Assembly: GCA_021234155.1 (NCBI GenBank)
Contig: JAJEKV010000013.1
Coordinates: forward strand, 13,431,877 to 13,495,876
Direction: 5' to 3'
Source of the DNA: Isoetes taiwanensis
Taxonomy: Eukaryota > Streptophyta > Lycopodiopsida > Isoetales > Isoetaceae
Length of the DNA stretch: 64,000 nt
Numbering within the stretch: the stretch's first letter is position 1; each line of letters begins with the position of its first letter. Positions 1 to 64,000 of this stretch are shown here, piece after piece. The notes beneath the pieces were generated by a model. That model did no database searches, was not told the origin of the DNA, and saw nothing but the letters and a program-made list of their open reading frames with translations. A program made the translations under genes and the position numbers.

Positions 1-1267
1 AAATAACCTTAATTTATCATATCAAACAATTAGTTAACTTAAAATTTATTTTAATTTAACCCCGTGGTCTGAAGGTACCCTTATTTTATCTAACGCATAC
101 GCCCAATTTTGCATGTTGCTATATTAAATTTATGCGGGGTGCACATATAAATTTATCCGGGTGCATACGCAGTAAATGTCAGACGTGGGCATGTTATAGC
201 CAACTTTAAATGGCAAAAAATCCGCCAAGTCCACAAAAACGCCGTGTAATTTTTTTAAGGCGTGGCTATAACATGTCAAAGAGACAGACACAGACACGGA
301 TATACTACACGGATATACTACGGATATGCACGTGGCTATAGCATGATGGCATCTCCATTACCAGCATGGCGCATTGGAGCTATTTGGCTGTTTAACAAGA
401 TGTATAACCCATGCTTTTTGCTTTATTGATTCGTCCACTTAGGCTCTATGGCCGATTTTCCCAAAAACACTCTGCTGCCAATGCCCCTATCTCCAGCGGA
501 AATCATTGTCCGAAGAGGCATTCTAAAAAGTAGAAAGCATTCTACAAAAAGTAGATAATTCCAAAACAAAAAAATCCGACTATCTTACATATAATTAGAT
601 AAGTTAGGCATGACCAAGATATCAAACAAGGATGGATTTTCTGCAAGCTGCACAGAACTGGTCAGTTTGACAAATGCTACTTGATTTTAGACCTTTTGAA
701 ACATTGAGGGCATCCATTAGTAGACATTCAGACAAAGCAGAACCGTGCTGATCCAGCAGGTCCAGCAGGTCAGAGGCCTGCTAAGCAAAAGTGAGCGAAG
801 TATCTGAGATTGATAATCTTTCAGTTCCTCTTGTTTTTGGTGAGAAGGTGAAGTGTTAAAAAAACCCTTAATCAGGTCTCACATGTGGGTTCCATGGTAT
901 CTAAAAGAGGTAATATGGCAAGCATAACCATTCCACCTGCAGCTCATGAACACATAGCATGCCCACAGTTTCTCTTGGAAACAACAATAGTAGACAAGAA
1001 GTATGTTTCACAAAACTATAAAGTATGTAGAAATCCACACTCGCAAACTATTCTACCTTTGGAATAAAATTTCGCTGTTTCTCTACATTCCACTTTCTGA
1101 CTAAATTATTTGAAAACAGTCTAGGTGTTCCTTGCGCATTTCTATACCTTGATTACACAAAATAGTGCCATGCTATCATGGTTACTGTTATGATCCGACT
1201 AACTTAAAACTATCCTTCAGATTTTCATGTTTCTTACAAAAGGAATGCCACTGCTGCATTTTAGAGT
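1..1267. other. AT-rich region without recognised gene
   Basis: No convincing coding region is visible on either strand. The stretch holds a small foldback repeat (190-275), a short direct repeat of ACGGATATACTAC around 297-325, and the 3' flank of the SEC61 gamma gene. The short open frames here have no family resemblance that I can recognise. Confidence 0.5.
190..275. repeat. Small foldback with 13-bp inverted arms
   Basis: CATGTTATAGCCA at 190-202 is repeated in exact reverse complement at 263-275, with a 60-nt spacer. A related GTGGCTATAGCATG occurs near 333-346. This looks like a MITE remnant; no target-site duplication was identified. Confidence 0.5.
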
Positions 1268-1864
1268 TTAAACAGACCCCACAATGATGTTATTGATGGG
1301 AATAAATATAAGCTTCACAAAAAAGCCTATGAACCCCATCACCACAAATCCAATTGCTGTCCTAAAGGCAACCTTTGAATACTCTGAGGAAGTACATGCA
1401 GCAAAAATACAAAACAGTAAGTGCAGATCACAAAATAAAAAAGAAACTGCATGCAAAAGAATGAAGGAAAATTCTAGAGGGTGGGGTAGAAATCAAGGAT
1501 TGCTCTTTTCCTTGGAATAAATTGTTGCTCATGAATAACAACTTTAAATTCGGAGTTTCAGGGCTTGCGGAATGTAGATCTTAGAAAATTTAGATTGGCA
1601 CCAAAAGAAATGCCTGCAATTTACAGGTCCAAAATTAATGTGCAAAATGAGTTTTTCAAGTTGCAAATCTGCGGATCTGTGTTGGATCTGCTGGTTCAGG
1701 ATCTATTGGCTAGAAGACCTACTAATTCGGGAAAAAAAAAACAAGAGAGAGAGAAGAGATGGGTCCGAACCTTTTTGATCGGGTTTATGACAGCGCTTAA
1801 CCAAACGGACGCTATCTTTTGCAAACTCCTTGACTGGCCTCACCACGGAATCTACTGCCTCCAT
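1268..1864 (-). CDS. SEC61G: Protein transport protein SEC61 subunit gamma
   Basis: This is the gamma subunit (SecE homologue) of the Sec61 translocon, a tail-anchored ER membrane protein that clamps the SEC61 alpha channel. It has two exons: 1864-1771 encodes [18 protein letters not shown] through KRCHKPDQK plus one base, and 1383-1268 encodes the rest to the TAA at 1268-1270. The 387-bp intron has GT at the donor and CTCAG at the acceptor, and the split Glu codon is rebuilt in frame. The product is 69 residues, the usual family length. It has an amphipathic N-terminal helix with the KRCHKPD motif and one transmembrane helix (about residues 43-62, [16 protein letters not shown]). The ATG at 1864 is chosen because family members start there, although the frame is open upstream. 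No break is seen. It is the only host gene in the window that appears intact. Confidence 0.95.
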
Positions 1865-3277
1865 AGCGGCCGGAGCTGAGAATGAGGAAGGTCGTATATA
1901 CAATGAAAATATAAAGGCAAAATTTAGGGAAAAGGGCAAAGGCCCCTTCCGCGATTTCTTAACGCGCTTATGAAATGGTGGAAAATAAAAATGGAAGGCC
2001 AGATTTTTGTTTTCTTTATGATGCTCTAGGCAGGAGGCCCTCCTTGGTTGCCATGTGTCCAGGCATGAAGGTGCATGAGGGCAATTTCAGAAGCATGGCT
2101 TATTGGGCTTGAATCGGTTGTGTATTGATTCTGGCATGAAAGGCTTGAAACGGCTTATTCAAGCAGTTTTTGGTTTGAATTAGGTTAAAAATGGCGAAAA
2201 AAATCTTTCTAGAAGTCTGCAATGGAATGAATGTTATGGCAAAAATGAGGAAGGCTCTGCAAATCCATGTTACATTTTAGATTATGCTGAGCAGCAGAAG
2301 CAACTCTCATTTGATGTCTTTTGATAGATGAAGTGATTATCTTAAAACGAAATGTTAACTATAGCAACTCTATGAAGAATGAAAAGTAGCAACAAGAATG
2401 GCAAAGTGGATGTCGGAAGATTTGATGGCCGCAAATCAGGAGACTTATGAAGGAAGGTGTTTCTTTTGGCCATCAAATTATGAAAAGAATTTTTTGAGGA
2501 GGAGGAGGAGTGTGTAATTGGTCTTGCATTTAAAATGCAATTCCGTAGTACTTATGATTGCATTTTAAAATGTTCTTTCTCTATTCTTGTTTTTCTATTA
2601 CATAGTATGCAATTCCATAGTACTTATGATTACATTTGAACAGTAAATATGATTGAGTTCTTTTAGTTGGTGTTGCGAAAATGAGCTATTCTGATGTTAG
2701 TAGGACTATGTAATGAGAAACAAAAAACATGGGGCCTAAAAACATAAATTCTCCATTAAATAGTTTGTGTTTATACATCATCAGTTCAGTGCCATAATAA
2801 AAATTGCAATGGGCTCCTAGGATTCAGGAACACAACTTCCCTAATCTCGGGAACAACTGCTCCCACCTAATCCCTAATCTCTATGACAACAAACCCTCTG
2901 TGAATATTAATCCCAACATTTCCCTTCAAGGGTGTCTTTATCACAAACATATGAACAATTTAATTGATAAGGATACTTGTTATATGCTTCATTTGCCATC
3001 AGAAAGAAGTTCCTCTTTTCTGGCACAGTTTCACTTCTTGTCATAGCACCTATACTTCAGACATTAAATTACACAAATTGCTATCTACAAAGCCCCATTA
3101 GGAAGAACTTCCCATGTAGTTGTGTGAGATATTTATTTTCCTATTTGATTCAACGCAATCAACTACCCCTCGGCTATTACCCCTGTTATCGTAGATCAAA
3201 TGACCTCCACGCCCATTTCACTAAGTCAAATCATCAACTATCATCAAATGCATTCTCATATGTTTGATATTTATTTT
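1865..3277. other. SEC61G upstream region and unassigned DNA
   Basis: The first 100-200 bases upstream of 1864 (read on the minus strand) should contain the SEC61G 5' UTR and promoter. A TATATTT-like run lies near 1905-1912, but no promoter element is certain. The rest is AT-rich with no recognisable gene. Confidence 0.4.
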
Positions 3278-3650
3278 CTCTGTTTTATGAATTTCTGGGT
3301 CATGCACACGAACCTGATTATATCCAGATTTTAAATCTAACTTACTGAAGATGGTGGTGGCCTTCAATTTATCCAGCAAGTCATCCACTCGAGGAATAGG
3401 ACACTTATTCTTTATTGTGAACTTATTGAAGGCCCTGTAATCAATACACATAAGAAAAGAACCATCTTTTTTGTTAACCAAAAGAACTGGTGCTCCATAT
3501 GGCGAGCTACTTTCTCGGATCAAACCACGATCTGCCAAGTCCTGAACCTACTTTTTGAATTCATCAAGCATAACTGGTGACATTCTGCAAGGATGTTTCA
3601 CTACTGGTTCAGTTCCTGGAACTAACTCAACTATCCCACTGTGACCAGAC
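3278..3650 (-). pseudogene. Ty3/gypsy reverse transcriptase fragment
   Basis: Read on the minus strand, the frame contains the N-terminal part of a gypsy-type reverse transcriptase: [50 protein letters not shown] and [15 protein letters not shown]. The fragment stops before the catalytic YxDD block and has at least one in-frame stop near 3549, so it is dead. No LTRs belonging to it are visible. It is a different lineage from copies A and B, because its residues differ at many positions. Confidence 0.85.
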
Positions 3651-3681
3651 CTGATATATCATTGACCTGATATATCATTTG

Positions 3682-3812
3682 TTGTAGGAGTATTGAGTAG
3701 ATTTTTGGCAAATCGTACTCAAAACACATTGGATTGCTGCTAAGAAAGTGCTGAGATACGTCAACGGAACACATGATTTTGGTATTGTGTATGAATCAAA
3801 TGGTCAGGTTCA
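3682..3812 (+). pseudogene. Ty1/copia RNase H-region fragment
   Basis: The plus strand encodes pieces resembling the copia RNase H region: LSRFLANRTQ, then after a frameshift AAKKVLRYVNGTHDFGIVYES. In copia elements this block (SRFM..P...HW.AAKRVLRYLKGT) follows the reverse transcriptase. Only about 130 bp remain, directly beside an antisense gypsy fragment. Confidence 0.7.
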
Positions 3813-4812
3813 TATAGTTGTAGCCTCCGATACCGGCTGAATATAAGAGGAACCGACTGGATATAAGACAAAAAGATCGGATCAGACATCAAGAACAACA
3901 GTTTTTGAGCAATCTTGCCTGAAATAGGCAAATTTAATCACTCTTACAGCCTGTGTCAAGCCTATTTTTGTTAAAAAATCTGTTTCCAACCGTATTCATG
4001 CAAATTTTATGGGTGAAAGCCTTTTCAAGCTCTAATCTGGCATATTCAATTCGTTTTAAGCCATGTTTGATTCGATTTGTTTTAAGCCCAGATTGCAATA
4101 TGTCGCTGCTGCACGGATTTGCATTAGATTTTGAATCTTTTGTTACTATTCTGTATATGTTGTAATGGGCAGTTAAAATTTGCAGATGCAAAACTTCAAA
4201 AAAGCACTAAATAGAAACAAAGAAATCGTTTTTGATACTGAACAGAAACAAAAAAATCATTTTGATTGTTTCTTACCTTCTAGAAATTTCGTTGTGATCC
4301 CATCAGTGCAGGGAATCAAACAACAAAACTCACAATCTCAAAGCTTAAAACATGAATTGTCGGGCAAAGGGTTGAAGAACAGTGGATGCACAATTTTTAA
4401 CGGGACTGGGAATTTTTTTTAGGGGCCTTCTTTTTAACAGCTAATAAAGAATGAAAACGCCCCTAACAACAGTCAGGGGCAATTTGTCTCTCAGGGGAAG
4501 AGTCAAAAATTTGTCTCTCCCCCTATCTCTCGTCATCTCCCATCTCTCGTTATCTCTCATTTTATCTCTCGGCTTGCATGTGGCCAACACATCTCTGCCT
4601 CCCTCCCTCCCTCCCCTCTTTTGCAGGTTGTTTTCCACATGTTTGAGAATTTTTTATCTTTTGCCATATACGGCGAGAGATAATTTTTGTACGTATAGCT
4701 CCTCTCGAGCTTGAGAGGAGCTTGACTCTGGAGCCTTAACAACATGCATTTTGCTGAAGAACCGAAAACAGAGAGTGCCAAAATCTTTCGCCCTGCCGGA
4801 ATTCAATGTCTG
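3813..4812. other. Unassigned DNA with CT-rich tract and short hairpin
   Basis: No gene was recognised. A pyrimidine-rich low-complexity tract lies at about 4515-4620. AGCTCCTCTC (4697-4706) pairs perfectly with GAGAGGAGCT (4713-4722) around a 6-nt loop. Confidence 0.4.
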
Positions 4813-5585
4813 TTAGCACAAAGCAATTTTCAGACCATGAGAAGATCTCATCTCTTCCAGTTCCTTAACAAGCTGAATTTTTTGCATGGACTCATCTTTC
4901 ATGAACTCCAATTTCTTGTCTTCTGTTGTCCCAAAATGTGATGCCATTTTACTAATTCCTAATGCTACATCCTCATCAATAACCAATCTGGATCTCTTCT
5001 TTGAGACTGGCTTATCTGCACTCCAGGCTGCATACAAGTTGTTGATCTAGGACTGATCTCATGCACACCGTCTTTATCAGTAGAAGTCGGAGTGCTATTC
5101 GAGTTTCCACCATTAGTGTTTGGGTTTGACGGAGTTTGCGGGGGTTCTGTGTGAGTAGGAATTCCTGTGTTCTTTGTTGGAGGTTCACTATTTGGAATAT
5201 TGAACTGTTCATCCTCGAATTCAAAATTGGTTCCAAATGTTTCATAGTATGAATCTGTCATAAAAGTATCCTGGTATGATGAGTACATCTCTACAACATG
5301 GGAAGCTTCTTCCCCAAATGCACCATCATCTCCAACTCTAGGGAGATCTGTGTGATTCATGCAACCTGTTCTCAATTCTTCCATTCTCTCATACCATTGC
5401 CACGTAGAAGGTCCTGCTCCTCTTCTGTCTTCACAATATTTTTCGTCCTTGAATTTAGCCTGAAGCTTGTCCAATTTGTTCTTCAACTGCCTCAATTCGA
5501 TCAAACCTGGCACTATGGAAGTCAATCTTTCTAAAATATCATCGATCTGAGCCCTCAGATCGCCATTCTGGGCAGGGACGAGCCA
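4813..5585 (-). pseudogene. Myb/SANT-like (Harbinger-associated type) protein, frameshifted
   Basis: The minus-strand frame from about 5585 to 4965 encodes QLKNKLDKLQAKFKDEKYC, then WQWYERMEEL, an acidic and Asn/Pro/Thr-rich linker, and DKDGVHEISP. A second frame (5037-4813) continues with KKRSRLVIDEDVALGISKMA and a helical tail. The order resembles plant Myb/SANT-like proteins of the group associated with PIF/Harbinger transposases: C-terminal end of the SANT domain, variable linker, conserved helical tail. The N-terminal SANT helices are absent. A frameshift near 5040 separates the two parts, and no start codon precedes the first. The family assignment is by eye. Confidence 0.5.
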
Positions 5586-6403
5586 TTATATAAGTGCACT
5601 CCATATTCGAGGCCGGTTATCGGTGTCTTCTCACATCAACACTTCTCTCGTTGCCCATTGTTCGGGTTGGCTTCTTCGCCATCTCTTGTATAGACAGCAT
5701 CATCATGGTAATCTTCAAGACCAATTTTCTCTACGCACTCCTCTGGAAGGAACACAAATTCTACCGATGCTTTCTCTATGTTTTGCAAATCTTAGCCGCA
5801 ACTTCTTTATGCTTGCAAATTCTACTTGAACTTTCTATATGCTTGAGTATGTGCATGCTCGGGAGGACAGGTTCGCATGTTTCGGAGGACCATCATGTTG
5901 TATACTAGATTTGGTTGATTTCATATTGGACAATTTGATTTTGATTGCGAGCTTATCAATTGATAGGTTGATTTGATTACAAGCTTGATTTGCGGTTTTG
6001 TGGCTTTGGTCTTTACATCATGGTTTCCTTGCATGTAGCATCGGTGTGTTACGTGCAGGTAGGATTCACAGTATAAAACATGATCTTTACAAATCTTGGG
6101 AAAGGTCCTCTACACAAAACATCAACATCCAAAAGTGGTGTTCTATTGATGAGCTTGGATCAATGAATACAATAACTCATAGGGAAACACAACAATGAAT
6201 CCCAAATGAGTGAAAACAAAATCAAATGCCTCAGAATTAGACAATCATCGAGGTCACATGAATGGAGTATCAATAAGTAAGGGCTCAAGAATTTGAAGAA
6301 CACTGTTGAAGGTAAAACTGTTCCTGAGTTAGAAACTTATCGTCGGGATAAAAAACCCCGCCTTTCGAGTTTTCGAAGAAATAACTGACTCGAAGAGCAG
6401 TTA
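5586..6403. other. Unassigned DNA; insertion target of copy C
   Basis: No gene was recognised. The segment about 6095-6131 (TTGGGAAAGGTCC followed by ACACAAAACATCAACATCC) recurs at 28688-28725. The segment about 6345-6385 (GGGATAAAAAACCCCGCC followed by GTTTTCGA) recurs inside the hairpin at 57264-57344. Its right end is the target site of the retrotransposon that follows. Confidence 0.5.
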
Positions 6404-6408
6404 CCGAC
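6404..6408. repeat. Target-site duplication CCGAC (left)
   Basis: CCGAC directly precedes the TGTGACG terminus at 6409. The identical CCGAC follows the opposite terminus at 27806-27810, which proves that everything between them arrived as one element plus later insertions. Confidence 0.9.
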
Positions 6409-6650
6409 TGTGACGTCCCCTACTCATATACGGTGCACTCACTGCATACAAACAGGAGTTCATCCCCCATACCAGCTCCATACTGATACAGAGCCCTCCA
6501 CGTATCACTGCAACCTTGATGAGTTCCAGTGGAAAGAATGAAGGGGTCATTTACCCTGTCTCCCTCAGGGCCTACCTAGCTGCGGAAGCGTAAACATACA
6601 TGTCAGTATACAACATCAACATCACATAACCATCTCGAAGGATGGCTCAT

Positions 6651-7092
6651 TGTTAGCCCTTTGGGCTAAACATATGCATGAGTGGCATAGGCCACATGTA
6701 TTTATCACATTGGACCACTTGATCTAGGGCCCAGATTTAGCCCACATATGTGGTAGGTGGCATAGGCCACATGTATTTGTCATATTGGACCCCACAATCT
6801 ATGGCCCAGATTTAGCCTAGATCTGTGGAAGGTTAGATATCAGTTAGGGTTAGGGTTTTGCTCTACTATTTAGAGAGAGCATTTCCTCTCATTGTTTAGG
6901 TTTTTGCTCACGTTTTGGAGCACCTCCTTTTGGAGCATCAATATGATTCTGTTTTGTTCATTCTTTGCTTTGTTCTTGTTCTTGGAGTTTCTTCCCATCT
7001 TCTTTTGTTGATCCATGAGCTTTTGTGGCAGCCTTGTGGCATCCGGCAGTCATGGACTGCTGCTGCAAGGTGATGCCGAAATGGAGGAACAT
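6651..7092 (+). repeat. 5' LTR of the TRIM-like element
   Basis: It matches 9626-10072 with few differences up to about 7078, then diverges over the last bases. The end is placed at GGAACA (7092) because TGG, the usual first bases of a primer-binding site, follows. That last boundary is uncertain by several bases. Confidence 0.75.
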
Positions 7093-7673
7093 GGTCTTAC
7101 CTTAGTCGGCCTGGTTTGCCTTGGCAAACAAGCCCCAAACAAATTTTTTTGCATCAACACATTAATCTTCTGGGGTAATGTCTTTTACAGTTCCATGGGA
7201 TCAAGCTCGCTCCATTTTCCTCAAAAGCCCCATGGATTTGTTATGCCAATTAGCCATGGATTCAGCAATATCTTCCAGCCGTCTTGGAGCTGCATAGCCA
7301 ACCGATCTCTCATCCATCTCTCCTGGAACATTTTACAGACAATGAGATGCCCTCTTTCTGCAACAAACAATTTTTCGGCTTTGGCTGCAACCCGGCATCA
7401 CTTCTGCACACTTCATCTGCATCTATCAACAGACCATGGCGTGACAACGGTTTTCCACTGCCAAGCTTGTGTCCTGGCATAACAGCAAACAGAGCATCTG
7501 TGTTTTTCCCTGCATCCGAAATTTTTTAGTGCCATCTTTCAGCGGCTTTCTCCCAACGGCTGCAGTGATACCCCTCAATATTTTCGTGGCAATCAAAGGC
7601 ACTCTTTTCTGCAACAACTGATCTTCTGGCAAAACTTGGACATGAATTCTGTGCATCTTCTCAAGAAACCCCC

Positions 7674-8779
7674 TCCACGGCCCTCCACGGCGTGGACCAA
7701 TCTATGGCTTTCACAAAATGGCAAGCGTGACGCCCACCCACCCACGGCTCTGTGACCCCAAGATTTTCAAGAAACCACCATCTTTGCCCCGTCAAAACCG
7801 ATCAGCCACACGAGTCTTGCCTGTGTTTTTTTCAAAGAGTTTGGTCTGTATCACAAAAGCAAGCCCACGGCCATCACGGCGTGGCTTCAATTTGCAACAC
7901 CTTCACAGGCGTGCGTCTGCCCAACCTTCATAGAAGCCCACGGCCATCACGGCGTGGCTTCGAGTCTGCAACATCTTCACAGCGTGGGCTTTGTGCGCTC
8001 ACCCGGCGTGGCAGAGACGCTACGCAACTCTCCGGCAGCAAGCTTCAAGGCCATAACGGTTCGGCGTGCTACCCTCACCCCGGCGCCGCGGCCTGTAAGT
8101 CCTTCCGCGGCCCGGCGTCAATGCTCCCGGCATCCCACGACCCATCCGCGGGCCACACTTCACGGAGGATCATCACACGGGCGGACAGCATCAACAGCAG
8201 CCCACGGCCATCACGGCGTGGCTTCCCGTCGCCCACGGCCATCACGGCGTGGCTTCGAGAGTTCAAAACCTTCGCAGCGTGGGCCTTCCACGGCGTGTGT
8301 TAAAAGCTTCAGCCCACGGCCCCACGGCGTGGCGTCCTCAAATGACCACGGCCCCACGGCGTGGCACAATTTGATTTTCTTTCACAACCCTTGCTGGCGT
8401 GAACCACATCACATCCCACGGCCCATTAAGGCGTGGCATATTTTCATCGTGAGATCTATAGACATTTTTTATCTGGCGTGAACCCCATCAAACCCCACGG
8501 CCCATCCTCTGGCGTGGCACATTTCTCTCATGTCAACACATTGTCATCATCCTTTATGACTTTCTTTCCTAGCGAGACTTAGCCACTTGAATATTCCACA
8601 TGGCCCATATTTTTGGTGTTTTTCACCCCTTCTAATGTTCAAGACATTTTTTTACATACCAGAATATCTCGTTTTACCATTATACCTTTGGAGGTAAAAT
8701 TTTATGCAACTATGACTTCAAACATCACGGCCCAACGGCGTGAGTTCAACAATCTGTCACGGCCCCTCAAGGCGTGATT
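7674..8779. repeat. Dispersed array of CCACGGCC...GGCGTGG units
   Basis: About a dozen units have the form CCACGGCC, 2-8 variable bases, then GGCGTGG. They lie near 7676, 7867, 7939, 8204, 8237, 8314, 8346, 8416, 8496, 8728 and 8758. Four share the exact core CCACGGCCATCACGGCGTGG. The ends CCACG and CGTGG are complementary, so each unit can fold into a short hairpin. Confidence 0.75.
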
Positions 8780-9066
8780 TCAAGCACAACTTTCAATCAA
8801 CTTTTGACGCAAGAAGTATCTTGAGCATATTTTTGGCACATTTTGGGGGACGCCTCATCTTTTGTCGCATTCTTGGAGATCTTCTTTGCACCCTTGTACC
8901 AACAAACCTCACACAGCCAGCGTGTGTAGGCCTTTTTTCAGCAATCTTTCCTCAACATTCATGCTTACCTCATCGACCCAACTACAGGGCGTTTGAGAGA
9001 CAATTTTTTCAATCCATCTCGGCCGTCCATAATACATGGCGGTTGAGCCTCTTTCAAATTCAACCA

Positions 9067-9291
9067 ATGGCGTGAAGATGACTTATGGCCTTCCGCCCCT
9101 TCAAATTCAACTCCTTCAAGTTCAACTATCTGCTCAAACTCTTTCAAGTTCAACAAATGGCGTGAAGATGACTCAGGGCCTTCCGCTCCTTCAATCACTT
9201 ATGTTTCAACTCTTTCAAGTTCAACTCCTTGTTTCAAGTTTCCAAGTTCAACACATGGCGTGAAGATGACTTAGGGCCTTCCGCCCCTTCA
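9067..9291. repeat. Three imperfect copies of a ~37-bp unit in a ~94-bp period
   Basis: ATGGCGTGAAGATGACT followed by a GGCCTTCCGC block and TTCAA occurs near 9067, 9157 and 9255. Pyrimidine-rich TTCAAGTTCAACT spacers separate the copies. Confidence 0.7.
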
Positions 9292-9625
9292 ACAATTTTT
9301 GTTTCTCATTTTTGTTCAACTCATTACAAGACACTTTGATTGGCGCATGTATTCGGAGCTAGTGGCAAGCTCTATGAGAAGTGGTGACAGCCTTCTCAAC
9401 ATTACATTTGACTTCTATGGATTTAAAGGAGCTCGTGGCAAGCTCAAGAGAAGTGGTGACAGCCTTCTCATCCTCTTACGATTTTTGGTACTTCATCGAC
9501 ATTGGCATTTTTGGATCAAGACTTTTCGGCGACATTATCATTCCTTCCCCTCACTTTGGACACTGTTGTAAATGTTTAACCTGATGTTATAAAGGTTCTA
9601 CATACTTTGGTGTGGTGGGGGGGAG

Positions 9626-10072
9626 TGTTAGCCCTTTGGGCTAAACATATGTATGAGTGGCATAGGCCACATGTATTTATCACATTGGACCACTTGATCT
9701 AGGGCCCAGATTTAGCCCACATATGTGGTAGGTGGCATAGGCCACATGTATTTGTCATATTGGACCCCACAATCTATGGCCCAGATTTAGCCTAGATCTG
9801 TGGAAGGTTAGATATCAGTTAGGGTTAGGGTTTTGCTCTACTATTTAGAGAGAGCATTTCCTCTCATTGTTTAGGTTTTTGCTCACGTTTTGGAGCACCT
9901 CCTTTTGGAGCATCAATATGATTCTGTTTTGTTCATTCTTTGCTTTGTTCTTGTTCTTGGAGTTTCTTCCCATCTTCTTTTGTTGATCCATGAGCTTTTG
10001 TGGCAGCCTTGTGGCATCCGGCAGTCATGGACTGCTGCTGCAAGGTGATGCCAAGGACCCCAAACATCAACA
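9626..10072 (+). repeat. 3' LTR of the TRIM-like element
   Basis: 447 bp, TGTTAG...ATCAACA. It is preceded by a guanine-rich polypurine tract and followed by the CTCAT duplication (10073-10077), after which copy C's LTR resumes. Confidence 0.85.
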
Positions 10073-11407
10073 CTCATCACATATCTGCATAGACAAAGAT
10101 CAGTACATCACATATGGAAATCCTACCCAAGGCTCAGACTCAAGGGATGACTGACGGCTTGGGCCTCCAGAGGTCATTGCAGACAGAATTCATGGCAATT
10201 GGATTTGGCTGGCATAAGAACATGGCTTAGGGTAGTCCACTCCATCTGCCCCTCCTGTGCACACTTTGCAGAGTAGGTTGAAAAGTGTTGGGACCTGACT
10301 GTAGCCCGCCGGATGCATAGCCAGAGGGGCTATTTCTGGGTTGCATCTTTCCAGTTCCGATGGGGCAGGTAGGGATCACTCCCTCCAGAGATCTACATGC
10401 TGACTCAAGGTGACTAGAGGGCCACTGCCCGTACTCGACTTGAACTCCATGGAAGGTGTACACCACCCCAAGAGTGTCGAACCCATGCAAAGCCCTCACA
10501 CAGTGGCAGAGCATTGTGCGGCCGAACTACTTGAAGATGACGCTAGAAAGGGAAACCGATGGCCTAGTCTGCTCAGACAGACTTTGGGAGGCGAGATTGG
10601 CTCTTGGATCAAGCAAAACAGAGCCCTAGAAGGCTGTGGATGAAAATGGAAAGTTAGGGTTTCCTATGCCTATATAGACTAAGGGTTAGGGCTAGGGTTT
10701 CCCATTATCCCTTTAAGCATGTGGGATAATTGGATATGGCCCACTTGCCCTTATTAACTAGGTGGCATAAAGTGTACACATGGGTAAATGTGTACACATG
10801 GATAAATGTGCACATAAATAAATGTACACACCTTGCAAGTTGCCCCCTAGGGTGCTACTTGCTTGGCTACACGTCGGCGCATTACCGTCAATCGGGATAT
10901 GGGTAATGCGATTTAGGCGATAAAGATATCGTCTTAGGACCGTGATAATTTGTCTTTGGAACGTCACATTCTCCCCACCTTAAAATGATGTTGTCCGCAG
11001 CATCGAGGTTCTTCCCACCTTGGGATCTTCCTGTCCTGCAGCCAACTTGATGCATACAATTAGTATTATAGTTACACAATTATTAGAATTACTCTAAGGT
11101 AATGTTTAAGACATTACTATACTATTTCATTATCCAATTAACTTATCACTTCATAACTTAATCAACGCAAGGTAATTACTAACCTTACTTAATACAACAT
11201 TTAAGTTTATCAAAGTTTATCAATTTCATACAAAATTTACACTTCCAAGGTACTCTTCATCCCTTGCAACACATTATAACAAAATTTGTGTTGCAAGTCT
11301 TTGCACCTTGAAATCCTGCATTAATTTTACAATTTCTATAATTACATACTTACTATCTTACACCAGATTTAAGCGATTAGTTTCAATGGTAGAAATCACA
11401 ACTACTC

Positions 11408-11490
11408 TAGAATAGAATAGAATAGAATAGAATAGAATAGAATAGAATAGAATAGAATAGAATAGAATAGAATAAAATAGAATAGAATAG
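11408..11490. repeat. (TAGAA)n microsatellite
   Basis: About 16 uninterrupted-to-near-perfect pentamer copies with a single G-to-A variant near 11475. It lies within the 3' internal region of copy C. Confidence 0.95.
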
Positions 11491-11971
11491 TGCTCGTGAT
11501 GCGACTCCCTGCCGGTTCTTCGTTCTCATTGGCCTCCTGGATTCACACCACGCTAGAATATTAATGTAAAGTTGGTTATAAGGGAACCACCCCATCTATC
11601 TACATGAATGCATGACTAATCTCCCGGCGTAGGAAGAGGATGCTTCTTCCATCGTGGCCGTGGAGACAGCGCCCTATAATGCCTATATGCCGCTCATGCC
11701 TACACCTTTAGTTGCCTGAGACGTGGAGGATAGGGTTCTTCCCGTATTTGGGCGTGAAGGATAGGGTCCTCCCCGTAGGCATTGACTAGAGGTGCTTTCC
11801 TATCCATGCATTCCTGAATGACCTCTTATCTCTCGAGGCCGTCTACTTCCGTGGGACAGAAGTAGACTTTTTAATCTACCTTCCACTCATCCAAGCAGAA
11901 CCGCGGGCATGCCTATAATGTCATTAGACCACGTCCTAGAGATCACCATAGTAGTCCCATCATCGGTAATT

Positions 11972-12008
11972 ACGCATGCAACCCATACTTAGCATAGACT
12001 GCATGCGT
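11972..12008 (-). other. Conserved 3'-region stem-loop of copy C
   Basis: ACGCATGCA (11972-11980) pairs with TGCATGCGT (12000-12008). Copy A has the same arms, extended to 12 bp, at 41052-41088 just after pol. Conservation of the paired arms, with less conserved loop sequence, suggests an RNA structure. Confidence 0.6.
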
Positions 12009-13575
12009 AGATTAACTTGAAACCTGCATGATTTCTGCTGGCTCCTTTAATGCATGCGATTAATATAATTACCCTAAGGTAATATTTATGAATTAACATT
12101 ATCATAGTATCGGGTACATTACTTCCGATAGTACAATTATATTTACTCTAAGCTTTGCAATATTTAACGACTTTTAGATCGCGATTATTTAAACAATAAC
12201 CCTGATTTAGACCTACAGTTACATAGACAAGGTTTTAATTATCATACACAAGAATTAGATGTGCTTCTTATTCTCTTCCTTGGGTCCTGCATTACCCTTG
12301 GAAGTATATCCCTAAGATGCACTTAAGTATATCTGAATTCTATTTTCTATTTATATTTATAAGGACCCCGAGGTCATATAGCTATCCTTGGAAGGAATTG
12401 CATCCTTGCGAAGGATTAATTAACATGCTACCTCATATTATCGTTGTTATTTAACTTATTTCCCTATGATACATATACATACAGCAAATTCTATGCAGTT
12501 ATTAGGATCTATATTTAACTTATCAATAAGACACATTAAAGCTTATAATACATGCGCACACCTTACCTAAGGCTAGAACGCATCCACCCATTGAGCCGGC
12601 GTCGAGTAATTTGGAGATGACTTGGTTGTTGCATTGCTCCCATAGTTTTGCTCCACTTCATTGGTGCAGTTAGCTACTACGTCAGTCTCGCACGTTGAAG
12701 GCCTCCTGTGCACTAAGGTATCTATCTCTCTTACAGGTCGGTCAATTCGATGGCCCCTTCAATCCCTAAGATGCAAGTACGTTCAATCATAAGATTGAGC
12801 TCCCCCACTTTCTTCGAAAAGAAAATGGTTCTGCACCCCTTCAATGACGTTGTACACAATGTCATATCTATTCTCTCCCCTTAAGAGGTTATACGCTTCT
12901 TACTTAGCGCATTAATGTACTAGCCTTAGCTAACATATATAACCATCTAAGATGGATGCACATATTATGTTATCATTTATTTCAATATAGTTATGGGTTA
13001 CCTACTTAGTTAGAACGATTCTAAACCACAAGGTTTTGTCATCATGACAATTCTTTTTGTCTGAAAAGACTATTTGATTACTATAATTCTTATTTTAGAT
13101 GTACCTTGCATGTACTATCTATATATAGTAATAAAGGAGTTTTGGGATAATCTGTGCAGAGCATCTCGGCCGCAGCAGTTATTTTATCCGAGTTTTTTTT
13201 TTGTTATGCGAGTCTTTTTGTTGGAGAAAACAGTGGCTATGGCAGCATTACGCCAACTGCGGCCTCCTCACTTATGGTATCTTCTCCATCTCTACTCTGT
13301 CCAATTCGGGGGTATGCAGTCCGGTCAAGATGCAACAGCAGCAACAAGCCCAGCATGGGAATATTTTCGTGAAATCTGAAAAGCATTCCGGAAATGGTGC
13401 ACGATCTCTACTATAGAATGTTCGCTATGCTGATTTTGCTATTTTATTTTGTCAGATGTGGCAGTTATTTTATGCCCTTTGATTTCTCCTCTTTATGTTT
13501 TGCTAGATGGAAGAAAAAAATCGGGCCTGTGCTTTCGGATAGGTCTTGCCACCGGCTCGAGTTATCTATGCTCAG

Positions 13576-14462
13576 ATGCCTGATATTGGAGGATTTGCAG
13601 GAGACTCAACTCCAAGACTTTTTGCCCGTTGGATGGGAATTGGTGCGCTACTCCCTTTTGCACGGGGGCATACAGAAACAGGCACCATTGATCACGAGCC
13701 GTGGTCTTTTGGAGATGAGGTACTCGAACAAATTGCATTAGTGATGAAAAGATTGCTAGCCCAGGCTATATTGTTACAAGTAAAATTTTGTTATATAACA
13801 AATTGCGTATTAACCTGCGGCACAACTATGGTGCGTTATAGTGTGAAAACATACGTCGGCTGGCCTTGAAGAGGAGATACCATCTCTTGCCACATTTCTA
13901 TACACTATTCTATTTTGCTCATGTGAAAGGGCTGTTACACCAGTGTTCTTTGCAGGCAAGGATTTCTTACAAGTGGTGATTGATTGCATTGTAGATTACT
14001 CTGTATTCAAAATTTGACAATGTGCAATTTTCCTCAAATATTTTCCAGATTTAAGAGACACAAAATTACGAAAAATAGATGACAGCTTTCTTCTTGGATC
14101 TGTATTAGTCTGCTCAAGGTGAGTAATTGAAATTTACTCAATTATAAACAACAGGAGAATTTGCTTCCATTTGATTGTGCTTGACATGTTTTGAATGACA
14201 TCACAGGACCGATTTCGTAACTGATCATTCCATGTTCCATGAATTATGTAAATTGAATGACATAATGCATAATGACTTTTTCCATCTATTCTTCTATTGA
14301 CCAGAATTCCAAGTTTCCTACTATAATGCCTTTACATTGTTGCCATCTGAAGAAGTAATATATACTTGCTTGCAGCACGCATCCTTTGAAGCGATCAGAT
14401 CCAGCAAACGTAAATCTACCAGTTGCATCTGGAAAAGATTTAATTTCAATGATGATCATCCT
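13576..14462 (+). pseudogene. Captured GH31 alpha-glucosidase fragment (four exons)
   Basis: Exons at 13576-13719, 13842-13955, 14049-14118 and 14376-14462 together match the part of GH31 glucosidases downstream of the acid/base Asp. Motifs are PDIGGFAGD, RWMGIGALLPFARGH, GTIDHEPWSFGDE, RRYHLLPHFYTLFY, TPVFFA, LRKIDDSFLLGSVLV and IWKRFNFNDDHP. Splice sites survive: GT donors after exons 1, 3 and 4, AG acceptors throughout, and a GC-AG intron after exon 2 (CAG then GCAAGG). Exon 2 lacks one base relative to the family frame, and exon 4 shifts frame before IWKRF, so no enzyme is made. The nucleophile and acid/base regions are absent. This fits transduplication of genomic DNA, introns included, by the Helitron. 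The parent gene would act in starch or glycan glucose trimming. Confidence 0.88.
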
Positions 14463-17400
14463 GTAAGATTTATCACATCATTGCCAGGCACTTTTGTTAC
14501 CAGTCATTTGTTCTTATAAACGTCCAAATTGTTGGGGATTACTCTTCCAGTTTCCTTACTTGTTATAAAGCTAATTCAAGTGGATGCTTTTAGCTTCAAC
14601 CCTAGATTTTAATGGAATGCCTTAACCATCTTGATGCCACACTAGAAAGCAGTCTTGCAATTCACATGATCAAAGGACCTTAAAGGTTGGAGCTAGGATT
14701 TGCCACTGGTTCAAGTTATCTATGCTCGATCCATTGTTAGCCACCTTTTTCCACTCATCTGTTCTTATAAACGTCCAAGTTATTGTGGATTATTGTTCCA
14801 GTTTCCTCGGTTTTGATTTCTGAATGCATCAAAGCAACACTCATCTAAAAACTGCAGATTATTTTCTGAAGTATCCAGTATTTTGCAAAAGGTATTGCAG
14901 TAGACAGTCAAGCATCATATCATTCAGCTTTGTTTTTGGCAGAGTCTTTGGGGTTTTAATAAAACATCAAAGGGATATGACCTCTTTGTGTAGATGAAGG
15001 ATTAAGATATCCCTTGGTGCAAGAAACATGTATTCTGCAGATTCCGACCATTTATACAGATCATTATTAAATAATCTCAAACTACGGGCCTTTATATTCT
15101 ATCAGTGAATGCGGAAGCTATGAATGCATCTCTTCTAAAATCTGGCCGTCTATGATCTAGGTATGCTTAATCCCAGATACGTATGCTTAATCTCACATGT
15201 CTTTCAATGTCCTTGCTATTGACTAATCTAGGCAATTCCTATCTTCTGCGATAGTCAAGGTTATCTTAAGAGTGCAGAGATAGTGCATCTTCATGGAATT
15301 GAACTTTCTATAAATCCTTTTTTTTAGAGCATGTGTTAAACGTTTCATTGTCCATTCTAATATACCCTAAACTACCATGTTGTTGCATAGATCATAAGCT
15401 AATGAACATCACAGCTTAGGTTGAGAGAAAAGTAGACACTTCACAGAAAATGCTACTCTCACATCCATTTGTTGTTTTTAACAGTGAATGCCTCGTACCG
15501 TATTTCTTTCTATTTATCATTGTGGAGACTAAGAAGATAGTCAATACGGCTTTGAATTTCATTTAGTAGCTCATTTATGAGAGCAAAACATGCAGCAGAA
15601 ACCATGTACTCTCATGTACCTGGAGTTGGCTTCTCATGTGAAAGGCATGCACGATGAGGTTTCTGGCCCTTCAAAATTAATGCATGGAGTGTTAAAGCCA
15701 TTGTGTAAAATTGCCATAGTTTTTCCATCTCTTTCATTTGAAGTTACTATACAATGCTGTACTGACTCAAGTAAAGCCTTAAATGGATCAATGCAACTTT
15801 AAGACATCCGGATCCAGTGTAGTCCAGCCTAGCTTCATGGCATGTTCAAAGGAATGAATGCCTCACAACATTGTATACTATGCAGCGAGCAGCTGGATGG
15901 GATCAAATGAAGGTGATTTGCATTCAAATTAGAAGTAATTTAACACGTCATATGTGATGTGGGTTTGAGATGATTCTTTCTCAGATGTTAGTTAGAGTTT
16001 TGATGGTGAAGAAGCTTACTGCTTGCCAGAAATTTTTGTGCTTTCGAGGAGTTCGGTAAGTGGCTTTGCATGATAATGCTTGAAACTGTTCGATTGACTA
16101 TAACAGTATGAAGCATAATTTTCACAAAAATGTTGTCCAAGGATGTTTTGTCTTGGAATGCAACAATTTTAAGGTGTGCACAACATGATCTCTGCAGGAA
16201 AGCTGAGCGGCTTTTCAAAAATGCTCAACAGTATATCCTCATGCAAGGCTTCCTCATGTAATTCTATATTAATAGACTGATCAAGATGCTTGTGTTTGGA
16301 CTGAACATTCATTTTTGGACTTAACATGCTGAAGAAATGTTTGCAAAGAAAGTTCAACAACACAATGGTTAAAGTCTATACTCAGTAGGGGTGTACTACA
16401 GGAAATAGTGGACGAAGCATTCATCAAGTTTGTCTCTCTACCGTATTGAGCAAGAAATGATTTCTAATTTTTGTAGAGTACTCAGAATTACAAATCCTAC
16501 AATAGTGTTGTAGGAAATGATGAATCATAACAAGATTTATGCAGATGTTAAAAACAAGACAATCTTGCAAGGGCTGTAAGTGAAGTTGTTTTAGTATTAC
16601 TCACATGGCAACCACTCCATGGAGCATTGCGTAGCCAAGGCCTAAGCTAAGGAGATCTATAGTTCTATATTTGCAGAAAGAAAACAAGAGCGAGAGCGAC
16701 AATCTAAAATTAAGAGAATTTTAAGCAATATCCTTTGGCTATTTCTATTGTCTATTTTCACGCCTTTTTGATGTAGACGATCCTTTGCCCATCATTTCTC
16801 CGATTGTCATTTCTCCAATAAGAAGACGAAGTTACCACTGTCAATTTCCAATTTATAATGAGACTAGCTATAACTCTTGCATTGGCATCTGCATATACAT
16901 AACCTATTTGCACAATGGAATGTTTTTATAAATCAAAATATTACCATTACCATATTTGCCAGAAGCCTACAATTATAGATGTGGGTGTCCACAAATCTTT
17001 TGGCGTTATTCAAAATATGTTCCCTTGCACCACAAACTACATAATCAATTCAAGCCTCTACTTATAAAATTGTTTTCTAAGTACGTTAAAAGAATGAGAT
17101 GAGAAACAAACAATGAATAGGTGAGAAACAAACGTTATATCTATGTACAAAAATGCTTTTACATTCTTTAGTTATCGTCACCAATTAAAAACCCCCAATA
17201 TAAGTAAGTCCTTGCACATCTCCTCTAAATAAGACTAAGTACTCAATTCTGTACTATTATATTCACAATTTACAAAATGTAATACTTATATAATTAGAAG
17301 ACACCAACTCACTGCCACCAAGGAACATCAAACACCCTTTACATTTCTCTACTTATATGACAACTTTCACAATTGTATTATCAAAGACATGGCAACTTTT

Positions 17401-17567
17401 ATTTTCCTGTTTCTTGACAAGTAACCAGCAATGACAAGCTCCATAATATTTATTAAGATGCAATCTATTTACAAATCAGAATTATTCAAGAAGAGAATAT
17501 TTGCCCTCGCATAATCGACTTAAAGCCACTTTAAATATAATTATGTCATTTTTATGCCCGACAAAAA
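14463..17567. other. Helitron interior without recognised genes
   Basis: The interior is AT-rich. An imperfect internal duplication is visible: about 14515-14565 (TTATAAACGTCCAAATTGTTG and following) recurs at about 14766-14815. A block near 14700-14730 resembles 13546-13576, the sequence just before GH31 exon 1. No further GH31 exons were found here. Confidence 0.5.
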
Positions 17568-17595
17568 GCCCAGCAACGCTGGGCACTTTTTCTAG
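17568..17595 (+). other. Helitron 3' terminus: hairpin plus CTAG
   Basis: A 7-bp perfect stem with AAC loop (17568-17584) lies seven bases before the terminal CTAG (17592-17595). This is the rolling-circle termination signal typical of plant Helitrons. Confidence 0.9.
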
Positions 17596-20500
17596 TTCTT
17601 TTATATTCTAGAGATTTCCCCTTTCTTAGTTATTTAAACTCTTGGAATATTCCTACCAATCGAATTGATGCCATCGTAACAAGTTGGCCGGACTTGTTAG
17701 ATTACTTCTTTTCTTTTGGTTGGATTATTCTTTTGGAGGTACTAGATTTATACATGGTCAACAATTATCCTAGTAATGATTCCTTCTTAGCGAGGTGATC
17801 AATCTCACCAAGTGGTTTCAATATGTTGGGTGTCTGTTAACAATCGTGTATAATTTTAGTCACTCCTATGCGTTTTCTTCCCAATCCTTGACGCTTAGCT
17901 CAATATTGGGGCAATCCTTTCAGCGAGAATATCCGGCAATGCCTTCTCATCCCAATATGGATGTTACCATCCCTACATTTAACCTACTAGGCCCCATGGC
18001 CTTAGATCCTTGAGCTTGCTAGAAGCTCATCCACTCGTTGCCTGCTTGACGTAGCAAGGTGACGTTCTTCCGAGTCACTCGATACTTCAGTCTCCTTGAC
18101 GGTGGCTCCTCTTTGATGTAGAGGTTGACTTTGGTGCCTCCCTTCGAGTTGCACACCTACTCCTTGGCAATGTCATCGGTGTTCCTCCCGGTGCAATGGT
18201 GTTGACGATCTATATCCTCCTATTTGTACGTCAGCTCGTACTCCGGGGTAAGTTGTTGATATACTTGGGCCCTCCAGTGTTTGTCGGCTATGGCACAACA
18301 CGCTTTGCATCACATTCTAACTAAAGGTGTTGCTGTTTGTTGATGCTTCGACATTTCAGTCTGCTTCCTGATCCTGTTCTTGGGCGGTAATTGTTCCTCC
18401 TTCATGATACTTGAATCTATTTGGAGGCGTCTCTTGAGGCTGTGCGCGATTCCTTTGGCTATACTCCTCTGGAGTAGTTCTCTTCTGCAGTTGTTCTTTG
18501 AATCGTCGATCCTTGGGTTCACCAAGTTGCATGCAAGTCCGCGTGCAAGTCATCGGCTCGACTCGCCTAGTTGCTTCTCCATCGAGCTTCCAATCTTACT
18601 TGTTTGATCCCCTCGATCACATGGCTTGGACGTTCCACAGTGCTATGCCGTCTTCTTGTCTTGAGGTACCTTCCGGTGGCTTTGATTGTGCTCGTCAGTT
18701 TTGATCCTGATGTTGCCTCTAGGGGGCTCGTGGAAGAAGTCGGTTGCTAGCACTTCTCCAGCTTTCAGTTCCTGACCTTTGTCCCTCTATGCATGTCGGT
18801 CTCTCTGGCAAGTAAAGCATCATGGCTCTCCTCCCTGCTGGCTATGTTGTCGGGATGATGGATCCTTATATCTGCGCAGCTTGACCCTTGAGTTGAAGAA
18901 GTACCTGCCTTAGATATACTCTTGTCGTTGAATAGCCTGGCTATTATCTTGAACTCTCTTTTTGCCGAAGGTGCTTCAGTTGCTATCCTTGTCGTTAAGG
19001 TGTCGAATGCTTCTACCTTGGGCGTTTGATGTCCCACATGTCGGAGATATGATCGGCTTCTTCTCTTCTAATTACTGGTAGGAGTACCTGACGAAGCCAT
19101 CACCTAGTTGTTGGAGGCATATCTCCTCGTCGCGGTGCCTTTCGTAAGTGCGTCTCCATCTAATACGCGTGTCATAGTGCATCACCCTATATTATCACAA
19201 GGTGGAATTATGGTCGTCGAGATGTTGCCTTCTTAGTTGGTTCGTTGATGTCAGGTCGTTCCTCCTTCTATTGTTGAGGCCACTCGTGTCATAAGTTCGT
19301 TAAGTGTTGCCGCTGCCACAACAGGTAGTGTTGCACCCTGACGATGTCCTGTTGCCGCGCTGATGATCTTGACATGACCGGTGTTGTCTCTTGTTCTGAC
19401 ATTGGGTGGACGAGCGATCTTCTACTTGAGGGCACTTCCGGAAGTATTTGGAGTCGAAGGTTTGCTTGGCCTCTGGTCGTTTCTCCCTCGTACTTGCTCT
19501 TCCATTTTGATCTTGGGCTATAGTTGTGCTTCGTTGCTTCCTCATTTGGTAGTCGAAGTGAAGGAGCTTCCTGATCTAAGCGCTAAATCCGTAAAACATG
19601 ACTCTAAACTCATGTTTCTCCATTATATATGTGAACACCCAAGATATACAATAGACATATACGCATTTACATTGGGATTTTAATTCATCCAGTTTTCCAA
19701 AACAACTACGAAGATCTACTTAAATGTTTATACTCCTTTAGGATTTCCCCTCCTCCTATCGCGTTTGATTCTTCGGTTTTGCTGCATCTTCTTCGTTCTG
19801 GTTGACTCGGGATTCCTTGAGATGCTGCTACTATTGTTGAGCTTCATGTCTGATCCGAGCTCGTCACCCCAAGTTGCGAAGAGTGTTCGTCGATGTGATC
19901 CCTTGAAAAAAAGATGGTCCTCCTTAATGTGTATGTCCGTCGTAAGGAATGCGGTGACCCCTCAACGTCCCTACATGCGGTGTGTCGTTGCAAGGTTGCC
20001 GATGTGCGGTGCCATTGATCGCTTGAGTAGGATCACCTGGCTGTTGCAGTCGAGCATTCTTGAATGTCTTCGAAGCTCTGAGATCGTGGTCAGTAGGCAG
20101 GCATTGTCATTCCTCCCCAGGTTGAATTTCTGAGTGGGACTCCTGTTGCTTGGGCTTTGCTTCATTCCGAGGTGCCTCTCCTGTGCCTGGAAGTGTGATC
20201 ATCTCCATTGCACCTACCATAGCTCCTTCTGGTCGCCTTTGCGTGATTTGTACATGCTGGCTAGGTCGTCTCCTCCATCCCTTGGGTCCTATCCATTCGA
20301 GTCTCGCACTCCTTGGCTGACGTAGTAAAGTCGTCCTTCCTTTGGTTTCTAGGTGTTTCTGGGTCCGGAATTCTTGTTCGAGCAGAATATTCTCCTCCTT
20401 GATCTTGCCCTCAATGCTGATATAGGCCTTCAAGTCGGAGATGTTCCTTTCCTGATATGCGTCTCCTCCCCCTCATGTTCTCCTACTTTTTGGAACCGAT

Positions 20501-21129
20501 GAAAGTTCTCCTGCTGGTGCAAGGGAGCTGGAAGCTCGTCCTGGTCAGCCTTAGGTGCTTTGTGGTTGCCTAGCTTGGTTGTTTATTGACGTTGCATGAC
20601 ATTCGCTTGAGCTGCTGGCCTGCAAGGTCGTGGTGGTCTTCCCTCCGGTTTCTATATGCTCCTATGTCGTCATGACTTCTCTCCTCGACGGGAGATTATG
20701 CCCTCTGGCCCTAGCTCGTGATGCTAACGCGGCATCGATGTCTAACGTCTTCCTGCACCTGTATTTTGCTGCCTTGCGTTCTTCCATTTGAAACTCATGT
20801 GCGTCGAGTTGGTGAAGGCATCGAGATCCTCTTTCTGATGTGAGCTCGTGGACGTGGTAGCCGGGAGGTTGACATCTAGAAGATTCTTGATGCCGTTGGT
20901 TACCAAATATTCTTCCCATTTGATGAAGATTGATGATAGGCCGGTGGTGTCCTACTCTACTCGTTTGTCGGTTGAGGTGTTTGTCGTTGTGCTTCCCTCT
21001 CTTGGGTCTGTCTTTTTGGTCTCCTCTCCTTATCTGTCTGTACATCGGCTGGGTCCTCGATGTCTTCAAGAAGTTGCGCCTCTAGCTCTTCTGTAGCTCT
21101 GGCCCTGTACTTTGAAAGCAACGGTCGTA
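17596..21129 (-). other. Decayed interior of copy C, identity unresolved
   Basis: This lies where ORF2's end, gag and pol would be expected on the minus strand. It is richer in GC than the Helitron beside it, and many broken minus-strand frames are rich in Arg, Lys, Glu and Gln (for example 20433-20107 and 21069-20662). No zinc knuckle, protease, YxDD or integrase motif could be read. The start (about 21115-21000) still resembles the acidic part of ORF2. It may be very diverged ORF2 plus gag, or unrelated cargo. Confidence 0.4.
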
Positions 21130-21460
21130 TATTCTAGAGTCTAAGGGTCTACTTGAAGGGCTCTCCTACAACATTCTGGGCTCTATAAGCAAGCAAGATG
21201 GCTCGAGCAGCATTACTGGAGACATATCTATAATCTACAAGTCTATGGACATTAGGACGTGTGGTATGGCATGAAATGAGGTTTGTTTTGCAAAGCCTTC
21301 ATGATGTTTGAGGCATACTCTAAGGTCCTAGCAAAGTTGGTTTGGGGAGGGGGGGGTCCAATCTCTACACATGGAGTGACTTGGGCAGCTCTAGACTCTA
21401 ACTCCTTTCTAGGCATCCTGGCAATAGGGAGTGTCAATGTGGCGGCTATATAAGTCAAGC
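21130..21460 (-). pseudogene. ORF2 remnant of copy C
   Basis: Minus-strand frames encode LEYASNIMKALQNKP and then, after a frameshift, VDYRYVSSNAARAILLAYRA. They correspond to DVPNIAKYLTNKA and VDRAKYFSYTAALAIFLSHRA of copy A's ORF2 in the same order and spacing. The preceding leader also matches A (TTGTTGCAATAGG in both). It has multiple stops and a frameshift. This shows that the unknown ORF2 existed in the common ancestor of the subfamilies. Confidence 0.7.
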
Positions 21461-21858
21461 TCTATTAGAAGGACACAGAATTAGGTCAAGGGTTATGCCT
21501 TTGGCATGAGCAGAGGTGATGTAGGAATAGTTGAATTTGGGTTGCTATGCTGAGGTCTAGATGACTATAACGAAGGAGTGTTCTTGAGCACTTCTATCTA
21601 GGAGTAAGGCATCAGCTTTGAGCCGAGAGCAATACTTGCAAGGTACTAATGGGGTATGCTTCTATTTACAAACAAACCACAGTTTGAAAAAACAATTCAA
21701 GGGTTTGAGCAATTTTGGTCATTTTGAGTTGGGGTTTGATATTTCTAGCCTAATTTGGGATCATAAATGGATTCTAGACTGTCTAACGGTCCTATTGCAA
21801 CAAATTTCAGGCGATTTAGAGCTCTGTAGCTCAAGTTATGGAGGTTCAAAGTTTGGAG

Positions 21859-21924
21859 GTCTCACATTGTGCGCCCAGGGCTCGACCTAAATTTTAGGTT
21901 GGTCTCTGGCGCACAGTGTGAGAC
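21859..21924 (-). repeat. Family hairpin, downstream of the copy C H3-like gene
   Basis: The arms are GTCTCACACTGTGCGCC and GGGCGCACAATGTGAGAC as read on the minus strand, with an inner CCTAAA/TTTAGG stem. The layout matches the copy A and B hairpins, but the bases in the lower stem and inner stem differ on both arms. Confidence 0.85.
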
Positions 21925-22066
21925 ATTTCTCACTAATCGATCTAAATATGACCAATTTGGCTAAAACAAAAGCCATTAATTACTAACTCAACTTAATTAA
22001 GTAACTTCATACACTTATAATTTACTCTAAAACACTTTGTATTCACAAAATTTATGATTTACAAAA

Positions 22067-22617
22067 TTAATAAGGCTCTCCTTTAATATGACTGGCCAAG
22101 TGCATATCTTTCTTCATTAGATTTACTCTCTTGGCATGTACTGTGCAGGCTGTTGAGTCTTCAAAATGTTGGACCAGCTTCTGCTCTGCTGCTTCTTGAA
22201 CCTTGGCCTCCCGCTCTCGTTCTGCCCTCTCCTCTTCTTGTATCTCCCGCTCTATCTGCTCGTACACTTCTTGGGTCTCTTCATCCATTGAACCCGGAGA
22301 TCCAATGTCCTCTTCCTCTAGTGCTTCCGTTGATCCCTGGGATCCCTACTCCTGGGTTGGCTGGTCCCCTTCCGTTGGCTTGGAGGAACTCCCTACCTGC
22401 AGGTGGGTTGAAGTCCTCGTCGTCTGAATCATCGGAGGAGGCTGGCTGGTCGGCTGGCCATTCCTTGATGACTGCCTTGACGTTCGGGGTCTTCTTCGTC
22501 TCTCGCTTGGGCTCCTCCACGCCTTTGCCCTTCCGCTTCTTGTTTTCTTCGGCCTCCTTGGCCTCTGGCTGTTTTGCCTTGTCGAGGAAGTCGAGCGGTC
22601 TGTTTGGTGCGCGCCAT
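22067..22617 (-). pseudogene. Histone H3-like gene of copy C, decayed
   Basis: The minus-strand ATG at 22617 starts MARTKQTARLPRQGK, an H3-type tail with Lys4 but not Lys9. A second frame carries the acidic SSDDSDDEDFNP block also seen in copies A and B. A third ends with VQEAAEQKLVQHFEDSTAC, HAKRV, KKDMHLA and KGEP, matching the second half of the H3 fold (end of alpha 2, alpha 3, C-terminal tail). The alpha N and alpha 1 helices are missing, and there are at least two frameshifts. It is much shorter than the gene in A. It is flanked by one family hairpin on each side and has a TATA box 93 bp upstream. Confidence 0.85.
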
Positions 22618-22709
22618 GTCGATCGGAGGTCGGGCGTCCTAAAATCGCCTCGAAATGCGGAGCAAATTTCTAAACAGGAAGTCTACAAATGAGGGGGGAG
22701 GGTCTAGGT

Positions 22710-22718
22710 CTATTTATA
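22710..22718 (-). promoter_or_regulatory. TATA box upstream of the copy C H3-like gene
   Basis: TATAAATAG on the minus strand, followed by GACCTAGACCC and CCCCTCATTTGTA. The same TATAAATAG, GTAGACCCCCCTCATTT arrangement lies upstream of the H3-like genes in A and B. Confidence 0.65.
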
Positions 22719-22851
22719 GTTTGGGCAATTTTAGGTCAAATTCTAAGTTACTCTTAGAATTCTAACTAATCTAACTAATTCTTACCTTAAAACTCGATCT
22801 AGCATGTAAGCTCGTTAAAATTCGTCAAGTTTCAAGGTGATTATGGCCAAT

Positions 22852-22918
22852 GTCTCACATTGTGCGCCCAGGGCTCGACCTAAATTTTAGGTTGGTGCTC
22901 TGACGCATAGTGTGAGAC
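22852..22918 (-). repeat. Family hairpin, upstream of the copy C H3-like gene
   Basis: The outer GTCTCACA arms and CCTAAAATTTAGG centre match the hairpin at 21859-21924. Upstream sequence (ATATGCTAAGCTAGTAACAG, minus strand) matches the leader of copies A and B. Confidence 0.85.
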
Positions 22919-23059
22919 ATTTCTACTTTTGGTCAAATTTTAGTTGAACTTTTTAGTTTACTTAGTTTTCAATTCTACTAACTGTTACTAGCTTAGCATA
23001 TACTATAAAAATGAGAACTAGCAAAAGGCACACCAGAAGGCTTTAGCAAGGTCAAATTG

Positions 23060-25205
23060 GTTAAGGCTTGGTAGTTGATTTAGGCTGCACAAAAGTATTT
23101 TTTGCTATGTCCGAATGTCGATGTCGAAACACTTGACGTGTTTTAAAGAGCAGAATGAAACTTAGAAGCAGAAAAAGAGAAAGGGAAAGAGGACTAACTT
23201 CTATTATTCTTTTGGTAAGGCTCCATATCCATGGATAAAAAGGGCGAGTAAAAGAAAAAGAACTGCGGTATATGACGAAATGAATTGAGTGAAAGAAAAA
23301 TGAATTGGCTATGAGCATGCAAAGGGCACTACGCTGCTATACTGGTAGTTTTCTGCAAATTTTCCATGCCGGACCTACGAAGTCACGTCTGTCCCTTTTT
23401 TGGCACCACCTTGAAAGATAGTTCGCCCATAATAGTGGACCTTGGTTCCAAGAAAGAATGTGGAGAACACAGAAGCGAGCTAGAGTTGCGTTATTACAAA
23501 GTCACTAAGCGCTGTCCGGAAGCCTCTCTCAAGTCCAATTTCCATCACCATAGGCAGAGCCATCGTAAGACCGAGCTGAACGAGGGATTGAGAAGCTAGT
23601 GTTGTTTGTAATGAGACATCATTTTCCAACTTTGCCTGGTCCTGAAGAGAGGCTTCATTAGCTTATTTCATTAAAGTGACTGGTCTGTGCATTTTACGAA
23701 GTTTGGTTTGCATTACCATAGTGCTAAAGTAGTATGCCACTGTAGTAAAATAACAAATTGGTGTCCAAGACCATAGATTTCTCTGCTTAGAGTCTATTCA
23801 CCATTTCCATTTGCGACCTTTGCTTCAAATGTTGATATCTGATTGAGCCCGACATCCCGTCCTTTGCCCACTTGTATATACTCATGGTGGGCTACGGTAG
23901 AATTGAATCCTTCAAAGAACATATAAGACAACCACATTCTCAAAGATATTTCTATCTATAATATAGATGTACTTGCAAATATGTCTTAGCTTAAGTTTAT
24001 TACTTTTGAAGCTTTACTTACTTACACCACCTCGCATTATATGGAACAATCTATCGAAAACATCATGATGACCATAATGGAACCGCACCCTTACATGCAG
24101 AGTTAAGATGTTTCCTGGTTGGGCATAAATCATGCTAGGGATGAAACACTACAAACATTCCACAAAGATATGTCAGGACAACAAATTATATGTAATGAAC
24201 AAAGTTCTTACACTGGTTTGGTTCAACCTTCCAGTAAAAATATGTTCCCTCACACCGAGAATAATGGGCTGTCTAACTCCATGCTTGCCATTAAATTCCT
24301 CAAGAAGATTGCACATTTTAAAGCTTCTTCCAACTAGTTATCCCTGTAAAACATATGCATGGTCACGGTCCAAACTGTCCATTGTTTGCAGCAGATTAAG
24401 AACATTGCATACCTAGTTCATGTCAATTGTTTGTAATGCTTTGCATGATTCTGATTCTTGGGCTTGCCCTCACCAAGAACTGCCTTACCCAGAAGTTTGA
24501 TACGGTATATTTCCTGTTGATGGTTTTAGAATATGATATCAACTTGTTATTTTTTAGAAAATACTTGACAGGCTTCCAACATCAATATCAATATCAATAT
24601 CAATATCAATATCAATATCAATATCAATATCAATATCAAGATAACCAACGTCAAGATAACCAGGCCTTATAATAACGCCATCAGCTGAAATGGTTAAGAG
24701 GTTCCCCTTCCCTTTGGAAGATTACTCAGCAGAAGGATCTAGCCAAAAGCGTGATACACCTCCAAGAATTCTGTTTTGATTAATCGCTGACTGGAACTGA
24801 TCTATACTCAGGAGAAAACAACAATGAGGCTTGAAGTCCAAGACAACCTTATTGAGGACAATACTAAGTCTTCTTGAAGAAAATACTTGCTCTTCCTAGC
24901 CATTACTTGCTACACCCACTAGCCATTACGTGCTGAACCCACTTTAACACAAATGATTTCTGCCGCATGCATAGTTTAACTGAGCTCAAGATTAAAATGA
25001 GAACTATTTGATTTCACTGCAATTTTTCTTTCTGCTGTTTCAAATAGCCGCTTAAGGCAAGATGCCAAAGCATATGTTATACTACAGGATGATGACCTCT
25101 ACTCTGCTCTTCTCTATTCTGTTCATTTGCTCAATCCACGTTTGCTCATTGCCTTCTCCAAATTGTGACATTATTTATGCTCATCTAGACATATTGCTGT
25201 TATAA
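23060..25205. other. Insertion interior without recognised genes
   Basis: Short open frames only. No transposase or other domain was recognised. It contains the ATCAAT microsatellite. Confidence 0.4.
24581..24638. repeat. (ATCAAT)n hexamer microsatellite
   Basis: About nine to ten tandem copies of the hexamer (equivalently CAATAT), followed by two diverged CAAGATAACCA units. Confidence 0.9.
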
Positions 25206-25260
25206 TTCATCTTATTTCAAAACATAGTTGAATAAGCTTGACAAATGATTCCCGGGTTAC

Positions 25261-25490
25261 CTGCTCATCATTGTCGGCTGCTTTGACAAGAACAGAATAA
25301 TATACTTTATGCAGCTTATCTTTTTCCCTTTCTTCCACTTCATCGATGTAGGCTACACGCAATGAAGGATATCTGCACCAGAAGCCAGATGATAAATAGA
25401 TGCATGAGAGTAGGTTACTTTGTGTCACATGAGATGATTACCTGTTCATGAGCATGAGAATGTGGCCTGCAAGAGGGTCCAGTGTTCGTC
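25261..25490 (-). pseudogene. Callose synthase (glucan synthase-like) exon fragments
   Basis: Minus-strand exon 25372-25261 encodes YPSLRVAYIDEVEERE, KVYYSVLVKAADN and EQ, a hallmark of plant callose synthases. It has a TGGTGCAG acceptor and a CAG-GTAACC donor. A 69-bp intron (25373-25441) separates it from an upstream exon ending DPLAGHILMLMN, whose split Arg codon is restored by splicing. That exon's 5' boundary is unclear (about 25490). The next family residues after EQ are not found downstream. The splice sites look intact, so the piece was probably captured from a working gene, but no complete enzyme is encoded. The parent enzyme makes beta-1,3-glucan at the plasma membrane. Confidence 0.85.
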
Positions 25491-26200
25491 TTTGATGATA
25501 TGATGATGTACGAAAGAAAATAAAAAGGCAGGCAAACAGATATTTAGGATTCGGCAAAGAGATATTTAGGATTCAGCAAACAGAGTTTATTTGAAGTTTC
25601 AATAGAAGTATCTGATTCGATTCAGTGAAAGGACTGGAAGTCTGCTTGTGATTGAAGCAGTCTGGCATAAAAAATGCGTTCAACTGTATTGAAGCAGACT
25701 GCCGTGAAGGAATCCGGCAGCCCTGAGTAGAAATATCCAGATTGTAGATTGCTGCGTTGCAGTGATTAATTGATAAAGGAAGATGAAATTCAGGGCGCTG
25801 CAGAGATGGATCAGAAAGCGTGGAAGAATCGCCGGACTTGGCTATGGCGGCAAAGGGCGAGCATGACTTTTTTTTGTCTACAAGCCTAAGCAGGGGAGAG
25901 AAACCGTAGAGGAAGTTGCGAAATCCATTCCCATCTCTTGTTAGGCTTTTTTTTTTTTTTTTTTTTTTTAATAGCCGTAGATCTTAGAAAATAGAGATCT
26001 AATGGTGATAGTCAATGCCACATCAGTTTTTGATGAGGTGGAGGTGCTACGTGGATAGGCTAGAATTGCAAGAAAGGCTGTAGGCTTAGTTAGGCTGGTG
26101 TGCTAAAAATTTTCCCACTTTTTTTGAGGTTTGAGGATTCTATCAAGTTTGTACTACTGGGAGCATGGCCAGTGCTTTGCTCTTGGTCTCCAAGAACATT

Positions 26201-26212
26201 GCTCTGATACCA
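26201..26212 (-). other. Primer-binding site of copy C (tRNA-iMet)
   Basis: TGGTATCAGAGC on the minus strand, one base inside the 5' LTR. It is complementary to the 3' end of plant initiator tRNA-Met. Confidence 0.9.
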
Positions 26213-27305
26213 CTGTGACGTCCCCTACTCATATACGGTGCACTCACCGTATACAAACAGGAGTTCATCCCCCATACCAGCTCCATACTGATACAGGGCC
26301 CTCCACGTATCACTGCAACCTTGATGAGTTCCAGTGGGAAGAATGAAGGGGTCATTTACCCTGTCTCCCTCAGGGCCTACCTAGCTGCGGAAGCGTAAAC
26401 ATACATGTCAGTATACAACATCAACATCACATAACCATCTCGAAGGATGGCTCATCACATATCTGCATAGACAAAGATCAGTACATCACATATGGAAATC
26501 CTACCCAAGGCTCAGACTCAAGGGGATGACTGACGGCTTGGGCCTCCGTGAGGTCATTGCGCATGTAATTCATGGCAATTGGATTTGGCTGGCATAAGAA
26601 CATGGCTTAGGGTAGTCCACTCCATCCGCTCCTCCTGTGCATACTTTGCAGAGTAGGTTGAAAAGTGTTGGGACTGGATCAGAGCAGCCCGGATGCATAG
26701 CCAGAGGGGCTATTCCTGGGTTGCATCTCCCCAGTTCCGATGGGGCAGGTAGTGATCACTCCCTCCAGAGATCTACATGCTGACTCAAGGTGACTAGAGG
26801 GCCACTGCCCGTACTCGACTTGAACTCCATGGAAGGTCTACACCACCCCAAGAGTGTCGAACCCATACAAAGCCCTCACGCAGTGGCAGAGCATTAGGTC
26901 TAGTGCACAATAGTCCCCGATAGGCCTTACTACCAGAGGGACGTGATCATGAGTCAGGACATGAACCTCCTTGTAAGCCAGTCTGGCCCCTTCACCCACA
27001 ACCAGGTGTGGCTCTTGTACACAGGCTGAATTTACAGTGCACTAAAGAGGCTAGCTAGGAGCATCAACTACTAGGCTTTAAGGTCTCTACCCCCCTTCCC
27101 AATATAATGAGTCCACAGAGATGCATCATCACATACATATCACAGAAGAACTAAAGAACAAGATTTAATCTAAATCACAGAGTTAGGTTCTTTAGTTATG
27201 GCTCGATATCTAGAGATCTAGATGGCTGCTATGGGCAAATCAATAGGTGAAACCTACTTATTCTATGTCTGGGAGGCGGTTTAGACTATTGATTTGGCAA
27301 AATAC

Positions 27306-27345
27306 GTGATCCCTGGCTTTCTCCTCCTGCTCTAAACGCATCCAT
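27306..27345 (-). CDS. LTR-borne first coding exon of gag, copy C
   Basis: An ATG at 27345 opens 13 codons plus one base, beginning MDAF and ending QGS, before GTATTTTG at the donor position. Length, phase, ending and donor correspond to the exons in copies A and B. The last exonic base is C instead of G, which weakens the donor. No acceptor can be placed in the decayed interior. Confidence 0.65.
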
Positions 27346-27498
27346 GCGGCCGAACTACTTGAAGATGACGCTAGAAAGGGAAACCGATGGCCTAGTCTAC
27401 TCAGATAGACTTTGGGAGGCGAGATTGGCTCTTGGATCAAGCAAAACAGAGCCCTAGAAGGCTGTGGACAAAAATGGAAAGTTAGGGTTTCCTATGCC

Positions 27499-27504
27499 TA
27501 TATA
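27499..27504 (-). promoter_or_regulatory. LTR TATA box, copy C
   Basis: TATATA about 155 bp upstream of the leader ATG. The second LTR has the same CCTATATAG (about 10667-10674). It is the probable promoter of the genomic and gag-pol RNA. Confidence 0.5.
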
Positions 27505-27805
27505 GACTAAGGGTTAGGGCTAGGGTTTCCCATTATCCCTTTAAGCATGTGGGATAATTGGATGTGGCCCACTTGCCTTTATTAACTAGGTGGCATAAAG
27601 TGTACACATGGGTAAAGGTGTACACATGGATAAATGTGCACATGAGTAAATGTGCACATAAATAAATGTACACACTTTGCAAGTTGCCCCCTAGGGTGCT
27701 ACTTGCTTGGCTACACGTCGGCGTACACGTCAATCGGGATGGCGTGTACGCGTGATGAGGCAGTACAGTATACGTCTTAGACGTATACTGTGCTGGAACG
27801 TCACA

Positions 27806-27810
27806 CCGAC
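27806..27810. repeat. Target-site duplication CCGAC (right)
   Basis: Identical to 6404-6408 at the other end of copy C. Confidence 0.9.
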
Positions 27811-28637
27811 AAAAAAGTCGTTGAAGGTGCACCCACACCCAAGATAGCCCATGAAGAGTGTCAACTCGAAGAAACCCAACGACCCCTGCAACACGTAGGC
27901 CCAAACCATATGCCAAAATCCATCACATCAACTATCACTCCAAACTGCAAAACAAAGAAAAATCAACCACGCCAACCGTCAAAGGTGTTAAGAGTTTGAA
28001 GCAATCGGCCATTTACGAAATGCGTGATTTGAAGAAGAAAATCTAGATTTCGATGGAATGCACAAAGTTGATTGAGAAAATTAGAACGTCAATAATGCCA
28101 AGAAGAGAAAGACTTTGAGAGTTATGAAGACTTTGGAAGCCACAAAGCTACACCAAGAAGAGAAAATAGGCACGTCCAAAAGAAGAACCCTTTGGAGCCT
28201 AAATAGAAGCGACAAGTGCTACGTCGGGGAAGAGAGCGAGTAGAAGCACGACCAATGGGAATGAATTCGAGGGAAACCCCTACAGAAAAAGAGAGAACCC
28301 GAAAGGTGCTACTCGGAAGTCACAATACAACACCAAGAAAGAAAATGAGAGATGAGGAACCAAGTCCACAATCCATAGCCCAAACCTATCATGACAATAA
28401 ACGTCAGAACAAAGAGAGTTGAGCAATCACATGCACATTGATCCTCCCTATGCAAGCAACACTGGCTAAACACAAACAATCAACAATCTCAACAGAGAAA
28501 AGGGTGAGAGCGGAGGGAAACTGACACTAAGAATCAAAGATCCATATCAAAGAGAACGCTGATGAGAATGGAGAGAGAGAACATGTCATATATAGGGAAG
28601 AAAGGAGCCAAAAGAGGCCTGAGCCAAATACGGCGTC

Positions 28638-28698
28638 CCTTTCCCAAGAATGATGGTTCTATTCATGTTGAATAGAACCATTGCATTCTTGGGAAAGG
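28638..28698. repeat. 27-bp perfect-arm hairpin
   Basis: CCTTTCCCAAGAATG (28638-28652) pairs fully with 28684-28698, and ATGGTTCTATTC (28653-28664) with 28670-28681. The loop is 5 nt, and a 2-nt bulge (28682-28683) separates the helices. The right arm and its downstream sequence recur near 6095-6131. Confidence 0.8.
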
Positions 28699-28883
28699 TC
28701 CTATACACAAAACATCAACATCCGACAGAAGAGGAACAATCTCAAACTCAAATAAAGATCGAATATACAAGGGATCGTAAGGTATAACGGAGATAACCGA
28801 GACTACCCTAGGACCGGGATAAATGGATAAAGAATAAAGCAAACATTGTGGAGCAAAGGAGCAATAGAACAGCAGGGCAACTA

Positions 28884-28977
28884 AGGCAAGAAGGAGAAGA
28901 CAACGGGGTAACTAATGGTAAATTAAACAAGGCAAGAAGGAGAAGACAACAGCAGTAACTAATGGTAAATTGAACAA
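28884..28977. repeat. Tandem duplication, ~47-bp unit
   Basis: AAGGCAAGAAGGAGAAGACA followed by TAACTAATGGTAAATT and AAC occurs twice in succession with a few differences. Confidence 0.8.
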
Positions 28978-30193
28978 AAAGGGTCGTTAGAGGCGATGAG
29001 GCACTTGACAACAAGGAGGTGTGTAAGGACCACCAAATAAGCAATGGACGCCAAGCATGAATAAATAAAGAAAAGCAGCATGAGGCCTAATGAACAAACG
29101 CAAATAGTGCAAATGGAGCAATAAAAAACGAACACAACAAAATGGATCAATTAGACTACAAAGAAATGGGAAATCAACCAAAACAACCGTATGAGCAATG
29201 GAGCTGAAGAAGCAGAAGAACCACACAGACAAAGGAAAAACCTGGTACCAAACATAGGCTAAACAATAGAAGGCCAGAGTACTATGGTAAAGCTATTAAT
29301 TGATATCTCAAGAAGGAGCTAATGATGATAAGTTAAAAGGGCGATGCACCAGCAAAGGACAAGGGATACAAGGTGACATCCCCATAGCCTGAACACAATT
29401 GAAAGCATGATGAGAACTACAAGAAACAAAATGGAGCCATAAGGGATAAAAGATGAACTAGAGATTGTAAACTAAAAATAAATGAATCCAACCAACCAAC
29501 CATGGAACAAGCAGAACAAGTGGACACAACTATGATTAAAGGCAATAGAACACGGCCGCTAGACATAGAATGGTGAGAGGGACAATTTGGGCAATTGGAA
29601 TAAACGACAACTAAAAGACTATGATAAAAAAAACTTAGGAAAGGAAAGTGTCAGATGATCATCTTGGAGGAATAAGGGGGGAGTGAGTAAGAAAAAATGT
29701 AACAAGAACTACAGAAGCAATGGCGCACAAGCAAGAGTTCAGGAGTCCATAGGAAGAAACCGAATCATCGAAACAAGAACAAATATCAGGGCAAACACTA
29801 TGAAATATGAGTAATGACAATAGAACGTCGAGAATGAAGAAATGAAAGGGCACATTGGTGATCAGGCTCTAAAGCAATGACACTGTAAAAAACAAGGTGG
29901 AAAGCATCAATAGAACTAAAGAGACCACTAACTATGGAACAGGCAGAGCAAAAGGAGGAAATCGGATAAAGGCAATAGAAAAACCGCCAGAACTAAAAGG
30001 GCAAGAGGAACAAATTCGACAATTGAAATACATGAACAAGCTGCAATAGAGAAGATAACGAAGGATTCCATGAAGACAAATGACATAAGTGTCAATTTAG
30101 ATGAACAAAATTGGCAAAAGCAAGAACTAATGAAGCAAATGGAGCACAAGTAGGACTACAAGAAACCATAGGAAGAAATGGGACAATGGAACA

Positions 30194-31764
30194 TGTGACG
30201 TTCCAGCACAGTATACGGTCCCAGGACGTATACTGTACTGCCTCGTCACGCGTACACGCCACCCCGACTGACGTGTACGCCGACATGTAGCTAGGCGGGT
30301 AGCCCCTAGGGGGCAACTTGCAAGGTATGTGCATTTATTAATGTGCACATTTACCAATGTGCACATTTATCTAGGTGCACATTTTTCCATGTGGACACCT
30401 TTATGCCACCTAGCCATTAAAGGCAAGTGGGCCACACCCAATTATCCCACATGCTTAAAGGGATAATTGGAAACCCTAGCCCTAAACCCTTGTCTATTTA
30501 GGTAGGAGAAACCCTAACTTGCCATTTTCGTTCCTAGGGTTTTAGAGCTCTGTTTTGGCTGCCCCAGGAGTCAAAACTGCCTCCCAGACTCTGTCTGAGC
30601 GAATTGCACCATTAGTTTTCCTTGATTCGAGCAGTTCAACAGAATGGTCGAGCTCAAGTCAGGAGGAGCAACCCAAGAATCAGGTATTTAGTCAATTTAA
30701 TAGCCTAAACCGTCTTTCAGTCATTGTATCAATAGGTTTAGCCTATTAAATTGCCCATAGTAGCCATCTAGATTCTCAGATCCCAGACATTAACTAAAGA
30801 ACCTAACTCTATGATATAGATTAGATCTAGTTCTTTAGTTCTTCTGTGATGTATATGGATGATGTATATCTGTGAACTCCTTGTATTGGGAAGGGGGGTA
30901 GAGGCCCTAAAGCTTGGTAGTTGATGCTCCTAGATTAGCCTCTCTAGCACACTATAGATTCGGCATGTGTACAAGAACCACACCGGGTTGTGGGTGAAGG
31001 GGCCAGACTGGCTAAGAAGGAGGTTCGTGTTCTGACTCTTGAACGATCCCTCTGGTGTGTAAGGCCTACCGGGGATCATTGTGACTAGGCCTAATGGCTT
31101 GCCACTGAGTGCGGGCAAGGCATGGGCTCGACACCCGTGGAGTGGTGTTCACTTTCCAGTGGGTTAAGTCGAATAAGGGCAGTGGCTCTCTAGTCACCTT
31201 GAGTCAGCATAGAGACCTCTGGGGGGAGAGATCCCTACCTGCCCCATCGGAACTGGGGAGATGCAACCCAGGAGTAGCCCCTTTGGCTATGCATCCGGCG
31301 GGCTACAGTCAGGTCCCAACACTTTTCAACCTACTCTGCAAAGTGTGCACAGGAGGGGCGGATGGAGTGGACAACCCTATGCCATGTTCTTATGCCAGCC
31401 AAATCCATTGCCATGAATTCTGTCTGCAATGAACTCTGGAGACCCAAGCCGTCAGTCATACCTTTGAGTCTGAGCCTTGGGTAGGACTTCCATATGTATT
31501 GTGCTGATCTTTGTCTATGCAGATGTTGGGTACCACCCTTCGAGGTGGATATGTGATGCTATTGTATACTAACATATATGTTTACGCTTCCGCAGGTAGG
31601 TAGGCCCTAAGGGAGACGGGGTAATGACCCCTTCACTCTTCCCACTGGGGACCCAGTATGGTCACAGTGATATGTGGAGGGCCCTGTATCAGTGGAGCTG
31701 GTATGGGGGATGAACTCCTGTTTGTATACGGTGCGGGCATCGTATACGTGTAGGGGACGTCACA
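30194..31764 (+). repeat. 5' LTR of copy A
   Basis: 1571 bp, TGTGACG...CGTCACA. It contains a degenerate TATA-like TCTATTTAG near 30493-30501 and the 13-codon leader exon of gag. Confidence 0.95.
30644..30683 (+). CDS. LTR-borne first coding exon of gag-pol, copy A
   Basis: The ATG at 30644 opens 13 codons plus one base, ending at CAG before GTATTT (donor 30684). The acceptor at 36214-36215 would join it in frame to gag, which itself has no nearby ATG. The same exon length and phase occur in copies B and C, and the exon is also present in A's 3' LTR. Splicing would remove about 5.5 kb, including the primer-binding site, so only unspliced RNA could be reverse-transcribed. This is inferred from sequence; no transcript was examined. 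Confidence 0.75.
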
Positions 31765-31765
31765 G

Positions 31766-31777
31766 TGGTATCAGAGC
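31766..31777 (+). other. Primer-binding site of copy A (tRNA-iMet)
   Basis: TGGTATCAGAGC, one base after the LTR end at 31764. Confidence 0.93.
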
Positions 31778-31965
31778 AATGTTCTTGGAGACCAAGAGCA
31801 AAGCACTGACCATGCTCCCAGTAGCACTAACTTGATAGGATCCTCAAACCTCGAAAAGTGGGAAAAATTTTCATTTTTGTAGTATATGCTAAGCTAGTAA
31901 CAGTTAAGTGAATTGGAACATAATAAGACTAAAAACAGTGAGCCAAAACCTTCTAAGGCAAGGTG

Positions 31966-32032
31966 GTCTCACACGTCGCGCCTGGTCTAAAAACAAAACT
32001 CCAGTTTTTGAACGAGGCGCAACGTGTGAGAC
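31966..32032 (+). repeat. Family hairpin 1, copy A
   Basis: 67 nt. GTCTCACACGTCGCGCC pairs with GGCGCAACGTGTGAGAC except for one C-A mismatch. An inner AAAAAC/GTTTTT stem closes the loop. Confidence 0.9.
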
Positions 32033-32157
32033 ATTGAGCCAAGAACACCTTAAAACTTCATGAATTTTAGAAAAGTAACATGGTAAATCGAGTTCTAAGA
32101 TAAGATTCAGTTAGAATAGTATGTTTCAATCATGTAAATTAATCAAAAATGTACCAT

Positions 32158-32224
32158 GTCTCACACGCCGCGCCTGATCTAAAAACAAAACTCTAGTTTT
32201 TGAACGAGGCGCAACGTGTGAGAC
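32158..32224 (+). repeat. Family hairpin 2, copy A
   Basis: Same 67-nt structure; the left arm has GCCGCGCC, one additional mismatch. It lies 103 bp before the TATA box. Confidence 0.9.
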
Positions 32225-32326
32225 CAATGCTTATAAAAACTCTGAAAGAAGTGTGTGTTTTAAGTCAATAGGTGCCCTGGCACGTTAAATAGAGCAATTT
32301 GAATTTTGACCTAAAATTTCCCAAGC

Positions 32327-32335
32327 TATAAATAG
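32327..32335 (+). promoter_or_regulatory. Internal TATA box upstream of the H3-like gene, copy A
   Basis: TATAAATAG, 115 bp before the ATG at 32442. Position and context are conserved in B (45037) and C (22718, minus strand), suggesting a dedicated Pol II promoter inside the retrotransposon. Confidence 0.7.
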
Positions 32336-32441
32336 ATGTAGACCCCCCTCATTTGTACGTACGTTCCCGCCTTAGAAATCTGCTCCAGCTCCCTAAGGCG
32401 ATCTTTGGCGCCCGACATCGGATTGACGAGCCGGGCCGAAC

Positions 32442-33792
32442 ATGGCGAACTAAACAGATCGCCAGAAGGCACGCCAGCGAATCTCCCAGTGCCCATGATC
32501 CTGCCCTGATACAGAGAATGCTTCAGGAGCGCCTCCTCAGGCATGACCAGTCTTCATCAAGTGAGAGAGCAGCTTCGGACGAACACCAAAACGAAGGATC
32601 CCAGCAGGAAGAGGAGGATGCACACTCCGATGCGGGAACAGAGGTCCTAGGCGAAGAGCAGTCGGACGTCATGCAGAAGGTTCTCGAAGAAGTGGAGGAG
32701 GAGGAAAGGAAGAACAAGCAGGAACAAGATCGAGTGGCGGAAGAACGTGAGGAGCAGAGGCAACCGACTCCCGAGCCAACCATCGAGGAGCAACTCGAAG
32801 CTTGGGTTCGAGAGAAGGAGGCTGAGGAGCGAGAGGAGCAAAGGGAGCCAATGCTCGAGCCAAGCGAAGCACAGGACCTCGCGGCGTGGATCAAAAAGCA
32901 CGAAGCAAAAGAACACCGCCGAGAAAGGAAGAGGGAAGAGAAGAAGAGGAAGAGCGAAGAGGAGGAGGCGAAAGCAGCCGAGGAACTGAAGAAGAAGAAG
33001 AGGAAGTTCGTGGTGGGCCCAAGGAAACTCAAGGAAGTTCCGCGAACAAAGAAACCCAACCCCAAGGTCGTCATCACCGAACGGTCAGCTGATCAGCCTC
33101 CGCCCTCCTCCGACGACTCTGATGACGAAGACTTCAACCCCAACACCAAAGGTGGAAGCTCTTCGAAACCCCCAGGTGATGAGCAGGCAATACCCGACCA
33201 GGAGCACCCCGACCTGGAGCAGCCGGACCAAGTGCAGAAACCCCCTAAATATCCGGCTTGGGACAGGAAGAAACAGCCACGGCCTGCCCGAGAATCCTAT
33301 GTCACGGACCCCGTCAAGATCTACGAGAGAAAGATGAGGGAACACGAGGCTTACATGAAGAAGTGGGAGGCTTACAACTCCTACTACCAGGAGAACAGGG
33401 TCAGGACCATCGAGGGTGGACATCCAACAAAGCAACAGACCTTAAGGCCGCCACCACAGAAGCCCAAGCCCCCCAAGAAGCTAGCCAAGAAGAAAGCCAG
33501 CAGGAAGGAGACCGAGAGAAGAGCACTAAGGGAGATCAGACACTTCCAGCGCAGCTACGGCTTCCTAATCCCCCGTGCCCCCTTTGCCCGTCTAGTCAGA
33601 GAAGTGATGCAGAACTTTAACACCGGCATGAGGGTAACAGACGAGATGCTGCTGGCACTTCAAGAAGCAGCTGAGCAGAAGATAGTGCAGCATTTTGAAG
33701 ACTCTACAGCCTGCACCGTGCATGCCAAGCGAGTAATTCTGATGAGGAAGGACATGCAGTTGGCCAGTATAATCAAAGGAGAACCCCATTAG
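32442..33792 (+). CDS. Histone H3-like protein with long charged insert, copy A
   Basis: The protein should be about 450 residues. The N-terminus reads RTKQIAR, an H3-tail relic. Then come Glu/Lys/Arg-rich coiled-coil-like segments, the acidic block SSDDSDDEDFNP, Pro/Lys-rich stretches, and a C-terminal 89-residue H3 histone fold. Fold landmarks are ALREIR, FARLVREV, LALQEAAE, FEDSTAC, HAKRV, RKDMQLA and KGEP. My hand alignment to canonical H3 residues 47-135 is gap-free with about 47 identities, including H3 Cys110, His113, Arg116 and Asp123 of the H3-H3 interface. Loop 1 has no insertion, unlike most CENH3. Compared with B, two bases are lost just after ATG GCG, so the 32442 ATG is out of frame. 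The body is open from TTG at 32353. A working copy would presumably make a chromatin protein; its partner histone and role are unknown. Confidence 0.88.
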
Positions 33793-33935
33793 AAATTTTG
33801 TAAATAATGAAATTTTGGTTAATACAAAAGAATTTTGAATAGATTATATGTGTAATCTTGCTTAAATAGGTTGAGTTAGCATGTAATAGCTTTTGTTTTA
33901 CTAAAATAGGACATCTCTAGAGCAAATAGTGAGAT

Positions 33936-34002
33936 GTCTCACACGTCGCGCCTGGTCTAAAAACAAAACTTCAGTTTTTGAACGAGGCGCAACGTGTGAG
34001 AC
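33936..34002 (+). repeat. Family hairpin 3, copy A
   Basis: 67 nt, the same arms as hairpin 1; 144 bp after the H3-like stop codon. Confidence 0.9.
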
Positions 34003-34134
34003 CTTGCCCAAAGTTGTCCAAATCTCCTCCAAATCGACCAAGTAAGAGGTCAATTCTGCCTAACTCGACGAGTCCAACATGTTTAGACCCTTAGATCAAC
34101 CAAATTGGATAATTTTGACCAAAATAGAGCAGAT

Positions 34135-34201
34135 GTCTCACACGTCGCGCCTGGTCTAAAAACAAAACTCCAGTTTTTGAACGAGGCGCAACGTGTGAGA
34201 C
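34135..34201 (+). repeat. Family hairpin 4, copy A
   Basis: 67 nt, identical arms to hairpin 1. It lies 193 bp before the second TATA box. Confidence 0.9.
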
Positions 34202-34393
34202 CTCCTAGCAATTTCTCCATCATAGCATATCCAATTGATCTCTAGCTTGTTGCAATAGGTTCCTTAGGTAATCCAGTCATGCTCAAACCCTCAAATTAGT
34301 CTTCCAATTCCCATTTGGACCTCAATATAGACTAGAATTGCCCAATCCCAAGAGTTTTTCAAGTCACCCAAAAATTAGGGTTTTCCCCTTCTC

Positions 34394-34402
34394 TATAAAT
34401 AG
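34394..34402 (+). promoter_or_regulatory. Internal TATA box upstream of ORF2, copy A
   Basis: TATAAATAG in CTTCTCTATAAATAGGTCCC, 121 bp before the ORF2 ATG. It is identical at 47087-47095 in copy B. Confidence 0.7.
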
Positions 34403-34514
34403 GTCCCCATTTCTCACCTAGCACCCTACAAGTTTGCTCTTGACTGTTTAGGCGATCTTCCAGCTCCCTGAGGGGCTTCTGCATCCGTTTGCTAGTCTCT
34501 TCTTCGCTAGATCA

Positions 34515-36040
34515 ATGGCGACTGCTGACTTCAGGCGATGGTACAGCGCCAGTGCCCATGCTGCCGAGGCTGATGTCAATGACATCTTCCGAGTCTTTAG
34601 GAAAGAAATAGATGTCCAAGCCACTCTGCACGCAATCCCAGCTTATAGATAAGTTCTGTCCGAGTTCCAAGCTAGGGTAGGATCGTCCTTAGTGCAGCTC
34701 CCCCCTTGCACATGCTACTTTGTTCCCTGGCAATCCCTTCAAGCAGCCTTGGGTGATGTTCCAAACATTGCCAAATACTTGACCAACAAGGCCCAGAGAT
34801 TGCCAGACTACATGGTCCTGACAGTTGACAGGGCCAAGTATTTCTCCTATACTGCAGCCTTAGCAATCTTTCTCTCCCACCGTGCCGAAAACCCCATGGG
34901 GGAAACCTCGATCCCTCCCATGGATGTGGACCCCTTAGCCTCCTCAGCAGCAGAGCAGCTCCTTTTGCAGTACCAACAGGAGCAAGAAGGAAGAGCAGGA
35001 GACGAAGAATCAGAAGAAGAGGACTACGTCGAGCTCGATCCAGCAGAAGAGCAGCGGTTAGCAGAGCAGGAGTTGCAGGAATTCGAACGGAGCCGGCAAA
35101 CCCTCAGGATTGCCCCACCCCTTGGGCTAGGTATCACAAGCCTAGCCCCCATTATCATCGACGGCGAGGAGCACCTGCTCCTCAGCGACATCCAGAACCT
35201 CCCCGAGTGCAGGGAAAGGGAGTATCGACTCGACGAGTTGCTGCAACAACTGCGGCAATCAGACCTGGATGATTTCATCGTCCGAGGAGCTTCCGACTTT
35301 CCACTTCAAGTAAGAGAAGCCGACACTTATACGGGAGAGTCGACTACTGACATCCAAGCCTACGGCAACATCAGCAGATGATGGAGGCTCGCGAACTACC
35401 GACTGAAGAGGAGTTTTATGCCCTCCAGGAACAGATGGGAATCCGCAGCAAGAGCTCAAACATTTTAATGCCAAGCTCTTCGACAACAGCCCCCCCAGAG
35501 AGAAGAGGCGAGTTCGACCTCAGGCGAGCTTCAGCAACAGTTAGGGATTACAGAGAGCTCACTGGGGTAGAGGTCGACGAATATGTCGGAAGGCATAGAC
35601 CGGGAGGCCAAGCAGGAGGAGAGTCGTCAGCAACACACAACGACAGGTCACTGAGGTACTACCTTCCCCTGCTGCTGGACGGGAGAATAGCGGTGATAGA
35701 CCGCAAATTCAGTCCCCGGGGAGAAGAAGGAGTGTTCATGCTTATTGCACTCTCAGGCTTCGGCAGGCATGCTCGAATAGCTGCAAATGTCGACTATGCT
35801 GTCCTAGTCAAGAGAGCAATAGCACTTGACATCTTCGACTTCGCCATACCTTTCCGACGGCAGGGAAGACTGGCAGTGACCACAGCGTACACCTCCGACC
35901 GCAGGGTAGAGGAATTAGTGAGAGCTTTGCAGGGCGGTTCATCAACCAACGTCCTCAGGAACTTGGGACGCTCGGTAGGAATGACCCAAGTTAAGAAGTT
36001 CCTCGAAGACAACCCATCCTACCGGCGATATCAAGAATAG
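34515..36040 (+). pseudogene. ORF2, conserved accessory protein of unknown function, copy A
   Basis: It starts MATADFRRWYSAS at the ATG at 34515 and would be about 508 residues. Regions in order are a helical N-terminal part (DVPNIAKYLTNKA, AALAIFLSHRA), a Glu-rich acidic segment (EESEEEDYVELDPAEEQ), a mixed central part (LGITSLAPIIIDGEEHLLL, LDELLQQLRQSDLDDFIVRG), and a folded-looking C-terminal part (LRYYLPLLLDGRIAVIDRKF, LIALSGFGRHARIAANVDYA, LDIFDFAIPFRRQGRLAV, NLGRSVG, NPSYRRYQE). I recognise no family. A TAA at 34650-34652 and a one-base deletion near 35372 interrupt it; copy B retains the base. It sits between its own TATA box and gag-pol. A structural, DNA-binding or silencing-suppressor role are all open guesses. 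Confidence 0.75.
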
Positions 36041-36180
36041 TTAGACTCTTGATCCCGGGGGCGTTGTATTAAGATATGATATAATATAAATATAATTTCT
36101 TTTGCACTTTAAATGTTTTGTTGATATATTTTGTTCCACAACTATACCAACGAACATATAATGCAAGAGAACGAATAAAA
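36041..36180 (+). other. Spacer between ORF2 and gag, copy A
   Basis: AT-rich (TATGATATAATATAAATATAA), suited to be the 3' UTR of ORF2 and intron end. No gene is seen. Confidence 0.5.
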
Positions 36181-36215
36181 CTAACCGTACAGCCATGACC
36201 TACTTGTGTATGCAG
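36181..36215 (+). other. Predicted gag 3' splice site, copy A
   Basis: CTAAC (possible branch point, 36181) followed 30 nt later by TTGTGTATGCAG. The same motif pair with the same spacing occurs in copy B (48482-48515). The exon would start at 36216. Confidence 0.65.
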
Positions 36216-39200
36216 CTAGAGGCCTAGGTTCAGGGGAACGACAACGCCGAGACCATAGGGAAGAACAGACCCCGCCTAGACCACCCCCGGCAAGGAGCCT
36301 GTATGAAGCATTCGGCGCAATGTCCCCAGAGGAAGAAATGTCACAGATGAGAACGGACCTCGAGCAGATAAAGGCTTTCTTGGCAGCACAATCAGAGAGT
36401 GGCCCAAACAACAATGTCCAATTGCCAGAAGCACCACCTAGGAAGAGGGGGAAGGACAAGAGAAGGAGCAAGAGGAGGAGGTCCACCAGCACGGAATCCT
36501 CCGACTCAAGCTCGGACTCAGACTCTGACTCCGAGGAAGAGGAAGAGCAGGCACAGGTCCGTAGGGATGGAAGGCAAAGGGACGCCACAGATGGACGGCA
36601 AAGGGACACAAAAGCCTCTGATTACCAGAAGAAGGTAGACTCTGCATTGGAAAATGTTTGGAAGGCCAGGAAGCTAGAGCAATTCTCAGGCGAGAACAGG
36701 TCAGGCATGGAGGCAGAGGCTTGGCTCGATGAGATGAGTGAATATGGCAACGCCTATGGTATGAAGGACAAGGATAAAGGCAGGGTGGCAACAGCCAACC
36801 TGAAAGGAGCAGCACGCATTTGGTGGAAAGGGTATGCCAAGGCCCATGGCTTAAGCAGGGATGCTTGCAAGTTCAAAAAGTTTGCTAAAGCTTTCAAGCA
36901 CCACTATGTCCCAAGAGAGCACAAGTCCAGCATGATGCAACAGTTTTACAGGTTGCAGCAGGGCAACAAATCAGTCCAGAAATATACAGAGGAATTCATG
37001 AGACTAAGGCTTTACGTGCCAAAGTTGGGTGAAAAGCATGCAGTGGAGAGCTATACTGAAGGGCTGAATGAAGAGATCCGCAAGCTTGTAAGGGCAATAA
37101 ACCCTAAGACAGTATCAGAAGCAGAGTCCAAGGCAATAAGCTTGCAAGGGACGGGGCCTCAGAATAGCGGGCAAAGGCAGCAGTATTACCAGGATAAAGG
37201 CAAGGCAACAGGGAGTTATAGCCCTAGGGCAGCCAGTCCAGGTCCAGCTAGAGCCCCGTATGGTGGCAACCAGGGGAAGCAGCAGGAGAAGAAGCAGGTG
37301 TCCTTCAAGGACAAGCAGGAGGGGTCAAACTACTCCAAAGCAGTGCGGTCCTTTTTGCAGGCAATGCCCAAGGAAAAGAGGCAGGAGTGCATAGAAAAGC
37401 AGCTTTGCTTCAGGTGTTTCCAGCCAGGCCACAGGACAGCGAACTGCCCCTACGTCATGAGTGCAGCGCTAGCCGAGTTGGGAGATTGGGACACTCCGTC
37501 TGACGACGACGGCGAGGCAGCCCGCGACTATATTCAGGGTGAGTGTCATATTTTTGCCGCAATAGACACAGAACAAGCAGAGAGCCAGTATAAAGTAATT
37601 TCCACAATAGGGAAGGCTAAGGCCAAGTCCTTCATAGTCCTGATAGACTCAGGAAGTAGCCATAACTTTGCATCCCCCAGAATGGTTGAAATGTTGAAGT
37701 TGAAACCACTGAAGTCGAAGCCAAGGCCCGTCGTCTTAGCAAGTGGAGCAGTAAGGCAGACAGCAGGTAAGAGGATCAACTTTGACATCGACTTGCCAGG
37801 GATTAATATCCAGATGGGGGCAGAAGTAATGGGCATTGGCAAGTATGACTTGATCATAGGAATGGAGTACCTTGGACCAGCAGGAGCCATCATCGATTGT
37901 GGAAAGCGGAAGGTGACCTTCACAACACCCGACGGCAAGATCATTGAGATTACAGGTAAAGAGGTTGTTCCCATCATGCAGTGCATGTCAAGTAAACAGC
38001 TGTTCAAGTGCATCAAGAGCGAGCAGATAGCATACATCTTCAAGCTTGAGATTGAAGAGCCCGAATCAGAAGAAAGCAAAGAAGACAAAGTGCTCAGCAA
38101 GTTGCCCAAGCAAATAGCTAAGTTGATCACGGAGTTCCACGATCTCTTTCCAGATGAGATCGAGCACCTCCCTCCTTACAGGGGAGTCGAGTGTGAGATA
38201 ACACTCGAACCAGGGACGAAGCCGACAAGCAAGGTTCCATACAGAATGACGACACAGGAGCTGACGGAGCTAAAGAAGCAATTGCAGGAGTTGCTCGACC
38301 TAGGCTTCATTAGACCTAGTGTCTCACCATTTGGAGCACCCATTCTTTTTGTCAAGAAGAAGGATGGCAGTCTAAGGATGTGCATAGACTATAGGCAGTT
38401 GAACAAGCACACCATCAAGAACAAGTATGCACTCCCCAGATCGGATGACTTGATGGATCAGCTTCAAGTGGCAAAGGTCTTCTCCAAAATCGACTTAAGG
38501 TCAGGCTATCATCAGATCCGGATAAAGGAGGAAGATATTCATAAAACCGCCTTCAGAACGCGGTACGGGCACTACGAGTTCACGGTAATGCCTTTCGGCT
38601 TATCGAATGCCCCAGCAACGTTCATGAGGCTCATGAACGACATCTTCAGGGAGTTCTTAGACACCTTTGTGATAGTGTTCTTTGATGACATTTTGGTGTA
38701 TAGCAGATCCCTTGAAGAACACGTACAACACTTAAGGAGAGTGCTGGAGAAGTTGAAGAGGCACCAGTTGTACGCCAAGTTGTCGAAGTGCCACTTCGCA
38801 ACGGAGAAGGTGGAATATCTGGGTCATGTGATCTCAGCAGAAGGAATCTCGACCGATCCCGCCAAGATTGAAGCAGTGATTCAGTGGCCGGCACTGAAGA
38901 ATGTCCATGAGGTCAGAAGTTTCCTCGGCCTAGCAGGGTACTACAGGAAGTTCGTGAAGAACTTTGCCAAGATAGCGGCCCCGCTAACAGACCTGACGAG
39001 GGCGGAAAAGGTGAAAGATTGGGCAGAGCATTGGCACAAGAAAGCCCAAGCAGGGTTTGAATTGTTGAAAGAAGCTTTAACAACCGCCCCAGTCTTAACC
39101 CTGCCAGACCCAGAGAAAGATAAGCTTGTGGCGACAGATGCGAGTAAGATAGCCACAGGTGCAGTGCTCATGCAGGAAGAGCGTGTGGTAGCATATGATT

Positions 39201-41026
39201 CCAGGAAGATGAACGACGCCGAAACACGCTACCTGACGCACGATCAAGAATTGCTTGCGGTTGTCAGGGCATTAAGAATTTGGAGGCACTACCTCTTGGG
39301 AAGGAAGTTCCAATTGGACACAGATCACCAGAGCCTCCAATATGTATTCACGCAACCACACCTTAACCTGAGGCAGCGAAGGTGGATGGAGTTCCTCGAG
39401 GAATATGACTTTGATATAGTCTACAAGCCAGGGAAGCTCAACGTGGTAGCGGATGCGCTTTCAAGGCATCCCCTGACAACTAGAGTGCATTGCAATGCAA
39501 TTTCGACGCTCTCCAGCGACTTCGGGAAGAAGATTGAAGAATCCTTCCCAACGGATGTGGACTTCAAGGAAGTATGGGCAAGTTTATGCAGGGAAGCAAG
39601 AACAGATAAGGAGAGAGAAACCTTCAAACATTTTAAGAAGGAAGGTAACCTCTTATACCATAAGAACAAGTTGTGCGTGCCAGAATCATCAGGTGTAAGG
39701 AAATTGATCCTCCACGACACGCACAACAGTCCAATAGCTGGCCATGCTGGATTCATGAAAACATATTTCAAAGTACGCAGCAGCTATTATTGGCCAGGAA
39801 TGAAGAAGCAAGTAGCTCGCTACATCAAGGAATGTCCGCTATGTCAGCAGACGAAGGCGGAGCAGCTTCGAATTCCAGGGGCATTGGAACCCTTAGCGGT
39901 GCCAAACGCTAAGTGGGAGGTCATCAGCATGGACTTCATAACAGGGCTTCCAAGGACAGTAAGAGGGAAGGATGCCTTGATTGTAGTGGTCGATAAGTTG
40001 TCGAAGATGGCACATTTTGTGCCTTGCAGGACTACAGACACGGCTATGGATACAGCGAAGCTCTTCACCAAAGAAATTTTCAGGCTTCATGACATGCCAA
40101 GGGAGATTATCTCGGACAGAGATCCGAAGTTCATGAGCACCTTTTGGCAAGACCTCTTTGCGACGATTCAGAAGAAGCTATCCATGAGCACGGCCTATCA
40201 TTCCCAGACGGATGGCCAAACGGAGCGGACCAACAGAATTTTGGAGGACATGCTACGAAACTATGTCTAGAACAAGCAAGGTATGTGGGAAGAATTTATT
40301 CACTTGGTGGAGTTTGCCTACAATAGCACCAAGCAAGAATCATCCCAAATGTCGCCGTTTATGATCAATTACGGCTATCAATGCCTAACTCCAGACACTT
40401 GGCACAATCCCGTGTCAAAAGTAGAGGTTTCGCAGCAAATGTTGGCCGATATGCAGTAGCTGGTGGAAGAAGTTCGAGGATATCTTCTGGCAGCAAGGAG
40501 TCGACAGAAGAGCATCGCCGACAAGCATCGAACAGTCAGAGAGTTCCAAGTTGGAGATGATGTATGGCTCAAGATCAAGGTAAAGCAGGCGAAGCTCCGC
40601 ATCGGAAATTGTAAGAAGCTTGCTCCAAGGTGGGCTGGACCTTTCAGAATAGTCAAGAGAGTAGGTAATCAATCCTACAAGTTAGACTTGCCAGCACACC
40701 TAAAGATTCATAAGGTCTTCCACGTGAGTTTGTTGAAGAAGCATACTCCAAACCCAGATGAAGTCTTGGACACTCCAACGTTGTTGGAAATGACGGAGGA
40801 GCAGCTGGAAATAGTTCCAGAATTGATTCTTGATAAAGCCTTCAAGAAAACAAGGAGGTCGGAATTTCTCCAGTATTTGGTCAAGTGGAAACACTTGCCA
40901 GTGGAAGACGCGACATGGGTACTTAAGAAAGATCTAGTAAAGCAGTACCCACAGTTTATGGGGCAATGGGACGGCAAGGTCATCTCCGAAGAAATCGGCT
41001 TAGGCATGTCGATTTGTGTAGATTAA
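36216..41026 (+). pseudogene. Gag-pol polyprotein with C-terminal chromodomain, copy A
   Basis: One frame runs from the predicted acceptor to 41026. Numbering residues from 36206, it has a Ser/Arg/Asp-rich N-terminus, the retrotransposon gag domain (about 150-310, KLEQFSG to EAWLDEM to RIWWKGY), and a CCHC knuckle ([14 protein letters not shown], from 401). The aspartic protease has DSG at 481. The reverse transcriptase is FDDILVY (Asp-Asp 827-828), RNase H has TDAS at 978, and the integrase has an HHCC finger then D1243 and DRD with [10 protein letters not shown]. After GPF (APRWAGPFRIV), a chromodomain follows (LQYLVKWKHLPVEDATW). This is the chromovirus order. TAG codons at 40268-40270 and 40457-40459 interrupt the integrase. 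There is no ATG at the 5' end, consistent with the LTR leader exon. Chromodomain integrases of this class can steer insertion to methylated-H3 chromatin. Confidence 0.93.
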
Positions 41027-41051
41027 TTCTATGTATAGTTAAGATTAATCT

Positions 41052-41088
41052 ACGCATGCAACCTATGCTAGGTATGGGTTGCATGCGT
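41052..41088 (+). other. Conserved stem-loop after pol, copy A
   Basis: ACGCATGCAACC (41052-41063) pairs perfectly with GGTTGCATGCGT (41077-41088) around a 13-nt loop. A 9-bp version is present in copy C. Confidence 0.65.
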
Positions 41089-41892
41089 TGTTACCGATGA
41101 TGGGACCACTACGGTGATCTCTAGGGCGTGGTGTAATGTCAATGTAGGCATGACCGCGTTTCCGCTTGGATGAGTGGAAGGTAGATTAGAAAGTCTACTT
41201 CTGTCCCACGGAAGTAGACGACCTTGAGAGAAAGGAGGTCATGGAGGAATGCATTGATAGGAAAAGCACCTCTAGCCCCATATATGCGTTGATAGGAGGA
41301 ATCTGGCCTTCACTCCCCATATACGGGAAGGACCTATCCTCCACGTTGGGCAACTAAAGGTGTAGGCATGAGCGGCATATAGGCATGATAGGGCGCTGTC
41401 TCCACGGCCACGATGGAAGAAGCATCCTCTTCCTACGCCGGGAGATTAGCCATGCATTTGTAGATAGGTGGGGTGGTCACCATATAACCAAAATTTTTTA
41501 TTAATAATTAAAATGGTACTAACGTAGTGTCGACCTGCAGGCCAATAGAGCGCTCCGGAGGGCAAGGAGGTCGAGCTACGAAGACTTGCAACACAAATTT
41601 TGTTGGAATGTGTTGCAAGGAATCATGAGTACCTCGAACGATAATTATATATGAAATGTTAAAATTTGGATTGTCGTGATAAGTGAAATAATTGAGTAAC
41701 TGTTTTAATGATGTTACGAATTGATAAGTTATTTCATAAGTTAAGGGCGTAATAATGTTATAAAAATATTACTTTAAGGCAATCATAATAAATGTGTAAG
41801 TATCATAGTACTATATTGTATGCATCAAGTTGTTGCAGGTTAGGAAGATTCCAAGGTGGGGAGACCCACGATGCTGCAGACAGCATCATTCC

Positions 41893-41905
41893 AAGGTGGG
41901 GAGAA
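41893..41905 (+). other. Polypurine tract of copy A
   Basis: AAGGTGGGGAGAA directly precedes the 3' LTR. A near copy, AAGGTGGGGAGA, lies 40 bp upstream (about 41854-41865), and the same doubling is present in copy C (10969-11025). Confidence 0.75.
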
Positions 41906-42972
41906 TGTGACATTCCAGCACAGTATACAGTCCCAGGACGTATACTGTACTGCCTCGTCACGCGTACACGCCACCCCGACTGACGTGTACGCCGACATGT
42001 AGCTAGGCGGGTAGCCCTAGGGGGCAACTTGCAAGGTATGTGCATTTATTAATGTGCACATTTACCAATGTGCACATTTATCTAGGTGCACATTTTTCCA
42101 TGTGGACACCTTTATGCCACCTAGCCATTAAAGGCAAGTGGGCCACACCCAATTATCCCACATGCTTAAAGGGATAATTGGAAACCCTAGCTCTAAACCC
42201 TTGTCTATTTAGGTAGGAGAAACCCTAACTTGCCATTTTCGTTCCTAGGGTTTTAGAGCTCTGTTTTGGCTGCCCCAGGAGTCAAAACCGCCTCCCAGAC
42301 TCTGTCTGAGCGAATTGCACCATTAGTTTTCCTTGATTCGAGCAGTTCAGCAGGATGGTCGAGCTCAGGTCAGGAGGAGCAACCCAAGGATCAGGTATTT
42401 AGTCAATTTAATAGCCTAAACCGTCTTCCAGTCATTGTATCAATAGGTTTAGCCTATTAAATTGCCCATAGTAGCCATCTAGATTCTCAGATCCCAGACA
42501 TTAACTAAAGAACCTAACTCTATGATATAGATTAAATATAGTTCTTTAGTTCTTCTGTGATGTATATGGATGATGTATCTCTGTGAGCTCCTTGTATTGG
42601 GAAGGGGGGTAGAGGCCCTAAAGCTTGGTAGTTGATGCTCCTAGATTAGCCTCTCTAGCACACTATAGATTCGGCCTGTGTACAAGAACCACACCGGGTT
42701 GTGGGTGAAGGGGCCAGACTGGCTAAGAAGGAGGTTCGTGTTCTGACTCTTGAACGATCCCTCTGGTGTGTAAGGCCTACCGGAGATCATTGTGACTAGG
42801 CCTAATGGCTTGCCACTGAGTGCGGGCAAGGCATGGGCTCGACACCCGTGGAGTGGTGTTCACTTTCCAGTGGATTAAGTCGAATAAGGGCAGTGGCTCT
42901 CTAGTCACCTTGAGTCAGCATGGAGACCTCTGGGGGGAGAGATCCCTACCTGCCCCATCGGAACTGGGGAGA
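41906..42972 (+). repeat. 3' LTR of copy A, truncated by copy B
   Basis: It matches the first 1067 bp of the 5' LTR with about 19 differences counted by eye. It is cut at GGGGAGA, where copy B's TGTGACG begins. It also contains the leader ATG and GTATTT donor. Confidence 0.92.
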
Positions 42973-44471
42973 TGTGACGTTCCAGTACGATATACGGTCT
43001 CAAGACGTATACCGTACTGCACTGTCACGCGTACACGCCGTCCCAATCGACGTGTACGCCGACGTGTACCCAAGCAAGGGCGCCCTAGGGGGCAACTTGC
43101 AATGGTGCGCACACTTAGCAATGTGCGCACTTTTAGGCCTTTAACCCATTAAAGGTAGACCAAGGGTCATGGAAACCCTAAACCTAACTGATAGCCTACA
43201 TAAGGCACCAAACCCTAACTTTCCCTTTTTCGTCCACAGACCTTCCGAGCTCCGATTCGCGCGCCTGAGGAGTCAATTCCAACTCCCACGACCTGCACGT
43301 GCGCCCCAGCTTGTCAGATCATCCTTCCGACCGCATCCCGAAGTAGAACAGAGACATGGACGCCTTCGGATCGAGAGGAGTGAACCAGGGATCAGGTATT
43401 TGGTCGATTGAATAGCCTAAACCTTATTCCAGCCTTCGAACCAGTAGGTTTAGCCTACTAAATCACCCTTAGTAGCCAAGCAGATCCTGAGATTGACTCT
43501 AACTAAAGAACCTAACTCTATGAATTAGATTAGTTCTTATTACTTATGTTGATATGCTGGACGGATGTATTCTGTGGACTCATTGTATTGGGAAGGGGGG
43601 TAGAGACTTAAAGCTTAGTAGATGATGCTCCTAGCTAGTCCCTCTTAGTGCATTACTAGATTTTGGCCTGTGTACAAGAACCACACCTGGTTGTGGGTGG
43701 AGGGGCCAGACTGGCTCAGAAGGAGGTTCGTGTTCTGACTCATGACCGATCCCTCTGGTGTGTAAGGCCTACCGGGGATCACAGCAGACTAGGTCTAATG
43801 GCTTGCCACTGAGTGTGGGTAAGGCATGGGCTCGACACCCGTGGAGTGGAGTTCACTTTCCAGTGGGTTAAGTCGAATAAGGGCAGTGGCCCTCTAGTCG
43901 CCTTGAGTCAGCATGGAGACCTCTGGAGGGAGTGATCCCTACCTGCCCCATCGGAACTGGGGAGATGCAACCCAGGAGTAGCCCCTTTGGCTATGCATCC
44001 GGCGGGCTACAGTCAGGTCCCAACACTTTTCAACCTACTCTGCAAAGTGTGCACAGGAGGGGCGGATGGAGTGGACAACCCATTGCCATGTTCTTATGCC
44101 AGCCCAATCCATTGTCATGATTCTATCTGCAATGAACTCTGGAGACCAAGCTTGTCAGTCATTCCCTGGAGTCTGAGCCTTGGGTAGGATCTCCCCTTGC
44201 ATTGTGCTGATCTTTGTCTATGCAGATGTTGATGTGTCACCCTTCGGGGTGGGTATATGATGTTTATATTACTGACATGTATGTTTACGCTTTCGCAGCT
44301 AGGTAGGCCCTGAGGGAGACGGGGTAAAATGACCCCTTCATTCTTCCCACTGGGGACCTCAGACGGTCACAGTGATATGTGGAGGGCCCTGTATCAATAT
44401 GGAGCTGGTATGGGGGATGAACTCTTGTTTGTATACGGTGCGGGCATCGTATATGAGTAGGGGACGTCACA
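42973..44471 (+). repeat. 5' LTR of copy B
   Basis: 1499 bp, TGTGACG...CGTCACA. It is conserved with A and C at its termini and in the second half, and diverged in the first half. Confidence 0.92.
43356..43395 (+). CDS. LTR-borne first coding exon of gag, copy B
   Basis: ATG plus 13 codons and one base, starting MDAF and ending QGS, with the donor GTATTT at 43396. Joining to 48516 would keep the gag frame, as in copy A. The exon is 40 nt, the same length as in A and C, although the codons have diverged. Confidence 0.72.
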
Positions 44472-44472
44472 G

Positions 44473-44484
44473 TGGTATCAGAGC
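44473..44484 (+). other. Primer-binding site of copy B (tRNA-iMet)
   Basis: TGGTATCAGAGC one base after the LTR end. Confidence 0.93.
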
Positions 44485-44675
44485 AATGTTCTTGGAGATC
44501 AAGAGCAAAGCACTGACCATGCTCCCAGTAGTACTAACTTGATAGGATCCTCAAACCTCGAAAAGTGGGAATTTTTTTTCTCATTTTTGTAGTTTATGCT
44601 AAGCTAGTAACAGTTAAGTGAATTGGAACATAATAAGACTAAAAAGAATGAGCCAAAACCTTCTAGGGCAAGGTG

Positions 44676-44742
44676 GTCTCACACGTCGCGCCTGGTCTAA
44701 AAACAAAACTCCAGTTTTTGAGCGAGGCGCAACGTGTGAGAC
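44676..44742 (+). repeat. Family hairpin 1, copy B
   Basis: 67 nt; arms are identical to copy A hairpin 1. Confidence 0.9.
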
Positions 44743-44867
44743 ATTGGGCCAAGAACACCTTAAAACTTCATGAATTTTAGAAAAGTAACATGGTAAATCG
44801 AGTTCTAAGGTAAGATTTAGTTAGAATAGTATGCTTCAATCATGTAAATTAATCAAAAATGTACCAT

Positions 44868-44934
44868 GTCTCACACGTCGCGCCTGGTCTAAAAACAAAA
44901 CTCTAGTTTTTGCACGAGGCGCAACGTGTGAGAC
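44868..44934 (+). repeat. Family hairpin 2, copy B
   Basis: 67 nt; GTCTCACACGTCGCGCC arm, with TGCACGAGGCGC before the right arm. Confidence 0.9.
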
Positions 44935-45036
44935 CAATGCTTATAAAAACTCTGAAATAAGTGTATGTTTTAAGTCAATAGGTGCCCTGGCACGTTAAAA
45001 AGAGCAACTTGAATTTTGACCTAAAATTGCCCAAGC

Positions 45037-45045
45037 TATAAATAG
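45037..45045 (+). promoter_or_regulatory. Internal TATA box upstream of the H3-like gene, copy B
   Basis: TATAAATAG, 109 bp before the ATG at 45146; same context as copy A. Confidence 0.7.
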
Positions 45046-45145
45046 ATGTAGACCCCCCTCATTTTTACGTTCCCGCCTTAGGAATCTGCTCCCGCTCCCT
45101 AAGGCGGTCTTTGGCGCCCGACATCGGATTGACGAGCCGTCGAAC

Positions 45146-46484
45146 ATGGCGAGAACCAAACAGACTGCCAGGAAGGCCCGCCCAGGCGAATCTCCCAGCG
45201 CCCATGATCCTGCCCTGATACAGAGAATGCTTCAGGAGCGCCTCCTCAGGCTTGACCAGTCTTCATCAAGTGAGAGAGCAGCTTCGGACGAACACCAAAA
45301 CGAAAGCAGGAAGAGGAGGATGCACACTCCGATGCGGGAACAGAGGTCCTAGGCGAAGAGCAGCCAGACGTCATGCAGAGGGTTCTCGAAGAAGTAGAGG
45401 AGGAGGAAAGGAAGAACAAGCAGGAACAAGATCGGGTGGCGGAAGAACGTGAGGAGCAGAGGCAACCGACTCCCGAGCCAACCATCGAGGAGAAACTCGA
45501 AGCTTGGGTTTGAGAGAAGGAGGCTGAGGAGCAAAGGGAGCCCATGCTCGAGCCAAGCGAAGCACAGGACCTCGCGGCGTGGATCAAAAAGCACGAAGCA
45601 AAGGAACGCCGCCGAGAAAGGAAGAGGGAAGAGAAGAAGAGGAAGAGGGAAGAGGAGGAGGCGAAAGCGGCCGAGGAACTGAAGAAGAAGAAGGGGAAGT
45701 TCGTAGTGGGCCCAAGGAAACTCAAGGAAGTTCCGCGAACAAAGAAACCCAACTCCAAGGTCGTCATCATCGAACGGACAGCTGACCAGCCTCTGCCCTC
45801 CTCCGACGACTCTGAAGACGAAGACTTCAACCCCAACACCGAAGGTGGAAGCTCTTCTAAACTCCCAGGTGATGAGCAGCCAATACCCGACCAGGAGCAA
45901 CCCGACCTGGAGCAGTCGGATCCAGTGCAGAAACCCCTAAATATCCGACTTGGGAGAGGAAGAAACAGCCACGGCCTGCCCGAGAATCCTATGTCACGGA
46001 CCCCGTCAAGATCTACGAGAGAAAGATGAGGGAACACGAGGCTTACATGAAGAAGTGGGAGGCTTACAACTCCTACTACCAGGAGAACAGGGTCAGGGCC
46101 ATCGAGGGTGGACATCCAACAAAGCAGCAGACCTTACGGCCGCCACCACAGAAGCCCAAGCCCCCCAAGAAGCCAGCCAAGAAGAAAGCCAGCAGGAAGG
46201 AGACCGAGAGAAGAGCATTGAGGGAGATCAGACACTTCCAGCGCAGCTACGGCTTCTTAATCCCCCGCGCCCCCTTTGCCCGTTTCGTCAGAGAAGTGAT
46301 GCAGGACTTCAACACCGGCATGAGGGTAACAGACAAGATGCTGCTGGCACTTCAGGAAGCAGCTAAGCAGAAGATAGTGCAGCATTTTGAAGACTCTACA
46401 GCCTGCACCGTGCATGCCAAGCGAGTAACTCTGATGAGGAAGGACATGCACTTGGCCAGTATAATCAAAGGAGAACCCCATTAG
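45146..46484 (+). pseudogene. Histone H3-like gene, copy B, broken
   Basis: The ATG at 45146 starts MARTKQTARKARPGE: nine tail residues after Met are identical to histone H3, including Arg2, Lys4, Arg8 and Lys9, but position 10 is Ala instead of Ser. The rest parallels copy A, with the charged middle, acidic SSDDSEDEDFNP and the 89-residue H3 fold (ALREIR, FARFVREV, LALQEAAK, FEDSTAC, HAKRV, KDMHLA). Breaks are a 7-base loss near 45306, a TGA where A has CGA near 45511, and a frameshift near 45935. The tail is better preserved here than in A, so the two copies complement each other as evidence for the ancestral design. Confidence 0.9.
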
Positions 46485-46627
46485 AAATTTTGTAAATAAT
46501 GAAAATTTTGTTAATACAAAAGAATTTTGAATAGATTATATGAGTAATCTTGCTTAAATAGGTGGAGTTAGCATGTAATAGCTTTTGTTTTAGTAAAATA
46601 GGACATCTTTAGACCAAAAAGTGAGAT

Positions 46628-46694
46628 GTCTCACACGTCGCGCCTGGTCAAGAAACTAAACTCCAGTTTTTGCACGAGGCGCAACGTGTGAGAC
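46628..46694 (+). repeat. Family hairpin 3, copy B
   Basis: 67 nt; the outer arms are kept, and the inner segment changed to CAAGAAACTAAACTCC. Confidence 0.88.
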
Positions 46695-46827
46695 CTTGCC
46701 CAAATTTGCCCAAAACAACTCCAAATTGACCAAGTAAGGGGTCAATTCTGCCTAATTTGATGAGTCTGTCATCTTTACACCCTTAGTTTACCTAAATTGG
46801 ACATGTTTTGATCAAAATGGGGCCGAT

Positions 46828-46894
46828 GTCTCACACATCGCGCCTGGTCAAGAAACTAAACTCCAGTTTTTGAACGAGGCACAACGTGTGAGAC
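46828..46894 (+). repeat. Family hairpin 4, copy B
   Basis: 67 nt; the left arm is GTCTCACACATCGCGCC and the right arm GGCACAACGTGTGAGAC. Confidence 0.88.
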
Positions 46895-47086
46895 CTCCCA
46901 ACATTTTCGCCACCATAGCATATCCAATTGATCTCTAGCTTGTTGCAATAGGTTCCTTAGGTAATCCAGTCATGCTCAAACCCTCAAATTAGTCTTCCAA
47001 TTCCCATTTGGACCTCGATATAGACTAGAATTGCCCAATTCCAAGAGTTTCTCAAGTCACCCAAAAATTAGGGTTTTCCCCTTCTC

Positions 47087-47095
47087 TATAAATAG
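47087..47095 (+). promoter_or_regulatory. Internal TATA box upstream of ORF2, copy B
   Basis: TATAAATAG, 113 bp before the ORF2 ATG, in the same context as 34394-34402. Confidence 0.7.
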
Positions 47096-47207
47096 GTCCC
47101 CATTTCTCACCTAGCACCCTACAAGTTTGCTCTTGACTATTTAGGCGATCTTCCAACTCCCGAAGGCGCTTCTGTATCCGTTTGCTAGTCTCTTCTTCGC
47201 TAGATCA

Positions 47208-48336
47208 ATGGCCACTGCTGACTTCAGGCACTCCCATGGATGTGGACCCATTAGCCACAGCAGCAGCAGAGCAGCTCCTTTTACAGGAAGGAAGAGGAGA
47301 AGGCGAAGAATCAGAGGAAGAAGAAGACTACGTCGAGCTCGACCCAGCGGAAGAGCAGCGGCTAGCAGAGCAGGAGTTGCAGGAATTCGAAAGAAGCCAG
47401 CAAACTCTCAGGATCACGCCACCCATTGGGCTAGGCATCACAAGCCTAGCCCCCATCATCGTCGAGGGCGAAGAGTACCTGCTCCTAAGCGACATCCAAA
47501 ACCTCCCAGAGTACAGGGAAAGGGAGTATCGACTCGACGAGCTGCTGCACCAGCTCCGGCAAACAGACCTGGATGACTTCATCGTCCGAGGAACTTCCGA
47601 CTTTCCACTCCAAGTAAGGAAAGCCGACACTTACACGGGAGAGTCGACCTCCGATATTCAAGCCTACGGCAACATCAGGCAGCTAATGGAAGCGCGGCAA
47701 CTGCCGACGGAAGAGGAGTTCCTTGCTCTTCAGGAACAGATGGGGATCCGCCACAAGACCTCAAACATTTTAACGGTAAGTTCTTCGACAGCACCTCCCC
47801 CAGAAAGAAGAGGCGAGTTCGACCTCAGGCGAACAGTTAGAGACTACAGGGAGCTCACAGCGGTGGAAGTCGACGACTATGCCGGGAGACACAGAGTTGG
47901 AGGCCGAGGAGGCGAAGAATCGTCAACAACGCACAACGACAGGTCATTGCGGTATTACCTCCCCCTGCTGATGGACGGAAGAATAGCGGTAATCCACCGC
48001 AAATTCACCCCCAGGGGCGAGGAAGGCGTATCGATGCTAATCGCGCTCTCAGGCTTTGGCCGGCACGCTCGGCTAGCTGCCAACACCGACTATGCCGTCC
48101 TAGTCAAGAGAGCGATGGCACTCGACATTTTTGACTTCGCCATACCTTACCGACGGCAAGGAAGACTGGCAGTGATCGCAGCTTACACCTCCGACCGCAG
48201 GGTAGAAGAATTAGTGAGAGCTTTGCAGGGCGGGTCATCGACCAACGTCCTCAGAAACTTGGGACGCTCAGTAGGAACGGCCCAAGTCAAGAAGTTTTTA
48301 GAGGATAACCCATCCTACCGGCGATATCAAGAATAG
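47208..48336 (+). pseudogene. ORF2 of copy B, internally deleted
   Basis: The ATG and MATADFR start are conserved. About 380 bp present in copy A are then missing, which puts the start out of frame with the rest. From about 47233 to 48336 the frame is open with no stop, including the junction that is frameshifted in A. The acidic segment, LGITSLAPIIVEGEEYLLL, the LRYYLPLLMDGRIAVI block and the terminal NPSYRRYQE are conserved with A. Several differences between A and B are synonymous or conservative, which suggests past selection on the protein. Function is unknown. Confidence 0.75.
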
Positions 48337-48481
48337 TTAGGAATCTTGATCCCGGAGAACTTGTACTTAAAATGATTATGTAATAGAAATATTTTGTGTT
48401 AATATTTAAAAAACTTTGTTGAGTGTATTTGATTCCATAAATAATATCGGCAAATACATGAGTACAATAAAGTAAATGAAT

Positions 48482-48515
48482 CTAACCATAAGCCAATGAC
48501 CAATTGTGTATGCAG
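48482..48515 (+). other. Predicted gag 3' splice site, copy B
   Basis: CTAAC followed by TTGTGTATGCAG with the same spacing as in copy A; the exon would start at 48516. Confidence 0.65.
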
Positions 48516-49418
48516 ATAGGGAACAAAGAAGAGTCGAGCAAAACAGGAGGCCCAACAGAGATGTAGAGACCCCTGACAGGCAACCCATTCCAAAAAACCT
48601 GTTCGAAGGATATGGTCCCATGACCCCAGAAGAGGAGATGTCGCAGATGCGAACAGAGCTGGACCAGATAAAGGCCCTACTAGCGGCACAGGCATCATCG
48701 GGGCCGTGGACAACATCCCGAAAGTCGGCAAAAGACAAGAAGAGGAGTAAGAGAAGGAGGTCCCCCAGCACAGAAACCTCCGACTCAAGCTCGCTCTCGG
48801 ACACTGAGTCCGAGAAAGAGGCTGAGCAGGTGCCGGACCGTAGGGATGGCAGACAAAAGGACACTAAGGCCCTGGATTACCAGAAGAAGGTAGACTCGGC
48901 ACTGGGCAATGTATGGAAGGCCCGGAAACTCGAACAGTTCTCGGGCGAGAACAGAGGCAGAGGCATGGCTCGACGAAATGAGCGAGTATGGCAATGCCTA
49001 CGACGGCATGAAGGATAAGGACAAAGGCAGAGTGGCAACAGCCAACCTGAAAGGAGCCGCACGAATATGGTGGAAGGGCTATGCCAAGGCCCATGGCTTA
49101 AGCAGAGATGGGTGCAGATTTAAGAAGTTCTCGAAAGCCTTCAAGCACCACTATGTTCCTCGGGAACACAAGTCAAACATGATGCAGCAGTTCTACAGAT
49201 TGCAGCAAGGCTACAAGACGGTGCAGAAGTATACTGAAGAATTCATGAGACTAAGGCTCTATGTGCCGAAGTTGAGTGAGAAACACGCAGTGGAGAGTTA
49301 CATAGAAGGGCTGAACGAAGAAATCCGGAAACTCGTAAGGGCAATAGACCCCAAAACAGTATTTGAAGCGGAATCCAAAGCAATTAGTTTGCAAGGATCG
49401 GGGCCTCAGAGCAGTATT
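48516..49418 (+). pseudogene. Truncated gag, copy B
   Basis: The frame matches A's Gag: [19 protein letters not shown], the Ser/Arg/Asp-rich stretch, [10 protein letters not shown], then after a frameshift near 48955 the [30 protein letters not shown] and [16 protein letters not shown] blocks. It stops at the SLQGSGPQS region before the zinc knuckle, where unrelated DNA begins. Confidence 0.88.
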
Positions 49419-51776
49419 GGGATCAGATCATCTGTAGGGTGGGGTTTTCTTTGGGGGGAGGGGAAGAACCAGTTATATTGTGCCTCAGACTCTAAAATCG
49501 TTTTTACTGTGCTTCATAGCCTTAAGGGTCTTTGGATCCCACAGAGACATAAATGCTGTCTGATATGGTTTAGATGATCAGCGGTTGTGCAACGCCGATA
49601 AATCTTGCAATGCTCCTCGAAGATGATTGTGGATAGAAGTCTAAGGTTTATAGTTTTGCATATGCAGATGTTTTTTTGGATCTCTTTACAAGTCTTTAGC
49701 AAGAGGGGCACGTGTTGTATTGCAAATTTATCCAGTCTAATGTCTAGGCAGAGATGATATCTTCTGCAGCAATGCGTTGTGGATTTTCAGGGGGGTTTTT
49801 AGTTGATTATCCGCACAGGTATTCCACGAATCACTTTTGCGCTTATTTTGTTCAATAAATTCTTGGCTGATGTGATATTCCATGGGTAGATTTTAAACGT
49901 GGTTTCTTTGTGGTTTTTCCATGCCAGGGTAGAATGCCAGTAGGAGAACCAAACACTATCGCAGTATCAAATTTGGAGTGCCAGAAGAAGAGCACTTTAT
50001 TGTATAAAGTATGTACACTTCCCCTTTTTCCTTTGACGTCACATGATACCCAGCATATAATCTTGAATTGCAAGCTGAGTTATAGGTCGGAAGGGTTTGC
50101 CTGCTCTACACTACAGTTATCTTCTACTCTATGTCTATTGGATAAAGTGGGAGTACATGGCCGCTTTAACACTGGTGTTGAGCCTACCATTTTATTTCTA
50201 ACATGCTCAAAGGAAGCAGTAAGTTTATTTTTCTGATCCAACATGATTCGATAGGAAAGCTGGGATGACGACTTTGAAGATTCTCTTCAAAAGCGGCTCT
50301 AAATGGGTGCGCTGGCAGAAATGCATTGATATAAAGTGCAACTGGAACAAATTAAGTGCTGGCATTATTTCCAATTGTACTGCTTAGAAGGCTCTCCCTG
50401 TTGTTGGGATAATTTCTACAAAAGAACAAAAAGCAGGGATCCATGGACTGGATATGCCTTCCAACATGTGTGAATGACAAACTTTGATGTGCGAACAAAT
50501 GCATGTGCAGCATATGTGATATCCCAATACTTTGTGATATTTGAAATAGTGGGTTGCATGGTTTGCACAAGAATACACAGTTTTGTAGATAACTTACAAG
50601 GCTCCTTTCAGCTACTAGAAGGCTAATGCAATTACAACAGTCTTAAAGCATGTTTCTGTCTCTTCGTAAAGCATGTGACTAAGACCATCTTCTTGCTGCA
50701 CATAGCCTGGGATCATTGGATGCCATAGCTCTATTAGTGTAGCTATGGAGCATGAGTCAGTTACTTGGATCCATACGTGGGTAATGATCTGTGCAGAATG
50801 CTGTGTCAGAAATATGGCAGAAATCTGAGTCAGAAAATGTTGTGCTAAATGCTCTTATAGAAAATTCTTAAGCTAGGCAAATCTCATGGACTGCCATATG
50901 GACATGGCAACAAAACAATTAGTAGAGTATCGACAACAATGTCACTTGCAGGACTACATCGCCAACTGCAAAACAGGGTTGCACTAATTGTAAGCAAGAT
51001 GGGTGCATTGCCATCTCTCTTCTCTACTCTTCTATCGAGGGGCCTGGTACACCTTTGTTTTCTCATGTATATATCATTTTTTAGTTTCACATTTGGATAT
51101 TCATGTTAAGTCTACAAGTGTCATGGTAATGCACAAAAGAAACATTCTAATACAGTAGTTTGTTCAAGTCTATGCTTTAGTAGAAAGAAATATACTTATA
51201 AAGCTCTGACGGCTGATTTACAGTTCATGCCTATTGGCTTAGCTCCTTTCACATGAAGTAAATAGATTAATGCAATTGCAATCAGGGGAATCTTTTCCAC
51301 CACTTGCATCTAGCTATTCAGACATGTGCCTTTTGCCGATGCAATGAATGCTTTGTCTTGTAGGCACAACAATAGCTTAGAAAAGGACTCCTCGCAACAT
51401 TTCATTGGAGAAGCTGGGTGAACATCTCATGTTACAGTAATCCAGACTAATCCCACCGGGATAGCAAGCGATCAAGGTAGAAGAAGATATTGAAACGATT
51501 TACATCCGGCATGGCAGGTAAATTAAGGCCCCAAAGCAGGGAGTCCCAAGATCTGAAGCCCCGCCTAAATTCAAGAGCAAGGTCTAAATAGGCTGGAAGG
51601 GTTTGTATCGAAATAGCAGTGATTTGAACTATGGCAGCTTGACCCACAGTAATGGTTTATTGTCTTCATCAATATTGTCTCTCTATTGTTTCCCCTTTTG
51701 GTAAAATGGATTGAAATCAGAAATCGAAAAATAGCTTTGCATTTGCTTAACACAAGGGCTTGAGATTTTCAGATTT
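49419..51776. other. Unassigned DNA after the copy B breakpoint
   Basis: No known protein motif was recognised. The open frame at 49910-50236 (108 codons) has no visible homology. The sequence is neither LTR-like nor obviously LINE-like until about 51777. Confidence 0.4.
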
Positions 51777-53024
51777 GTGCATGAAAACAAGCATCCCAAG
51801 CATTGCTATTCCACCAATAATCTCCATCTCTCTGCCACTCTTGCAATTTGGCAGTCCTCCAAGCAAGTTGACAATCCTAAGTTAGTATGGAGAGCCATTC
51901 ATGGCTCTAAATCTCCAGCAATGAAATTGCTAAAATACTGGGTCCTGCAGTCAAAGCCAGTAGGAAGGATGAGCATGGAGCACCAGTTGCCTAAATCAGC
52001 TTTTATCCAATTTACTGCAAGCAGACATACTTCTCCACTAGTAAGGAGAATTTTGGAGGCATGGAATGAGGTCTCCCTTCTGTTCAGAGAGAAAGAGGAC
52101 AATTTAGAAAATGGTAATTGTCATTTCTTTTGGCACATGAGCCTTGCTTCTCAACAGGAAGGCTGTTTGGCTCTCAAATACCCTCAAAGGTATAAGGCAT
52201 GGAATAAAGTAGGGTTAAGAAAATTATTTGATTTGCGAAGGGGAGATAATTGGATAACCTGGGAGGAGTTAAAAGGAATTGTTGGAGGGACAGGAACAGA
52301 CAAGAAAATCTTCACCTCTATAATGGCAAACATTTCGAGCACTGGGAATTTGAAAGATGTAGAATCGATGTGGACCATCAAAGATAAGCAGGGTATAAAG
52401 TATCCAGGATCTATTCTCTGCTTTTAGAACAACCAAGACTTAAAATAGCCACTAAATGGAACTATCAAGAAAAGAAAGCTATTAGATTGGCAAAAATTGG
52501 TGCTTATATTAAATCAGAGTCTGTCTTGCAATACTAGAGCTGCTAAATTCAAAGATATTATTGATGAATCATGTAGTCTTGGGTGTGGTAGTAATGAATC
52601 CCCTCTACATATCTTTCAATGCCCTTGGCTTATCCCCTTTTGGAACTGGAATAGTAAGCTCTTTAATAATTCCACAAAAACTACTGAAAGGGATTTTTTG
52701 AAGTTCTTGGAAGAGGAAGACAATTTTATTGCAACAATTAGAACCATTGCGCTATGGTGTATTTGTATCTACAAGAACAGAGTAGCAATTCAACACCATG
52801 CCCCCTATCTAAATTGGCTAAAAGGGCAATTTCTAGGGAGATTGGTGGAGACAGCTTTCGCCCATAAAATAGAGAAGGGTATAGAATATGATAAACAATG
52901 GGACATGGTGGGCTCTTTCAAGGGCCTCTACAACTTTTTGGAACTGTTATTGAAAGAGACGGAGGGCATGCTCAGCTGTAACTTATTGGACTCAGATAAC
53001 CAAGGCCCATGGCCTGTAAATTAA
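51777..53024 (+). pseudogene. LINE (L1-type) ORF2 C-terminal fragment, plus strand
   Basis: It encodes LVWRAIHGSKSPAMKLLKYW, LPKSAFIQFTASRHTSPLVR, NWITWEELKGIVGG and, after in-frame stops near 52425, the zinc-finger-like end CSLGCGSNESPLHIFQCPW followed by a LALW-type helix. These parallel the minus-strand LINE at 60333-59059 block for block (KHQLP, NTSPLLRSIFKAWEKV, NWIPWEMIKKKVGG, CNNHDESVLHIFTCQR). It is therefore a second, 5'-truncated and internally deleted copy of a related L1. No poly(A) was identified after 53024. Confidence 0.8.
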
Positions 53025-54936
53025 CAATGACTAATATTTTGGTGGTGTTATTTGTAGCTCAACTGAACAGATTAATTGAGCAGCGTTGGGGTCGGGTTTA
53101 TGATATGGATGTGCAATTGAGCAGATGAGAAGTAGCAGATCAAGTTGTTGCATTGAAGATGAGGATAGTTCGAGCCAAGGCAGTCACGAAAATTCTGAAA
53201 ATTGATGATGTTTGGGAACACAATGCCATGAAGCAGATTTTTAAAAAATTTGTATGAAAGAGAGCAGAGGCAGCGTGTGGCAATTGTAACCACTCTACTA
53301 AACAAAACCATGCATACAGTGCAAGAACTCGATGTGTGGCTACAAGTATTTGGCAGAAGGCAAATTGATGAGCTGGCCATTGGGGATCTCATCCAAGCAG
53401 AGTATAACATCTACTGATTGGAAGATTGTTGTTTGAAAGAAAACCATAACTCCAATGTGCTGAACTTTATTTTATATCTAGCTATTTGGTTTTAGTTCTT
53501 ATATCCATATGGATATTTAAGAAAGCACTTTTTCACCTACATGGCATATTTAACAAAATTTAGACTTATTCAAATCTAATAGATATATACTTCAAGGATG
53601 TCATAATAAAATCAACAGTATTTTTAACTCTTATTGATTTTAATCATTTGTTTTGTTTAATTTTAAATCAAAAGTATGAAGGTTACCAAAGTATAAAATT
53701 GCTTTCTAAATTAATTTTCACTTTGATTTATTTAGAATTATCTAAAATAAATGCTATATAATTGAAATGTTATTTTTTTCAAAATAGGTAAAGAAAGTTT
53801 TAGATTTAGAATTAATTAAATGATTATGTTTATCTGTAAATACATTGAATAATTTATTATTGATTAAGTTTCAATATATTTTGTTTCATTAATAATAAAT
53901 TATTCAATAGTTATTATTAAAATATTAACTTTACAATTTAATTGATTTTAATCTCAAAACTTTCTTAAACGTGTTAGTTATCTCTATTTCAAGGGTTTAT
54001 GGGTTTTATTTTTAAGGTTGAATATCAACCATTGATCTTCAGCATATCCCAAGCATCCTACCAAATCAATGGCTAACATCTTTTTCCCCAAAAAATACTT
54101 TGCCACTTTCTAAGGTAGATTTCAAACATCCCAACATGTAATTTTGCCATCCATTAAATTCACAACCTTTGCATACGACTATGACATTTACATCAAACCC
54201 TCCGTACATGACCATGGCTTCAAAGCATATGGATTAATATTTGAAGAAATTAACAGCCGAATACTCTATGCCATTTGTCCAAGGCGACCTGTTTTTCCCT
54301 GCTAAGCACATAAGACGGCATGGAGGATTCAAACCTCCAGGCCTAGACGTCCTCACTAGAACCCTGCACATTGCATCTAGGTACTGAGACGATTCAAGCG
54401 AGCAAAACCAGAAGGCCCAAGATTTCTGTGAGATACAAGAAAACAACAAATCGCCCTCAATCGGACCTAAAAAGCCCCAAATCTGGCTATCGCAGGGTTT
54501 CCACGCTGCCGCTGAGGCAGATCCGCCTTCACGTGAGGCTTATTTGTGAATAATAAGCGCACAAAAATTTTGTGGGCGCTGCAGACACGACCTAGAGTAG
54601 AGATCCCCCTATGACAGGGCCTGTGCTCTGTTAGAACCTGTTAGAAATGATGGCTGCCCCTGCTCTGCTCCGCCGCACCTGCAAAAATAGAGAACCCATG
54701 TTGGAAAAAGAAACTGGCCTGAAACGCTATCCACGCCCTACAATTTAGGATGAAAATTTGCCAACCATGGCAACAATAAACTTGCAAACAGATCGAAATT
54801 AGAAATTAGACATCTAAATGCCAACAAGCTCCTCAAATCCCTTAAATTATACAGTTTCTCATACTCTACACCAGTCAAATCTTAGGCCAGACCACTGAAT
54901 TCCAAATACCAAACTAAAATCGTGGAAGTTTATAAG
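53025..54936. other. AT-rich unassigned DNA
   Basis: At 53058-53412 broken frames could encode helical, Leu/Ile/Gln-rich peptides (for example RVAIVTTLLNKTMHTVQELD), perhaps a gene scrap that I cannot name. 53450-54240 is very AT-rich. Nothing else is recognisable. Confidence 0.4.
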
Positions 54937-55758
54937 AATATAAAAGTTTGTAAATTCAGAAATTTTTATAATAATGTTATGTCAATCGCTTATCGGACCA
55001 TCGGATTTCGTTTGCAAATTTTTAGGATTGCCAAATTTTAAATTTGTTAAATCACTAAAAATTAAAATTTTATATTCTTGAAATGTCTAATTCTAAATAA
55101 ATTCAAGTGAAAATTAGTCTGAAAAGTAATTTTGAATTTTTATACCCAGAAATGACCAGAAATGCTCTGCCAGTTCTTGCAATTCCTCCGGCTTTTGCAA
55201 TTCCTCCTCCGGCTCTTCAAATTGCTCCTCCCACTGCTCATGCTGCTCCGGAACCCTATGTTCTGCAAGATGAACATCTTCTGGCATTGATCGAACAATG
55301 GAACGAAGAGAGCACTAGTGATGGCTTTTGGGTTAGAATTTGAATCAACTTTGTCCCCGTAGTGAGCAATCTCTGAAAAAGTACTGCATCTTTTTGCATT
55401 CTCTGTTATTTTAATGCTACTGTTAGATGCATCTGAAGAACGTGCTCCTGTCTGTTGATAGCTGTCCAAAACGTAAAAGCCTATACGTGTCCTCCACTTT
55501 GGTAGATTATCGGTGATATGGCATATTTAACAAAGTTTCGGTGATATGGTTATAAAAATTCAAAATTACTTTTCAGACTAATTTTCACTTGAATTTATTT
55601 AGAATTAGACATTTCAATAATATAAAATTTTATTTTTTAGTGATTTAACAAATTTAAAATTTGGCAATCTTGAAAATTTGCAAATGAAATCTGATGGTCC
55701 GATAAGTGATTGACATAAAATTATTATAAAAATTTCTGAATTTACAAACTTTTATATT
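54937..55758. repeat. Foldback element with 208-bp inverted arms
   Basis: 54937-55144 and 55551-55758 are reverse complements with about 9 mismatches by eye over 208 bp, both ending in AATATAAAAGTTTG. A 406-bp spacer separates them, and it has no recognisable transposase. It is a long-arm MITE or foldback transposon; no clear target duplication was found in the AT-rich flanks. Confidence 0.85.
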
Positions 55759-55767
55759 ATTAAAAGA

Positions 55768-55870
55768 GATGAAACCTTATGAAACCTTATGGCTTATGGC
55801 TTATAAGGCTAACCTTATGGCTTATGGCTTATAACATAAGGCTGATGAAACCTTATAAGGCTTGCCAATA
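55768..55870. repeat. Irregular CCTTATGGCTTAT short-repeat cluster
   Basis: Units of GAAACCTTAT, GGCTTAT and ATAAGGCT alternate on both strands and can pair with each other. Confidence 0.7.
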
Positions 55871-55959
55871 CTGTAGCTCATATAGATTAGTTTGCTGAGC
55901 CCAAATCCTTCTGAAATGCATTAAGATGGAGTAGAAAAAGGGATATCCATCTCTTAGCT

Positions 55960-56640
55960 GCTGAAATTTGAGATCATGTGGTCAGCTTGTATAAACGCGA
56001 GGGCATTCCTGTAGCAAACAATATAAGGTCTGAGCTTACCATTACAGAGGAGGAAGTAGCTGAAGGCATAGATTACTTGGCAAATGGTAAAGCAATAGAC
56101 TTTTCTGGGCTATGTGCAGAGCATCTAAATGGGTAGGAAAAAGCATACATCAGGTCATTGCAAAATTATTTACATTTGCCAGGTCACAAGGATTTCCAAT
56201 TGAATGGCAGTTAAACAGAGTAGTGCCAATACATAAAGGTGGTTCACCTTATAAGGCTAATAATTATAGGACCATCCTGGTCGGCGGTTTGTTTTCTAAG
56301 CTTCTTGCAACTATAAAAAAATAAGTACTTGGGCAGAAAATAATCATAAGCATGCAGAGACACAAGCTAGATTTCGGACAAATAGGTCAACATTGGACCA
56401 TTTACTTGTGCTTGAAATTATCTTTGATACTATCAAGAGAATAAAAAAACCTGCTTATGTGTCTTTTGTGAACTTTAAGAATAGAATAGAAGGCCTTTGA
56501 TAAAGTGCCACGAGCTCAGTTATGGGATAGAATGAATAAATTAAAGGTCCCAAAAGAACTACAAGACGACGTTCAAGTTCTATATGAAAAGGTTCTCGTG
56601 CAGTTACACAAGAATCCCTAATAGGGATAAGGGGTGGTTC
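55960..56640 (+). pseudogene. Non-LTR retrotransposon reverse transcriptase fragment, second clade
   Basis: Broken plus-strand frames read TEEEVAEGIDYLANGKAIDFSG, QGFPIEWQLNRVVPIHKGG, ANNYRTI, then QARFRTNRSTLDHLL, KPAYVSFVNFKN and FDKVPRAQLWDRM. These are the N-terminal reverse transcriptase blocks of a non-LTR element, with the KGG and RSTLDHL signatures of an RTE/Jockey-like group rather than the L1 copies here. It has multiple frameshifts and ends before the YADD block. Confidence 0.75.
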
Positions 56641-56689
56641 AATGATGTAAAGAGTTGGCTCCATAAATGGGATATTCAGTGGAATGAAG

Positions 56690-56935
56690 CAATTTTGGTA
56701 GGGACCAATCTAAAAAAGTGGGTCTTTGATTAGTGCATGTTTCTCGTCCTCAACTTCATTTTCGCTGCAGACCTGACAATATTGTTCAGTTCTAAGTACA
56801 ATATGTCTCCATCTACCTACTTCCACCTCCAAATGGTGTGAACTAAGGCGGATCCTGCTAATTGCATGCCTTTATCGTGAGATGTTTTCTGACAAATATC
56901 TTGCTATCTCTAAATTGGGATTCAGATTCTGTTTA
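56690..56935 (-). pseudogene. Non-LTR retrotransposon C-terminal fragment, opposite strand
   Basis: The minus strand reads RIRLSSHHLEVEVGRWRHIV, CQVCSENEVEDEKHAL and DW, matching the LINE tail pattern (RxSxHxLxIExGRW, then a CxxC..EDExHxL finger). It lies back-to-back with the plus-strand fragment, so the locus was inverted or holds two copies. Confidence 0.65.
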
Positions 56936-57263
56936 TAAAGAATCATTTTGGTTTTAGGCTGCAACCATAATTTCCTCTGAGTACTTGCAATGCTTACACG
57001 TGCATATGAGACAAGTTTGGTATACATGTTGAAGTCCTTGAAACTTTTTTCAATAGATGAGAGTACTTTTACAATTTAGGAAAAATTCTAGAATGGGACT
57101 CATGACTTAGACTTGCTTCTCATTCATCTCAGCAGATTTTCTACAATGGAGGATAGTGGGTAGCCGCACACATGCGAACTACCCAAAAAATAAAGGGAAA
57201 ATCCAATTATATCATTTGGACCCCAACAAAATACAATGCTAATAGAGATTGGGCTAGTGTACC
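56936..57263. other. Unassigned DNA
   Basis: No gene or repeat structure was recognised. Confidence 0.4.
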
Positions 57264-57344
57264 TGCCGAAAGCTTATCACCGGGATTAAAAAACCCCGCC
57301 CTTTTGGGTTTTCGAGGAAAAACCCTAGTGATAAGCCTTCGGCA
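57264..57344. repeat. 81-nt palindromic hairpin
   Basis: TGCCGAAAGCTTATCAC (57264-57280) pairs with 57328-57344 with a single mismatch. The enclosed GGGATTAAAAAACCCCGCC and GGGTTTTCGAGGAAA segments recur near 6345-6385. Confidence 0.8.
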
Positions 57345-57945
57345 AGGGGCTTGGACAAACGCAAGGCATAAAAATCGCTCCCAAAACCCACGAATGGAAA
57401 AGCCGAAACAGATGTCGCTCGCTAACCTGTACCTGCACATCACCAACAAAACAACAAGACAAAACAAACCTCCCAAAGTGGAGGGGCTGATTACGCGCGT
57501 GTCATGCGATAAAAATACAAAAACAAAGAAGGGGGGGAGGGTGGGTTCAAAGAGAATAAGGTACTGCTGAGAGAGAAGAGGAAGCGCCGATGAGATGTTG
57601 ATGCAGAATGGCGCCTAAAATAGCGAACTCCCAACCAGAATGGGCATGCGCCGCCTGCATGCATGCAAAACGAGCATGCTCGTCCCATTCTAGAATGGCG
57701 ATCCGATGTCTCGGATCGATGGGATTGTGCAAAGAATTTTTTTATTTTTTTTTGAAGGACTTGAGCCTTTGACACCCAAGGTCACGAGTTCAATGCCTCG
57801 TTGTGAAAGTGACTATGCCTTGTAAAGTTGGTGGGGGAAGGACCCACTTCAACCATGTACATTGGTGGGGGCAGGACCCATCTGGGTGTGTTGTAAATTG
57901 TCCCATAAGCTTCGGCTTTCCGTGGACGTTAAAATTCATCATTAT

Positions 57946-57992
<47 letters not shown>

Positions 57993-58454
57993 TTCAGAGA
58001 AAGTTACAAAGTACAATGGGGACTAAAAACTTAGTGGAGAGAATATCCACCAGAGCAAATCCACCCCCCTCAAATACAACATCTAAACAATATGAAGAGC
58101 AAGCAAAATCTCATGGGTAAGTGTGAATCTGAAGATAGTGCTCCCAAATACGGCTCTTTACCTCATTAACAATTGATGAGCACCTGAATGCTTTGACAAT
58201 TCGTTGTTGGGCATCGAGAAGGACCCGTGCATCTGAACAAGCAAGACCTTTAAATATGAGAAGATTCCTTCTTTTCCAAATGGACCAGATGATCCAAAGA
58301 ATTTGACTAATCTTTTAGAAGAGAATGATAGTTTGAATGAGAATGATGAGCTAGATGAGGACTTAGAGACTCATCTACCTTTTGTGTTGTCTAATAGGCC
58401 TATTAGGCCTCCCATGGATGTAATATACCTCTCCCTTCCCCGTTGTTTTTGTAA
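57345..58454. other. Unassigned DNA with hexamer microsatellite
   Basis: No gene was recognised. A (TGTTGC)n microsatellite of about eight copies occupies 57946-57993. The right end is the insertion site of the LINE's poly(A) tail. Confidence 0.5.
57946..57993. repeat. (TGTTGC)n microsatellite
   Basis: About eight tandem hexamers. Confidence 0.92.
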
Positions 58455-58472
58455 TTTTTTTTTTTTTTTTTT

Positions 58473-59058
58473 GAGGGAAAGGAAGGATTATATTAATCAT
58501 AACTTAAGTACATACAAAATAAGGCTCAAAGCCCATATCAGAGAAACTTAAATATAAACAAAATAACCAATTGTCCATTGGCAACGAGAAAAGTCTGTCA
58601 AAACAGGATCACCTTCACGACCATATGCGGGGATGGGGGGGCAGAGTTTTGGGAAATTGGTAGGGGAGCAAAAGCAGAACACAGGGGTAGGGGATAAGTT
58701 CAATAGAGAATCCGGGATAGTAGGAAGATCAGGGAAAGAGTGTGTAGCATTAAGGGGCATTGAAAAGCAAGGGGGAGCCATCCAATTAATCTCAGCCCAG
58801 GGAGGGGGCGGCAGCGAGAGTTCATCAATGGGTACCGGATAATATCCAATAACACCCCCATTTGCAGCCTCACATCCGCCTTTATGGTAGTAATACATAG
58901 ACCGCATAAACAAGAAGCGCCTTTCAAGAAGAAGCCGGTTGTTGGCTCCAATGAACTTGTGGAGAATGTGTGCATTGTATGCTTCCTTCAGCAAGAATTT
59001 AAGCCGAAACGTAGCTCTGACAGCTTGACGAGGCGTCCCTGAATGGTGGATAGGAACA
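58473..59058 (-). other. 3' region of the LINE
   Basis: An open minus-strand frame (59129-58548, 193 codons) continues past the zinc-finger tail with no known domain; it may be the extreme C-terminus in a shifted frame, or 3' UTR. The end reads GATTAATATAATCC before the tail. Confidence 0.5.
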
Positions 59059-62000
59059 TCATCCGGTAGGATTGATCCCCTGAATACCTGAACCACACTG
59101 TTCAAAAAGGCTGCAATCCACAAAGGCATTCAAGTCAATCAGAGAGTCAGAATGAATAGTAAAGAAAGTAGACTTGAAGGAGCTCCAATTCAACCAATCC
59201 ATATCAAACTTCTCCAGTTTAAGGGCCTTATGAGCCATAGCACATCTAATAAGTTCAAATTGGAAATTGAGCTTCATTCAATTAAGGTCACACTTCCTGT
59301 TTGCCAGAGCCACATTATTTCTATGTTTCCAAACAATCCAGAGGGCTAGTTGTAGGACTGTACAATTGACACTGGAATTCTGGAGCTGAAAGAATTGAGA
59401 AATACTGGTTATGGAATCGAAATCAGGGATTTTCAGGCCCGACCGAGTCAACCATCTCCAAAAGTCCTGGATCCTTTGGCAAGTGAAAATGTGTAGCACA
59501 GATTCATCATGATTGTTACAGAGCTGGCAGAGGGCACTATGGACAGTCTTAAAGTTTCTCTTGATCATGTTAGTGTTACTCAGGATAGCACTGTGCAGGA
59601 TGAGCCAAGAGAACACTTTTATCTTAGGGCAAGCATAGGATTTCCAGCTAGATTGGAGAATTTTCTTGAAATTCTTGGAAGATAAGCCCTGGAGAGAGGC
59701 ATGCTTTCTGCTTTTCTGGGGAAGGCATGCATGGTAAATCTTAGATACTTTGTAGCTCCTTTTAACCTTGAAAAACCAATTCAGGGGGGAGTGACTCTCC
59801 CCCTTGCCATCTTTGCCTAAGAAAGGGGAGTAGGTGAGCACCACTTTCTTATAAATCGATATGTGAGTAGCACCCCCTCCAACTTTCTTCTTAATCATTT
59901 CCCAAGGAATCCAATTTTCCTCATCATCAATGAGGTCTTTGACATGCAAAATATTAGCAGAGTGCCATTTTTTGTAACATGTAGGGTGACAGATAGCCAT
60001 AGCAGAGTAGGAGGGAGGGGCCATCACAGAGAGACGAATATGGAAGTATCTCTCAATTGAATTGGACAATTTGTCGTGAGTAAAGTTAGCGACCACTTTC
60101 TCCCATGCTTTAAAGATACTTCTAAGGAGAGGAGAAGTATTAGGCTGCACATTTGAACTCATAGAAAGCAGTAACGGGAGCTGGTGCTTAAGGGAGGGAC
60201 TTCCTAAGGGTTTACTTTTATTAATCCGTAACCTAATAAAATCCATAGCGAGGAGATTGGAAACCGAGATGGCTTTCCACACATTTTTTGGCCCCAAGCA
60301 CTTGGGCTGGAGAAATAAGGATTTACATCCCAAACCCCCGATTTTTTACTATGAGTCGGTGATCCCAAGCGTAAAGATGTGTACCTTGCCAAATATACTC
60401 TTTAATACATTGCTCAATTTTGTTATAGGAAGCCTTGTCAGCAATCAAAGCAGAAGAGAAATAGACATGGCTACTAGCCAGGACAGAGTTGGCAATCAGA
60501 ATCCTCCCAGCCAGAGACAAAGAACCTTTAAGGAGGATAAGCTTTTTCCTGATCCTATTAATCAGAGGCTGCCAAGCAATCTTATGGGACATGTGAACTG
60601 CAAGGGGGAGGCCTAAGAGAGTCAGGTATTGGCCATTAGGAACAAATTTGATGCCATGTGTATTAAGGTCTGGATACGAGCCATCAGCTAGGATGGAACA
60701 TTTGGCATAATTCAGGTGGATCCCAGAGGCAACACTAAATTTAGAGATACAGTCCATAAAGTTCTTCATATTGTCATTATCAGCTCTAAGCATGGTAAAG
60801 GTATCATCAGCATATTGAAGAATGGAAAGCTGTTTATTGGAATCAGGCATTTGAAGGCCATGGAGCAGACCCTTATCTTGGTAAGAGAGGACCATTTTGG
60901 TAAGAATTTCAGCAGCAATTATAAAGAGGTAGGGAGCCAGGGGGCAGCCTTGTCTCACCCCTCTTTGAATGTGGAAAAAACCAGTAGGAGTCCCATTGAC
61001 AATAACACATGAAGTGGCTTTTTGGTTTAATCCCAAAATGAGCTTAGTGAGGGCAGGATGAATGCCAATATGGACCATGGCTTTCTCTAAGAATTTCCAA
61101 GAAATACTGATCATAGGCCCTTTCAAGTCCGGCTTGAGGAGGATACAGTTTTGTTTGGTCAATCTATTCCGGTCTGCGAGCCTCATTTGCAGCTATATAG
61201 TTATCCAAAATAGATCTGCTGGGAAGAAATGCAGATTGACAGGCATTCACTTTTTCATGGAGGTGAACCAAAATTCTACCAGCTATAATCTTAGCTACAA
61301 GCTTGTATAAAGTTGTAGTTAAGGAGATGGGGCGCCATTCATTGGTTTTAGAAGGGGATTCAGTCTTAGGGATGAGGGAGATAACTCCAACATTGAAGGT
61401 TGGATAAATAGTGCTGGCTCTCCAAACCCCCTGAACAAATTGGATGATGTCCTCCTTCATAATAGGCCAAAATTCCATAAAGAATTCAGGTTGAAAACCA
61501 TCTATACCAGGACTCTTTCCATGCTTCATTTTCTTAAGAGTTTCAAAGATTTCAGGAAGCTCAGGGACTTCAGTCCAATCATCATCCATCATATCATTAG
61601 GAGGGCCAATGATATCAAAGACTTCCTGGATTTTACAGTCTTCTATCAATTCGTCTTTAAAAAGATTAGTGTAAAAATCAAGGAAGGCTGAGGCAATTTC
61701 CTTCTCATCTGTAAGAGTGGAACCTTGTTCAGATTCCAGCTGGGTAATGGAGTTATTAACCAGCCTGTTTCTAGCAATTCTAAAGAACATTTTAGAACTC
61801 TCATGATCCAATTGATTGTACATCTTAACTTTACTCCTAAGGGCCATCCCCTTAACCTGGTGTTCTTCAAGAGCTTTGATCTGAATTTCTAATTGTTCCT
61901 CTCTCAAATGAAGAGAGTCATCCCTAGGATTGCCTTCAAGATCAGATCTAATATTCTTGATTTGTTCCAACAGGCTGGACATTATAGCTTTCCTTTTCTG

Positions 62001-62909
62001 AGCAAGGTCTTTTCCCCATTGTTTCACCCAGTCTTTGACTTTCTTCATTTTATCATTGAAGCACTTCATAGATTGGTGTTGGCCAATCTTGGGCAGAGAG
62101 AGGTAGAAAGAGGTGAACTCTTGACAAAAAGACTTCATTTGGAGCAGAGAGGTGTTAAACTTGAAAGGAGTGTTCTTGCTTCTAGGGCCAATTTTCAGAT
62201 CTTTAGTGTCAAGGAAGTGTGGTTGGTGATCTGAGATGGTGCTAGCTATATCTCCAGTAACAATACAGTTGTCTAACCAGCTAGCAGAATTATGGATATA
62301 AAATCTGTCCAGCATGCAGAAAGTCCTCTGATCACCCTTTCTCTTGTTGCTCCAGGAGAATTTAGTGTTAGAAGATGGGACATAGATAAGGTCTTGGTTG
62401 GACATCCAATTGTCCCAGGAATATCTTTCATTAATGGACATGTTGATTTTGTTGCCAAGCTTCATATCACTATGAGGGGTGTTATTGAAGTCCCCAGTAA
62501 CCACCCAGTTCTCAATATGCTGGTGCTGGCTCATCCAGTTGTTGATTTCAAGCCACATGGGCTCTCTTTCATGGGGGTCAGTTGAGGCATAAATATTAAT
62601 GAAGGCAACTTGGCAGTCCTTAATTTGGAGGGTGACAGAAAGCCATCTGTTGGAAGGGCTGATGTAGGTACTGATTAACTTCTGGTTGTACCAGAAGGTG
62701 GCAATCCCCCCTTTGGTGCCATCAGCTGGGATATAACAGGAAGCCATCCCAGGACGAATCCATTCCCCCAAATTTGCTGAGTCAAATTTGGGGAGTCTAT
62801 GTTCTTGAATCATAATGATATCTGCCTTGAAATCTCTCACAGTGGCAATAAACCTTCTCCTTTTGGTGGGGCCTTTGATACCCCTCAAGTTCCAGGTTAA
62901 GATCCTCAT
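59059..62909 (-). pseudogene. L1-type LINE ORF2 (endonuclease and reverse transcriptase), frameshifted
   Basis: The ATG at 62909 begins MRILTWNLRGIKGPTKRRRF, the apurinic endonuclease start; QEHRL, VTGDFNN and SDHQPH mark its active site. The reverse transcriptase follows: GKSPGIDGFQPEFF, LIPKTESPSKTNEWRPISL, then RGVRQGCPLAPYLF and YADD (60814-60803). The linker and a CX2CX8HX4C zinc finger come next (CQLCNNHDESVLHIFTC). Frame changes near 61170-61100 and 60330 and a stop near 59278 split it into four frames. ORF2 proteins nick target DNA and prime cDNA synthesis there. The Phe following YADD-T and the intact catalytic Asps suggest that decay is recent. Confidence 0.9.
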
Positions 62910-62942
62910 GCAGGAGGGTAGGAGAAAGAACCTGAGAGGAGC

Positions 62943-64000
62943 TTAATAAATAAGACTTCTGAGACCATGAGGTGAGGCCTTACTTCGAGTATTATAAGTG
63001 TGAAGGTTCTCAGTGCTCCCAGGGGACTTAGTTATGGTCCTGCCTTTCATTTTCCTTTTTAAAGATCTAAGAGATGTATTGGTGATATCATGTAAGGGAC
63101 TGCTACTCATATTTTCCTCTGAATCAGGCACAATTAGATCTGGTTGACTCTGGTCAAGGTTGTCCAAGGTGTCAAGGTTCAATTGCAGAGCTTGCAGGCC
63201 ATATTCAATACTCTATTTTTCAGTATTATGGTAGGTGGATTGGACAAAATCACAGTCAGCAGAAGAGGTAGGACTATCTTGTGTTGAGGGGATAAAGTCC
63301 TTTTGTTGGTCCTGTGTTTGACTTATCTGGGAGTCAAGCTGTGTGCTCTGGCAAACAGGGGAGTGATCACTTACCTGGATTCGCTCCATCTCCTTATCTT
63401 CAATCTGCTTGTTTGTCAAAAGACACTTTTCATCCACAGCTTCAGAGACAATCCTGCTCATCAGGTCCACAGTAGACTTTCCATACTTTTTATAGAGTTC
63501 AGGCAAAGGGGTATGGTGAGAAGGGGAAGTGAGTTGACCAATGCAGACTGTGGTATGATTGAATGGATCTACTGAGAGATCAACAAAGATAGACCTGGAG
63601 GGGGAGGTGGGAGAGGTGGGAGAGGTGGGGGTAACTGGTGTATGAGAGGTTGGAGAAAGTGATCCTGTTCCCTGGATGTGCAGTGGTATTTGAGCCAAAC
63701 TTTGTATGTATCCATCCTTTCCTTGTGGTGTGAAGAGATCATTGAACTCCTCACCAAGATCAGTTGAAGAATCCTGTAGAATTTTGAATCTGTTACTACA
63801 AAGGAGAGGGGAGCCAGAATCCCCCTTATCAGGCGAGTTGACCGGTCTCACAGTAGAGACCTGCTCAAGCAAATTGTGTTGCATATCTTCTGTAGCATCA
63901 TTGACCATGTGTTCCTTATCAACAGATTGTGTAAGTTGAGAGGAAGATGGAACTTCATCTTGTATATGACCATCCTCAGCTACAATTATCGTGACTTTAT
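62943..64000 (-). CDS. L1-type LINE ORF1, C-terminal part, incomplete at the edge
   Basis: The frame is open from the window edge (KVTIIVAEDG at about 63998) through 63211, where a TAG occurs, and continues in the same frame to 62943. It is Ser/Thr/Pro-rich and mostly disordered, with a TSPTSPTSPS repeat and the short helical block PLPELYKKYGKSTVDLMSRI, and ends with a basic KRKMKGRTITK segment. It lies directly upstream of ORF2, as expected for L1 ORF1. The RNA-binding domain would be outside the window. The TAG may be a mutation or the true end. Confidence 0.6.

Follow-up and report, generated by a model that had tools for sequence, protein, structure and literature searches.

Hosts silence retrotransposons through marks on histone H3, and the locus described here raises the question of whether an LTR retrotransposon can encode an H3 of its own and keep it. 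The window, as we call the whole 64,000-nucleotide stretch of Isoetes taiwanensis DNA that was analysed, holds three copies, A, B and C, of an element in which an earlier note had recognised a gene for a histone H3-like protein. Copy A (30194-42974) is a Ty3/gypsy chromovirus: it has paired LTRs and a primer-binding site (PBS), then gag, protease, reverse transcriptase (RT), RNase H and integrase in order, and a chromodomain 3' of the integrase. Read from its 5' end, the element consists of LTR, PBS, the H3-like ORF, a second frame (ORF2), gag-pol and the chromodomain (Table 1). ORF2 gave no Pfam match over the cut-off. Since its two LTRs are 98.3% identical over 1071 columns, the insertion of copy A is probably young. 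Four nearly identical hairpins of about 67 nt, with predicted energies of -33 to -41 kcal/mol, flank the H3 gene of copy A, two lying before it (31966 and 32158) and two between it and ORF2 (33936 and 34135), and the same four hairpin sequences are carried by copy B (44676, 44868, 46628 and 46828).

Table 1. Coordinates of the element copies and their H3-like genes in the window.
Feature	Position	Strand	Basis or remark
5' LTR of copy A, ends TGTGACG...CGTCACA	30194..31764	+	98.3% identity to 3' LTR, 1071 columns
Primer-binding site of copy A, TGGTATCAGAGC	31766..31777	+	motif match
Same PBS motif TGGTATCAGAGC in other copies	44473 (copy B); 26212 minus (copy C)
H3-like gene of copy A	32442..33792	+	open frame 32353-33792; frame shift after start codon
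Histone H3 fold of copy A, 89 residues	33523..33789	+	Pfam PF00125 E 1.1e-24; PDB H3 E 1.9e-24
ORF2 of copy A	34515..36040	+	in-frame stop and frame change in copy A
ORF2 between H3 gene and gag	34515-36040; 47182-48336
gag-pol open frame, copy A	36206..40270	+	Pfam on 36206-40267: Gag, protease, RT, RNase H, integrase
Integrase end with chromodomain, copy A	40463..41026	+	Pfam Chromo PF00385 E 1.1e-9; Chd1 alignment
3' LTR of copy A, truncated	41906..42974	+	LTR pair alignment; shortened where copy B LTR starts
5' LTR of copy B, approximate	42973..44471	+	two aligned pieces
H3 tail MARTKQTARK of copy B	45146..45175	+	ATG 45146
Copy B H3-like gene, C-terminal open frame, whole fold	46026..46484	+	Pfam E 6e-27
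H3 tail MARTKQTAR of copy C	22591..22617	-	ATG 22617
H3 fold remnant of copy C	22070..22201	-	84% identical to copy A, 44 residues
H3 tail peptide sequences			ARTKQTARKARPGE; ARTKQTARVPRPGE

Profile searches bore out the H3-like nature of the gene: the Pfam Histone profile matched copy A with E 1.1e-24 (87.4 bits, the cut-off being 26.4 bits) and the C-terminal ORF of copy B with E 6e-27 (94.8 bits), and the best PDB match of the copy A fold is histone H3 (E 1.9e-24). The C-terminal 89 residues align to H3, as had been claimed from a comparison by hand, and are 55.2% identical to the host's own H3 over 87 columns. The AF2 model of the H3-like protein is mediocre (mean pLDDT 70, pTM 0.36), places helices where H3 has them and superposes loosely on PDB structures (rmsd about 8 Å or more). 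The gene start that had been proposed for copy A, the ATG at 32442, did not hold up: it reads MAN followed by a stop, and the first ATG of the H3 frame lies at 32518. The position of the ATG at 32442 matches that of the copy B start, with the frame lost straight after, so copy A is broken at its start.

Copies B and C do carry homologous genes in the same position between PBS and gag. Copy B reads MARTKQTARKARPGE from 45146, and copy C reads MARTKQTARLPRQG from 22617 on the minus strand; thus, whereas the earlier note had recognised the C-terminal histone fold, it had overlooked the N-terminal H3 tail of these two copies. The H3-like gene of copy B is split over three frame segments and has a stop in addition, and that of copy C was found as its start and last 44 residues, with nothing more. 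The window also contains a separate LTR element (6651-10052) with 427-base LTRs that are 99.8% identical, nested in an LTR that seems to be that of copy C. Further along there is an inverted repeat (54930-55148 and 55547-55765) of 219 bases that is 95% complementary with the arms 398 bases apart, as well as a broken LINE on the minus strand (59278-62909) with an endonuclease domain and a partial reverse transcriptase.

We call the set of copies to which the window's element belongs group 1, and a second set, with an H3 fold closer to that of host H3, group 2. In a protein search of the genome (1,658,258,908 bases in 1,110 contigs) with the C-terminal 152 residues of copy B, 150 group-1 copies were scored of 10,858 first-look candidates, so the gene is not confined to a single locus; the 30 with the highest scores were fetched and, counted from the listed matches, 120 of the 150 have no stop in the matched stretch. 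The protein of the open group-1 copies begins with H3 tail residues 1-9, continues with about 340 charged residues (the insert of locus L036 has 341, 76 of them acidic and 68 basic) and ends in the H3 fold, which is gapless against host H3 in all 46 folds that were read. All 27 group-1 loci examined (27 of the 28 loci L003-L030) have ORF2 sequence downstream of the H3 gene, recognised by its start in 24 and by its later part in the others. Group-1 copies also lie closer together than chance predicts, with 7 neighbour gaps of at most 100 kb among the 150 scored copies versus 1.3 expected, a count that omits, and is unaffected by, contigs with one copy and at least three contigs with copies megabases apart; two of the 7 short gaps fall in a triple on contig C1032 and one is the window itself. 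The triple (G000:C1032:11104022-11107834) consists of three H3-gene copies at 1.68 kb spacing and looks like a local tandem duplication.

A search of the genome with the Pfam Histone profile, in which 150 matches were scored of 8,705 candidates, brought out both host genes and group 2. Fifteen matches scored 164-165 bits, and the ten of these that were fetched are all canonical 136-residue H3. The remaining 135 scored 144.5-154.7 bits, many of them in open frames of 400-494 residues; the 20 that make up group 2 were picked by their long open frame, and the other 115 may include host variants. All 20 group-2 proteins are 411-459 residues long from the likely start and have an H3 fold 84-89% identical to the host's, and their N-terminal part is unrelated to that of group 1. 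One of the 20 starts MARTKGTK, and 13 keep an internal GGKS piece that resembles the H3 tail. In the one group-2 copy that we followed, an LTR end, the PBS, the H3 gene, ORF2-like frames, gag and RT come in that order, with gag 51% and RT 83% identical to copy A, which puts the H3 gene in the same place in the window element and in a divergent relative. A possible ORF2 counterpart in a group-2 copy (L081:499-906) was seen by eye, and the profile comparison was not significant. With one mismatch allowed, the PBS motif was found upstream of the gene in 21 of 49 group-1 loci (those of the 50 in which the fold was found), 15 of 20 group-2 loci and none of 10 host H3 loci, counts to be read knowing that the fetched stretch often stops near the place where the PBS is expected. 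The H3-like gene is a gene of the element and no one-off capture.

The earlier note had said that low dN/dS among copies across species would show selection; among the copies of this one genome, omega is low, about 0.07-0.12 for the group-1 fold and about 0.03 for the group-2 fold. The input consisted of 20 group-2 frames and 18 open group-1 frames, the latter being those of the 50 loci with an open frame of at least 380 residues and a recognisable start; median dS across the comparisons was 0.7-1.1, and pairs with saturated or tiny dS were dropped from the NG86 estimates. For group 1, the median omega by NG86 was 0.073 in the fold (dS 0.74; 127 of 153 pairs) and 0.222 in the insert (153 of 153 pairs), and ML codon models gave 0.115 and 0.248, respectively. 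For group 2, the NG86 medians were 0.030 in the fold (dS 0.82; 81 of 190 pairs) and 0.126 in the N-terminal part (64 of 190 pairs), with ML values of 0.026 and 0.174. When all 50 group-1 loci are taken together, broken ones included, 64% of the C-terminal differences fall at third codon positions, a partial check, as these 50 loci were likewise found by protein score. The H3 fold is under strong purifying selection, in loci chosen in favour of conservation: choice by best protein score (by long open frame for L031-L050 and L061-L080) favours conserved copies.

Which parts of H3 are kept was read in the 46 of 50 group-1 loci that have the fold in one open piece. The residues that we take to form the H3-H3' contact and the dyad are nearly invariant (C110, H113 and R116 in 45 folds each, D123 and L126 in 46), as are the arginines that presumably contact DNA (R69 in 45, R72 in 46 and R83 in 45), and group 2 keeps C110, H113, R116, D123 and L126 in 20 of 20. 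Elsewhere group 1 departs from H3: all 46 folds have P in place of R63 and 43 have R in place of K56, at K79 one finds N, R or K, and the stretch 86-90, which we assume to hold chaperone positions, is rewritten. With these changes at R63, K56 and 86-90, deposition may be altered or lost. Group 2 retains most of the checked positions and shows changes at 64, 86-89 and 104-105.

The group-1 tail was recognised in 42 of 50 loci by its likeness to that of copy B, a procedure that favours conserved tails and misses strongly changed ones; among these 42, K4 is kept in all, R2 and R8 in 40 each and K9 in 29, the other 13 having V (12 tails) or R (one tail) at position 9. At position 10, 40 of the 42 have P or A; of the remaining two, one has L and the other, a shortened tail (L016), has S. 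Since the K4 side of the tail is retained though it lies far from the fold in sequence, tail readers or writers are indicated. The absence of K9 from some copies, and of S10 from almost every one, would be in keeping with an escape from K9-based silencing.

On balance, we think it probable, judging from these sequence features, that the element produces an H3 variant which pairs with the H4 of the host and shifts chromatin to the element's advantage. On this view, an H3 gene was acquired by a clade of Ty3/gypsy chromoviruses and became a standing part of the element between PBS and gag. The H3-like protein would be translated from the element's RNA, pair with host H4 and be built into nucleosomes, either those on freshly made element DNA or those of host chromatin, where the modified tail would be displayed and favour expression of the element: the changes at K9 and S10 would weaken H3K9-based silencing, and the kept K4 would leave a target for H3K4 readers. 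The part of this proposal that concerns the tail is limited to group 1, because only one of 20 group-2 copies starts MARTK. The earlier note's suggestion that such an H3 marks, packages or protects the DNA of the element may hold: the histone match is significant and the gene recurs across the genome, contrary to two of the outcomes that the note had named as speaking against it.

Rewritten chaperone positions 86-90 and an altered R63 in group 1, together with a retained H4-pairing fold, would also suit a decoy, i.e. an H3-like protein that stays out of nucleosomes and weakens host silencing by sequestering H4 or histone chaperones, and the long charged insert (as in L036) could resemble chaperone-like acidic stretches. 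However, R69, R72, R83 and R116 are kept in 45-46 of 46 folds, and group 2 keeps most checked nucleosomal positions with an omega of about 0.03, and we regard the decoy as unlikely. Alternatively, the protein could serve the particle or integration by coating or condensing the cDNA, carrying it into the nucleus or tethering the integration complex to host H4 or nucleosomes. That the element itself carries the gene, immediately ahead of ORF2 and gag, and that there is an excess of short gaps between group-1 copies (7 versus 1.3 expected) is what such a factor would lead one to expect, but residues of the H3-H3' contact and the dyad and an ARTKQTAR tail exceed the needs of a DNA-binding coat, and clustering can also arise in ordinary ways, for instance by nested insertion or duplication; this, too, strikes us as having a low probability.

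The preferred reading, a variant H3 paired with host H4, can be carried one step further with the element's chromodomain. The best alignment of the window chromodomain is to that of Chd1; the W of LVKW is kept, and by our own reading of the alignment the first and third cage places are both without an aromatic residue. In plant elements, group II chromodomains are described as lacking the first of these aromatic residues and usually also the third; for one such chromodomain, a study discussed in the same source did not find the factor with which it interacts (PMC3350952). An H3 made by the element would be a candidate partner for its chromodomain. It is conceivable, though a long shot, that the elements write a chromatin identity of their own: with their H3 in the nucleosomes on new copies, these would be shielded from H3K9-based silencing and would bear a mark on which the cage-less chromodomain could land, and this would bring further copies down beside the old ones. 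In that case the tail that keeps K4, sheds S10 and often K9, and sits on a long arm would be the displayed mark.

Where the gene came from bears on a further alternative, that group 1 derives from centromeric H3 (CENH3) and steers the element toward centromeres or interferes with them. In the tree, the group-2 folds form one clade (UFBoot 95) that joins host H3 (88). The group-1 folds form another (100), whose long branch falls beside CENH3 and other divergent H3 with a support of 50-65; the CENH3 sequence used is a provisional one. A clade of group 1 and CENH3 is not rejected (AU p 0.52), and bp-RELL (0.041) and c-ELW (0.048) leave a clade of group 1 and group 2 out of the 95% set. However, AU and SH keep the clade of group 1 and group 2, also when host H3 is added (AU p 0.14 and 0.13, respectively), and long-branch attraction is likely. 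A lengthened loop 1 is a feature of CENH3, and the group-1 fold lacks it, being gapless against host H3 in 46 of 46 cases; the ARTKQTARK tail, moreover, is that of canonical H3. A centromeric origin is quite improbable in our judgement, and the two groups possibly go back to one capture followed by divergence, or to two captures. That the gene is passive cargo, an H3 fragment amplified with the element without use, is most improbable and largely refuted by the selection estimates: many copies are indeed broken, A, B and C among them, but omega lies far below 1 at the median dS given above and the gene is kept in the same place in two groups.

Proteins of similar build occur in a database family (source 'ena') of about 400 residues, many of which have a MARTKQTARK start, an unrelated insert and the H3 fold. 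By a crude pattern, 101 of the 250 database proteins returned belong to this family, 62 of them with the tail start, and some members are out of frame before or inside the fold (P0045 and P0061), as decaying mobile copies would be; that the family is a retroelement is our guess. If it is one, this second multi-copy family would hint at more than one origin of elements with an H3 gene. When the inserts of the two groups and of the database family were compared as profiles, with 13 of the 18 from group 1 and 33 of the 34 from the database included, there was no homology beyond one match between the first 19 residues of group 1 and those of the database family (E 5.6e-5, probability 66%). In a protein database search with an alignment of the 18 open copies, none of the 120 listed proteins of 2,398 covers the whole insert; the 120 cover 23-50% of the query, as an H3 with little else would. 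Among the viral contigs scanned, no relative of the H3-carrying element was found.

In function, the nearest precedent in the literature, as far as the available parts of the sources go, is the bracovirus histone H4 (PMC5423620). Like the protein proposed here, CpBV-H4 / CvBV-H4 is a core histone that a mobile parasite brings with it and that is incorporated into nucleosomes of the host and acts via its tail; unlike it, it is an H4 from a wasp polydnavirus, with no retroelement and no amplification by retrotransposition involved (PMC5423620, PMC9145170). In giant viruses, too, core histones are encoded by something other than the genes of the cell, but there the carriers are double-stranded DNA viruses (PMC9145170); the main text of that article does not use 'retrovir', and 'transposon' and 'transposable' appear once each, neither on an element-encoded histone. 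Tcn1-like and other plant chromoviruses, known from lycophytes, share with the window element the LTRs and a gag-pol with chromodomain (PMC2864245, PMC3350952), whereas SM-Tcn1 differs from it in having 5704 bp and two putative ORFs, and the available parts of these accounts mention no element-encoded histone. Gypsy-like elements with accessory ORFs, the planarian Burro among them, are also LTR elements of large size that carry domains resembling host ones, once within an accessory ORF lying upstream, but these domains are MATH_TRAF_C and midasin-like, and the word 'histone' is absent from the main text of that review (PMC6431247). It is equally absent from the main texts of both Isoetes genome papers (one of them PMC8566536). 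Among the best-ranked matches from searches of the open-access literature, no retrotransposon-encoded core histone was found.

If LTR retrotransposons of at least two groups have their own H3 and keep it under strong selection, this would be a countermeasure to host silencing at the level of the nucleosome itself. Such an H3 bears on what the group II chromodomains of plant elements bind. Finally, it would offer a natural test of which residues of H3 matter for silencing and for integration.
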